From: Limnomonas spitsbergensis | Taxonomy: Eukaryota; Chlorophyta; Chlorophyceae; Chlamydomonadales | DNA length: 64,000 nucleotides | Direction: 5' to 3' | Assembly (NCBI GenBank): GCA_037349105.1 | Contig: JAYJMM010000082.1 | Coordinates: forward strand, 372,001 to 436,000 | Shown: piece by piece, positions 1 through 64,000 of the stretch | How positions within the stretch are numbered: position 1 is the stretch's first letter | Layout: each line of letters begins with the position of its first letter | Program-made: the position numbers and the translations under genes | The notes under the pieces: model-generated | Told to the model about the DNA's origin: nothing | Database searches by the model: none | Seen by the model: the letters and a program-made list of their open reading frames with translations, nothing else

Positions 1-3000
1 CACCTAGCCCTTCTACTCTGGTGCACCTAGCCCTTCTACCCTGGTGCACCCAACCCTTCTGCCCTGGTGCACCTAGCCCTTCTTCCCTGATGCACCCAGC
101 CCTTCTGCCCTGGTGCACCTAGCCCTTCTGCCCTGGTGCACCTAGCCCTTCTGCCCTGGTGCACCTAGCCCCTCTGCCCTGGTGCACCTACCCCTTCTGC
201 CCTGGTGCACCTAGCCCTTCTGCCCTGGTGTACCTAGCCCTTCTGCCCTGGTGCACCTAGCCCTTCTGCCCTGGTGCACCTAGCCCTTCTAACCTGGTGC
301 ACCTAGCCCTTCTGCCCTGGTGCACCTAGCCCCTCTGCCCTGGTGCACCTAGCCCTTCTGCCCTGGTCCACCTAGCCCTTCTGCCCTGGTGCACCTAGCC
401 CTTCTGCCCTGTTGCTCCTAGCCCCTCTGCCCTGGTGCACCTAGCCCTTCTGCCCTGGTGCACCCAGCCCTTCTGCCCTGGTGCACCTAGCCCTTCTGCC
501 CTGGTGCACCTAGCCCTTCTACCCTGGTGCACCTAGCCCTTCTGCCCTGGTGCACCTAGCCCTTCTGCCCTGGTACACCTAGTCCCCCTGTCCTGGTGCT
601 ATCCCTCCTGCCCTGTTGCACCTAGCCCTTCTGCCCTGGTGCACCTAGCCATTTTGCCTTGGTGCACCTAGCCCCTCTGCCCTGATGCACCTAGCCCTTC
701 TACCCTGGTGCACCTAGCCCTTCTGCCCTGGTGCACCTAGCCCTTCTACCCTGGTGTACCTAGCTCTTCTGCCCTGGTGCACCTAGCCCCTCTGCCCTGG
801 TGCACCTAGCCCCTCTGCCCTGGTGCACCTAGCCCTTCCGCCCTGGTGCACCTAGCCCTTCTGCCCTGGTGCACCTAGCCCTTCTGCCCTGGTGCACCTA
901 GCCCTTCTGCCCTGGTGCACCTAGCCCTTCTGCCCTGGTGCACCTAGCCCTTCTGCCCTGGTGCACCTAGCCCTTCTACCCTGGTGCACCTAGCCCCTCT
1001 GCCCTGGTGCACCTAGCCCTTCTGCCCTGGTGCACCTAGCCTTTCCGCCCTGGTGCACCTAGCCCATCTGCCCTGGTGCACCTAGCCCTACTGCCCTGGT
1101 GCACCTAGCCCTTCTGCCCTGGTGCACCTAGCCCTTCCGCCCTGGTGCACCTAGCCTTTCCGCCCTGGTGCACCTAGCCCCTCTGCCCTGGTGCACCTAG
1201 CCCTTCTGCCCTGGTGCACCTAGCCTTTCCGCCCTGGTGCACCTAGCCCTTCTGCCCTGGTGCACCTAGCCCTTCTGCCCTGGTGCACCTAGCCCTTCTG
1301 CCCTGATGCACCTAGCCCTTCTGCCCTGGTGCACCTAACCCTTCCGCCCTGGTGCACCTAGCCCTTCTACCCTGGTGCACCTAGCCCCTCTGCCCTGGTG
1401 CACCTAGCCCTTCTGCCCTGGTGCACCTAGCCTTTCCGCCCTGGTGCACCTAGCCCTTCTGCCCTGGTGCACCTAGCCCTACTGCCCTGGTGCACCTAGC
1501 CCTTCTGCCCTGGTGCACCTAGCCCTTCCGCCCTGGTGCACCTAGCCTTTCCGCCCTGGTGCACCTAGCCCCTCTGCCCTGGTGCACCTAGCCCTTCTGC
1601 CCTCGTGCACCTAGCCTTTCCGCCCTGGTGCACCTAGCCCTTCTGCCCTGGTGCACCTAGCCCTTCTGCCCTGGTGCACCTAGCCCTTCTGCCCTGGTGC
1701 ACCTAGCCCTTCTGCCCTGGTGCACCTAGCCCTTCCGCCCTGGTGCACCTAGCCCTTCTGCCCTGGTGCACCTAGCCCTTCTGCCCTGGTGCACTTGGCC
1801 CTTCTGCCCTGGTGCACCTAGCCCTTCTACCCTGGTGCACCTAGCCCTTCTGCCCTGGTGCACGTAGCCCCTCTGCCCTGGTGCACCTAGCCCTTCTGCC
1901 CTGGTGCACCTAGCCCTTCTGCCCTGATGCACCTAGCCCTTCTGCCCTGATGCACCTAACCCTTCTGCCCTGGTGCACCTAGCCCTTCTGCCCTGGTGCA
2001 CCTAGCCCTTCTGCCCTGGTGCACCTAGCCCTTCTACTCTGGTGCACCTAGCCCTTCTACCCTGGTGCACCCAACCCTTCTGCCCTGGTGCACCTAGCCC
2101 TTCTTCCCTGATGCACCCAGCCCTTCTGCCCTGGTGCACCTAGCCCTTCTGCCCTGGTGCACCTAGCCCTTCTGCCCTGGTGCACCTAGCCCCTCTGCCC
2201 TGGTGCACCTACCCCTTCTGCCCTGGTGCACCTAGCCCTTCTGCCCTGGTGTACCTAGCCCTTCTGCCCTGGTGCACCTAGCCCTTCTGCCCTGGTGCAC
2301 CTAGCCCTTCTAACCTGGTGCACCTAGCCCTTCTGCCCTGGTGCACCTAGCCCCTCTGCCCTGGTGCACCTAGCCCTTCTGCCCTGGTCCACCTAGCCCT
2401 TCTGCCCTGGTGCACCTAGCCCTTCTGCCCTGTTGCTCCTAGCCCCTCTGCCCTGGTGCACCTAGCCCTTCTGCCCTGGTGCACCCAGCCCTTCTGCCCT
2501 GGTGCACCTAGCCCTTCTGCCCTGGTGCACCTAGCCCTTCTACCCTGGTGCACCTAGCCCTTCTGCCCTGGTGCACCTAGCCCTTCTGCCCTGGTACACC
2601 TAGTCCCCCTGTCCTGGTGCTATCCCTCCTGCCCTGTTGCACCTAGCCCTTCTGCCCTGGTGCACCTAGCCATTTTGCCTTGGTGCACCTAGCCCCTCTG
2701 CCCTGATGCACCTAGCCCTTCTACCCTGGTGCACCTAGCCCTTCTGCCCTGGTGCACCTAGCCCTTCTACCCTGGTGTACCTAGCTCTTCTGCCCTGGTG
2801 CACCTAGCCCCTCTGCCCTGGTGCACCTAGCCCTTCTGCCCTGGTGCACCTAGCCCTTCCGCCCTGGTGCACCTAGCCCTTCTGCCCTGGTGCACCTAGC
2901 CCTTCTGCCCTGGTGCACCTAGCCCTTCTGCCCTGGTGCACCTAGCCCTTCTGCCCTGGTGCACCTAGCCCTTCTGCCCTGGTGCACCTAGCCCTTCTAC

Positions 3001-4019
3001 CCTGGTGCACCTAGCCCCTCTGCCCTGGTGCACCTAGCCCTTCTGCCCTGGTGCACCTAGCCTTTCCGCCCTGGTGCACCTAGCCCATCTGCCCTGGTGC
3101 ACCTAGCCCTACTGCCCTGGTGCACCTAGCCCTTCTGCCCTGGTGCACCTAGCCCTTCCGCCCTGGTGCACCTAGCCTTTCCGCCCTGGTGCACCTAGCC
3201 CCTCTGCCCTGGTGCACCTAGCCCTTCTGCCCTGGTGCACCTAGCCTTTCCGCCCTGGTGCACCTAGCCCTTCTGCCCTGGTGCACCTAGCCCTTCTGCC
3301 CTGGTGCACCTAGCCCTTCTGCCCTGATGCACCTAGCCCTTCTGCCCTGGTGCACCTAACCCTTCCGCCCTGGTGCACCTAGCCCTTCTACCCTGGTGCA
3401 CCTAGCCCCTCTGCCCTGGTGCACCTAGCCCTTCTGCCCTGGTGCACCTAGCCTTTCCGCCCTGGTGCACCTAGCCCTTCTGCCCTGGTGCACCTAGCCC
3501 TACTGCCCTGGTGCACCTAGCCCTTCTGCCCTGGTGCACCTAGCCCTTCCGCCCTGGTGCACCTAGCCTTTCCGCCCTGGTGCACCTAGCCCCTCTGCCC
3601 TGGTGCACCTAGCCCTTCTGCCCTCGTGCACCTAGCCTTTCCGCCCTGGTGCACCTAGCCCTTCTGCCCTGGTGCACCTAGCCCTTCTGCCCTGGTGCAC
3701 CTAGCCCTTCTGCCCTGGTGCACCTAGCCCTTCTGCCCTGGTGCACCTAGCCCTTCTGCCCTGGTGCACCTAGCCCTTCTGCCCTGGTGCACTTGGCCCT
3801 TCTGCCCTGGTGCACCTAGCCCTTCTACCCTGGTGCACCTAGCCCTTCTGCCCTGGTGCACGTAGCCCCTCTGCCCTGGTGCACCTAGCCCCTCTGCCCT
3901 GGTGCACCTAGCCCTTCTGCCCTGATGCACCTAGCCCTTCTGCCCTGATGCACCTAGCCCTTCTGCCCTGGTGCACCTAGCCCTTCTGCCCTGGTGCACC
4001 TAGCCCTTCTGCCCTGGTG
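1..4019. repeat. Higher-order repeat: two consecutive ~2-kb copies
   Basis: The variant string starting at position 1 (a unit with CTACTCTGG, one with CTACCCTGG, then one with CACCCAACCC) begins again at 2022, giving a period of 2021 bp (88 units, one of them the short 20-bp form). The next restart is at 4020, a period of 1998 bp, exactly one unit fewer. The order of variant units is collinear between the copies, so these are recent block duplications and not independent slippage. Confidence 0.85.
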
Positions 4020-7000
4020 CACCTAGCCCTTCTACTCTGGTGGACCTAGCCCTTCTGGCTTGGTGCACCCAACCCTTCTGCCCTGGTTCACCTAGCCCTT
4101 CTGCCCTGATGCACCCAGCCCTTCTGCCCTGGTGCACCTAGCCCTTCTGCCCTGGTGCACCTAGCCCTTCTGCCCTGGTGCACCTAGCCCCTCTGCCCTG
4201 GTGCACCTACCCCTTCTGCCCTAGTGCACCTAGCCCTTCTGCCCTGGTGCACCTAGCCCTTCTGCCCTGGTGCACCTAGCCCTTCTGCCCTGGTGCACCT
4301 AGCCCTTCTAACCTGGTGCACCTAGCCCTTCTGCCCTGGTGCACCTAGCCCCTCTGCCCTGGTGCACCTAGCCCTTCTGCCCTGGTCCACCTAGCCCTTC
4401 TGCCCTGGTGCACCTAGCCCTTCTGCCCTGTTGCTCCTAGCCCCTCTGCCCTGGTGCACCTAGCCCTTCTGCCCTGGTGCACCCAGCCCTTCTGCCCTGG
4501 TGCACCTAGCCCTTCTACTCTGGTGCACCTAGCCCTTCTGCCCTGGTGCACCCAGCCCTTCTGCCCTGGTGCACCTAGCCCTTCTGCCCTGGTGCACCTA
4601 GCCCTTCTACCCTGGTGCACCTAGCCCTTCTGCCCTGGTGCACCTAGCCCTTCTGCCCTGGTACACCTAGTCCCCCTGTCCTGGTGCTATCCCTCCTGCC
4701 CTGTTGCACCTAGCCCTTCTGCCCTGGTGCACCTAGCCCTTCTGCCTTGGTGCACCTAGCCCCTCTGCCCTGATGCACCTAGCCCTTCTACCCTTGTGCA
4801 CCTAGCCCTTCTGCCCTGGTGCACCTAGCCCTTCTACCCTGGTGTACCTAGCTCTTCTGCCCTGGTGCACCTAGCCCTTCTGCCCTGGTGCACCTAGCCC
4901 TTCTGCCCTGGTGCACCTAGCCCTTCTGCCCTGGTGCACCTAGCCCTTCTGCCCTGATGCACCTAGCCCTTCTGCCCTGGTGCACCTAGCCCTTCTGCCC
5001 TGATGCACCTAGCCCTTCTGCCCTGGTGCACCTAGCCCTTCTGCCCTGGTGCACCTAGCCCTTCTACCCTGGTGCACCTAGCCCCTCTGCCCTGGTGCAC
5101 CTAGCCCTTCTACCCTGGTGCACCTAGCCCTTCTGCCCTGGTGCACCTAGCCCTTCTGCCCTGGTGCACCTAGCCCTTCTGCCCTGGTGCACCTAGCCCT
5201 TCTGCCCTGGTGCACCTAGCCCTTCTGCCCTGGTGCACCTAGCCCTTCTACCCTGGTGCACCTAGCCCTTCTGCCCTGGTGCACCTAGCCCTTCTACTCT
5301 GGTGCACCTAGCCCTTCTGCCCTGGTGCACCCAGCCCTTCTGCCCTGGTGCACCTAGCCCTTCTGCCCTGGTGCACCTAGCCCTTCTACCCTGGTGCACC
5401 TAGCCCTTCTGCCCTGGTGCACCTAGCCCTTCTGCCCTGGTGCACCTAGCCCTTCTGCCCTGGTGCACCTAGCCCTTCTGCCCTGGTGCACCTAGCCCTT
5501 CTGCCCTGGTGCACCTAGCCCTTCTACCCTGGTGCACCTAGCCCCTCTGCCCTGGTGCACCTAGCCCTTCTGCCCTGGTGCACCTAGCCTTTCCGCCCTG
5601 GTGCACCTAGCCCTTCTGCCCTGGTGCACCTAGCCCTACTGCCCTGGTGCACCTAGCCCTTCTGCCCTGGTGCACCTAGCCCTTCCGCCCTGGTGCACCT
5701 AGCCTTTCCACCCTGGTGCACCTAGCCCCTCTGCCCTGGTGCACCTAGCCCTTCTGCCCTCGTGCACCTAGCCTTTCCGCCCTGTTGCACCTAGCCCTTC
5801 TGCCCTGGTGCACCTAGCCCTTCTGCCCTGGTGCACCTAGCCCTTCTGCCCTGGTGCACCTAGCCCTTCTGCCCTGGTGCACCTAGCCCTTCTGCCCTGG
5901 TGCACCTAGCCCTTCTGCCCTGGTGCACTTGGCCCTTCTGCCCTGGTGCACCTAGCCCTTCTACCCTGGTGCACCTAGCCCTTCTGCCCTGGTGCACGTA
6001 GCCCCTCTGCCCTGGTGCACCTAGCCCCTCTGCCCTGGTGCACCTAGCCCTTCTGCCGTGATGCACCTAGCCCTTCTGCCCTGATGCACCTAACCCTTCT
6101 GCCCTGGTGCACCTAGCCCTTCTGCCCTGGTGCACCTAGCCCTTCTGCCCTGGTGCACCTAGCCCTTCTACTCTGGTGGACCTAGCCCTTCTGGCTTGGT
6201 GCACCCAACCCTTCTGCCCTGGTGCACCTAGCCCTTCTGCCCTGGTGCACCTAGCCCTTCCGCCCTGGTGCACCTAGCCTTTCCGCCCTGGTGCACCTAG
6301 CCCCTCTGCCCTGGTGCACCTAGCCCTTCTGCCCTCGTGCACCTAGCCTTTCCGCCCTGGTGCACCTAGCCCTTCTGCCCTGGTGCACCTAGCCCTTCTG
6401 CCCTGGTGCACCTAGCCCTTCTGCCCTGGTGCACCTAGCCCTTCTGCCCTGGTGCACCTAGCCCTTCTGCCCTGGTGCACCTAGCCCTTCTGCCCTGGTG
6501 CACTTGGCCCTTCTGCCCTGGTGCACCTAGCCCTTCTACCCTGGTGCACCTAGCCCTTCTGCCCTGGTGCACGTAGCCCCTCTGCCCTGGTGCACCTAGC
6601 CCCTCTGCCCTGGTGCACCTAGCCCTTCTGCCCTGATGCACCTAGCCCTTCTGCCCTGATGCACCTAGCCCTTCTGCCCTGGTGCACCTAGCCCTTCTGC
6701 CCTGGTGCACCTAGCCCTTCTGCCCTGGTGCACCTAGCCCTTCTACTCTGGTGGACCTAGCCCTTCTGGCTTGGTGCACCCAACCCTTCTGCCCTGGTTC
6801 ACCTAGCCCTTCTGCCCTGATGCACCCAGCCCTTCTGCCCTGGTGCACCTAGCCCTTCTGCCCTGGTGCACCTAGCCCTTCTGCCCTGGTGCACCTAGCC
6901 CCTCTGCCCTGGTGCACCTACCCCTTCTGCCCTAGTGCACCTAGCCCTTCTGCCCTGGTGCACCTAGCCCTTCTGCCCTGGTGCACCTAGCCCTTCTGCC

Positions 7001-10000
7001 CTGGTGCACCTAGCCCTTCTGCCCTGGTGCACCTAGCCCTTCTGCCCTGGTGCACCTAGCCCTTCTGCCCTGGTGCACCTAGCCCTTCTGCCCTGGTGCA
7101 CCTAGCCCTTCTGCCCTGGTGCACCTAGCCCTTCTGCCCTGGTGCACCTAGCCCTTCTGCCCTGGTGCACCTAGCCCTTCTACCCTGGTGCACCTAGCCC
7201 CTCTGCCCTGGTGCACCTAGCCCTTCTGCCCTGGTGCACCTAGCCTTTCCGCCCTGGTGCACCTAGCCCTTCTGCCCTGGTGCACCTAGCCCTTCTGCCC
7301 TGGTGCACCTAGCCCTTCTGCCCTGGTGCACCTAGCCCTTCTGCCCTGGTGCACCTAGCCCTTCTGCCCTGGTGCACCTAGCCCTTCTGCCCTGGTGCAC
7401 CTAGCCCTTCTGCCCTGGTGCACCTAGCCCTTCTGCCCTGGTGCACTTGGCCCTTCTGCCCTGGTGCACCTAGCCCTTCTACCCTGGTGCACCTAGCCCT
7501 TCTGCCCTGGTGCACGTAGCCCCTCTGCCCTGGTGCACCTAGCCCCTCTGCCCTGGTGCACCTAGCCCTTCTGCCCTGATGCACCTAGCCCTTCTGCCCT
7601 GATGCACCTAGCCCTTCTGCCCTGGTGCACCTAGCCCTTCTGCCCTGGTGCACCTAGCCCTTCTGCCCTGGTGCACCTAGCCCTTCTACTCTGGTGGACC
7701 TAGCCCTTCTGGCTTGGTGCACCCAACCCTTCTGCCCTGGTTCACCTAGCCCTTCTGCCCTGATGCACCCAGCCCTTCTGCCCTGGTGCACCTAGCCCTT
7801 CTGCCCTGGTGCACCTAGCCCTTCTGCCCTGGTGCACCTAGCCCCTCTGCCCTGGTGCACCTACCCCTTCTGCCCTAGTGCACCTAGCCCTTCTGCCCTG
7901 GTGCACCTAGCCCTTCTGCCCTGGTGCACCTAGCCCTTCTGCCCTGGTGCACCTAGCCCTTCTGCCCTAGTGCACCTAGCCCTTCTACCCTGGTGCACCT
8001 AGCCCTTCTGCCCTGGTGCACCTAGCCCTTCTGCCCTGGTGCACCTAGCCCTTCTGCCCTGGTGCACCTAGCCCTTCTGCCCTGGTGCACCTAGCCCTTC
8101 TGCCCTGGTGCACCTAGCCCTTCTACCCTGGTGCACCTAGCCCCTCTGCCCTGGTGCACCTAGCCCTTCTGCCCTGGTGCACCTAGCCTTTCCGCCCTGG
8201 TGCACCTAGCCCTTCTGCCCTGGTGCACCTAGCCCTACTGCCCTGGTGCACCTAGCCCTTCTGCCCTGGTGCACCTAGCCCTTCCGCCCTGGTGCACCTA
8301 GCCTTTCCGCCCTGGTGCACCTAGCCCCTCTGCCCTGGTGCACCTAGCCCTTCTGCCCTCGTGCACCTAGCCTTTCCGCCCTGGTGCACCTAGCCCTTCT
8401 GCCCTGGTGCACCTAGCCCTTCTGCCCTGGTGCACCTAGCCCTTCTGCCCTGGTGCACCTAGCCCTTCTGCCCTGGTGCACCTAGCCCTTCTGCCCTGGT
8501 GCACCTAGCCCTTCTGCCCTGGTGCACTTGGCCCTTCTGCCCTGGTGCACCTAGCCCTTCTACCCTGGTGCACCTAGCCCTTCTGCCCTGGTGCACGTAG
8601 CCCCTCTGCCCTGGTGCACCTAGCCCCTCTGCCCTGGTGCACCTAGCCCTTCTGCCGTGATGCACCTAGCCCTTCTGCCCTGATGCACCTAACCCTTCTG
8701 CCCTGGTGCACCTAGCCCTTCTGCCCTGGTGCACCTAGCCCTTCTGCCCTGGTGCACCTAGCCCTTCTACTCTGGTGGACCTAGCCCTTCTGGCTTGGTG
8801 CACCCAACCCTTCTGCCCTGGTGCACCTAGCCCTTCTGCCCTGGTGCACCTAGCCCTTCCGCCCTGGTGCACCTAGCCTTTCCGCCCTGGTGCACCTAGC
8901 CCCTCTGCCCTGGTGCACCTAGCCCTTCTGCCCTCGTGCACCTAGCCTTTCCGCCCTGGTGCACCTAGCCCTTCTGCCCTGGTGCACCTAGCCCTTCTGC
9001 CCTGGTGCACCTAGCCCTTCTGCCCTGGTGCACCTAGCCCTTCTGCCCTGGTGCACCTAGCCCTTCTGCCCTGGTGCACCTAGCCCTTCTGCCCTGGTGC
9101 ACTTGGCCCTTCTGCCCTGGTGCACCTAGCCCTTCTACCCTGGTGCACCTAGCCCTTCTGCCCTGGTGCACGTAGCCCCTCTGCCCTGGTGCACCTAGCC
9201 CCTCTGCCCTGGTGCACCTAGCCCTTCTGCCCTGATGCACCTAGCCCTTCTGCCCTGATGCACCTAGCCCTTCTGCCCTGGTGCACCTAGCCCTTCTGCC
9301 CTGGTGCACCTAGCCCTTCTGCCCTGGTGCACCTAGCCCTTCTACTCTGGTGGACCTAGCCCTTCTGGCTTGGTGCACCCAACCCTTCTGCCCTGGTTCA
9401 CCTAGCCCTTCTGCCCTGATGCACCCAGCCCTTCTGCCCTGGTGCACCTAGCCCTTCTGCCCTGGTGCACCTAGCCCTTCTGCCCTGGTGCACCTAGCCC
9501 CTCTGCCCTGGTGCACCTACCCCTTCTGCCCTAGTGCACCTAGCCCTTCTGCCCTGGTGCACCTAGCCCTTCTGCCCTGGTGCACCTAGCCCTTCTGCCC
9601 TGGTGCACCTAGCCCTTCTAACCTGGTGCACCTAGCCCTTCTGCCATGGTGCACCTAGCCCCTCTGCCCTGGTGCACCTAGCCCTTCTGCCCTGGTGCAC
9701 CTAGCCCTTCTGCCCTGGTGCACCTAGCCCTTCTGCCCTGTTGCTCCTAGCCCCTCTGCCCTGGTGCACCTAGCCCTTCTGCCCTGGTGCACCCAGCCCT
9801 TCTGCCCTGGTGCACCTAGCCCTTCTACTCTGGTGCACCTAGCCCTTCTGCCCTGGTGCACCCAGCCCTTCTGCCCTGGTGCACCCAGCCCTTCTGCCCT
9901 GGTGCACCTAGCCCTTCTACCCTGGTGCACCTAGCCCTTCTGCCCTGGTGCACCTAGCCCTTCTGCCCTGGTACACCTAGCCCCCCTGTCCTGGTGCTAT

Positions 10001-13000
10001 CCCTCCTGCCCTGTTGCACCTAGCCCTTCTGCCCTGGTGCACCTAGCCCTTCTGCCTTGGTGCACCTAGCCCCTCTGCCCTGATGCACCTAGCCCTTCTA
10101 CCCTGGTGCACCTAGCCCTTCTGCCCTGGTGCACCTAGCCCTTCTACCCTGGTGTACCTAGCTCTTCTGCCCTGGTGCACCTAGCCCTTCTGCCCTGGTG
10201 CACCTAGCCCTTCTGCCCTGGTGCACCTAGCCCTTCTGCCCTGGTGCACCTAGCCCTTCTGCCCTGATGCACCTAGCCCTTCTGCCCTGGTGCACCTAGC
10301 CCTTCTGCCCTGATGCACCTAGCCCTTCTGCCCTGGTGCACCTAGCCCTTCTGCCCTGGTGCACCTAGCCCTTCTACCCTGGTGCACCTAGCCCCTCTGC
10401 CCTGGTGCACCTAGCCCTTCTACCCTGGTGCACCTAGCCCTTCTGCCCTGGTGCACCTAGCCCTTCTGCCCTGGTGCACCTAGCCCTTCTGCCCTGGTGC
10501 ACCTAGCCCTTCTGCCCTGGTGCACCTAGCCCTTCTGCCCTGGTGCACCTAGCCCTTCTACCCTGGTGCACCTAGCCCTTCTGCCCTGGTGCACCTAGCC
10601 CTTCTACTCTGGTGCACCTAGCCCTTCTGCCCTGGTGCACCCAGCCCTTCTGCCCTGGTGCACCTAGCCCTTCTGCCCTGGTGCACCTAGCCCTTCTACC
10701 CTGGTGCACCTAGCCCTTCTGCCCTGGTGCACCTAGCCCTTCTGCCCTGGTGCACCTAGCCCTTCTGCCCTGGTGCACCTAGCCCTTCTGCCCTGGTGCA
10801 CCTAGCCCTTCTGCCCTGGTGCACCTAGCCCTTCTACCCTGGTGCACCTAGCCCCTCTGCCCTGGTGCACCTAGCCCTTCTGCCCTGGTGCACCTAGCCT
10901 TTCCGCCCTGGTGCACCTAGCCCTTCTGCCCTGGTGCACCTAGCCCTACTGCCCTGGTGCACCTAGCCCTTCTGCCCTGGTGCACCTAGCCCTTTCGCCC
11001 TGGTGCACCTAGCCTTTCCGCCCTGGTGCACCTAGCCCCTCTGCCCTGGTGCACCTAGCCCTTCTGCCCTCGTGCACCTAGCCTTTCCGCCCTGGTGCAC
11101 CTAGCCCTTCTGCCCTGGTGCACCTAGCCCTTCTGCCCTGGTGCACCTAGCCCTTCTGCCCTGGTGCACCTAGCCCTTCTGCCCTGGTGCACCTAGCCCT
11201 TCTGCCCTGGTGCACCTAGCCCTTCTGCCCTGGTGCACTTGGCCCTTCTGCCCTGGTGCACCTAGCCCTTCTACCCTGGTGCACCTAGCCCTTCTGCCCT
11301 GGTGCACGTAGCCCCTCTGCCCTGGTGCACCTAGCCCCTCTGCCCTGGTGCACCTAGCCCTTCTGCCGTGATGCACCTAGCCCTTCTGCCCTGATGCACC
11401 TAACCCTTCTGCCCTGGTGCACCTAGCCCTTCTGCCCTGGTGCACCTAGCCCTTCTGCCCTGGTGCACCTAGCCCTTCTACTCTGGTGGACCTAGCCCTT
11501 CTGGCTTGGTGCACCCAACCCTTCTGCCTTGGTGCACCTAGCCCTTCTGCCCTGATGCACCCAGCCCTTCTGCCCTGGTGCACGTAGCCCTTCTGCCCTG
11601 GTGCACCTAGCCCTTCTGCCCGGGTGCACCTAGCCCCTCTGCCCTGGTGCACCTACCCCTTCTGCCCTAGTGCACCTAGCCCTTCTGCCCTGTTGCTCCT
11701 AGCCCCTCTGCCCTGGTGCACCTAGCCCTTCTGCCCTGGTGCACCCAGCTCTTCTGCCCTGGTGCACCTAGCCCTTCTACTCTTTTGCACCTAGCCCTTC
11801 TGCCCTGGTGCACCCAGCCCTTCTGCCCTGGTGCACCTAGCCCTTCTGCCCTGGTGCACCTAGCCCTTCTACCCTGGTGCACCTAGCCCTTCTGCCCTGG
11901 TGCACCTAGCCCTTCTGCCCTGGTACACCTAGTCCCCCTGTCCTGGTGCTATCCCTCCTGCCCTGTTGCACCTAGCCCTTCTGCCCTGGTGCACCTAGCC
12001 CTTCTGCCTTGGTGCACCTAGCCCCTCTGCCCTGATGCACCTAGCCCTTCTACCCTGGTGCACCTAGCCCTTCTGCCCTGGTGCACCTAGCCCTTCTACC
12101 CTGGTGCACCTAGCCCTTCTGCCCTGGTGCACCTAGCCCTTCTGCCCTGGTGCACCTAGCCCTTCTGCCCTGGTGCACCTAGCCCTTCTGCCCTGGTGCA
12201 CCTAGCCCTTCTGCCCTGATGCACCTAGCCCTTCTGCCCTGGTGCACCTAGCCCTTCTGCCCTGGTGCACCTAGCCCTTCTGCCCTGGTGCACCTAGCCC
12301 TTCTGCCCTGGTGCACCTAGCCCTTCTGCCCTGGTGCACCTAGCCCTTCTGCCCTGGTGCACCTAGCCCTTCTGCCCTGGTGCACCTAGCCCTTCTGCCC
12401 TGGTGCACCTAGCCCTTCTGCCCTGGTGCACCTAGCCCTTCTACCCTGGTGCACCTAGCCCTTCTGCCCTGGTGCACCTAGCCCCTCTGCCCTGGTGCAC
12501 CTAGCCCCTCTGCCCTGGTGCACCTAGCCCTTCTGCCGTGATGCACCTAGCCCTTCTGCCCTGATGCACCTAACCCTTCTGCCCTGGTGCACCTAGCCCT
12601 TCTGCCCTGGTGCACCTAGCCCTTCTGCCCTGGTGCACCTAGCCCTTCTACTCTGGTGGACCTAGCCCTTCTGGCTTGGTGCACCTAGCCCTTCTGCCCT
12701 GGTGCACCTAGCCCTTCTGCCCTGGTGCACCTAGCCCTTCCGCCCTGGTGCACCTAGCCTTTCCGCCCTGGTGCACCTAGCCCCTCTGCCCTGGTGCACC
12801 TAGCCCTTCTGCCCTCGTGCACCTAGCCTTTCCGCCCTGGTGCACCTAGCCCTTCTGCCCTGGTGCACCTAGCCCTTCTGCCCTGGTGCACCTAGCCCTT
12901 CTGCCCTGGTGCACCTAGCCCTTCTGCCCTGGTGCACCTAGCCCTTCTGCCCTGGTGCACCTAGCCCTTCTGCCCTGGTGCACTTGGCCCTTCTGCCCTG

Positions 13001-16000
13001 GTGCACCTAGCCCTTCTACCCTGGTGCACCTAGCCCTTCTGCCCTGGTGCACGTAGCCCCTCTGCCCTGGTGCACCTAGCCCCTCTGCCCTGGTGCACCT
13101 AGCCCTTCTGCCCTGATGCACCTAGCCCTTCTGCCCTGATGCACCTAGCCCTTCTGCCCTGGTGCACCTAGCCCTTCTGCCCTGGTGCACCTAGCCCTTC
13201 TGCCCTGGTGCACCTAGCCCTTCTACTCTGGTGGACCTAGCCCTTCTGGCTTGGTGCACCCAACCCTTCTGCCCTGGTTCACCTAGCCCTTCTGCCCTGA
13301 TGCACCCAGCCCTTCTGCCCTGGTGCACCTAGCCCTTCTGCCCTGGTGCACCTAGCCCTTCTGCCCTGGTGCACCTAGCCCCTCTGCCCTGGTGCACCTA
13401 CCCCTTCTGCCCTAGTGCACCTAGCCCTTCTGCCCTGGTGCACCTAGCCCTTCTGCCCTGGTGCACCTAGCCCTTCTGCCCTGGTGCACCTAGCCCTTCT
13501 AACCTGGTGCACCTAGCCCTTCTGCCCTGGTGCACCTAGCCCCTCTGCCCTGGTGCACCTAGCCCTTCTGCCCTGGTGCACCTAGCCCTTCTGCCCTGGT
13601 GCACCTAGCCCTTCTGCCCTGTTGCTCCTAGCCCCTCTGCCCTGGTGCACCTAGCCCTTCTGCCCTGGTGCACCCAGCCCTTCTGCCCTGGTGCACCTAG
13701 CCCTTCTACTCTGGTGCACCTAGCCCTTCTGCCCTGGTGCACCCAGCCCTTCTGCCCTGGTGCACCTAGCCCTTCTGCCCTGGTGCACCTAGCCCTTCTA
13801 CCCTGGTGCACCTAGCCCTTCTGCCCTGGTGCACCTAGCCCTTCTGCCCTGGTACACCTAGTCCCCCTGTCCTGGTGCTATCCCTCCTGCCCTGTTGCAC
13901 CTAGCCCTTCTGCCCTGGTGCACCTAGCCCTTCTGCCTTGGTGCACCTAGCCCCTCTGCCCTGATGCACCTAGCCCTTCTACCCTGGTGCACCTAGCCCT
14001 TCTGCCCTGGTGCACCTAGCCCTTCTACCCTGGTGTACCTAGCTCTTCTGCCCTGGTGCACCTAGCCCTTCTGCCCTGGTGCACCTAGCCCTTCTGCCCT
14101 GGTGCACCTAGCCCTTCTGCCCTGGTGCACCTAGCCCTTCTGCCCTGATGCACCTAGCCCTTCTGCCCTGGTGCACCTAGCCCTTCTGCCCTGATGCACC
14201 TAGCCCTTCTGCCCTGGTGCACCTAGCCCTTCTGCCCTGGTGCACCTAGCCCTTCTACCCTGGTGCACCTAGCCCCTCTGCCCTGGTGCACCTAGCCCTT
14301 CTACCCTGGTGCACCTAGCCCTTCTGCCCTGGTGCACCTAGCCCTTCTGCCCTGGTGCACCTAGCCCTTCTGCCCTGGTGCACCTAGCCCTTCTGCCCTG
14401 GTGCACCTAGCCCTTCTGCCCTGGTGCACCTAGCCCTTCTACCCTGGTGCACCTAGCCCTTCTGCCCTGGTGCACCTAGCCCTTCTACTCTGGTGCACCT
14501 AGCCCTTCTGCCCTGGTGCACCCAGCCCTTCTGCCCTGGTGCACCTAGCCCTTCTGCCCTGGTGCACCTAGCCCTTCTACCCTGGTGCACCTAGCCCTTC
14601 TGCCCTGGTGCACCTAGCCCTTCTGCCCTGGTGCACCTAGCCCTTCTGCCCTGGTGCACCTAGCCCTTCTGCCCTGGTGCACCTAGCCCTTCTGCCCTGT
14701 TGCACCTAGCCCTTCTACCCTGGTGCACCTAGCCCCTCTGCCCTGGTGCACCTAGCCCTTCTGCCCTGGTGCACCTAGCCTTTCCGCCCTGGTGCACCTA
14801 GCCCTTCTGCCCTGGTGCACCTAGCCCTACTGCCCTGGTGCACCTAGCCCTTCTGCCCTGGTGCACCTAGCCCTTCCGCCCTGGTGCACCTAGCCTTTCC
14901 GCCCTGGTGCACCTAGCCCCTCTGCCCTGGTGCACCTAGCCCTTCTGCCCTCGTGCACCTAGCCTTTCCGCCCTGGTGCACCTAGCCCTTCTGCCCTGGT
15001 GCACCTAGCCCTTCTGCCCTGGTGCACCTAGCCCTTCTGCCCTGGTGCACCTAGCCCTTCTGCCCTGGTGCACCTAGCCCTTCTGCCCTGGTGCACCTAG
15101 CCCTTCTGCCCTGGTGCACTTGGCCCTTCTGCCCTGGTGCACCTAGCCCTTCTACCCTGGTGCACCTAGCCCTTCTGCCCTGGTGCACGTAGCCCCTCTG
15201 CCCTGGTGCACCTAGCCCCTCTGCCCTGGTGCACCTAGCCCTTCTGCCGTGATGCACCTAGCCCTTCTGCCCTGATGCACCTAACCCTTCTGCCCTGGTG
15301 CACCTAGCCCTTCTGCCCTGGTGCACCTAGCCCTTCTGCCCTGGTGCACCTAGCCCTTCTACTCTGGTGGACCTAGCCCTTCTGGCTTGGTGCACCCAAC
15401 CCTTCTGCCCTGGTGCACCTAGCCCTTCTGCCCTGATGCACCCAGCCCTTCTGCCCTGGTGCACCTAGCCCTTCTGCCCTGGTGCACCTAGCCCTTCTGC
15501 CCTGGTGCACCTAGCCCTTCTGCCCTGGTGCACCTAGCCCTTCTGCCCTGGTGCACCTAGCCCTTCTGCCCTGGTGCACCTAGCCCTTCTACTCTGGTGG
15601 ACCTAGCCCTTCTGGCTTGGTGCACCCAACCCTTCTGCCTTGGTGCACCTAGCCCTTCTGCCCTGATGCACCCAGCCCTTCTGCCCTGGTGCACCTAGCC
15701 CTTCTGCCCTGGTGCACCTAGCCCTTCTGCCCGGGTGCACCTAGCCCCTCTGCCCTGGTGCACCTACCCCTTCTGCCCTAGTGCACCTAGCCCTTCTGCC
15801 CTGTTGCTCCTAGCCCCTCTGCCCTGGTGCACCTAGCCCTTCTGCCCTGGTGCACCCAGCTCTTCTGCCCTGGTGCACCTAGCCCTTCTACTCTTTTGCA
15901 CCTAGCCCTTCTGCCCTGGTGCACCCAGCCCTTCTGCCCTGGTGCACCTAGCCCTTCTGCCCTGGTGCACCTAGCCCTTCTACCCTGGTGCACCTAGCCC

Positions 16001-19000
16001 TTCTGCCCTGGTGCACCTAGCCCTTCTGCCCTGGTACACCTAGTCCCCCTGTCCTGGTGCTATCCCTCCTGCCCTGTTGCACCTAGCCCTTCTGCCCTGG
16101 TGCACCTAGCCCTTCTGCCTTGGTGCACCTAGCCCCTCTGCCCTGATGCACCTAGCCCTTCTACCCTGGTGCACCTAGCCCTTCTGCCCTGGTGCACCTA
16201 GCCCTTCTACCCTGGTGTACCTAGCTCTTCTGCCCTGGTGCACCTAGCCCTTCTGCCCTGGTGCACCTAGCCCTTCTGCCCTGGTGCACCTAGCCCTTCC
16301 GCCCTGGTGCACCTAGCCCTTCTGCCCTGATGCACCTAGCCCTTCTGCCCTGGTGCACCTAGCCCTTCTGCCCTGATGCACCTAGCCCTTCTGCCCTGGT
16401 GCACCTAGCCCTTCTGCCCTGGTGCACCTAGCCCTTCTGCCCTGGTGCACCTAGCCCTTCTGCCCTGGTGCACCTAGCCCTTCTGCCCTGGTGCACCTAG
16501 CCCTTCTGCCCTGGTGCACTTGGCCCTTCTGCCCTGGTGCACCTAGCCCTTCTACCCTGGTGCACCTAGCCCTTCTGCCCTGGTGCACGTAGCCCCTCTG
16601 CCCTGGTGCACCTAGCCCCTCTGCCCTGGTGCACCTAGCCCTTCTGCCGTGATGCACCTAGCCCTTCTGCCCTGATGCACCTAACCCTTCTGCCCTGGTG
16701 CACCTAGCCCTTCTGCCCTGGTGCACCTAGCCCTTCTGCCCTGGTGCACCTAGCCCTTCTACTCTGGTGGACCTAGCCCTTCTGGCTTGGTGCACCTAGC
16801 CCTTCTGCCCTGGTGCACCTAGCCCTTCTGCCCTGGTGCACCTAGCCCTTCCGCCCTGGTGCACCTAGCCTTTCCGCCCTGGTGCACCTAGCCCCTCTGC
16901 CCTGGTGCACCTAGCCCTTCTGCCCTCGTGCACCTAGCCTTTCCGCCCTGGTGCACCTAGCCCTTCTGCCCTGGTGCACCTAGCCCTTCTGCCCTGGTGC
17001 ACCTAGCCCTTCTGCCCTGGTGCACCTAGCCCTTCTGCCCTGGTGCACCTAGCCCTTCTGCCCTGGTGCACCTAGCCCTTCTGCCCTGGTGCACTTGGCC
17101 CTTCTGCCCTGGTGCACCTAGCCCTTCTACCCTGGTGCACCTAGCCCTTCTGCCCTGGTGCACGTAGCCCCTCTGCCCTGGTGCACCTAGCCCCTCTGCC
17201 CTGGTGCACCTAGCCCTTCTGCCCTGATGCACCTAGCCCTTCTGCCCTGATGCACCTAGCCCTTCTGCCCTGGTGCACCTAGCCCTTCTGCCCTGGTGCA
17301 CCTAGCCCTTCTGCCCTGGTGCACCTAGCCCTTCTACTCTGGTGGACCTAGCCCTTCTGGCTTGGTGCACCCAACCCTTCTGCCCTGGTTCACCTAGCCC
17401 TTCTGCCCTGATGCACCCAGCCCTTCTGCCCTGGTGCACCTAGCCCTTCTGCCCTGGTGCACCTAGCCCTTCTGCCCTGGTGCACCTAGCCCCTCTGCCC
17501 TGGTGCACCTACCCCTTCTGCCCTAGTGCACCTAGCCCTTCTGCCCTGGTGCACCTAGCCCTTCTGCCCTGGTGCACCTAGCCCTTCTGCCCTGGTGCAC
17601 CTAGCCCTTCTAACCTGGTGCACCTAGCCCTTCTGCCCTGGTGCACCTAGCCCCTCTGCCCTGGTGCACCTAGCCCTTCTGCCCTGGTGCACCTAGCCCT
17701 TCTGCCCTGGTGCACCTAGCCCTTCTGCCCTGTTGCTCCTAGCCCCTCTGCCCTGGTGCACCTAGCCCTTCTGCCCTGGTGCACCCAGCCCTTCTGCCCT
17801 GGTGCACCTAGCCCTTCTACTCTGGTGCACCTAGCCCTTCTGCCCTGGTGCACCCAGCCCTTCTGCCCTGGTGCACCTAGCCCTTCTGCCCTGGTGCACC
17901 TAGCCCTTCTACCCTGGTGCACCTAGCCCTTCTGCCCTGGTGCACCTAGCCCTTCTGCCCTGGTACACCTAGTCCCCCTGTCCTGGTGCTATCCCTCCTG
18001 CCCTGTTGCACCTAGCCCTTCTGCCCTGGTGCACCTAGCCCTTCTGCCTTGGTGCACCTAGCCCCTCTGCCCTGATGCACCTAGCCCTTCTACCCTGGTG
18101 CACCTAGCCCTTCTGCCCTGGTGCACCTAGCCCTTCTACCCTGGTGTACCTAGCTCTTCTGCCCTGGTGCACCTAGCCCTTCTGCCCTGGTGCACCTAGC
18201 CCTTCTGCCCTGGTGCACCTAGCCCTTCTGCCCTGGTGCACCTAGCCCTTCTGCCCTGATGCACCTAGCCCTTCTGCCCTGGTGCACCTAGCCCTTCTGC
18301 CCTGATGCACCTAGCCCTTCTGCCCTGGTGCACCTAGCCCTTCTGCCCTGGTGCACCTAGCCCTTCTACCCTGGTGCACCTAGCCCCTCTGCCCTGGTGC
18401 ACCTAGCCCTTCTACCCTGGTGCACCTAGCCCTTCTGCCCTGGTGCACCTAGCCCTTCTGCCCTGGTGCACCTAGCCCTTCTGCCCTGGTGCACCTAGCC
18501 CTTCTGCCCTGGTGCACCTAGCCCTTCTGCCCTGGTGCACCTAGCCCTTCTACCCTGGTGCACCTAGCCCTTCTGCCCTGGTGCACCTAGCCCTTCTACT
18601 CTGGTGCACCTAGCCCTTCTGCCCTGGTGCACCCAGCCCTTCTGCCCTGGTGCACCTAGCCCTTCTGCCCTGGTGCACCTAGCCCTTCTACCCTGGTGCA
18701 CCTAGCCCTTCTGCCCTGGTGCACCTAGCCCTTCTGCCCTGGTGCACCTAGCCCTTCTGCCCTGGTGCACCTAGCCCTTCTGCCCTGGTGCACCTAGCCC
18801 TTCTGCCCTGTTGCACCTAGCCCTTCTACCCTGGTGCACCTAGCCCCTCTGCCCTGGTGCACCTAGCCCTTCTGCCCTGGTGCACCTAGCCTTTCCGCCC
18901 TGGTGCACCTAGCCCTTCTGCCCTGGTGCACCTAGCCCTACTGCCCTGGTGCACCTAGCCCTTCTGCCCTGGTGCACCTAGCCCTTCCGCCCTGGTGCAC

Positions 19001-22000
19001 CTAGCCTTTCCGCCCTGGTGCACCTAGCCCCTCTGCCCTGGTGCACCTAGCCCTTCTGCCCTCGTGCACCTAGCCTTTCCGCCCTGGTGCACCTAGCCCT
19101 TCTGCCCTGGTGCACCTAGCCCTTCTGCCCTGGTGCACCTAGCCCTTCTGCCCTGGTGCACCTAGCCCTTCTGCCCTGGTGCACCTAGCCCTTCTGCCCT
19201 GGTGCACCTAGCCCTTCTGCCCTGGTGCACTTGGCCCTTCTGCCCTGGTGCACCTAGCCCTTCTACCCTGGTGCACCTAGCCCTTCTGCCCTGGTGCACG
19301 TAGCCCCTCTGCCCTGGTGCACCTAGCCCCTCTGCCCTGGTGCACCTAGCCCTTCTGCCGTGATGCACCTAGCCCTTCTGCCCTGATGCACCTAACCCTT
19401 CTGCCCTGGTGCACCTAGCCCTTCTGCCCTGGTGCACCTAGCCCTTCTGCCCTGGTGCACCTAGCCCTTCTACTCTGGTGGACCTAGCCCTTCTGGCTTG
19501 GTGCACCCAACCCTTCTGCCCTGGTGCACCTAGCCCTTCTGCCCTGATGCACCCAGCCCTTCTGCCCTGGTGCACCTAGCCCTTCTGCCCTGGTGCACCT
19601 AGCCCTTCTGCCCTGGTGCACCTAGCCCCTCTGCCCTGGTGCACCTACCCCTTCTGCCCTAGTGCACCTAGCCCTTCTGCCCTGTTGCTCCTAGCCCCTC
19701 TGCCCTGGTGCACCTAGCCCTTCTGCCCTGGTGCACCCAGCTCTTCTGCCCTGGTGCACCTAGCCCTTCTACTCTGGTGCACCTAGCCCTTCTGCCCTGG
19801 TGCACCCAGCCCTTCTGCCCTGGTGCACCTAGCCCTTCTGCCCTGGTGCACCTAGCCCTTCTACCCTGGTGCACCTAGCCCTTCTGCCCTGGTGCACCTA
19901 GCCCTTCTGCCCTGGTACACCTAGTCCCCCTGTCCTGGTGCTATCCCTCCTGCCCTGTTGCACCTAGCCCTTCTGCCCTGGTGCACCTAGCCCTTCTGCC
20001 TTGGTGCACCTAGCCCCTCTGCCCTGATGCACCTAGCCCTTCTACCCTGGTGCACCTAGCCCTTCTGCCCTGGTGCACCTAGCCCTTCTACCCTGGTGTA
20101 CCTAGCTCTTCTGCCCTGGTGCAACTAGCCCCTCTGCCCTGGTGCACCTAGCCCTTCTGCCCTGGTGCACCTAGCCCTTCCGCCCTGGTGCACCTAGCCC
20201 TTCTGCCCTGATGCACCTAGCCCTTCTGCCCTGGTGCACCTAGCCCTTCTGCCCTGATGCACCTAGCCCTTCTGCCCTGGTGCACCTAGCCCTTCTGCCC
20301 TGGTGCACCTAGCCCTTCTACCCTGGTGCACCTAGCCCCTCTGCCCTGGTGCACCTAGCCCTTCTACCCTGGTGCACCTAGCCCTTCTGCCCTGGTGCAC
20401 CTAGCCCTTCTGCCCTGGTGCACCTAGCCCTTCTGCCCTGGTGCACCTAGCCCTTCTGCCCTGGTGCACCTAGCCCTTCTGCCCTGGTACACCTAGTCCC
20501 CCTTTCCTGGTGCTATCCCTCCTGCCCTGTTGCACCTAGCCCTTCTGCCCTGGTGCACCTAGCCCTTCTGCCCTCGTGCACCTAGCCTTTCCGCCCTGGT
20601 GCACCTAGCCCTTCTGCCCTGGTGCACCTAGCCCTTCTGCCCTGGTGCACCTAGCCCTTCTGCCCTGGTGCACCTAGCCCTTCTGCCCTGGTGCACCTAG
20701 CCCTTCTGCCCTGGTGCACCTAGCCCTTCTGCCCTGGTGCACTTGGCCCTTCTGCCCTGGTGCACCTAGCCCTTCTACCCTGGTGCACCTAGCCCTTCTG
20801 CCCTGGTGCACGTAGCCCCTCTGCCCTAGTGCACCTAGCCCCTCTGCCCTGGTGCACCTAGCCCTTCTGCCCTGATGCACCTAGCCCTTCTGCCCTGATG
20901 CACCTAGCCCTTCTGCCCTGGTGCACCTAGCCCTTCTGCCCTGGTGCACCTAGCCCTTCTGCCCTGGTGCACTTAGCCCTTCTACTCTGGTGGACCTAGC
21001 CCTTCTGGCTTGGTGCACCCAGCCCTTCTGCCCTGGTGCACCTAGCCCTTCTGCCCTGATGCACCCAGCCCTTCTGCCCTGGTGCACCTAGCCCTTCTGC
21101 CCTGGTGCACCTAGCCCTTCTGCCCTGGTGCACCTAGCCCCTCTGCCCTGGTGCACCTACCCCTTCTGCCCTGGTGCACCTAGCCCTTCTGCCCTGGTGC
21201 ACCTAGCCCTTCTGCCCTGGTGCACCTAGCCCTTCTGCCCTGGTGCACCTAGCCCTTCTAACCTGGTGCACCTAGCCCTTCTGCCCTGGTGCACCTAGCC
21301 CCTCTGCCCTGGTGCACCTAGCCCTTCTGCCCTGGTGCACCTAGCCCTTCTGCCCTGGTGCACCTAGCCCTTCTGCCCTGTTGCTCCTAGCCCCTCTGCC
21401 CTGGTGCACCTAGCCCTTCTGCCCTGGTGCACCCAGCCCTTCTGCCCTGGTGCACCTAGCCCTTCTACTCTGGTGCACCTAGCCCTTCTGCCCTGGTGCA
21501 CCCAGCCCTTCTGCCCTGGTGCACCTAGCCCTTCTGCCCTGGTGCACCTAGCCCTTCTACCCTGGTGCACCTAGCCCTTCTGCCCTGGTGCACCTAGCCC
21601 TTCTGCCCTGGTACACCTAGTCCCCCTGTCCTGGTGCTATCCCTCCTGCCCTGTTGCACCTAGCCCTTCTGCCCTGGTGCACCTAGCCCTTCTGCCTTGG
21701 TGCACCTAGCCCCTCTGCCCTGATGCACCTAGCCCTTCTACCCTGGTGCACCTAGCCCTTCTGCCCTGGTGCACCTAGCCCTTCTACCCTGGTGTACCTA
21801 GCTCTTCTGCCCTGGTGCACCTAGCCCTTCTGCCCTGGTGCACCTAGCCCTTCTGCCCTGGTGCACCTAGCCCTTCTGCCCTGGTGCACCTAGCCCTTCT
21901 GCCCTGATGCACCTAGCCCTTCTGCCCTGGTGCACCTAGCCCTTCTGCCCTGATGCACCTAGCCCTTCTGCCCTGGTGCACCTAGCCCTTCTGCCCTGGT

Positions 22001-25000
22001 GCACCTAGCCCTTCTACCCTGGTGCACCTAGCCCCTCTGCCCTGGTGCACCTAGCCCTTCTACCCTGGTGCACCTAGCCCTTCTGCCCTGGTGCACCTAG
22101 CCCTTCTGCCCTGGTGCACCTAGCCCTTCTGCCCTGGTGCACCTAGCCCTTCTGCCCTGGTGCACCTAGCCCTTCTGCCCTGGTGCACCTAGCCCTTCTA
22201 CCCTGGTGCACCTAGCCCTTCTGCCCTGGTGCACCTAGCCCTTCTACTCTGGTGCACCTAGCCCTTCTGCCCTGGTGCACCCAGCCCTTCTGCCCTGGTG
22301 CACCTAGCCCTTCTGCCCTGGTGCACCTAGCCCTTCTACCCTGGTGCACCTAGCCCTTCTGCCCTGGTGCACCTAGCCCTTCTGCCCTGGTGCACCTAGC
22401 CCTTCTGCCCTGGTGCACCTAGCCCTTCTGCCCTGGTGCACCTAGCCCTTCTGCCCTGGTGCACCTAGCCCTTCTACCCTGGTGCACCTAGCCCCTCTGC
22501 CCTGGTGCACCTAGCCCTTCTGCCCTGGTGCACCTAGCCTTTCCGCCCTGGTGCACCTAGCCCTTCTGCCCTGGTGCACCTAGCCCTACTGCCCTGGTGC
22601 ACCTAGCCCTTCTGCCCTGGTGCACCTAGCCCTTCCGCCCTGGTGCACCTAGCCTTTCCGCCCTGGTGCACCTAGCCCCTCTGCCCTGGTGCACCTAGCC
22701 CTTCTGCCCTCGTGCACCTAGCCTTTCCGCCCTGGTGCACCTAGCCCTTCTGCCCTGGTGCACCTAGCCCTTCTGCCCTGGTGCACCTAGCCCTTCTGCC
22801 CTGGTGCACCTAGCCCTTCTGCCCTGGTGCACCTAGCCCTTCTGCCCTGGTGCACCTAGCCCTTCTGCCCTGGTGCACTTGGCCCTTCTGCCCTGGTGCA
22901 CCTAGCCCTTCTACCCTGGTGCACCTAGCCCTTCTGCCCTGGTGCACGTAGCCCCTCTGCCCTGGTGCACCTAGCCCCTCTGCCCTGGTGCACCTAGCCC
23001 TTCTGCCGTGATGCACCTAGCCCTTCTGCCCTGATGCACCTAACCCTTCTGCCCTGGTGCACCTAGCCCTTCTGCCCTGGTGCACCTAGCCCTTCTGCCC
23101 TGGTGCACCTAGCCCTTCTACTCTGGTGGACCTAGCCCTTCTGGCTTGGTGCACCCAACCCTTCTGCCCTGGTGCACCTAGCCCTTCTGCCCTGATGCAC
23201 CCAGCCCTTCTGCCCTGGTGCACCTAGCCCTTCTGCCCTGGTGCACCTAGCCCTTCTGCCCTGGTGCACCTAGCCCCTCTGCCCTGGTGCACCTACCCCT
23301 TCTGCCCTAGTGCACCTAGCCCTTCTGCCCTGTTGCTCCTAGCCCCTCTGCCCTGGTGCACCTAGCCCTTCTGCCCTGGTGCACCCAGCTCTTCTGCCCT
23401 GGTGCACCTAGCCCTTCTACTCTGGTGCACCTAGCCCTTCTGCCCTGGTGCACCCAGCCCTTCTGCCCTGGTGCACCTAGCCCTTCTGCCCTGGTGCACC
23501 TAGCCCTTCTACCCTGGTGCACCTAGCCCTTCTGCCCTGGTGCACCTAGCCCTTCTGCCCTGGTACACCTAGTCCCCCTGTCCTGGTGCTATCCCTCCTG
23601 CCCTGTTGCACCTAGCCCTTCTGCCCTGGTGCACCTAGCCCTTCTGCCTTGGTGCACCTAGCCCCTCTGCCCTGATGCACCTAGCCCTTCTACCCTGGTG
23701 CACCTAGCCCTTCTGCCCTGGTGCACCTAGCCCTTCTACCCTGGTGTACCTAGCTCTTCTGCCCTGGTGCAACTAGCCCCTCTGCCCTGGTGCACCTAGC
23801 CCTTCTGCCCTGGTGCACCTAGCCCTTCCGCCCTGGTGCACCTAGCCCTTCTGCCCTGATGCACCTAGCCCTTCTGCCCTGGTGCACCTAGCCCTTCTGC
23901 CCTGATGCACCTAGCCCTTCTGCCCTGGTGCACCTAGCCCTTCTGCCCTGGTGCACCTAGCCCTTCTACCCTGGTGCACCTAGCCCCTCTGCCCTGGTGC
24001 ACCTAGCCCTTCTACCCTGGTGCACCTAGCCCTTCTGCCCTGGTGCACCTAGCCCTTCTGCCCTGGTGCACCTAGCCCTTCTGCCCTGGTGCACCTAGCC
24101 CTTCTGCCCTGGTGCACCTAGCCCTTCTGCCCTGGTACACCTAGTCCCCCTGTCCTGGTGCTATCCCTCCTGCCCTGTTGCACCTAGCCCTTCTGCCCTG
24201 GTGCACCTAGCCCTTCTGCCTTGGTGCACCTAGCTCCTCTGCCCTGATGCACCTAGCCCTTCTACCCTGGTGCACCTAGCCCTTCTGCCCTGGTGCACCT
24301 AGCCCTTCTACCCTGGTGTACCTAGCTCTTCTGCCCTGGTGCACCTAGCCCTTCTGCCCTGGTGCACCTAGCCCTTCTGCCCTGGTGCACCTAGCCCTTC
24401 TGCCCTGGTGCACCTAGCCCTTCTGCCCTGATGCACCTAGCCCTTCTGCCCTGGTGCACCTAGCCCTTCTGCCCTGATGCACCTAGCCCTTCTGCCCTGG
24501 TGCACCTAGCCCTTCTGCCCTGGTGCACCTAGCCCTTCTACCCTGGTGCACCTAGCCCCTCTGCCCTGGTGCACCTAGCCCTTCTACCCTGGTGCACCTA
24601 GCCCTTCTGCCCTGGTGCACCTAGCCCTTCTGCCCTGGTGCACCTAGCCCTTCTGCCCTGGTGCACCTAGCCCTTCTGCCCTGGTGCACCTAGCCCTTCT
24701 GCCCTGGTGCACCTAGCCCTTCTACCCTGGTGCACCTAGCCCTTCTGCCCTGGTGCACCTAGCCCTTCTACTCTGGTGCACCTAGCCCTTCTGCCCTGGT
24801 GCACCCAGCCCTTCTGCCCTGGTGCACCTAGCCCTTCTGCCCTGGTGCACCTAGCCCTTCTACCCTGGTGCACCTAGCCCTTCTGCCCTGGTGCACCTAG
24901 CCCTTCTGCCCTGGTGCACCTAGCCCTTCTGCCCTGGTGCACCTAGCCCTTCTGCCCTGGTGCACCTAGCCCTTCTGCCCTGGTGCACCTAGCCCTTCTA

Positions 25001-26100
25001 CCCTGGTGCACCTAGCCCCTCTGCCCTGGTGCACCTAGCCCTTCTGCCCTGGTGCACCTAGCCTTTCCGCCCTGGTGCACCTAGCCCTTCTGCCCTGGTG
25101 CACCTAGCCCTACTGCCCTGGTGCACCTAGCCCTTCTGCCCTGGTGCACCTAGCCCTTCCGCCCTGGTGCACCTAGCCTTTCCGCCCTGGTGCACCTAGC
25201 CCCTCTGCCCTGGTGCACCTAGCCCTTCTGCCCTCGTGCACCTAGCCTTTCCGCCCTGGTGCACCTAGCCCTTCTGCCCTGGTGCACCTAGCCCTTCTGC
25301 CCTGGTGCACCTAGCCCTTCTGCCCTGGTGCACCTAGCCCTTCTGCCCTGGTGCACCTAGCCCTTCTGCCCTGGTGCACCTAGCCCTTCTGCCCTGGTGC
25401 ACTTGGCCCTTCTGCCCTGGTGCACCTAGCCCTTCTACCCTGGTGCACCTAGCCCTTCTGCCCTGGTGCACGTAGCCCCTCTGCCCTGGTGCACCTAGCC
25501 CCTCTGCCCTGGTGCACCTAGCCCTTCTGCCGTGATGCACCTAGCCCTTCTGCCCTGATGCACCTAACCCTTCTGCCCTGGTGCACCTAGCCCTTCTGCC
25601 CTGGTGCACCTAGCCCTTCTGCCCTGGTGCACCTAGCCCTTCTACTCTGGTGGACCTAGCCCTTCTGGCTTGGTGCACCCAACCCTTCTGCCCTGGTGCA
25701 CCTAGCCCTTCTGCCCTGATGCACCCAGCCCTTCTGCCCTGGTGCACCTAGCCCTTCTGCCCTGGTGCACCTAGCCCTTCTGCCCTGGTGCACCTAGCCC
25801 CTCTGCCCTGGTGCACCTACCCCTTCTGCCCTAGTGCACCTAGCCCTTCTGCCCTGTTGCTCCTAGCCCCTCTGCCCTGGTGCACCTAGCCCTTCTGCCC
25901 TGGTGCACCCAGCTCTTCTGCCCTGGTGCACCTAGCCCTTCTACTCTGGTGCACCTAGCCCTTCTGCCCTGGTGCACCCAGCCCTTCTGCCCTGGTGCAC
26001 CTAGCCCTTCTGCCCTGGTGCACCTAGCCCTTCTACCCTGGTGCACCTAGCCCTTCTGCCCTGGTGCACCTAGCCCTTCTGCCCTGGTACACCTAGTCCC
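3724..26100. repeat. Higher-order repeat: recurrent 2136-bp module
   Basis: Three diagnostic unit variants keep a fixed spacing (690 bp, then 1446 bp) in five modules with anchors at 3724, 9034, 12915, 17026 and 20674; each ends at a unit carrying GCCGTGATGCAC (5860, 11170, 15051, 19162, 22810). The modules are separated by variable blocks of about 1.5 to 3.2 kb, so the larger period ranges from 3648 to 5310 bp. This is nested higher-order structure like that of centromeric or large variable tandem arrays. Confidence 0.8.
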
Positions 26101-27116
26101 CCTGTCCTGGTGCTATCCCTCCTGCCCTGTTGCACCTAGCCCTTCTGCCCTGGTGCACCTAGCCCTTCTGCCTTGGTGCACCTAGCCCCTCTGCCCTGAT
26201 GCACCTAGCCCTTCTACCCTGGTGCACCTAGCCCTTCTGCCCTGGTGCACCTAGCCCTTCTACCCTGGTGTACCTAGCTCTTCTGCCCTGGTGCAACTAG
26301 CCCCTCTGCCCTGGTGCACCTAGCCCTTCTGCCCTGGTGCACCTAGCCCTTCCGCCCTGGTGCACCTAGCCCTTCTGCCCTGATGCACCTAGCCCTTCTG
26401 CCCTGGTGCACCTAGCCCTTCTGCCCTGATGCACCTAGCCCTTCTGCCCTGGTGCACCTAGCCCTTCTGCCCTGGTGCACCTAGCCCTTCTACCCTGGTG
26501 CACCTAGCCCCTCTGCCCTGGTGCACCTAGCCCTTCTACCCTGGTGCACCTAGCCCTTCTGCCCTGGTGCACCTAGCCCTTCTGCCCTGGTGCACCTAGC
26601 CCTTCTGCCCTGGTGCACCTAGCCCTTCTGCCCTGGTGCACCTAGCCCTTCTGCCCTGGTGCACCTAGCCCTTCTGCCCTGGTGCACCTAGCCCTTCTAC
26701 CCTGGTGCACCTAGCCCTTCTGCCCTGGTGCACCTAGCCCTTCTACTCTGGTGCACCTAGCCCTTCTGCCCTGGTGCACCCAGCCCTTCTGCCCTGGTGC
26801 ACCTAGCCCTTCTGCCCTGGTGCACCTAGCCCTTCTACCCTGGTGCACCTAGCCCTTCTGCCCTGGTGCACCTAGCCCTTCTGCCCTGGTGCACCTAGCC
26901 CTTCTGCCCTGGTGCACCTAGCCCTTCTGCCCTGGTGCACCTAGCCCTTCTGCCCTGGTGCACCTAGCCCTTCTACCCTGGTGCACCTAGCCCTTCTGCC
27001 CTGGTGCACCTAGCCCTTCTGCCCTGGTGCACCTAGCCCCTCTGCCCTGGTGCACCTAGCCCCTCTGCCCTGGTGCACCTAGCCCTTCTGCCCTGGTGCA
27101 CCTAGCCCTTCTGCCC

Positions 27117-27227
27117 ATACCAGCAACAATACTCCGGTAAAGATTCGGTCCCAACCGAACCAGTGGCGGCCGACCAAATTCAAATTCAATTTCAAATAAA
27201 AAATAAAAAATCATCATGCATACTCAC
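27117..27227 (-). other. Start of SDR copy 1 intron 6, junction with minisatellite
   Basis: This short non-repetitive segment, AT-rich near the exon, lies between the exon 6 donor and the 23-bp array. It contains no acceptor-plus-exon sequence resembling exon 7 of copy 2. Confidence 0.6.
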
Positions 27228-27306
27228 ACTCCTGGACAGATTGCGTTGCACGTGATGTTCTTTTGTGCCATCTCCAACGCCAACGTTTTGGTGAAACCGA
27301 TGATTC
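27228..27306 (-). CDS. SDR copy 1, exon 6 (last visible)
   Basis: This 79-nt exon encodes [17 protein letters not shown] and ends at ICPGV in phase 2 before GTGAGT. It differs from copy 2 at 19 of 79 positions. No exon 7 homologue follows before the minisatellite begins at 27116. Confidence 0.82.
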
Positions 27307-30300
27307 CTGTAGGTATCAGGGGGGGTTTAGGATACAGGGTTCAGTATGAAGGGGCTAGGGTGTAGGTTTGAGCTTAAGAATTACGGATTTAGGGTTTTTG
27401 GCAGATTGCATAAGGGTGGGGGGGCGGAGAGGGCCTGGGTTCAGGGTATAGGGTAAGGTTAAAGGGCAGACAAGACCTGGGGGTGGGCAGGGAGGACTAG
27501 GGTTCAGAGTAAAGGGTTCATGGTCAATGGTTTATGGTCAATGGTTCGTGGTCAATGGTTCATGGTCATGGTTCATGGTCAATGGTTTATGGTCAAGAAT
27601 TTAGGGTCAAAGGTTTCGGGAGGACTGGATCGAGGTATGGACACGGAGCAAAGGGGACAAGTAGCATGATAAAGGGTCATGTGTGTGACACAGTGTGAAA
27701 GTGTGTGAAACCAGCAATGACTGGACCTCTCCAGTTACGGCTCCTGAGTGCCTGGGACAGACCAAGATTTCAGGCCTCACCGTGCTTGTCCGCATTGAAC
27801 GCTGTGTTCAAGGCCCAGGGCATAGCAGGACAGAGCCAGCTTTATCTCGCAAGCTGGCTCAAAACTCACCATGCTTGGCCGCGTTGTACGCAGACTTGTA
27901 GGGAGATGCCACCAGCGCGTGCATGGATCCCGTGTTGATGATGCGCCCCCAGCCACCCTCCAGCATGTAGGGAAGCGCGGCCTTGCTGGTGTGGAACGCG
28001 GAGCTCAGGCATACGGCAATCACATCATCCCACTTGTCCTCTAAAATGCAACGGTAAGAGGGGAAAGGGAAATAAATTGGAGCGGGGATTTAGTGAATCG
28101 CATCATCCCACGCGTCCTCTATGGGTCTGAGAGCGAAGGTGGGGGGGAGCGGGGAATTAATGGGAGTGGGGAGCGGGGATTCATTCCACAAGGCTTTTTT
28201 GTCACGCAACAACGCAAAACACAGCATACAATAAATGACCAAGGGGTCACCGGTCTCAGGTCACATGTCACTGGGCATGGGTCACGGATCACATGTTACA
28301 AGTCACGGGTCACATGTCACAGGTCACTGGCTACTGGGCACAGGTCATAGGGCACAGGTCACGGGTCACATGTTACAAGTCACGGGCCACAGGGCACAGG
28401 TCGCGGTCACAGGTCACGTGTTACACGTTATAAGTCACGGGCCACTGGCATGGGTCACAGGTCACTGGGCACAGGTCACAGGTCATGGGTCACAGGTAAT
28501 GGGTCACAGGTCACAGGTAATGGATCACAGGTCACGGGCCACTGGGCACAGGTCACAGATCACGGATCACGGATCACATGTCACAGGTCACGGATCACGG
28601 ACCACAGGTCACAGGTCACGGATCACCGGTCACAGGTCACGGATCACAGGTCACGGATCACAGGTCACGGATCACAGGTCACGGATCACAGGGCTTAATG
28701 ATCTACGTGACTAGGGCTTACCTGGGAAGTCCACGACAGGGCTGACGAACTGGATGCCAGCGTTGTTAACTGCATGGAGGGGGGGGAAAGAGAGGGGTGG
28801 GGGCAGGCATGCCCAAGAGGGGGTGGAGAAGATACGGGGCAAGACAGATAGGGGCAAAGGGGGGTGATGGTGCCGGGCCATATGGATGACAGACTGACGG
28901 TGCCCCCCTATCCCTCCTCTCCACCACATGCTTCTCGCCCAGGCTATCCGTGAGGATCCACTGCAATGTAGATGTGTCCACTCTTGGATCCGCTCACTGA
29001 GTCTGCCCAGCTTGCCCCCACGACCCCCCCCCCCCCCATCCCTCCGATCCCTCCAACCCTCATATGCTTGTCTCCTAGGACATTCATTTGGATCAGTGCT
29101 GTTCAGCTTTGCGCCGCAATTCAGAAATTGACAAAGTAATTATGGTCACCTCCAGTTTAAAGTAGCTGAATTTGCCTTAAAATTATACTAGATGAAACTC
29201 AGCTACGTATTTTAACCACCGTGATGACTGTAATCGGCACAGCACTGACCCTCCCATGCTTCTCACCTAAGATATCCATATGGATCCACTGCAATATAGT
29301 TTGCTCACTCTTGGATCCGCTCACTAAGTCTGACCAGCATGCCCCCACGACCCCCCACATGCCCCCTCCCCCCTCCCCCCTCCCCCCCCACGAGGCCACG
29401 ACTCCCCCCCATTCCCCCGATCCCTCCCCCATCCCCCGTACCCCCCCACGACCCCCCCATCCCCTCTACCCCCTTACGACCTCCCCCATCCCCCCGATCC
29501 CTCCCCCCTTCCCCCTATCCCCCCACGACCCCCCCCTCCCCCCAATCCCACTACCATCCCCACGACCCCCCGCGACCCCCCCCCATCCCCCCGATCCCTC
29601 CCACCCCCACATGCTTCTCACCTACGACGTCCATTTGGATCAGTGCTGTTCAGATTTGCACCTCAATTTAGAAATTGATGTAGTAATTACTATCCCTTGC
29701 TGATTAAAGTAGCTAAATTCGCCTTGTAATTACAGCAAGTGAAACTCAGCTACGTAATTCAACCACCGTAAGGACCGTAATCGGCACAGCACTGACCCCC
29801 CCATGCTTCTCACCTAGGACAGCCATGAGGACACACGTTAATATACTTTGCTCTCTCTTGGATCTGCTCACTAAGTCTGCCTACCCTGCTCCCATCACAC
29901 CCTAATTCCTCCTCCCCCCCCATGCTTCTCACCTAAGATATCCATATGGATCCACTGCAATATACTTTGCTGACTCTTGGATCTGCTCAATAAGTCTGTC
30001 CATCCTCCCCCCCCATCATACCCCTATCCCTCCTCCCCCCCATGCCCCCCATCCCGTCTGTCCATCCTCCCCCCCATCATACCCCTATCCCTCCTCCCCC
30101 CCATGCCCCCCATCCCGTCTGTCCATCCTCCCCCCCCATCATACCCCTATCCCTCCTCCCCCCCATGCCCCCCATCCCGTCTGTCCATCCTCCCCCCCAT
30201 CATACCCCTATCCCTCCTCCCCCCCATGCCCCCCATCCAGTCTGTCCATCCTCCCCCCCCATCATACCCCTATCCTTCCTCCCCCCCATGCCCCCCATCC

Positions 30301-31571
30301 CGTCTGTCCATCCCCCATGCCCCCCATCATAACCCTATCCCTCCTCCCCCCCCATGCCCCCCATCCAGTCTGTCCATCCTCCCCCCCCATCATACCCCTA
30401 TCCCTCCTCCCCCCCCATGCCCCCCATCCAGTCTGTTTATCCTCCCCCCCCATCATACCCCAATCCTTCCTCGGTTCCTCCCCCCCATGCCCCCCATCCA
30501 GTCTGTCCATCCTCCCCCCCCATCATACCCCTATCCTTCTCCTCCTTAACCCTTAACCCTGAACCCTAAACCTTTAAAAGAGTGTTCCGCAAGATTTGAA
30601 ATAGAAGCCGTAAACGGAGATGAGCCTGTCTTACGTCTGGAACTGATTCCACAATGCAGCAAGGATATGGGGCCGTGTCGGGCTGGCCAGTCGAGGAAGA
30701 TAGATAGGTCCCCTACGTCCGTGCGTATGATATGCCGTCAGGACGTTGTGCGCGGTCGCGGTCGATCCTTACTGAGCGCACACGCGTCTACCTCAATCAG
30801 CCCTAGCTGGATAGTGGATACCGGTAGCTGGTCAGAAGCTGCTTGGTGAGGCTGACATCTCCCCTTCTTAGGGACCAGAAGCGCCATCAGTGTTGTGCAA
30901 TTGCGCTGTAATTCAGAAACCTTGTAAGGAATTACAGTTCCTTCCTGGTAAATGTAGCTGAATTTGCCTTAATATTACGGTGACTGTAACTCAATTCAGC
31001 CACCGTAAGGACCATAATCCGCACAGCAATGAGTGAGCGCAATACAACACAACTTGCTCACGGCCAGTGTTTCTTTTCCGGCCACAAGTTCGACTTCAGC
31101 AGGCCGCCCAGCGGCCGACAAAAGCCCAGTTAGGACTTAACCTGGACTGGCCAGCAACTGGTGACCAAAGCAGCACGGCTGGCCACGAATGGGGCCTCCG
31201 GTCAGCAGCCGGAGTGTGGATGACATGAAGCTGAGTCACAAATAAAGAAACACAGCTCGCAGGAGACCCCTCTCACCCGTCAGACCCACATTTACCCATA
31301 TCACATTAGCCTCCCATTTCAATCCACTGCGATCCAGTATTATCCGCTTGGGTCTTAATACTTATTTCCATTGATATCCAGTTGGATATATTCGAATCTG
31401 TTTAGATCCCTGTGAGATCCACTCTTGGATCCACTCACCCAAGATGTCCAGCTTGCTCCCGAAGGTGTCGGCCGTGCTCTTGACCATGGCCCGGATCTCC
31501 GCCGGCTTCTTAAGATCAGCTGGGGAGAAAATCACCTGAGGGTTGAGGGTTGAGAGTTCAGTGTTGAAGGT

Positions 31572-31624
<53 letters not shown>

Positions 31625-31684
31625 GGTTCTTAAGATCGGCTGGGGAGAAGATCACCTGAGGGTTGGGGGTTGAGAGTTCAGTGT

Positions 31685-31723
<39 letters not shown>

Positions 31724-31861
31724 GGTTCTTAAGATCGGCTGGGGAGAGAATCACCTGAGGGTTGGGGGTTGAGAGTTCAGGGTTGTAGGTTGAGGGTTGA
31801 GGGTTCTTAAGATCAGCTGGGGAGAAGATCACCTGAGGGTTGGGGGTTGAGAGTTCAGTGT

Positions 31862-31928
<67 letters not shown>

Positions 31929-34146
31929 GGTTCTTAAGATCAGCTGGGGAGAAGATCACCTGAGGGTTGAGGGTTGAGAGTTCAGTGTTGAGGGTTGAGG
32001 GTTCAGGGCTGAGGGTTCAGGGTTCAGGGTTGAGGGTTGAGGGTTGAGGGTTGAGGGTTCTTAAGATCGGCTGGGGAGAGAATCACCTGAGGGTTGGGGG
32101 TTGAGAGTTCAGGGTTGAAGGTTGAGGGTTGAGGGTTTTTGAGGAAAATATCGCTCAGGGTTTGGGGCTGAGCGTTAAAGGATGAAGATCACCAAAGGGT
32201 TGATAAATGTGGAGAGAAGATCATGTAGGTTCAGGGTTCAGGGTTCAGGGTTCAAGGTTCAAGGTTCAGGGTTCAGGGTTCAGGGTTCAGGGTACAGGGT
32301 TCAGGGTTCAGGGTTCAGGGTTCAGGGTTCAGGGTTCAGGGTTCAGGGTTCAGGAAAAAGATCACCAAGGGTGTAATTTTTTCAATTTTAGGTGGCAATC
32401 ACAAGATGGGGTGTAGAACTTAGGTCTACAGGGTACAGATCACGTAAGGTGTAAGGTGTAGGGTGTAGGACAGTAGGGTCAAAAACCGGAAATGGTTTAG
32501 GGGTTCGGCTCTTGGATTTAGGGTTCAGCATGTACTACTTCATAGATGTACACCATTGTACATCGGCACTGCTTCAGACGCAGTACAATCCTGCTAAGGC
32601 ACACTATCCTGCATACCTGTGAAGTCACACTATCCTGTGAAGTCACACTATCATGGGCACGTGTGAAGTCACACTATCCTGAGAAGTCACACTGTCCTGG
32701 ACACCTGTGCCAAATGCAATAGTCCTGTGCATGTCATGGATCTTGGCTGGATCTCCCAGTCATTGTGCGTCACTGGACAACAGCGTACAGATCATGTACC
32801 GCCACACTCACCTTAACGCCTGTGTTTGATGCGATTTTCTCGTGCAGATCCCGTATCTTGGCCGGATCTCCCAGTCCATGCATGGCCACACTGCATCCAG
32901 CTCCAGCCAGGGCGCGCAACATCTGGCAGGGCAGCAGCAGTGTTGCGTTAAGCATTCTTCAGCTACAATTCAGCTACCTCCCGGATCTTGACAGGATCTC
33001 CCTATCTATCTTTGGCCACAAGGCAACCAGCTCCAGCCAGGCCGTGCAACATCTGACAAGGAAGCAGGCGCCAGTCTTCTTCTTGTTGATATACTTTTTT
33101 ATGTTTCTTGTTGTGAGCATGCTTCAGCTGCCATTCAGCTACGGTGCGGCCTGCAGCCGCTGGGGGAGGGTACAGCAAGCCCCTGCTACTCACGCCACTA
33201 GCCGTAAGGTTTAGGGTTTATGGTTAAGGGTTTGGGGTTAAGGTTTGGGGTCAAGGTTTTAGGGTTAAGGTTTGAGGTTTAGGGTTTAAGGTTAAGGTTT
33301 AAGGGTTTAGGGTAAAAGGTAAATGTGTCGTCCTGATCCGTCCACTGTTGGCCCACCGAAAAGCTGGTATAGCGAACATTAAACAAAGCAACGATCAAAG
33401 GGTGCATGGTTGGCCAGCGACGAAATACTTGCATTTGACAGGCAAGCAGCAGTGCAGTAATTGCTTACGCTACTCAACCACATGTCAGCCACAAGTCAGC
33501 CACAAGTCAGCTACGTTCCGGCATACCGTCACATGCATCCTAAAGACTAGCCACACATCCCCCCGTTGATCAGGCCGAAGGCTTGGTCCTCAAATGACAT
33601 GGTTTGGTCCCAGTACGACCGGCAGGGGGGGAGTCCTGGAAAAAAGCTGTCCCGGTGGCTTACACTCGGTAGGAGGGGTGGGGCAGCCTCCAATGCCATG
33701 AGGTTGAGTCATATGATGATCTCCTAGGGATCTCCTAGGGGGTAGACTCAGCATAATCCTGGGACCCTACACATGCATTTCGGAGCCTCCCGAGAGGTCC
33801 CTCCGTCGTGTCCTTTCCTCTTAGACTTGTACGCGTGAGGCTGGCTGTCCAGCCCTGAAAATACTGGCGCCCAAACGCAAAAAGAACCCGGATGCGAATT
33901 CGTATCCTTGACTCCTCCATGTGGGCGTCCTACATCCTCCTAAAGTGTAGTAAAGACTACTTGATGTGAGTGGTCGCACGTTGTCTGCGGACAGAGGTCG
34001 CCTGCACCATGGGTGCATCTTGGCTCCCCGGATATGTCGGAAATTCGGAAATTTCAAATCGAGGCAGGTCGGTAGACATCACCTCGCACCTCGAGGCCGA
34101 TGCCCGACGTGGAGCCTGTCACCAGCGCAACCTTGCCCGCTAGCAT
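27228..34146 (-). CDS. D-3-hydroxybutyrate dehydrogenase-like SDR, copy 1 (5' six exons)
   Basis: Short-chain dehydrogenase/reductase resembling NAD-dependent D-3-hydroxybutyrate dehydrogenase, which interconverts 3-hydroxybutyrate and acetoacetate. Minus-strand exons are 34090-34146, 32812-32922, 31439-31535, 28722-28769, 27870-28040 and 27228-27306. Their lengths (57, 111, 97, 48, 171, 79 nt) equal those of the first six exons of copy 2, and all junctions are GT-AG in matching phase. The exons encode the TGSTSGIG cofactor loop, NNAG, the catalytic Ser (GSMHA) and the YxxxK pair. Exons 7-9 (about 74 residues) are absent: the sequence after the exon 6 donor runs into the 27-kb minisatellite. 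The gene may continue left of the window or be a truncated pseudogene. Residue 188, Trp in the bacterial enzyme, would be Val. No targeting peptide is visible, so a cytosolic enzyme is likely. Expression is unknown. Confidence 0.82.
27307..27869 (-). repeat. Copy 1 intron 5: telomere-like filler and exon 5 3'-edge copy
   Basis: Degenerate GGGTTTAGG and GGTTCAGGG-like heptamers lie at 27330-27500, and a short repeat of the type GGTTCATGGTCAAT at 27515-27600. On the minus strand near 27777-27812, a decayed copy of the last ~25 nt of exon 5 (ending AAGCACG) is followed by a GTGAG donor, downstream of the real exon. Confidence 0.75.
27870..28040 (-). CDS. SDR copy 1, exon 5 (catalytic exon)
   Basis: This 171-nt exon encodes the catalytic Ser in GSMHA and the YNAAK pair. 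It has five differences from copy 2, all synonymous. The Asn normally found in the INLS motif is Cys here (AVCLSS), as in copy 2. Confidence 0.9.
28094..28125 (-). repeat. Exon 5 5'-edge copy upstream of exon 5 (copy 1)
   Basis: On the minus strand this reads AG followed by AGGACGCGTGGGATGATG, a truncated copy of the beginning of exon 5 with its splice acceptor. It lies about 55 bp upstream of the true exon. The same arrangement occurs in copy 2 at 49202. Confidence 0.8.
28244..28692. repeat. GGTCAC short tandem repeat in copy 1 intron 4
   Basis: Degenerate repeats based on CACAGGTCACGGGTCACA fill most of the 681-bp intron between exons 4 and 5. Because the unit lacks stop codons it creates spurious Gly/His/Arg-rich open frames on the plus strand. 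Confidence 0.9.
28722..28769 (-). CDS. SDR copy 1, exon 4
   Basis: This 48-nt exon encodes the NNAG motif and [12 protein letters not shown]. The Gln corresponds to Gln94 of the Pseudomonas fragi enzyme, a substrate carboxylate ligand. The donor is GTAAGC. It has five differences from copy 2, all synonymous. Confidence 0.87.
29094..29247 (+). mobile_element. MITE-like element, family M, copy 1
   Basis: This 154-bp element begins CAGTGCTGT and ends ACAGCACTG, so it has terminal inverted repeats. Its interior carries GTAGCTGAATTTGCCTTAAA and an ACTCAGCTACG stretch, which are mutually complementary around AGCTGA. It has no coding capacity. No clear target-site duplication is visible. Confidence 0.8.
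29641..29794 (+). mobile_element. MITE-like element, family M, copy 2
   Basis: This 154-bp copy has the same flanks as copy 1 (ATTTGGAT on the left, ACCCCCC or similar on the right, then ATGCTTCTCACC). It therefore arose by tandem duplication of a ~545-bp intron segment, not by separate insertion. Confidence 0.8.
30888..31031 (+). mobile_element. MITE-like element, family M, copy 3
   Basis: This is a diverged member with termini CAGTGTTGT and CACAGCAATG. The core GTAGCTGAATTTGCCTTAAT is conserved. It lies in intron 3 of SDR copy 1, close to another small element at 31069. Confidence 0.7.
31069..31251 (+). mobile_element. Short TIR element, family G, copy 1
   Basis: This ~183-bp non-coding element starts GTTTCTTTTCCGGCC and ends AAATAAAGAAAC, giving a terminal inverted repeat of about 8 bp. 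Its interior is GC-rich with AGCAGGCCGCCC and GGCCTCCGG. A homologue lies at 45625-45809 in a different intron of SDR copy 2, which indicates independent insertion. Confidence 0.65.
31439..31535 (-). CDS. SDR copy 1, exon 3
   Basis: This 97-nt exon encodes [15 protein letters not shown] and onward to the strand ending DIL. It is identical to exon 3 of copy 2 over all 97 nt, and the first ~90 nt of the following intron are also nearly identical. The acceptor is CCTCAG and the donor GTGAGT. Confidence 0.88.
31536..32210 (-). repeat. Exon 3 5'-edge decoy array, copy 1 intron 2
   Basis: In gene orientation, at least five copies of the start of exon 3 (AGGTGATCTTCTCCCC, then AGCTGATCTTAAGAAC) are separated by CCCTCAA/CCCTGAA heptamers. 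They occur near 31655, 31752, 31832, 31952 and 32092, with further eroded copies up to about 32440. Each retains the CAG/GTGAT junction of the true acceptor, but each is cut off after about 35 nt and runs back into heptamers. Confidence 0.88.
32224..32357. repeat. GGTTCAG heptamer array
   Basis: About 18 near-perfect heptamers of GGTTCAG type lie in intron 2 of SDR copy 1. The sequence resembles degenerate telomeric repeat but is interstitial. Confidence 0.9.
32600..32811 (-). repeat. Copy 1 intron 2: GAAGTCACACTATCCTG repeats and exon 2 3'-edge copy
   Basis: Four imperfect copies of GTGAAGTCACACTATCCTG lie at 32618-32700. At about 32730-32765 the minus strand carries a decayed copy of the end of exon 2 (CTGGGAGATCCAGCCAAGAT). 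Copy 2 has the equivalent fragment at 42681. Confidence 0.7.
32812..32922 (-). CDS. SDR copy 1, exon 2
   Basis: This 37-codon exon ([16 protein letters not shown] at its start) has acceptor CCAG and donor GTGAGT. It is nearly identical to exon 2 of copy 2 in its first 65 nt and diverges in the last 45 nt. Confidence 0.87.
32960..33060 (-). repeat. Decayed exon 2 duplicate upstream of exon 2 (copy 1)
   Basis: On the minus strand CAGATGTTGCACGGCCTGGC begins a degenerate copy of exon 2. It ends GATCCGGGAGGTAGCTGAAT with in-frame damage. SDR copy 2 has the same kind of decayed exon 2 in the same place (42384-42476), so the duplication either predates the paralogues or was shared by conversion. 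Confidence 0.8.
33061..34089 (-). other. Remainder of copy 1 intron 1
   Basis: Degenerate TTTAGGG-type heptamers occupy 33205-33330. The rest (33330-34089) is non-repetitive; I see no conserved open frame or RNA gene in it. Confidence 0.7.
34090..34146 (-). CDS. SDR copy 1, exon 1
   Basis: The start codon is at 34146. The exon encodes the first beta strand and the Rossmann glycine motif TGSTSGIG, and ends in phase 0 before donor GTGCGA. It differs from exon 1 of copy 2 at 16 of 57 positions by hand alignment. Confidence 0.85.
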
Positions 34147-36613
34147 GTTGGCAGCGACGCTCGGGGGAGAATATTTTATGTTGTGAGAGAGGCCGCTTGG
34201 GCGGTGTCGGAGGAGATCGGCTGGTCTGAGCTGACAAATGATGCGTCAGCAAGATCGCGTCAGCGCTTTGGTCTGGGGCGCTAAAAAAGGGACGTGGAAG
34301 GAGTAACCTCTGCTCCAGAGCCTGATGGCTCGCTTGGGTGGGTTTGGCGCCGAGGTTTTGCCGGAGATAGATAGACCTTGCTAGGAATCAAGGGCACGAC
34401 TCACAATGTTTCACATTACCTCGCGACCTTTCTTATCTCGGGGTTCTATTATCTGCGCCTGAGTGTGACGACGATCAAATCGGGTCCCATGCATGGTCTT
34501 ATGAGGATTGGGGCAGGATCTGAGGCAGGATCTGAGGCTATGGAAACTCTACTTGCCGTCCTACTACATTCGCAGACGATGCAGATTCAGTATGTCTCCC
34601 ACCACCTAATTGCTACCATGCACCCTGCTACTCAAAGGCAGGGATAGTTGGATCGCATTTTCCAGTCAAAAATGCCTCGAAAAATGCTGGAATCAAATTT
34701 CATAACGTGGTTTTGGTTCTCAGAGAGATTCCTGGTGGGAATGACATCACTGATCATTCAGATCGCTCTGACATTTCTGGCCTTCAAAAGTTGCAACCAT
34801 CAGTCAGCCCCTCTGCCTACAACCGCGGTGGCCTTCTGACATACTTGATCGTTCTAGGACAGGGGCAACCGGGCAAGACGTGTAACATCCTAACTTCAGG
34901 GACATACCAGAGCCGCCGCACAATTTCCCCCAATGAACCCACCCTCTGGTATGTCGGATGTAAGGAAACAAAAATTCCCTGATCTTCAACCCCCTCATCT
35001 CTGCTCCTAGGACGTTGGGACAAATTAAAAAGACCTCTCACTGCATGCTACTAAACAAATTCGTTAGCCCCCTCCCCCCCTGGCCCCACCAGCTGAGGTG
35101 TAAAAGAATATGAAGTCAAAAAGCGGCACTTCTTCTTTTGTATCGTTCAGCCGAGCACCAGATTCTGCCACGGCAATTTCAGTTCATCAGAGCAGCAGAT
35201 TTTGCAACACACACATGCATGTCATGCTGGTAAAAAATGTTACACCCCCCCATGGCGTACAATAATACGAAGTCACACAACTCACAATAAGGATGAGTAA
35301 TTTTTCTGTATCGTCCAACTGAGCATCAGATTTGAATCGGTTAGAGACTCAGAGCATGAGGAACAGGTGCCCACGCACCTCAGTTTACTGCAGAGCCCAG
35401 AGGTGTAACGTCATGAACACGGTTACTGCCCCAGAGGGTACATTTGCAAACGAGCTGTAACGAAGCCATTCCAACCTGATGTACAAGTGTCCTATGCATT
35501 GTTAATATTACGCCGAAGAGGCCACAGAGGATGGACCGGGTGCGTGCCAGAGATGATCGCCAAATAAGTGACTTTGAAAGGGATATATATGTGGTGGCTG
35601 GCTGGTGGAGACACAGGGAGCCGAAATCAGAGGACTTTTCAGAGCCGGAGAGGTGGCAGCATAGTCAGAGCATGAGAGGTGGCAGCATAGTGATGATTAA
35701 GATATGCCGATTAACCTCCGGTATTGGAAAGAGCTAGAATGAATAGGGAACATGTAAATGTTTATCTTCTAAAGGTCCCAATGTAAGTCTCCTAAACATG
35801 CCAAAGTTCATCTTCCAGTATTAACGTTCAGCTGTTTATTCAATATTAAAATCGTCCAGCGTTGGCCTTAGCAGGAAATCTAGGAAACACAATAGACGGC
35901 CTGTAAAGATAACTGACGGTACGGTATTTCCAAACGGTATGATATTTTCAAACGGTACGATAAACGGTACATATTGTCAAACAATACAGATGTTGTCAAA
36001 CGGCCGTACTGGGTAACCCTACATCCTCTTCATGCAATGTATCCCATAAAAACGCAGACAATTTCACCGGTCTCGAAAAAGCAAATACAATATAATCCAG
36101 GTGACCGACACGTCAGCATCTCAAGCACCACAACTGGCAGTCACCGTCTCCAATAGGGTTTCGCATCACTTAAGGTGTCCAGTCTCAGGGGCCTTCCATA
36201 ATTATGGCCTCAGAAGCTATGGCAAGCGCAATCAGGCACACTGTGGGTGCGAAAGACCCAGCAGCCCAAAACAGATAAATCTACAAAATGAATGAAAATA
36301 AGCAAGTTTCAGCACCCAGTAGAAGCTGCACGACTGCCTGGCCAAGTGTGCGTCCCTAAAGGCATAACAGCAGCCGCAACAAAAACAACAGTAGCAACAA
36401 TGCGACACAGCGCAAATGTGTATTCCTTAAGGGAGTTACGGCATAACAGCCGCAGCAGCGGCAACAACAACAGAAGCAACAATGCGACACAGCGCAGTAT
36501 GATTTTCTTCCTGATGAATGCCGCAACCGCAAGGGTTTACGATTTAGGGTTATGGGAAACTAAAACCTTAAACCCTATGAATGCAACAACATCTGTAAAT
36601 ATGGTATTGGATG
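34147..36613. other. Intergenic region between SDR copy 1 and the HECT gene
   Basis: This is mostly non-repetitive. It should include the copy 1 promoter just right of 34146, but no TATA box or other defined motif is convincing. A small repeat of ACGGTATTTCCAAACGGTA type lies at 35918-36000. An imperfect 76-bp duplication containing AGCAACAATGCGACACAGCG lies at 36376-36498. The short open frames here look random. Confidence 0.6.
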
Positions 36614-36766
36614 CAGTGCTGTGCAATTACGCCTTCATTCATAAATCGTATGAATAATTAAGGTCCCTTGAGGGTAAAGTAGCTGAATTCGCCTTGAAAT
36701 TACGGTGACCGAAACTCAGCTACACCATTCAGCTACCGTCAGGTCTGTCATCGGCGCTCAGCACTG
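36614..36766 (+). mobile_element. MITE-like element, family M, copy 4
   Basis: This 153-bp member has termini CAGTGCTGTGC and GCTCAGCACTG and the conserved core GTAGCTGAATTCGCCTTGAA. It ends 8 bp beyond the stop codon of the HECT gene, so it probably forms part of that gene's 3' UTR or polyadenylation region. Confidence 0.82.
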
Positions 36767-36774
36767 ATTGCCCG

Positions 36775-39216
36775 TCATTCATCGCTACCGCTGCCGCGCT
36801 CGTCCAGGCCATAGCCTGAGAAGCATGTCACAGCCAAGGTCAGCCTGTCCTCCAGGATCCTCTCGCACTCCAGCTTGAGCTCAGCCAGCTGCTCCTTTGG
36901 AACCTGTGATGCTTTCTTGTACCCCTTCACCTGCAGCAGCGCGACCCAGTAGTTGGGCAGCTCAAGGAGGTTGTCGCACGTGTGCGCCTGCGGCAGCATC
37001 CCGAGCTGCGCCCGGTGCTCCGCCGCCCCAAGCGCAACGAACGGCGCCTCGACCTTGAGCAGCTCGGAGCCGGGTAGCGGCAGCCGAGAGCTCCCCGTCA
37101 CAAACGCGAGGAATTGAAGTCGCCGCTCGGGCGGCCACGCCCCCACCACGCTCCAGAGCGCCTCGCCCAAGATGCCGCCGTCCTTGCTCAGCTCCTGATC
37201 CATCACTACCCTAAACACCTTCCGCAAATCAACCTCCCTCCCTCCCGCGCCCGCCGCCCCGCCCCCATTATCCAGCACAGCCGCGAGCGCCTCAGCGTCC
37301 ACACACCACGCCTGCAGCACCTTTGCCTCGACCGCCATCTGGAACCCTGACGCTAGCGCTCGGGCCTGCCACTCGACGGCGTCCACGAGCAAGCTCCGTA
37401 CCGCATGCAGCGTGTACTGCTCGGCCGTAGTGCCGACCGGCAGGCCCTCGACGACCATCATGGCCGCCAGCTGGCTCCGCGGGAGCAACGCTACGAGGCG
37501 CACCGCGGCCGCTGCCTCGGGATCAAACGCCTCGAGGGCACCAAGGGTGGGGTGGTATGCTCCCAAGCCTCCCGGCAGCAGTAGCTGGCTGAGCAGGGCC
37601 GGCGCCAGGGGCACGCCAAGGGGCGCCTTGTTGAGCAAGCTCTGCCCGATCAGCCATCCAGCAAAGCGGAACGCGTCCTGCAGCTCGGTCGAGCTCTGCA
37701 ACGTCGTGTTGTACCAGAATGCGCCCGCCGAGCGGTTGAAAGTGAAAAGCGGTGGAGGTTGCTGTTGCTGCTGTTGCAGCGAGGGCCTGGACTGAGATCT
37801 CGAGTGAACAGCAGGTGGCGTATTTGCGTCCTCAACGATTCGCTGACCTGTCATACTGGATGCCGCGAGGCAGAAGAACTCCTTCCTGGGCCCGTGCCCC
37901 TCGCCAGCCTCCACCTTCACCCGGCGCGGAGAGCTATCCCCAACAGCACCCTCAAGGGCCCACTCGTCCACAAACGACGGGAAGACCTTGTAGCAACGCG
38001 GCGGCAACGTCGGCCCTGATGCCTCGGGCGGCGGCAGCAGCCCCGCCTGGCCTGCCTGCTGCAGTGCCTCCCAGAACGCTGCGCCGCCTCTGCGCCGCAC
38101 CTGGAAGTCGGCTCGTAACTCCCCGCCTCCCTGAGCCGCCTGATGCAGACCTGCCAGCATCAGCTTTGCGTGCGGGGTCAGGCAGGCGGCTAGCAGCCGG
38201 CTGTCGCCCCGTGCCCAGCCCAGCCCCGCCATGAGCTGCGCCAGCTGCTCGGCCTTGGCCAAGAGGCTGTCCTCGCCCTCCAGCACGACACGGCGGAAGA
38301 AGATTATTCCCGCCATTGACACAATGCTGTTTATGGACGGTACCACGCATGACGCCGGCAGCGCCCGCAGCCGCGCGTCTGCCGAGTGGCCCTGCAGCAG
38401 CAGCAGCAGCTCTACTGCTGCCCTGGCCGGCTCCAAAGCCCGGTCCAGCGCCATGCCGTACTCCGCCTGGCTGGCCGCCTGCAGCGCCTCCAGCAGCTCT
38501 TCCACCTCCAGAGTGTCCCAGCGGGCGGCGCCGCCGCCGAGCGAGCTGGGTGTCTCGCCGCTGCTGCATGCAGAGCCATGCGTGAGCAGGCGCTCTGTGC
38601 GGGATACTATGGGCTGCAGGACGCATTCTGCCAGATGGCACGCGGCAGCGGCGCAAGCTGCGAGCATGGTGGAGATCTCGGAGTAGGGCACGATGGGGTG
38701 CGGGCGTGCGGCCCCGGCCGCGTCCAGCCATGCAGTCGCCTGCCGCATGAGTGCCTGCATCTTCATGGCCTTGCCCAGCACCTGGGTCCTGTCGAACGTG
38801 GCCTGGTGGCTCCACTGCTGCAGGTCTGGAATGAAGCTGGGCCATGCTCGAGGGGAGCATTCGCGCGACTCCCAGTTCGTCGAACCCCATTTCGTCTCCA
38901 CGCTGGTTTGCACGCTTGAGATAGAGGGCAGATACTGGTCTTTGGGCGCTGAGCTGTCAGAGCAGCGGGTAGTCGAAGGGTCTGGTGCGACCTGGTTCCG
39001 TTTGATAGAGTCTGGTCGGTTCTGGGAGAGGCTTGGGGAGGATTCCCGCAGAATTCCTGTCAACCCTTGCACTGCAGCTGCAGCTGCCAGTGGTGTGACA
39101 ATAACTGCATTTTGATCTTCCGTGCAAGGCGCTGGCTCGCCCGCGTCTTGAGGATTCGTTACGGCAGACGGTCCCTTGGGAGAACGGACATCTTCATGGC
39201 TCACACAGGCACCCAT
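36775..39216 (-). CDS. HECT-domain E3 ubiquitin-protein ligase
   Basis: The 813-residue intronless frame encodes a HECT E3 ligase, which takes ubiquitin from an E2 onto a catalytic Cys and passes it to substrates. The HECT domain spans about residues 405-805. GEGHGPRKEFF (438-448) and FRFAGWLIGQSLLNKAPLG (516-534) mark the N-lobe, and LPQAHTCDNLLELPNYW (741-757) marks the C-lobe with catalytic Cys747. The tail after this Cys is 66 residues, longer than the usual 30-40. The N-terminus MGACVS fits N-myristoylation at Gly2 with a palmitoylatable Cys4, suggesting membrane attachment. Residues 20-140 look disordered; 140-390 are Ala/Leu-rich and helical with no substrate-binding domain I recognise. 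A short polyglutamine tract (481-486) interrupts the N-lobe. The coding region is strongly GC-rich, unlike its surroundings. The substrate is unknown. Confidence 0.93.
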   Translation of the reverse strand: MGACVSHEDVRSPKGPSAVTNPQDAGEPAPCTEDQNAVIVTPLAAAAAVQGLTGILRESSPSLSQNRPDSIKRNQVAPDPSTTRCSDSSAPKDQYLPSISSVQTSVETKWGSTNWESRECSPRAWPSFIPDLQQWSHQATFDRTQVLGKAMKMQALMRQATAWLDAAGAARPHPIVPYSEISTMLAACAAAACHLAECVLQPIVSRTERLLTHGSACSSGETPSSLGGGAARWDTLEVEELLEALQAASQAEYGMALDRALEPARAAVELLLLLQGHSADARLRALPASCVVPSINSIVSMAGIIFFRRVVLEGEDSLLAKAEQLAQLMAGLGWARGDSRLLAACLTPHAKLMLAGLHQAAQGGGELRADFQVRRRGGAAFWEALQQAGQAGLLPPPEASGPTLPPRCYKVFPSFVDEWALEGAVGDSSPRRVKVEAGEGHGPRKEFFCLAASSMTGQRIVEDANTPPAVHSRSQSRPSLQQQQQQPPPLFTFNRSAGAFWYNTTLQSSTELQDAFRFAGWLIGQSLLNKAPLGVPLAPALLSQLLLPGGLGAYHPTLGALEAFDPEAAAAVRLVALLPRSQLAAMMVVEGLPVGTTAEQYTLHAVRSLLVDAVEWQARALASGFQMAVEAKVLQAWCVDAEALAAVLDNGGGAAGAGGREVDLRKVFRVVMDQELSKDGGILGEALWSVVGAWPPERRLQFLAFVTGSSRLPLPGSELLKVEAPFVALGAAEHRAQLGMLPQAHTCDNLLELPNYWVALLQVKGYKKASQVPKEQLAELKLECERILEDRLTLAVTCFSGYGLDERGSGSDE

Positions 39217-41512
39217 TTATTTTTGTTATCCAAATTTTTGCATTATATTAAAATAAGTACAGCGAGGTGTGCTCTAGTATCTAAGCATTTCACAAGTGGT
39301 GTCCGGGAGGGCCGCTGGGAACGTGAGTCGTATTCTTTACACGAAGACGAATCCAAATAAGTTGAGGTTCTGGCAAGCATATACATGCGCACCTACTCCC
39401 TGCTTCCACTGGCCCCTCCACCAACCCGCGGCCCGTCCGAACTCGCCAATATTCCAGCTCATCCGGCCGCCAACACGGCAGCACCTCCACTGGCCACTGA
39501 GCCACTCCACTTGCCACTGCGGGACCTGGCCGTCAACCGCACCAGTATCAACATTCTTTTATCGTTTAGCGCTGGAAGCCCCAGTTTCCAAACCAAGGCC
39601 TTAGCAGCTGAGTGGGGGAGGGCTGAGGTATTCAAAGGCCAGAACGACTGAATGCCTGAATTGCAGAGAGCTGACGATTTCATTCATTTCACTAATTTCA
39701 GAGGCCAGAACCGCCTGAACGTCTGGATTGGCGTGGGGGGCTGAGGATTTCAGTGGCCAGATTGGACAGACCAGCCAGAACGACGAAATGTGGCTTGTGG
39801 GTGGGATGAGGATTTATATGGCCAGAATGGGAAGAACGGCCAAAATGGTTGTGGAAGGGAGGGCTGTGGGTTTCAAGGCCAGAACGGCCAGCACGACTAA
39901 ATGGGGCCATGGGGGAGGGCTCAGGGTATTAAAAGCCAGCATGGGTTCAATCGCCAAATAGACGTAATGGGGGAGGGCTGAGGCCTGCGGATTCAAAAGT
40001 AAAAAAAATGGCTGAACGGCCAGAACAGCTGAATGGGGGAGGGCTGAGGGTTTTAAACCACACAACGGTGGCCTGGTTGGATGTGAAGGGCCAAAACGAC
40101 CGGAACGGATGAATTTATGGAAGGGTCGCTGAATCGCTGTACGAACGAAACGGTTGTGCGCTATGGTTGAGGATTGAATGATTCAAAGGTCAGAATCGCT
40201 AGAAAGTTCATGGATGTCAGATAGCCAGAACGGATGGAGGTTAAGGGGATGGCTGATGGTTTTAACTTTCCATATCGAGACGTCCTTTGCCTTTTAAAAA
40301 TGGATTAATGTTAATTGGCTTGTGTGGAATAACGCACGATTTAATTTTTAATCATTTTAGGGTTGCGTGGCTCACGGCGTGGCTTAACTTCATATTATTA
40401 AAATCTGAAAGATTCTCCTGTGAGCACCGGCACCGTTCAAATTCCTCACACTGTCCCACAACGGTCCCGGTATTCTAAACGTCATGCTCTGTGTCTTCCC
40501 ATGTGCCCCTGCAGTTGCTACAACTTATCTCGCTAGCGAAGTGCTTGTTTCCAACTTTCCTTGGCTTCGCAGATTACCATACAACTATTCATGGCCCCCG
40601 CAGCTTAATACATCTACTTTTTGTACCCGTAGATTAAAAAATCCTCTAATAGATTGCCTCACGCCAAGGCAAAGAATGCTAACTTCAAGGCCAAAAAGGT
40701 CAAAGCGGTCACTGGTTTGAACAATCCGTGATTTGTCCCAGAGAGAAAAATGGCCGCGGTGGATATGTGCGCCCTCAGTTTCTAAGTTTGTGCTATTTTG
40801 CTTGTGTCACCCATTCCTTAGGGTGCACCACTGCAGGGTGCACCTACTCACCACGACTTTGGGGCCCATGAGTGCTTGATGCCACGGCTTGCGATGAGAC
40901 GAGCGAGGGGATATGCTCAGATGGTCCTCCATTTCTCACTTCTCAGCGGGGTCGTTATGCATAACCAATGTCCATCCTAAAATCATAATTTTAGGCCTCT
41001 GGTAGGAGGCCGGCCAAGTTTTGATCATCATTGGACCAGTTGTGGACCACCGGTATTGGCTACCTTCCTCGGATACCGGTTTTGAAATTTGACACGATTC
41101 ATTCTCGAAGGCGACGGAAACCAAGGCTTTGACGCAATTCAATCTCGAAAGCAAAGCCAAAAGGTAGTTGTTGGCCAACATCGGCGGTCAGGATAAGGAT
41201 CTACGGATGCAATTGGGACAGGAAACATAACGCAGCCATCGTAATAACCCCGCAACTCGTCATAGGGTCACAGCTGCGGGCAGCAGCAGAATAGGGTGTT
41301 TACTACACACTTTTGAATTCGGGGCATGCCTGATGGTTCCGGCGCCCAAATATGCTGACACGTTCGCGTTGTCAGCACCACGTCCTCGTTCCCGACACAA
41401 ACCCACAAGTCGCTTGCGCCAGCACGTCTCCAAGCACATCATACACGTACCTGCACGCAGCCATACACCGAGATTCACACCCTAATTAATACGCGCGAAA
41501 CACATACGCACT
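39217..41512. other. Intergenic region between HECT gene and SDR copy 2
   Basis: The HECT and SDR copy 2 genes diverge from here, so both promoters should lie within it. Diverged repeats of 40-60 bp built on GGGGGAGGGCTGAGG and GGCCAGAACGACTGAATG occupy about 39600-40260. The remainder (40280-41512) is non-repetitive. I see no further gene. Confidence 0.6.
39600..40260. repeat. Diverged GGCCAGAACG repeats
   Basis: About ten degenerate units combine GGGGGAGGGCTGAGG with GGCCAGAACG(G/A)C. The spacing varies between 40 and 65 bp, and the copies are much older looking than the minisatellites elsewhere in the window. Confidence 0.7.
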
Positions 41513-41569
41513 ATGTTGGCTGGGAAAGTAGCCCTGGTGACCGGTTCGACCCAAGGCATCGGGCTAGAG
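41513..41569 (+). CDS. SDR copy 2, exon 1
   Basis: ATG at 41513 begins [19 protein letters not shown], the cofactor-binding strand and glycine loop. The exon ends in phase 0 at GTGAGT. The start is supported by the homologous start in copy 1 and by the normal family N-terminus. Confidence 0.92.
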
Positions 41570-44500
41570 GTGAGTTTGCAGATCCCGAGGTGCCGATCAG
41601 GCCTGTCATAGGCGTTTCCTTTTTAGGCAGCGCGTAATCGTCGTAATCGGGACCTTGGCGAGGGTCTGCAGATCATACACCATCCAATGGTGCTTTGGGG
41701 GGAGCACTCTTGCCTGCTAGTCTGCACACTTGCCATGCTCGTTTGCATGCATGCCATGCCAATTCGCTTGCATGCCGTGTTTTTGGTGTTCTGCCTGCAT
41801 CAGGCTAGCGATGCTGTTTATGAGAGTGCTGGTGCTGGAGACCAGCATGCAGTACACATGCACGTAGCATACAGTGAGCAGAGCCTGCGTGCAACCATTG
41901 ACATTTACGCTGTTGGCGTTTCTGTTTGTTCTCTGGTGCCTGTTTCGGTTTTCTTTTCTGGCTTCCTCCCGGTTCGCTCTGTCTGGCCCTGTCGCAAAAG
42001 GCTGTGGGTGGTTGCGTCAACTTTGTTACAGCAACATTTACGCAACACGTTGGCAGTGAGGTAGTGAAATGAGGTGCAGAGAGCATCAGTGTGCCATTGC
42101 CGTGATTCAGGTTGCCTCGATCCATCCCCAAACTCCAACTTGTAAATACTTAACCCTACCCTTCTTCCACCCCTTGACCCTCACCCCCATTTCCCTTGAC
42201 CTGAAACCCTGAACTGCCTCACCCCTCAACCGTCAACCCTGCCCCCAATGCATCATGCTTTTAACGCTCTGCTCTAGTCGAACAAGGCCTACGCCTGGAG
42301 ACCCTGCCCTTGCTACCTCTCTTCGCCTTTGTTCTTTTTCATGATGCAAGGCATTTGAAAAATACCCTTCTGCTTGCTGCCTGCTTGCCCGCCGGATGCT
42401 GCGCTCCCTGGCCGGAGCTGCATGCCATGTGGCCATGCGTGAACTAGGAGATCCAGCCAAGATCCGGGACGTAGCTGAATTGTAGATAAAGCATACTTAA
42501 CGCAAAACTGCTGCTGTTCTGCCAGATGTTGCGCGCCCTGGCTGGAGCTGGATGCAACGTGGCCATGCATGGACTGGGAGATCCGGCAAAGATCCGGGAT
42601 CTGAGCCAGAAGCTGGCATCTGACACAGGTGTTAAGGTGAGTGTGACGTCACGGAATTGTAGTTCGTAGGATGTTGTACAAATGTACGCTGATGTGCATG
42701 GACTTGGAGATCCAGCAAATGCTTCTAAGCCTACCATGCCTTGGAATCACAAGCCGGCTAAACGTCTGCCGCATCATGATGTGTCGTGCGCCTTGGTAGT
42801 ACAATCGGACTCAATCTATGCCGAGCTGTGCTGTACTGTGCTGTTTCGTGCTACCTTGGTAGCACAGAGCAGGTTAAATTTGTCACCTGTACCGCATCAT
42901 GATGTGTGAATGTGTCGTGCTACCTTCATAGCACTACCTATGCCGACGCACATGCTTTTAAGCATACCATGCCTTGGAATCACAAGCCGCAGCTAAGCGT
43001 CTGCCGCATCATGATGTGTCTTGCACCTTGGTAGGCAATGGGACTAAACCTGTGCCGAGCTGTGCTGTACTGTGCTGTATCATGCTACCTTGGTAGCACA
43101 AAGCTGATTACACTTGTCACCATTGCCTTATCATGCTGTATCATGCTGTATCGTGCTACCTGCGTGGCACAAACCGACTCAACCTGTACCGTGTCGTCTT
43201 GAACCTAAACCCTAGAATATTGCCTCTCCTCAACCCTCAACCCTCAACCCCTTAGGTTGTCTTCTCCCCTAAGGATCTTAAGAAGCCTCAACCCTCAACC
43301 CTTAACCCCTTAGGTGATCTTCTCCCCTGCACATCTTAAGAAGCCTCAACCCTCAACCCTTAACCCCTTAGGTGATCTTCCCCCCTGCAGATCTTAAGAT
43401 GCCTCAACCCTCGACTCTTAACCCCTTAGGTGATCTTCCCCCCTGCGGATCTTAAGAACCCTCGACCCTCAACCCTCAACCCTTTGGTGATCTTTCCCCT
43501 TGCGGATCTTAAGCACCCTCAGCCCTCAACTGTTAACCCTCACCCCTTACTTGATCTACTCCGCTGCGGATCTTAAGAACCCTCAACCTTCAACCCTAAG
43601 GTGATCGTCTCCCCAGCTGATCTCAAGAACCCTCAACCCTGAACCCTCAACCCTGAACTCTCGACCCTCAACCCTAAGGTGATTTTCTCCCCAGCCGATA
43701 TTTAGAACCCTCAACCCTCAACCCTGAACCCTCAACCCTGAACTCTCAACCCTCAACCCTAAGGTGGTTGTCTCCCCAGCTGATCTTAAGAACCCTGAAC
43801 CCTGAACCCTCAACACTGAACTCTCAACCCTCATCCCTAAGGTGGTTGTCTCCCCAGCTGATCTTAAGAACCCTCAACCCTCAACCCTCAACACTGAACT
43901 CTCAACTCTCAACCCTCAGGTGATCTTCTCCCAGCTGATCTTAAGAACCCTCAACCCTCAACCCTCAACCCTGAACCCTCAACACTGAACTCTCAACCCT
44001 TAACCTTAAGGTGGTTGTCTCCCCAGCTGATCTTAAGAACCCTCAGCCCTCAACCCTCAACACTGAATTCTCAACCGTCAACCCTCAGGTGATTTTCTCC
44101 CCAGCTGATCTTAAGAAGCCGGCGGAGATCCGGGCCATGGTCAAGAGCACGGCCGACACCTTCGGGAGCAAGCTGGACATCTTGGGTGAGTGGATCCAAG
44201 AGTGGATCTCACAGGGATCTAAACAGATCTGAATGGATCCAACTGGATATAAATGGAAATAAGTATTAAGACCCAAGTGGATCTCACGGGGATCAAAATG
44301 GATGCAACTATCTGAATGGAGAAAAATACATTGATCCAAATGGATCCCAGTGGATCTAAATAGGGGGATATGGAGAAACCGGTATTTGGGAGTGTTGCAT
44401 GCTGTGAGAAGAGGGAGAGGGAGGATAAGGGTATTATGGGAGCAGCTTGGACATGCTGGATGAGAATCAGGAGAGGAGGGAGAGAGGTATCATGGGGGCA

Positions 44501-47500
44501 AGCCTAACGTGCTGGGAAAGGAGGAGAACGGGTCTTATGGGCATGGGGCATGCAGGAGGAGGAGTGGTGTTATTGTGTGTTTGTGCGCGTGTGTGTGTGT
44601 GGGGGGGAGGGCATACAAAAAAGGTTGACACCTGTTGTTTACATATTGGAACTCGTTTTAACTGTCACCCCTTCCTTTGCCCCTGTCCGTCTGTTCCCCT
44701 ACCTTCTCTACCCTCCTTGTAACCTGCCCACCTCTCCCTCTTCCTCTGTTGGTATCCAGGTCCCCCCCCCCCTCTTGGCCTGACACTGCCCCCCCCTTCA
44801 CCCGTCTTTCACACCAATCTCCTCCCCCCTCATAACCTACCCCTCCCTCTCCCCCCTCTATGCAGTCAACAACGCTGGCATCCAGTTTGTCAGCCCCGTT
44901 GTGGACTTCCCGGGTAAGCCCTAGACAAGTAGATCATACACCGTACGCCCTACACCCTTACACCCTATGCCCTACAGCCTGTACCCTATACCCTTACACT
45001 CTACACCCTATACCCTTACACCCTACGCCCTATACTATTACAACCTACGCCCTTACACCCTATGCCCTACTCCCTCACACCCTATACCCTTAAACCCTAC
45101 GCCCTACACCCTTACAACCTACGTCCTATACCCTTACAACCTTCGCCCTATACCCTGACACGCAACGCCCTTATACCCTACGCCCATAGACCCTAGCCTA
45201 TATCTCGTCGATCCTTAAGCCTTGTCCGCCAACCAGTGATGTGTAATTGCGCCTTAATTGAGAAATTGTGCCAGTAAGTACCAGGGGTAACCCTGGAGAT
45301 TTCGGTTCATTCCTGGTAATACAAGCTGAACTTGCCTCGGAATTACGGTGACTGAAACTCAGCTATGCAGTTCAGCCACTGTAAGGATCGTAATCGGCAC
45401 CGCACTACCACCAACCCTAGCTTGGCTGCTATATCTGGCGATCTTGCTCGCTTCGACATTGCTAAGGTATGTATCGCACTTTATGCTGTAACCGTGTGAC
45501 TCGTCAGTTTCCCCTCCTTCTGCCACGAGTCCACCTGTGGCAGGCCACCCTACCCCTCCACCCTCTCCCAGTCCCCCGCTCCCCTCCCCGCCCTCCCCCT
45601 CCACCCTCTCCCCTCCACGTTTGCGTTTATTTTCCGGCTACGAGTCCACCTGCAGCAGGCCGCCCTGCGGGGCCGCTAGAGACTCCATCAGGAGCAAGCC
45701 TGGGCCGGCCTACGGCTGGTGGCCAAGGCAGCATGGCTGGCCACAAAGCGTGCCTCCGGCCAGAGGCCGTATTGTAGCTGACATGTAGCCGAGTCTCAAA
45801 AAAAGAAACTCCATGACCTGTGCCAAAGACCTGCAACCTATCACCTACCACCTAGCTTAGGGTTTAGGGCCCTAAACCTTGAACCCTAAACTAAACCCTT
45901 ACCCTACACCCTAAAAATGTCTTTCCCTTAAGGCTGGGGACCCAAGCAGAAGTCTTTCCCTTAAGGCTGGGGACCCAAGCAGAAGTCTTTCCCTTAAGGC
46001 TGGGGACCCAAGCAGAAGTCTTTCCCTTAAGGCTGGGGACCCAAGCAGAAGTCTTTCCCTTAAGGCTGGGGACCCAAGCAGAAGTCTTTCCCTTAAGGCT
46101 GGGGACCCAAGCAGAAGTCTTTCCCTTAAGGCTGGGGACCCAAGCAGAAGTCTTTCCCTTAAGGCTGGGGACCCAAGCAGCAGCCTTTCCCATAAGGCTG
46201 GGGACCCAAGCAGAAGTCTTTCCCATAAGGCTGGGGACCCAAGCAGCAGCCTTTCCCTTAAGGCTGGGGACCCAAGCAGACGTGTTTCCCATAAGGCTGG
46301 GGACCCAAGCAGCAGCCTTTCCCTTAAGGCTGGGGACCCAAGCAGAAGTCTTTCCCATAAGGCTGGGGACCCAAGCAGAAGTCTTTCCCATAAGGCTGGG
46401 GACCCAAGCAGAAGTCTTTCCCATAAGGCTGGGGACCCAAGCAGAAGTCTTTCCCTTAAGGCTGGGGACCCAAGCAGAAGTCTTTCCCATAAGGCTAGGG
46501 ACCCAAGCAGACGTGTTTCCCTTAAGGCTGGGGACCCAAGCAGAAGTCTTTCCCATAAGGCTGGGGACCCAAGCAGAAGTCTTTCCCATAAGGCTGGGGA
46601 CCCAAGCAGACGTGTTTCCCTTAAGGCTGGGGACCCAAGCAGACGTGTTTCCCTTAAGGCTGGGGACCCAAGCAGAAGTCTTTCCCTTAAGGCTGGGGAC
46701 CCAAGCAGAAGTCTTTCCCATAAGGCTGGGGACCCAAGCAGAAGTCTTTCCCATAAGGCTAGGGACCCAAGCAGACGTGTTTCCCTTAAGGCTAGGGACC
46801 CAAGCAGACGTGTTTCCCATAAGGCTGGGGACCCAAGCAGAAGTCTTTCCCTTAAGGCTGGGGACCCAAGCAGAAGTCTTTCCCTTAAGGCTGGGGACCC
46901 AAGCAGAAGTCTTTCCCTTAAGGCTGGGGACCCAAGCAGAAGTCTTTCCCATAAGGCTGGGGACCCAGGCTGGGGACCCAAGCAGCAGCCTTTCCCTTAA
47001 GGCTGGGGACCCAAGCAGAAGTCTTTCCCATAAGGCTGGGGACCCAAGCAGAAGTCTTTCCCTTAAGGCTGGGGACCCAAGCAGAAGTCTTTTCCTTAAG
47101 GCTGGAGACCCAAGCAGAAGTCTTTCCCTTAAGGCTGGGGACCCAAGCAGCAGCCTTTCCCATAAGGCTGGGGACCCAAGCAGAAGTCTTTCCCATAAGG
47201 CTGGGGACCCAAGCAGCAGCCTTTCCCTTAAGGCTGGGGACCCAAGCAGAAGTCTTTCCCATAAGGCTGGGGACCCAAGCAGCAGCCTTTCCCTTAAGGC
47301 TGGGGACCCAAGCAGAAGTCTTTCCCATAAGGCTGTGGACCCAAGCAGAAGTCTTTCCCTTAAGGCTGGGGACCCAAGCAGAAGTCTTTTCCTTAAGGCT
47401 GGAGACCCAAGCAGAAGTCTTTCCCTTAAGGCTGGGGACCCAAGCAGCAGCCTTTCCCATAAGGCTGGGGACCCAAGCAGAAGTCTTTCCCTTAAGGCTG

Positions 47501-50500
47501 GAGACCCAAGCAGAAGTCTTTCCCTTAAGGCTGGGGACCCAAGCAGAAGTCTTTCCCTTAAGGCTAGGGACCCAAGCAGACGTCTTTCCCTTAAGGCTGG
47601 GGACCCAAGCAGAAGTCTTTCCTTTAAGGCTGGGGACCCAAGCAGAAGTCTTTCCCTTAAGGCTGGAGACCCAAGCAGAAGTCTTTCCTTTAAGGCTGGG
47701 GACCCAAGCAGAAGTCTTTCCCTTAAGGCTAGGGACCCAAGCAGACGTGTTTCCCTTAAGGCTAGGGACCCAAGCAGACGTGTTTCCCTTAAGGCTGGGG
47801 ACCCAAGCAGACGTGTTTCCCTTAAGGCTGGGGACCCAAGCAGACGTGTTTCCCTTAAGGCTGGAGACCCAAGCAGAAGTCTTTCCCTTAAGGCTGGGGA
47901 CCCAAGCAGAAGTCTTTCCCTTAAGGCTCGGGACCTAAGCAGAAGTCTTTCCCTTAAGGCTGGGGACCCAAGCAGCAGCCTTTCCCTTAAGGCTGGGGAC
48001 CCAAGCAGAAGTCTTTCCCTTAAGGCTGGGGACCCAAGCAGAAGTCTTTCCCTTAAGGCTGGGGACCTAAGCAGAAGTCTTTCCCTTAAGGCTGGGGACC
48101 CAAGCAGAAGTCTTTCCCTTAAGGCTGGGGACCCAAGCAGCAGCCTTTCCCTTAAGGCTAGGGACCCAAGCAGACGTGTTTCCCTTAAGGCTGGGGACCC
48201 AAGCAGAAGTCTTTCCCTTAAGGCTGGGGACCCAAGCAGACGTGTTTCCCTTAAGGCTGGGGACCCAAGCAGAAGTCTTTCCCTTAAGGCTGGGGACCCA
48301 AGCAGACGTGTTTCCCTAAAGGCTGGGGACCCAAGCAGAAGCCTTTTTGGCTGCAGCTTAATCGCTGCAAGACTGGGTCCCCCCCCCTTACTTTGTTTAA
48401 GCGGGCACGTGGGATGATGTCACGGCTATTATTTCCTGCTTCCCGCTCCCACTTATTCCCACTTATTCCCACTTATTCCCACTTATTCCCATTTTTTCCC
48501 AGCTCCTGCTCCTGTTTATTTCCCACTATGCCCCCCACGCACAACTCCCATAGATTCCCCTCCCCGCTCCCATTAATTCAATTATTATTCACTCCTGCTC
48601 TATGTAGAGGACACGTGGGATGAAGTCATTGCCATTATTCCCCTCTTACCTCCCTTTCCTATTTTCCCTTGCTACTCGCTCCTAATTATTCCTTGCTCCT
48701 AATCATTCCTTGCTCCTAATCATTCCTTGCTCCTAATCATTCCTTGCTCCTAATCATTCCTTGCTCCTAATCATTCCTTGCTCCTAATCATTCCTTGCTC
48801 CTAATCATTCCTTGCTCCTAATCATTCCTCGCTCCTAATCATTCCTTGCTCCTAATCATTCCTTGCTCCTAATCATTCCTTGCTCCTAATCATTCCTTGC
48901 TCCTAATCATTCCTTGCTCCTAATCATTCCTCGCTCCTAATCATTCCTTGCTCCTAATCATTCCTTGCTCCTAATCATTCCTTGCTCCTAATCATTCCTT
49001 GCTCCTAATCATTCCTTGCTCCTAATCATTCCTTGCTCCTAATCATTCCTCGCTCCTAATCATTCCTCGCTCCTAATCATTCCTTGCTCCTAATCATTCC
49101 TTGCTCCTAATCATTCCTTGCTCCTAATCATTCCTTGCTTCTCACTCCCATTCATTATTACCTGCACCTCGCTCCCAATGATTCCCTGCCCCTACTGCCT
49201 GCAGAGGACACATGGCATGATGTGATTCACTAAATCCCCGCTCCAATTTATTTTCCTTTCCCCGCTTACCGTTGCATTCTTAGAGGACAAGTGGGATGAT
49301 GTGATTGCTGTGTGCCTGAGCTCCGCATTCCACACCAGCAAGGCCGCGCTTCCCTACATGCTGGAGGGTGGCTGGGGGCGCATCATCAACACGGGATCCA
49401 TGCACGCGCTGGTGGCATCGCCCTACAAGTCTGCGTACAACGCGGCCAAGCACGGTGAGTCATGAGCAAGCTTGCGTGACAAAGCTTGGTCTGTCATGCC
49501 CTGCCCTGAGCCATGAACACAGTGTTCAACACGGCTGAACAGGTTGAGATATGAGCTGCATGCATGAGACGCAGGTACCGACCCACAAAATTTGCAGGTA
49601 CTCAGTGCAAAAAGAAGTTTTCGAATTTTAGCTCAAAAAAGTTTTCGAGACTTCGTGCAAAAAAAAAGCTGACAGTTCGGTCTATCCTGCTTTCCCCTGA
49701 TCCATGAACACTGCGTGCAGTGCAGCTTAGCACGGTGAGTCGTGTGACAGCTTGCGTGTGATAGCTTGGTCTGTCTTGCTATGCCCTGAGCCACGGTGAG
49801 TCATGACGTATGAGTTATGAGCTGCTTGTATTTCAAACTTGGTCTGTCTTGCTATGCCCTGAGCCTTGAACACAGCGGTCAACGCGGGCTAAGCACGGTG
49901 AGTCATGACTTATGAGCTGTTGCATGGGACGGCATGGTCTGTCATGTTGTGAAGTGAGCCGTGGAAACCCTAAAACCTAAAACCTAAAGCTAGGCATCGG
50001 GCGGCATGGTCTGTCCTGTTGTGAAGTGAGCCGTGGAAACCCTTAAACCTAAAACCTAAAGCTAGGCATCGGACGGCATGGTCTGTCCTGTTGTGAAGTG
50101 AGCCGTGGAAACCCTTAAACCTAAAACCTAAAGCTAGGCATCGGACGGCATGGTCTGTCCTGTTGTGACGCGAGCCCTGGATACTCGAAAAATGCAGCTA
50201 AGCACAACGGGTTTTGGTACCTCTCCTTCCCTAAATCTTACATTGTAAACCCTACCCTATATCATGAACCCTGTCCTAAATCTGAACCTCCCCTAAATAA
50301 TTCATAAGCCCTACCCTCCTTCTCTAATTTTTGACCCCGAACCCCTGATTTAATGTACATATATCGCTGGCTTCACCAAGACATTGGTTCTGGCAACCCT
50401 GAACCCCTGAACCCCTGAACCCCTGAACCCCTGAACCCCTGATTTAATGTACAGGTATCGCTGGCTTTACCAAGGCGTTGGTTCAGGCAACCCAAAACCC

Positions 50501-53500
50501 CTGAACCCCTGAACCCCTGAACTTCTGAAACCCTGATATGTGCAGGCATTGCTGGCTTCACCAAGACGTTGGCGCTGGAGGTGGCCAAGCAGAACATCAC
50601 GTGCAATGCCATCTGCCCTGGATAGTGAGTTTCAAAATTAAAAAATCAAATTTTGAATGAATTAAGATTGAAAGAAGATCATTGCGAGGTGGCCACGCAG
50701 AACATCACGTGCTATGCAATCTGCCCCGGTTAGTGGGTTTTAAAATTTAAAATTCGTTTTTTAAATATATCAAGATCGAATGGTGATCATTGCCAGGTGG
50801 CCAAGCAGAACATCACGTGCAGTGCTATCTGCTCTGGATAGTGGGTTCCAAAATTCGATATTCAATCATCGAATACCGGTACATGAAATACTGTGAGGTG
50901 GCCAAGCAGAACATCACGCGCAATTCGATCAACCCTGGATAGTGATGTTCAAAATTCGAGAATCGGATACCATTACATAGACTGCAGTGACTTGGCCAAG
51001 CGGAACATCACGTGCGATTCGCCCCGAATAGGGAGTTTCAAAATCCGGAATTCAATGTTTGGACGTATAAAAGAAAAATGAGGATGGTTGCAAGGTGGCC
51101 TGGTAAACAAAGCAAACTGCTCCGGAGGGTGAGTTTCAAAATTCGAAATGTCGTCACCGGTATTTGAATGAAGCGACATTGAATGAAGCCCCTCAAGCAT
51201 GCTGACAAGTTGCGACTCCTAGCAGTGCTGTTTTTTGACCTGCCCCGATTCAAGACTCACAACACTTTTTGTGTGCCTTAACCGTTCACCTGAACGATTG
51301 GTGAAACCAGGGTAAAACCTCTCGGCGTGAAATGCCCTAGCTGGTCGTGAGGGAAATCGTAAATGATTACTGAGGTACCGTCGAGTGATTGATCCACAGT
51401 TGCAATGACACGGGGAAGAATGCGCGTATCCTGTACGGGCAGGTCTAATCGCCTATACCTAGGGATCCGTTAAACATCACGAAGGATTGGACACCACGTG
51501 TCGTCCTTACTTCTTTGTGCCCTTACGCGTGCTCACAAGTCCCCCCCTAAACCCCCTAAACCCCCTACCCCACCCCTAAGCTCTAAACCTCTCCTGAGGA
51601 TGCCGTTGACCGTATTCATGATTCCTTCTCAGATGCGATGCTTGCAAACCCTTTATTGTTCTGCCCTCAAGCATGCTCACAAGTCACACACCCCAGCCTT
51701 CTCATGAGGATGCCATCTACCGTATTCATGATGCCTACTCCGATGCAATGTCCACAAATCCTTCATTGCTCTGCCCTCAAGCGTGCTCACAAGGCCCCAC
51801 CCCCCTCCCCTAGCCCCTCCCGAGGATGCCATTTATTTAAGATTCCAGCCCCATGCGATGCTCACAAACCTGCCCTTGTTCCGCTCTGGAGCATGCTCAA
51901 GGATCGCAACTCCTAGCCCCTCGCTAAGATGTCGGTAACTTAAGAATCCCTCCCAATTCAATGCTCGCAACCCTCAGTTTGCCCTTCAGCATGGTCACAT
52001 GTCACCCCCACCCAGCCCTTCCTGAGGATGTCACTTATTCAAGATGCCCGCCCCGATGCGATGCTCGCAAACCCTTCATTTTCTGCACGCTCGCAAATCC
52101 CAGCCCCTCCAAGCCCTTGCGACGATGCTGTTTCTTGATGATGCCTGTCCCATTGCTATACAACCAACCCCCATTTGTTCTGCTCCCTTAGGGTGCTGAG
52201 TCAGCACTGTACTGATTTCGGTGTTTTCGGTGGCTGAGTTACGTAGCTGAGTGTCAGCTACCGAAATTTCAAGGCACCTTTACCTACTTTTAACAGTGGG
52301 GACAGAAATTACCATCAAGATTTCTGAATCGCCGCGCAATCAAACAGCAGTGGTTTTGACAGATCTGGTCAGTTACCAGATTGGCAATGTTGCTTTCAAC
52401 TGCTTCCAACCGCTTCCAACTGCTCCCACTTTTCTGCCATTCTTTTGCCCCGCAGCGTGCTGACTGATCTGATCCGGAACCAGATTGACGACACGGCTCG
52501 TGTCCGTGGCATCCCTCGCGAAAGTGTGATCAATGATGTACTGCTGGCAGACCAGGTGCGCGGGAAATGTGATCAGCAGTGTACCGCTGGCCGGACGAAG
52601 GCGTGGGAAGTGTGATCAATAGTGTACTGCTGGCCGACCAAGGACAGGGGAAGGGTGATGCGCTCAGATCTACTCATCTCCAGGTTTTCAGATTACTCAT
52701 GGCTTTGACGAGGATTTGCTTGTGACGACCCCAAGGACGTGGACAGGACACTTGTGTTGGAAGCTCAGTGCCCTTGCCCCTCCCCACCCATCAAACCCAC
52801 TGCCCACCATGCAGTTTGATGCGGGGGAGGAACCACAAGAACGTGGGCACAAACCTTTTGTTCACCTCTCACCACTAAACTCTCAGCTCTGTCACTTGAA
52901 ACCTGAAGCCTGAAACCCCCCACACACCCTCTGCCCCCACTATCAACCTCAAAGCCGACCAAGCAGTTGGTGGACCCCAAGGGCCTGGGTGCGCTGTTGC
53001 TGTTACAAGAAACTTGCAACCATAACTCCGTCACCTGAAACCCCAAGCCTGACCCCTCTCTGGCCCCCTTGGTAACCCTTCAGCTGACCCTTAACCCTAA
53101 ACCCTTCAGCTGACCAAAAGCAGTTCGTTAACACCAATGACCTGGGGCACAGCTGTGCTAAAATCACAACTCTCAACACTTAACTCTGAAACCTCAAGCC
53201 CGAACCCGACTCTGGCCCCCCTGTCACCCCCACGGTCGACCAAGCAGGTTTTGCATGCCAAGTACCTGCATGCACTGCTGCTGACCTCTCAACTCTGAAA
53301 CTTTAAACCTGCAGCCTGAAGCCTGAACCCCACTCAGGCCCCCCTATCAAACCCACAGCTGTTCAAGCAGTTTGTGGATCCCAAGGACCTGGGTGCGCTG
53401 GTGTTGAACTCTCAACTCCGAAACCTGAAGTCTGAACCCCTCCTCTACCTTTCCCTATCCACCCCATAGCCCACCAAGCAGTTTGTGGATCCCAAGGACC

Positions 53501-56154
53501 TGGGTGCCCTGGTGCTGTTACATGAAACCTACAGCCTGACCCACCCCCCTCTACCCCCCCCCCCCATCCACTACATCCACCCTACAGCCCACCAAGCAGT
53601 TTGTGGATCCCAAGGACCTGGGTGCCCTGGTGCTGTTGCATGAAACATACAGCCTGAAACCTGAAGCCTGCCCTCCCATCCACCCCACAGCCCACCAAGC
53701 AGTTTGTGGATCCCAAGGACCTGGGTGCCCTGGTGCTGTTGCATGAAACATACAGCCTGAAACCTGAAGCCTGCCCTCCCATCCACCCCACAGCCCACCA
53801 AGCAGTTTGTGGATCCTAAGGACCTGGGTGCCCTGGTGCTGTTGCATGAAACATACAGCCTGAAACCTGAAGCCTGCCCTCCCATCCACCCCACAGCCCA
53901 CCAAGCAGTTTGTGGATCCCAAGGACCTGGGTGCCCTGGTGCTGTTGCATGAAACCTACAGCCTGACCCACCCCCCTCTACCCCCCCCCCCATCCACTAC
54001 ATCCACCCTACAGCCCACCAAGCAGTTTGTGGATCCTAAGGACCTGGGTGCCCTGGTGCTGTTGCATGAAACCTACAGCCTGACCCCCCCTCCTCTACCC
54101 CCCCCCCCCCCCCCATCCACTACATCCACCCTACAGCCCACCAAGCAGTTTGTGGATCCCAAGGACCTGGGTGCCCTGGTGCTGTTGCATGAAACCTACA
54201 GCCTGACCCACCCCCCTCTACCCCCCCCCCCCCCATCCACTACATCCACCCTACAGCCCACCAAGCAGTTTGTGGATCCCAAGGACCTGGGTGCCCTGGT
54301 GCTGTTGCATGAAACATACAGCCTGAAACCTGAAGCCTGCCCTCCCATCCACCCCACAGCCCACCAAGCAGTTTGTGGATCCCAAGGACCTGGGTGCCCT
54401 GGTGCTGTTGCATGAAACATACAGCCTGAAACCTGAAGCCTGCCCTCCCATCCACCCCACAGCCCACCAAGCAGTTTGTGGATCCTAAGGACCTGGGTGC
54501 CCTGGTGCTGTTGCATGAAACATACAGCCTGAAACCTGAAGCCTGCCCTCCCATCCACCCCACAGCCCACCAAGCAGTTTGTGGATCCCAAGGACCTGGG
54601 TGCGCTGGTACTTCACCTGTGTGGCCCACACTCATCCTCATTCACTGGGGCGTGCATTTCGGTAGACGGTGAGTGCGAACAAGCGGTGTGTGGGCCTGTG
54701 TATGTGTGTGTAGGGGGGGGGGGCATGCGTCTCGGTAGACGGGGAGTGCGAATGAGCGATTTGTGTGTGTGGGGGCATGCGTCTCGGTAGACGGGGAGTG
54801 CGAACGAGTGGTGGGGGGGTGGGGGCATGCATTGGTAGATAGTGAGTGCAAACAAGCGGTGGGGGGGGGGAGAGGGCATGCATCTTGGTAGACAGTGAGA
54901 ACAAGCGGGCATGGGGGGGAGAGGGCAGTTGGGACAACTAACAAAGGTAGGTCGGTAGGGTTTAAGCTGGCATGGGGGGGTAGGTTATCTCGGTAGATAC
55001 CGGTAGTGAGAGCAAGCTGGTGGACAGGGAGGTAGGGGTGAGATGCACATGGCGAGAGTGATCGGGTGTGGTGCACCGGGCGAGCGGGTGGTGTGTCTGA
55101 GTGTATTTCGGTAGAGGGTGAGAGCAAGCGGAGGAGGGGGGGGCTTTTGCCTCTTTTGGAGGTGAGAGCGAACGGGCGGGTGGTGGGGGGGATGCAACTA
55201 ACGAGGGCAGGCGGTAGGGTACAGGTGGCTGTGGGCATGCATCTCGGTACATGGTGAGAGCAAGCGGACAGGGGGAGGAGGGGAGGGGAGGGGGCATCCT
55301 GGTAGATGGTGAGAGCAAGCGGACAGGGGGAGGAGGGGAGGGGAGGGGGCGTCCTGGTAGATGGTAAGAGCAAGCGGACAGGGGGAGGAGGGGAGGGGAG
55401 GGGGCATCCTGGTAAATGGTGAGAGCAAGCGGATAGGGGGAGGAGAGGAGGGGAGGGGGCATCCTGGTAGATGGTGAGAGCAAGCGGACAGGGGGGGGAG
55501 GGGAGGGGAGGGGGCATCCTGGTAGATGGTGAGAGCAGGCAGGTGTGGGGGCTGGGGGATACATTCAATAAGGGTAGGCAGGTAGGGTACAGCTGGTGTG
55601 TGGGAGGGGGGGTGGGGCCGTCTCGGTAGGGTACAGCTGGTGGGGTTTGTGGGAGGGGGTATCTCTGTAGATTGTGCGGTGGACATGAAGGGTGAGGGGG
55701 AGGGTAGGGGGAGATGCAAATAATAAGGGCAGGCAGTAGAGTACAGCTGGCAGGAGCGGGGTGTGAATCTTTGTAGATGGTGCGAGGAAGCAGGCAGGGG
55801 GGGGGAGGGAAGGAGGGACGCAACTAACAAAGGCCGGTTGGTAGGGTGAAAATTGGCAGGCGGTAGAGTAAAGCTGACAGGAGTGGGGCGTGTATCTCTG
55901 TAGACGGTGAGAGGAAGCAGGCTGGACTAGCTGGCAAGTGGCGAGGACTTTCTGACGGTGCCAAGCTGGTTGAGCCGAGCAACTACCTGCCCCACACAGC
56001 ATGCTCAATGTTCCGAACTCATTGCGTAAGATATAAGGAATCCGTCTGATGCCAGCGCCCTTTGATCTCGTCTTATGTTGTCTGGATCTGGCACGTGCCA
56101 ACTTTCTCTTGTATTTGAATTTGAATTTGACAGGTGGATGGACTGCCCGTTAAA
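41513..56154 (+). CDS. D-3-hydroxybutyrate dehydrogenase-like SDR, copy 2 (complete, nine exons)
   Basis: Exons are 41513-41569, 42526-42636, 44089-44185, 44866-44913, 49284-49454, 50546-50624, 52456-52555, 54566-54668 and 56135-56154. They total 786 nt, give 261 residues, and every GT-AG junction closes in phase. The protein fits bacterial-type NAD-dependent D-3-hydroxybutyrate dehydrogenase (EC 1.1.1.30): TGSTQGIG (10-17), NNAG (90-93), Ser143, Tyr156, Lys160, and the end VDGGWTAR. Residues matching the Pseudomonas fragi substrate site at plus-one numbering are Gln95, His145, Lys153, Gln197 and Trp258. Position 188 is Tyr instead of Trp, and the conserved Asn of the SDR tetrad is Cys115. 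There is no targeting presequence, so it is probably cytosolic. It could act on a related hydroxyacid. Introns make up about 95% of the gene and are built from exon-edge duplications, minisatellites and small elements. Confidence 0.9.
41570..42525 (+). other. Copy 2 intron 1 with decayed exon 2 duplicate
   Basis: Most of it is non-repetitive and holds no recognisable gene. At 42384-42476 lies a degenerate whole-exon copy of exon 2 (GATGCTGCGCTCCCTGGCCG, ending GATCCGGGACGTAGC), 50 bp upstream of the true exon. It contains disabling changes. Copy 1 has its counterpart at 32960-33060. Confidence 0.8.
42526..42636 (+). CDS. SDR copy 2, exon 2
   Basis: These 37 codons (residues 20-56) lie between acceptor TGCCAG and donor GTGAGT. 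They encode the helix after the glycine loop and GDPAKIRD. Confidence 0.92.
42637..43230 (+). repeat. Copy 2 intron 2, first part: exon 2 3'-edge copy and ~215-bp duplication
   Basis: A fragment of the end of exon 2 (GCATGGACTTGGAGATCCAG) lies at 42688-42720. It is followed by two diverged ~215-bp units (about 42715-42930 and 42945-43190). These contain CATACCATGCCTTGGAATCA and hairpin-prone GCTACCTTGGTAGC, with CTGTGCTGTA runs. Confidence 0.72.
43231..44088 (+). repeat. Exon 3 5'-edge decoy array, copy 2 intron 2
   Basis: Twelve truncated copies of the exon 3 start (AGGTGATCTTCTCCCC, then a short GATCTTAAGAA segment) occur at about 60-90 bp spacing from 43250. They are separated by CCCTCAA/CCCTGAA heptamers. 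Copies nearest the true exon are the closest to it (AGCTGATCTTAAG); the distal ones share their own variants (TGCAGATCTTAAG, TGCGGATCTTAAG). Each carries an AG/GT junction at the acceptor position. Confidence 0.9.
44089..44185 (+). CDS. SDR copy 2, exon 3
   Basis: This exon covers residues 57-88 plus one nt ([15 protein letters not shown] onward). The acceptor is the CAG at 44086-44088. A second CAG 16 nt inside the exon would shift the frame, so the first is the productive one. The exon is the last and only full-length member of a 13-unit series. Confidence 0.92.
44186..44865 (+). repeat. Copy 2 intron 3 with exon 3 3'-edge copies
   Basis: After the donor come repeated GGATCTCACAGGGATCTAAA-type fragments. 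Eroded copies of the exon 3 end follow (GGGAGCAGCTTGGACATGCT near 44430 and similar near 44493 and 44530). Before exon 4 lie a GT-rich run (44580-44610) and a long C-rich pyrimidine tract. Confidence 0.65.
44866..44913 (+). CDS. SDR copy 2, exon 4
   Basis: This 48-nt exon encodes [15 protein letters not shown] (residues 90-104) between TGCAG and GTAAGC. It carries substrate residue Gln95. Confidence 0.92.
44914..45233 (+). repeat. CCCTATACCCTTACA repeats at start of copy 2 intron 4
   Basis: Degenerate 7-8 bp repeats of the form CCCTACGCCCTATACC fill 44940-45195. They resemble eroded telomeric sequence but are interstitial. Confidence 0.8.
45234..45406 (+). mobile_element. MITE-like element, family M, copy 5
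   Basis: This 173-bp diverged member has termini CAGTGATGT and ACCGCACTA. It has a short extra segment after AAATTGTGCCAGTAA and retains CTGAACTTGCCTCGGAATTA and the ACTCAGCTATG half. It lies in intron 4 of SDR copy 2. Confidence 0.72.
45625..45809 (+). mobile_element. Short TIR element, family G, copy 2
   Basis: This 185-bp homologue of 31069-31251 begins GTTTATTTTCCGGC and ends CAAAAAAAGAAAC. It shares GCAGGCCGCCC, GGCAGCATGGCTGGCCACAA and GCCTCCGGCCAGAGGCCG. A fragment of the same family (CACGAGTCCACCTGTGGCAG) lies at 45522-45550. Confidence 0.65.
45919..48345. repeat. 33-bp minisatellite, about 73 units, in copy 2 intron 4
   Basis: The unit is GTCTTTCCCTTAAGGC followed by TGGGGACCCAAGCAGAA, with recurrent CATAAGG, CAGCCTT and GACGTGT variants in scrambled order. 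One partial junction at about 46968 changes the frame. Since 33 bp is 11 codons and the unit has no stop in several frames, open frames of 353-711 codons appear on both strands. They carry no independent evidence of coding and lie within an intron. Confidence 0.95.
48401..49230 (+). repeat. Exon 5 5'-edge copies upstream of exon 5 (copy 2)
   Basis: Three truncated copies of the exon 5 start lie at 48401-48430, 48605-48633 and 49202-49230 (AGAGGACACGTGGGATGA type). The last two are preceded by TGTAG or TGCAG acceptors. Each loses homology after 25-30 nt and continues into ATTCCC-rich intron sequence. Confidence 0.88.
48680..49140. repeat. 17-bp tandem array CATTCCTTGCTCCTAAT
   Basis: About 27 nearly perfect 17-bp units lie just upstream of exon 5 of SDR copy 2, with occasional CTTGCT to CTCGCT changes. 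They form a long pyrimidine-rich stretch that may contribute branch-point or polypyrimidine sequence. Confidence 0.95.
49284..49454 (+). CDS. SDR copy 2, exon 5 (catalytic exon)
   Basis: Residues 105-161 include Cys115 (normally Asn), Ser143, His145, Lys153, Tyr156 and Lys160. The acceptor is TTAG and the donor GTGAGT. Confidence 0.94.
49455..50360 (+). repeat. Copy 2 intron 5: exon 5 3'-edge copies and 72-bp repeats
   Basis: Copies of the exon 5 end plus donor (GCACGGTGAGTC) lie at 49731, 49792 and 49888-49907 (AACGCGGGCTAAGCACGG). Each is followed by the same CTTGGTCTGTC intron text as the true donor. Three 72-bp units containing TAGGCATCGG follow at 49991, 50063 and 50135. Confidence 0.85.
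50361..50545 (+). repeat. Exon 6 5'-edge copies upstream of exon 6
   Basis: Two truncated copies of the exon 6 start (TATCGCTGGCTTCACCAAGA type) lie at 50361-50394 and 50454-50488. They end at about 34 nt and are separated by GAACCCCT repeats that also precede the true exon. Confidence 0.88.
50546..50624 (+). CDS. SDR copy 2, exon 6
   Basis: This exon encodes [16 protein letters not shown] to ICPGY (residues 162-188). The acceptor is TGCAG and the donor GTGAGT, with phase 2 at the end. Confidence 0.92.
50625..51140 (+). repeat. Exon 6 3'-edge copies downstream of exon 6
   Basis: Five copies of the exon 6 end with donor (GAGGTGGCCAAGCAGAACAT onward to GGATAGTGAGTTTC) start at about 50686, 50794, 50895, 50985 and 51090. 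The first two are close to the exon; the later ones are increasingly degraded, giving a gradient of decay with distance. Confidence 0.9.
51490..52201 (+). repeat. ~110-bp repeats with exon 7 acceptor-like edges
   Basis: Six or so units each contain a CTGCCCTCAAGCGTGCTCAC motif (51528, 51663, 51772, 51887, 51981, 52190). This aligns with the exon 7 acceptor and start (TGCCCCGCAGCGTGCTGAC). The rest of each unit includes CCTGAGGATGCC and GATGCGATGCT. I interpret these as old exon 7 5'-edge copies. Confidence 0.65.
52202..52353 (-). mobile_element. MITE-like element, family M, copy 6
   Basis: This 152-bp element is in reverse orientation relative to the others. It runs from CAGCACTGTACTGATTTCGG to AACAGCAGTG. 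It sits in intron 6 of SDR copy 2, about 100 bp upstream of exon 7. Confidence 0.72.
52456..52555 (+). CDS. SDR copy 2, exon 7
   Basis: Residues 189-221 ([15 protein letters not shown] onward to LLADQ) include Gln197. The acceptor is CCGCAG and the donor GTGCGC. Confidence 0.9.
52556..52680 (+). repeat. Exon 7 3'-edge copies downstream of exon 7
   Basis: Two fragments (GTGATCAGCAGTGTACCGCT at 52569 and GTGATCAATAGTGTACTGCT at 52611) repeat the last ~35 nt of exon 7. Each is followed by altered donor sequence. Confidence 0.85.
52800..54565 (+). repeat. Exon 8 5'-edge decoy array
   Basis: Ten near-identical truncated copies of exon 8 start at 53470, 53588, 53691, 53794, 53897, 54014, 54137, 54257, 54360 and 54463, with about five eroded copies earlier (near 52810, 52960, 53108, 53235 and 53355). 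Each has a TACAG, ACAG or ATAG acceptor and about 48 nt of exon ([15 protein letters not shown] in the correct frame). It then switches to CTGTTGCATGAAAC and intron sequence, lacking the second half of the exon. C-rich tracts separate some units. Confidence 0.95.
54566..54668 (+). CDS. SDR copy 2, exon 8
   Basis: Residues 222-255 begin [15 protein letters not shown] and continue [17 protein letters not shown], ending VDG. This is the only unit in the long upstream series that carries the second half of the exon and a GTGAGT donor. Confidence 0.92.
54669..55930 (+). repeat. Exon 8 3'-edge decoy array
   Basis: About 16 copies of the last ~18 nt of exon 8 with its donor and the start of intron 8 (TCGGTAGACGGTGAGTGCGA) run to about 55915. 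The first few resemble the true site closely. The central six (about 55280-55530) are 56-60 bp units with GGTAGATGGTGAGAGCAAGC and a G-rich spacer. Confidence 0.93.
56135..56154 (+). CDS. SDR copy 2, exon 9 (terminal)
   Basis: A 20-nt coding tail completes GGWTAR and a TAA stop after acceptor GACAG. Trp258 matches the conserved C-terminal Trp of bacterial D-3-hydroxybutyrate dehydrogenases, which supports this very short exon. Confidence 0.87.
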
Positions 56155-58283
56155 CTGAGGAGCCCCGAGCTGGGCCTCTTGGCGCATATAGAGGCCCTAC
56201 TGCAGCCGGCATACCAAACAGCAGCCTGGATTTGGTGCAAGGATAGCAGGGCACGGGTGCCGTGAAGAAGAAGAGGTGGTGGTCATTTCAGCACTGTACG
56301 GAAAGAAGAAATGTCGCCGGCGGCGGAGGCGGCCATGGTGGTGCCTTGCGCCGGCAATGAGAACGTGTGGCGGCGGCTAAGACGTCACTGTCTGCCGGGA
56401 AGGAATGTGGGCGGCGGCCACGGTGGTACCTTACACCAGCAATGGGGTCCTAGTTAGTGCTTGTGCTAGGACTTAACAAGGTGTGAGACCGGCCGCCCAA
56501 CCCTACAAACCTGAGACGCTAACACAACAAACAGCCCGGGTGCGCATGTGTCCCTCGTCGTCAGCCGAGAAAAGGCGAGCAGGAAACAGGAAAGTTACTA
56601 GTAGTGCACTGCTGGGTGGATCTCGGCCTTTTGGTATGGGATGTCTGCATGTGCAGGCAGTCTGGCTTTTATGAGGGGCAAAGTCCGGTATTTGTTAAGA
56701 GGCATGGAGGTATGTAGGAGAGTGTCCTGGACCGTGGCACTAGCGAAGACGTGATTCTGTTGTGGCGAGGAGCTGTGGAGTATTGAGGGGCGTCTCGAGG
56801 TGGGAGTTTTGTACCGATTCGCTTGTGGTCTCCGTCGTTCCTTTGACATAAAAACGTTTCGCTGACTTGAAGCTGGGAACATTTTCACATGACTTGTGAA
56901 GGGAATGTTAAGGGTATTATTTAAAATGATGATAATGCTCCTCTGGGCTCATGCTCCGTAGGCATGAGAAGGGGGAATATGTCGAGGGATCTCCTTTAGG
57001 GGACAGTAAAAAAAGGTTTGCCTAGGGGGAAAAGTGACTAACAAAACAACTAGAATACGCGCCCAAACCTACTTTGCCGACGCGACGGCTCACGATGCTC
57101 GGCAGGCACCGGGCTGGCTTGATACGGTGTGTTCCGCCGGAAGTGCGCCTCCGATCAAGACGCGCATGAAGAATGTGGTGATAATGTACTCAACGTCGGG
57201 CGTTGGCAATGTATTCGCTACCGGTAGTCCTCGGTCTCACTCTTTTCCAATTCTCCCTCATCCATCAGCCCACCCTATCTCAACCGGCAGTTCTCCTTCA
57301 TCTCCACCACACACGCATGTACCATCCACATCGTCGAACTCACCTGTCCTATATTGTAACAGAAAAGGGTTGTCACGACTGTCTCACGTGTAAGCACTCT
57401 CAACGCAATCCACTCGAACACCTCCATATTATTGATGATGTATGGTTGGCACCTCCACCATGCACTCCTCTCGCTCCACTCAACGCTCCCGGCTCTACAC
57501 CCTCAACCTCACCGCCATGTACTTCCCATTCTTGTTCATCCGCCGTGTCCACCCTCACCCATCTCCCCATGGACCCCGCCACCGAACACATGTATGCGGC
57601 CGCCTACCAGTCTACTACACCTTTCAGCCAACATGCATACGGCGCTTGACAGCGCACGCAAGGTGCCGCACTAGCTTAAGGGCGGGCGCTGGTGTGTGCA
57701 CTAACTTAGGGATGCGTCTCGGATCGGTCAGCACAACTGATACATGGTAACAGAGGGCGGCGTAACGATCATCAACGTCACACACGCTACTGCCAACGGC
57801 GTTGGGCTGAGGGACAAGGCCAACTAACATGTGGAGCATGCATTGCATGTGTGCTTTCAGTGCCCTAGTGTATAGGAGAGGCTGGGGGCGAGAGGTTAGG
57901 CTTCCCCAAGGGCGCCAAGGACTTTCAACAGTTGTCTCATGGGACGGAGGCCTTGGCCTTTGTTGAGGAAATGGCGGAATTTGTTGAGGGCTAGTTTGCT
58001 GTATTTATTTTGGATCCTTGGAGACTGGCTCTTTCACGTTTGTCTCTATCTTGTTTTTCTATCAATGGCGGGGATCTTTTGGCCCGCCTCCGTCTTCTTG
58101 GGGGGCGGTAGTCTTTGTCATCTGTGCTCCTCACTGTCCTTTCCTCTTGCCCTAAGTTTCTTTCCTTTTCCCCCCAACGAGAAAGGAAAGCCCGTAGGCA
58201 GGGGTGGGAGGCCCTGCCTTGTGTTGAACTTTTAGTTGAGCTTTTGAAGGCGAGTCTCTCCATCTGCCGCAGCGTCTCACCCA
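56155..58283. other. 3' flank of SDR copy 2, no gene recognised
   Basis: This is non-repetitive sequence downstream of the stop codon. It includes a GGCGGCGG-rich stretch near 56310-56420, a 14-nt match to the 5' end of U2 snRNA at 56621, and open frames of 100-150 codons around 57034-57750 and 57939-58235 that I cannot relate to any family. Confidence 0.55.
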
Positions 58284-61200
58284 CAATGAGTCACAAAACC
58301 AGTTTATATTCCTTGTGTTCTGAGTTCCGTGAATGGCCATCCATGGATACCGGTAGTGGTTTATGGATGCTTAGGACAGAGGCTTCAGCCCAACAGCCAT
58401 TGATAACAGAACAGTGAAGGCCCGGAACATTGGGAGCCAATCAGTCCGCAGCCACTTAATCTGTCGTGAGTCTTGAGTTACGTGTATGGACACTGGCAAT
58501 GGTCCATGGATGCTCAGGATGGGAGCTTCAGCCCAGCAGCCATTGATAACGTGCGTTGCGCAACAGCGATGATGATGCACACTGGAAGCAAATCAGCCCC
58601 GCATCTACTTCATCTGCCTTGTGTTATGAGTTACGTGGATGGATACTGGCAGTGGTCCATGGATGCTTAGGATAGGGGCTTCAGACCAACAGCCATTGAT
58701 AACACAGCAGTGATGGCGATGCGCATTGGAGGCCAATCAGTCATACAACCACTTCATTTACCTTATGTCATGAGATAAAGGAATGGATACCGGTACTGGT
58801 CTAGTGATGCACCTGTTAGGGTTTTTTGCGAAGTTGACATTCATAACACAAGATTGATGGCACGGCATACTGGAAGCCTATTAGCCTCGCAGTAACTTAA
58901 TCTCGCCTGTATTATGCAGTCCATGAACTATGTATACCAGTAGTGGTCATTGGGAGCAAAACAGCCTATAAAGTCCTTCACAGAATTCTAGCAAACTGGA
59001 ACTACAGTTCTGGAATCTGTCTCAAAGGCATAGCACTGGTTTTTTTTCCTGGAGGAATTTGGACATCTGCAAGTTGGCCTCAGCCACCGCGGCGCCCTCA
59101 AAGCAGGGCGGACAGGGCCATTAAGAGCAAAAGAGCCCCACAACGCCTCCTCGGAATTTACAGGAACAGCAGTCCAAAAATATTTCGAAAAAGGCATATA
59201 GCATTGGTGTTCTGGAGGAATTTGGACACCTGCAAGTTGGCCTGAGCCACCGCGGCACCCTTAAAGCGGGGGCCGAGAGGACCATTGAAAGCAAAAGACC
59301 CCAAACCGCCTTCTCACAATTCTTTCGAACTAGAACAGCACTGCTAATATGTGTCAACAAAGGCATAGCATCGGTGTTCTGGATAAATTTGGACACCTGC
59401 AAGTTGGCTTCAGCCACTACGACGCCCTGAAACCAGGCCGAGAGGATCATTGAGAGGAAAAAGCCCTTAACACCTCATCATTCTTCCAACTGGAACAGCA
59501 ACCCTCAAGTATGTTAACAAAAGCATAGCATTGGTTCCTGGAGGAATTTGGACACCTGCAAGTTGGCCTCAGCCACTGCGGCGCCCTCAGAGCAGGGCCA
59601 AGTGGGCCATTGAGAGCGAGAAAAACCCAAAACAACTTCTCAAAATTCAACAAAACTGGAACAGCACTCCTGATATATGTCAACAAAGGTATCGCATTGG
59701 TGTTCTGGCTGGAGGAATTGGGACACCTACAAATTGGCCTCAGCCACCGCGGCGCCCTTAAAGCGGGGCCGAGAGGGCCATTGAGAGCGAGAAAGCCTCA
59801 AACGCCTTCTCAGAAATCAACCAAACTGGATCAGCGGTCCTACAATATGTCCACAAAGGCATAGCATTAGTTTCTGGAGGAATTTTGACACCAGCAAGTA
59901 GGCTTCAGCTACCGTGGCAGTGTGGCATCCTTACTAAAGCGGGGGCCGAGAGGCCCATTAAGACAAAACGGCATCCCCCAAACACCTCCTCAGAATTTAA
60001 CCAAACTGGAACAGCAGTCCTAATATCTGCCAGCTATGTCTGCTAAAGTGGTTTTCCTAAGGACTTACTGTAGGACACCACTCAGTAAGTAGGCCGCACC
60101 TACTAGTGCAGCTTTTGAAGGGGGGCCAAGGGGGCCATTAAGAGCCACTTTATGACTTTATTCCCTCAGACACCTGAGTTCTTCATTGACACAGTTCAAG
60201 ATTGCGTGTCCAGTTTTGTTCAATTGTGAGGATGTACGAAGGGACCGTTTGGCTCTCAATGGCCCCCTCGGCCCTCCTTCAAAGGCTGCAATGGTAGCTA
60301 CGGCCTACTTGCTGGTGTCCTAATTCCTAAGGAAAACCACTGTGGCAGACATAGATGACAGATATTAGGACTGCTGTTCCAGTTTGGTTAAATTCTGAGT
60401 AGGTGTTTTGGGGGATGCCGTTTTAGTCATGGTAGCATGATACGGCATGATACGGCGCAATACGGCACTTCAGCCGGATTGTGCTACCATGGTTTTAGCT
60501 GCTCTCAATGGCCCTCTCGGCAATCTCTCGGCCCCCGCTTTAAGGGTGACACACTGCCACGGCAGCTGAGGGCCTACTTGCTGGTGCCATTGATGATTCC
60601 TCCAGAACACCAATGCTATGCTGTTGCTGACATATTTTAGGAGCTCTGTTCCAGTTTGGTTGAATTTGTTGAGAAGTTGTTTTAGGGCTTTTCGCTGTCA
60701 ATGGCCCTCTTGGCCTCGCTTTGAGGGCGCCGCGGTGGCTGAGGCCAACTTGCAGGTGTCCAAATTTATCCAGAACACCAATGCTATGCCTTTGTTGACA
60801 TATATCAGGAGTGTTGTTCCAGTTCGGAAGAATTACATAAAGGCGTTTTGGGGCCTTTTTCTCTGAATGGTCCTCTTGGCCCCCGCTTTGAGAGCGCCGC
60901 GGTGGCTGAGGCCAACTTGCAGGTGTCCAAATTCCTCCAGAACAGCAATGCTTTGCCTTTGTTGTCATATTCTAGAATTGCAGTTCCAGTTTGCTAGACT
61001 TCTGAGCAGGACTTTGGGGGCTGTTTTGCTTCCAATGACCACTACTGGTATACATAGTTCCCGAACTGCATAACACAAGCGAGATTAAGTTACTGCGAGG
61101 CTACTTGGCTTCCAATATGCCGTGCCATCACTCTTGTGTTATGAATGTCAGCTTGGCAAAAAACCTTACAGGTGCATCACTAGACTAGTACCGGTATCCA

Positions 61201-61686
61201 TGCCTGGTTCTCAGAACATAAGGTAGATGAAGTGATTGCATCACTGATTGGCCTCCAATGCGCATCGTCACCCCTGCTGTGTTATCAATGGCTGTTCATT
61301 GGGCTGAAGCCCCTATCCTAAGCATCCATGGATCACTGCCAGTATCCATTCACGTAATTCATAACACAAGGCAGATTAAGTAGATGCGGGACTGGCTTGC
61401 TTCCAGTGTGCATCTTCATCGCTGTTGCGTTATCAATGGCTGTTGGGCTAAAGCTCCCATTCTAAGCATCCATGTACCATTACCAGTGTCCATACACCCA
61501 ACTCAAAAGACAAGGCAGATAAAGTGGCTGCGGGACTGATTGGCTTCCAATGTTCAGTGCCTTCACTGTTGTGTAATCAATGGCTGTTGGGCTGAAGCTC
61601 CTGTCCAAGGCATCCACAGACCACGAACGGTATCCATTCACGGAACTCAGAACACAAGGCATATAAACTGGTCTTGTGACTCATTG
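58284..61686. mobile_element. Large imperfect palindrome, foldback-type element candidate
   Basis: The left arm (58284 to about 60145) and right arm (about 60248-61686) are inverted copies of each other; the outermost match is CAATGAGTCACAAAACCAGT against its reverse complement at 61667-61686. Each arm contains three ~150-bp units with AACAGCCATTGATAAC (outer) and several ~166-bp units with AAAGGCATAGCATTGG (inner: six on the left, three or four on the right). A ~100-bp unique spacer lies between the arms. Long inverted repeats made of tandem subrepeats are typical of foldback transposons. No transposase gene is visible. Confidence 0.75.
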
Positions 61687-61729
61687 GCTTCCATAAGCAC
61701 ATGTCATTCATGGTACTGGGGGTGCTGCG

Positions 61730-63060
61730 GTACTGCAGCGAAGGGGCAGTGCATGCCAATGAGTGCGGTAATGCTTCAGTATACTAGCGGTGCGTGCATG
61801 CCAGTGAGTGCATTCATGCTTCAGCATACATGCAGTGCATGCTGGTGGGTGCGGTACTGCAGAAGCGTTGGCATAAACTGCATACTAGTGGGTGCAGCTC
61901 TGCAGCCGTGTTGGCATAAAGAGCATACTAGTGGGTGCGGTGCTGCGGCAATTCTGGAATATAGTGCATGCTGGTGTGTGCGGTGCTGCAGCAGTGCTGG
62001 CATTATATGCATGGTAGTGGGTGCGGCGCTGCGGCAGTGCTGGCATAAAGTGCATGCCAGTGGGTGCGGCGGTACTGCAGCAAGCTGGCAGTGCATGCCA
62101 GTGGGTACGGCGATGCATCACCATGTATGTGGTGCATGCCAGTGGGTGCAGTGGTGCTGCTGCGCACATGCAGTACATGTCAGTGGGTGCCATGGTGCTG
62201 TTGCGCACAGGCAGTGCATGCCAGTGTGTACAGTGGTGCTGCTGCGCACATGCAGTACATGCCAGTCGGTACAGTGGTGCTGCAGCGCACAGGCAGTACA
62301 TGCCTGTGGGTACAGTGAAGCTGCTGCGCACAGGCAGTGCATGTCAGTGGGTGCAGTTGAGCTGCTGCGCACATGCAGTACATGCCAGTGGGTGCAGTGG
62401 TGCTGCAGCGCACATGCAGTACATGCCAGTGGATGCAGTGGTGCTGCTGCGCACAAGCAGTACATGCCAGTGGGTGCAGTGGTGCTGCAGCGCACAGGCA
62501 GTACATGCCAGTGGGTACAGTGATGCTGCTGCGCACATGCAGTGCATGTCTCTGGGTGCAGTGGAGCTGCTGCGCACAGGCAGTACATGCCAGTGGGTGC
62601 AGTGGTGCTGCTGCGCACAGGCAGTGCATGCAATTGGGTGCAGTGGTGCTGCTGCGCACAGGCAGCACATGCCAATGGGCGTAGTGGTGCTGCTGCACAC
62701 AGGCAATACAAGCCAGTGGGTGCAGTGGTGCTGCTGCGCACAGGCAGTAAAGACCAGTGGGTGCGGCGGTAATGCAATGTGCATGCAGTGCGTGTCAGTG
62801 GGTGCTACGGTACTGTAGCACACAGGCAGTGCATGCCAGTGGGTGCTGCGTTACTGCAGCACGCAGGTAGTACATGCCAGTGGGTGTTGCAGTACTGTAG
62901 CACACTGGCAGTGCATGCCAGTGGGTGCAGTGGTGCTGTTGCGCACAGGTAGTACGTGCCAGTGGGTGCGGCAGTACTGCAATGTGCAGGCAGAGCATGT
63001 CAGTGGGGGTGAGGGTGCTAAAGGGTGCACGTAGTTCATGCCAGTGGGTGTGTCGGTGCT
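61730..63060. repeat. 41-bp minisatellite array
   Basis: About 32 diverged 41-bp units of the form CATGCCAGTGGGTGCAGTGG followed by TGCTGCTGCGCACAGGCAGTA. The absence of stops makes several frames open on both strands (up to 327 codons), giving Cys/His/Ala-rich hypothetical proteins that cycle every 41 residues because 41 is not divisible by three. No coding evidence exists beyond that. Confidence 0.9.
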
Positions 63061-63099
63061 GCTGCCCACAGGAAGTGCATGCCTGTGAGGTCGGTAGTT

Positions 63100-63830
63100 A
63101 GGCAGCATGCATATACCGGTAGTGTACCGTATGTCTTTCTGCCAGAGGTAGGTGGGACCAAGGTGCATCAGCATGCATGCAGTGCATGTAAGTGGGGTCG
63201 TGCTGTTGGGGCGCTTCTGCAGGCACGCAGGGTGTTGTCGTGCCGGCAGGGCTAGATGCATGCATGCAGGATGTTGTGCAAGTAAGCAGGGTGTTGTCAC
63301 CGTGTCGGGGCACCTTGTAGGCATGCGGGGTGCTATCATACCGGTGGGGTACTATGCATGCAAGCAGGGTGCTGTCGTGCTGTCAGAGCCATACGCATGC
63401 ATGCAAGGTGTTATGCAAGTAAGCAGGGTGTTGCGATGATGTCGGGGACCTTTGTATGCATGCCATTGCTGTCATGCCAGTGGGGTGCATGCATGCAAGC
63501 AGGGTGCTGTCGTGCCCGTGCCATATGCAGGCAGGGTGTTGTCGTGCCCGTGGGGCGCAACTGCATGCACGCGGGTTGCTATCCGTATGGCCGGGCGCAA
63601 GTTATGCCGGCTGGGTGCTTTGCATGCTGGCAGGGTGCTGTCCTGCCGGTGGCACGCTTTTACATGCAGGCAGAGTGCTGTCGTGCCAGTGGGATGCTCT
63701 GCGTGCAGGCAGGGTGTTGTCATTCGAGTGGGGAGCCGGCTTGCCGGCGGGGAGCAACTGCATGCGGGCGGTGTATCGGCATGCATGCGGGGAGCTACTG
63801 CATGGAGTGCATGCATCGTTCTCACGGCAT
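63100..63830. repeat. CATGC-rich degenerate repeats
   Basis: Irregular ~40-60 bp units based on GCATGCATGCAAGCAGG and GTGTTGTCGTGCC continue from the 41-bp array with more divergence. The palindromic GCATGCATGC could form hairpins. Confidence 0.75.
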
Positions 63831-64000
63831 CTAATATCTGCTGTCTTGCCCGCATTGTGCCGGTAATTAACTGCCTGCTTGAGACCTGTTGCTGTTGCGT
63901 GTAAGGCCATTTCGACATCAGCAGCCAGGAGTAATCCAAATAATCCAATATCCTCGTCCTCCTTCTCCTGGTTGAGCCACTCCTGGGCATCTATGGTGAC
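63831..64000. other. Non-repetitive right edge
   Basis: The repeats stop near 63830. On the minus strand, from the window edge inward, a short open stretch reads VTIDAQEWLNQEKEDEDIG. It has the composition of ordinary coding sequence and might be the end of an exon of the next gene, but I recognise no family. Confidence 0.3.

Follow-up and report, generated by a model that had tools for sequence, protein, structure and literature searches.

In Limnomonas spitsbergensis, which is probably an Arctic snow alga, introns contain truncated copies of the edges of neighbouring exons: copies of the 5' edge, with the acceptor, lie upstream of the intact exon, and copies of the 3' edge, with the donor, lie downstream. 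The pattern was found in an SDR gene within the window, which is the whole stretch of 64,000 nucleotides that was analysed, and it reaches beyond this gene into unrelated families. Local tandem duplication at random positions, combined with splicing at the innermost sites, is the probable explanation of these copies.

The gene concerned, SDR copy 2 (41513..56153, + strand), comprises nine exons separated by GT-AG introns, and its spliced frame is intact over 261 codons, encoding 261 aa. It was identified as a 3-hydroxybutyrate dehydrogenase (TIGR01963, 338 bits; cut-off 307), and its best two relatives, one in Chlamydomonas eustigma and one in Chlamydomonas sp. UWO 241, exhibit 82% identity over the full length. 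Exons 1-5 lie at 41513-41569, 42526-42636, 44089-44185, 44866-44913 and 49284-49454, and exons 6-9 at 50546-50624, 52456-52555, 54566-54668 and 56134-56153, the last with the terminal stop TAA. Each exon with 20 nt of flank was used as a query against 41-57 kb, with a cut-off of E <= 0.001; in this search, exon 9 was taken to end at 56158, its stop TAA ending at 56153. On the sense strand, it gave one upstream truncated copy for exon 2, 12 upstream copies for exon 3, one upstream and two downstream copies for exon 5, two upstream and five downstream copies for exon 6, one downstream copy for exon 7, and 15 upstream and four downstream copies for exon 8. For exons 1, 4 and 9, no truncated copies were obtained in the same search. 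All the upstream copies include the acceptor and the exon start, and all the downstream copies include the exon end and the donor, the sole exception being a downstream fragment from the interior of exon 2 (positions 41-65). This bears out the first-pass annotation as to which part of an exon is copied on which side. The copies on both sides that it had described for exons 3, 5, 6, 7 and 8 are present at exons 5, 6 and 8, the copies of exon 3 being confined to its upstream side and the one copy of exon 7 lying downstream, and the copy numbers are 1 to 15 rather than the 2 to about 16 that it had given.

The copies of SDR copy 2 all lie on the + strand. The exon 2 copy (-14..74, with acceptor; 42381..42469, 82% identity) has a counterpart upstream of exon 2 of SDR copy 1. 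The 12 copies of the 5' edge of exon 3 (about -19..32, with acceptor), which are recorded by TRF, extend over 43236..44042 with 77-90% identity and a spacing of 47-91 bp. Exon 5 is accompanied by one 5'-edge copy upstream (-2..25; 48605..48632, 89% identity) and by two 3'-edge copies with donor downstream (49711..49908, 77 and 80% identity). At exon 6, the two upstream 5'-edge copies carry the acceptor (50339..50481, 78 and 82% identity) and the five downstream 3'-edge copies carry the donor (50686..51148), with identities of 88, 92, 89, 81 and 78% that decay with distance. The single 3'-edge copy of exon 7, with donor, lies downstream at 52608..52659 (81% identity). The 15 copies of the 5' edge of exon 8 (up to -19..47, with acceptor) occupy 52783..54509 with 73-97% identity, higher near the exon, and a spacing of about 97-166 bp, the most regular part being of 103 bp; the four 3'-edge copies with donor downstream of this exon (54772..55922; three at 54772-54908 and one at 55884-55922) exhibit 79-86% identity.

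Other repeats are also present in the window. Most of intron 4 of SDR copy 2 is occupied by a 33-bp array (45919-48346) and a 17-bp array (48678-49139), which no exon matched in the search described above. A dispersed element of ~145 bp has six matches in the window (36610-36755, 29641-29785, 30888-31010, 29094-29238, 45324-45398 and 52228-52290), five of them within SDR gene introns. A large imperfect palindrome (58284-61686) has arms at 58284-59408 and 60572-61686 that are 83% identical, one of which overlaps a ~170-bp tandem repeat. The window also contains an intronless open frame of about 812 codons (36781-39216, - strand) with a HECT ubiquitin-ligase domain (E 8.5e-24).

The paralogue, SDR copy 1, lies on the - strand, with exons 1-3 at 34146-34090, 32922-32812 and 31535-31439 and exons 4-6 at 28769-28722, 28040-27870 and 27306-27228; together, exons 1-6 (27228..34146) yield 187 codons in an open frame. 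Exons 7 and 8 have their matches beyond the left end of the window, at C82:366172-366060 and C82:364910-364796. Intron 6 of this copy, between exon 6 and the exon 7 match, holds a 23-bp satellite (window 1-27116, continuing left of the window from about C82:367711), which measures about 31 kb if unbroken.

Exon-edge copies, likewise on the - strand, are present in SDR copy 1. Upstream of exon 3 there are five 5'-edge copies with acceptor (31624..32106, 92-96% identity), compared to 12 in copy 2, and downstream of it two 3'-edge copies with donor (28978..29346, 78 and 81% identity). Exon 2 has one upstream copy (33067-32979, 81% identity) and one downstream copy with donor (32761-32688, 73% identity). 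The same exon search gave neither the exon 3 downstream copies nor the exon 2 donor copy in copy 2; conversely, no edge copies were obtained at exon 6 of copy 1, the exon 6 arrays being found in copy 2 alone. Left of the window, the exon 7 match has one downstream copy, and the exon 8 match has three upstream copies and one downstream copy. Exon 3 itself is identical at 97/97 positions between the two SDR copies (44089-44185 and 31535-31439), the intron flanking it is also alike, and exons 2, 4, 5 and 6 differ; recent gene conversion is a possible origin of the exon 3 identity.

The kinship of the exon 8 arrays was scored at ten positions that distinguish the exon 8 starts of copy 1 and copy 2. 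The four units of copy 1 match their own exon at 6-9 of the 10 positions and the exon of the other paralogue at 0-2. Among the 14 units of copy 2, 11 match their own exon at 8/10 positions, and the rest at 6/10, 4/6 and 9/9. As the exon 8 arrays match their own exon, they were formed, or formed anew from the living exon, once the paralogues had diverged. The occurrence of arrays at the exon 3 and exon 8 edges of both paralogues is not predicted by random placement alone, unless the arrays were inherited and then homogenised. These shared arrays, the recurrence of copies at edge after edge, and the resemblance of each exon 8 array to its own exon would all agree with duplication directed to splice sites, in which R-loops coupled to splicing, RNA-templated repair or GTGAGT/CAG microhomology would target the exon edges.

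Whether other genes share the pattern was a question raised by the first-pass annotation, and the answer is affirmative. The test sample comprised 126 exons in 32 segments, from three unrelated families (chaperonin, aldehyde dehydrogenase and dynein) retrieved by profile searches of the genome, some of the sampled genes being split over several segments. The splice ends of these genes were set by profile continuity and by our own splice-site scores. All 13 aldehyde dehydrogenase profile matches were used; 16 of the 72 chaperonin matches and 32 of the 89 dynein matches, which fell beyond the retrieved DNA, and the 139 kinesin matches were left out of the exon count. Edge copies are present at 47 of the 126 exons, a share that applies to this sample of three conserved families in one genome with predicted exon boundaries. 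They occur in 21 of the 32 segments, at 13/56 chaperonin, 6/13 aldehyde dehydrogenase and 28/57 dynein exons, and ten exons of the 126 have them on both sides. Upstream, 103 of the 103 edge-bearing copies (29 exons) hold the 5' edge, and downstream, 115 of 115 (28 exons) hold the 3' edge, with none reversed on either side. There are thus 218 sense edge copies, compared to a single antisense match, which overlaps its own exon. Matches without an edge comprise seven upstream and three downstream matches to exon interiors, two upstream matches to the intron flank, and two that overlap another exon. A sense copy of any kind within its own segment was found for 55/126 exons, compared to 0/126 for shuffled exons and 1/126 in segments of a different family. 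A control against the segment of another gene gave 18/126 exons, probably because many segments are of the same family, and the different-family control was used instead.

Two arrays supply about half of the edge-bearing copies, and exon counts are therefore the safer measure. One consists of 51 copies of the 5' edge of a dynein exon (C119:2182001-2190000), with about 13 nt of exon per repeated unit, and the other of 54 copies of the 3' edge of a chaperonin exon (C37:664001-674000), with about 20 nt. The shift of the nearest copy has a median of 182 bp and is mostly 140-210 bp. The ratio of aligned length to shift, expected to be close to 1 for copies that adjoin strictly head to tail, is at least 0.8 in only 27/52 nearest copies, with a median of 0.88, 6/52 rows being long low-identity alignments through whole exons that are probably over-extended. 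The geometry of the copies is accounted for by tandem duplications with one breakpoint in the exon and one in the intron, as had been proposed at the outset.

Tandem duplication of mutually exclusive exons requires complete exons with both splice sites; among the 126 exons, no sense copy holds both edges, and this candidate was rejected. Introners, which are mobile intron elements, or another dispersed repeat carrying splice sites could also leave copies bearing splice sites, and Introners are known in green algae according to the accessible text of PMC9860276. However, the 103-bp exon 8 unit, the single unit searched against the genome, gave 12 matches that all lie at its own locus, such a search giving a lower bound, and the comparison with different-family segments yielded matches for only 1/126 exons, as mentioned above. 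An origin from mobile or dispersed elements is hence extremely improbable. The assembly was built from PacBio CLR reads polished with Illumina reads, according to the accessible part of PMC11228838, and long-read errors in repeats could be suspected of having produced the arrays. Nevertheless, the copies differ from their exons by 3-30%, are strictly one-sided, and are spread over the 21 segments and, by the criterion of the junction test described below, over 16 contigs, and errors are not expected to respect exon edges. We attach next to no probability to an assembly artefact.

The first-pass annotation had taken splice-site-bearing segments to be the substrate of duplication, and had proposed comparing exon-edge copies with other intron repeats. 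This comparison was made on 72 introns from 20 segments, four of which introns are too short to have an interior; windows of 30 nt were scored as duplicated when 24 or more of their positions matched a neighbour no more than 2 kb away, and limits were obtained by bootstrap over segments. At this threshold, 12/72 acceptors are duplicated upstream and 11/72 donors downstream, none is duplicated on the wrong side, and the averages for interior windows are 0.172 (upstream) and 0.199 (downstream). The ratio of junctions to interiors is 0.86 (95% limits 0.52-1.33), with 0.85 (0.57-1.24) at 22 matches and 0.71 (0.37-1.30) at 26 matches; at the loosest threshold, of 22 matches, 1/72 windows is duplicated on the wrong side. 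With a gapped 60-nt probe, 18/72 and 15/72 junctions are duplicated, compared to 99/348 and 127/348 interior probes, which gives a ratio of 0.71 (95% limits 0.48-0.98), and 2/72 acceptor probes have a downstream match. Within the SDR discovery gene, the ratio is 0.75-1.09. By two methods, there is no excess of duplication at junctions over intron interiors, the limits of the first method allowing a modest excess. The idea of a splice-site-bearing substrate was not borne out, and exon-edge copies exhibit no excess over other repeats in these introns. Duplication directed to splice sites, which would have to raise junctions above interiors, is unlikely in spite of the recurrent arrays of the two paralogues.

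A forward simulation was performed with random tandem duplication, conserved exons and built-in innermost-site splicing. It gave ratios of 1.16, 0.98, 0.74 and 0.41 for junction tolerances of 1, 0.75, 0.5 and 0.25, and a first setting gave 1.15, 0.67, 0.37 and 0 for tolerances of 1, 0.5, 0.2 and 0. No wrong-side copies were produced; this one-sidedness follows from the assumption of the simulation, and the ratios are the test. The observed value of 0.86 fits random duplication, and would mean that about half to three quarters of the junction-crossing events survive, with wide limits. Random local duplication with innermost-site splicing suffices, and targeting to splice sites is not needed.

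A decay of the copies with distance from the true exon had also been described, and identity was compared with distance in nine arrays of at least four copies. In SDR copy 2, rho is -0.67 at exon 3, -0.70 at exon 6, and -0.74 upstream and -0.89 downstream of exon 8. One chaperonin array gave -1.0 (four copies) and one aldehyde dehydrogenase array a weak -0.2. No distance decay is observed in the 51- and 54-copy arrays (rho 0.03 and -0.07) or at exon 3 of SDR copy 1 (0.34). The described decay is therefore present after exon 6 and at exons 3 and 8, and absent from the two largest arrays elsewhere. As the neutral simulation also leans towards negative values (median rho -0.40 over 87 arrays of at least four copies), no special process has to be invoked for the gradient. 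It was not accepted as proof that the arrays grow in a polar manner, given this negative neutral expectation and the flat profile of the two largest arrays.

The copied splice sites are largely preserved. Bases were counted in the decoys of the first 88 of the 126 exons and of the SDR copies: AG is kept in 98/112 decoys (68/76 in other genes and 30/36 in SDR) and GT in 82/93 (72/78 and 10/15, respectively). Decoy site bases do not differ significantly from flanking bases (Wilcoxon p of 0.43 and 0.12 for the test genes and of 0.63 and 0.84 for SDR). Selective disabling of the decoys was rejected, the site bases being kept as well as the flanks. Outside the SDR gene, 17/27 acceptor exons and 16/25 donor exons have one or more decoys that equal or exceed the real site in score, and decoys that do so amount to 37/99 acceptors and 24/100 donors in the other genes. 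Well-kept AG and GT and the many high scores are features that functional decoys or alternative exons would exhibit, i.e. arrays kept to regulate splicing by slowing it or by producing truncated isoforms. However, the site bases are not significantly better kept than their flanks, the arrays differ between the paralogues, and use of a decoy would nearly always break the frame, with a frameshift or stop predicted for 114/118 acceptors and 95/96 donors. A regulatory role is accordingly quite improbable.

The innermost acceptor is transcribed last, so a first-come rule would choose the wrong site; that strong decoys have persisted upstream therefore suggests that splice-site choice here is probably governed by exon definition. 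From homology and reading frame, we infer that real splicing occurs at the inner sites, the exon ends of the test genes having been picked beside the profile matches, a choice that favours inner sites. For SDR, the full-length protein homology suggests that the mRNA is unchanged.

On the explanation that we favour, short local tandem duplications would arise frequently and at random positions, with shifts mostly of 140-210 bp, and would build up in and around introns. We infer slippage or unequal exchange as their molecular cause. A duplication that crosses a splice junction would leave in the intron an exon edge that is cut short but retains its splice site, and the intact exon would always be the innermost copy. 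The first-pass annotation had invoked selection keeping one intact exon each time; the intact exon is indeed always innermost, and what is required is splicing at the innermost sites, because the intact exon is always the downstream one of the two copies when the duplication crosses an acceptor, and the upstream one when it crosses a donor. If the innermost acceptor and donor were spliced, by exon definition, the mRNA would remain unchanged and the change would be nearly neutral. Repeated events and slippage inside arrays would then produce arrays of decoy sites and a longer intron, and older copies would be pushed outward and decay there.

Of the DNA in the 72 introns, 47.5% consists of local repeats (56% and 39% at other thresholds). 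Their share grows with intron length (rho 0.56, p 2.5e-7), being 13.5% for the shortest quartile of introns and 64% for the longest. The non-repeat part also grows, from 182 to 448 bases, and repeats are therefore a large but not the sole component of long introns.

Published work offers partial parallels. In the AGGT model of intron gain, as far as its accessible description goes, local tandem duplication provides splice sites, as it would here, but both sites derive from a duplicated exonic AGGT and create a new intron, whereas here both the copied junctions and the introns that receive them already existed. Other partial intragenic duplications that touch splice sites reportedly, by their titles, concern intron creation, not truncated edges within existing introns. 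In the nearest published case, that of the potato RdRp gene, a new intron arose from one tandem duplication that spanned an intron-exon boundary (PMC4974935, accessible text). As in the present case, the duplication copied the acceptor, the polypyrimidine tract and the exon start; unlike here, it is described as one case, in which the copied acceptor is used, giving a new intron and extra exon sequence. In L. spitsbergensis, by contrast, the cases are many, the mRNA is presumably unchanged and the intron is only lengthened. Introners resemble the present copies in being intronic copies with splice sites, algae included, but they copy themselves into many genes, according to the accessible part of PMC9860276, whereas the copies here are local and come from the gene's own exon. 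In Drosophila, some new introns have been tied to tandem duplication of coding sequence (PMC2891723, accessible text).

For L. spitsbergensis itself, the accessible text of the genome paper gives a repeat content of 33% and an average intron length of 788 bp, and does not report the exon-edge pattern (PMC11228838); the accessible portions of the papers on related algae (PMC7617258, on the Haematococcus genome, PMC11247165, PMC8226300 and PMC5966456) do not report it either. The average intron lengths given in PMC11247165 are 788 bases for L. spitsbergensis and 934 for UWO241. None of the literature matches listed, whose coverage leaves subscription papers mostly outside, describes it. This agrees with the initial statement that no named system matches it at such a scale, the potato RdRp gene being, in its accessible text, the one published boundary-crossing case (PMC4974935).

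Duplication across a splice junction, usually anecdotal, becomes here a class of event that can be measured, since a single genome holds many natural replicates of it. The real and decoy sites are matched and differ mainly in position, which makes splice-site choice testable with the existing transcript data of the species, the IsoSeq and RNA-seq described in PMC11228838; its published annotation comprises 18,277 genes. The process would constitute a transposon-free route to intron growth, about half of the sampled intron DNA being local repeat, and gene prediction in such genomes would face many near-perfect false splice sites. We give an even chance to a genome-wide ratchet of intron growth, in which a strict innermost-site rule would allow junction-crossing duplications to be tolerated almost like intronic ones, so that many exons would be flanked by decoys re-seeded from the living exon. 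If this is true, the genome would be a natural saturation experiment on exon definition.
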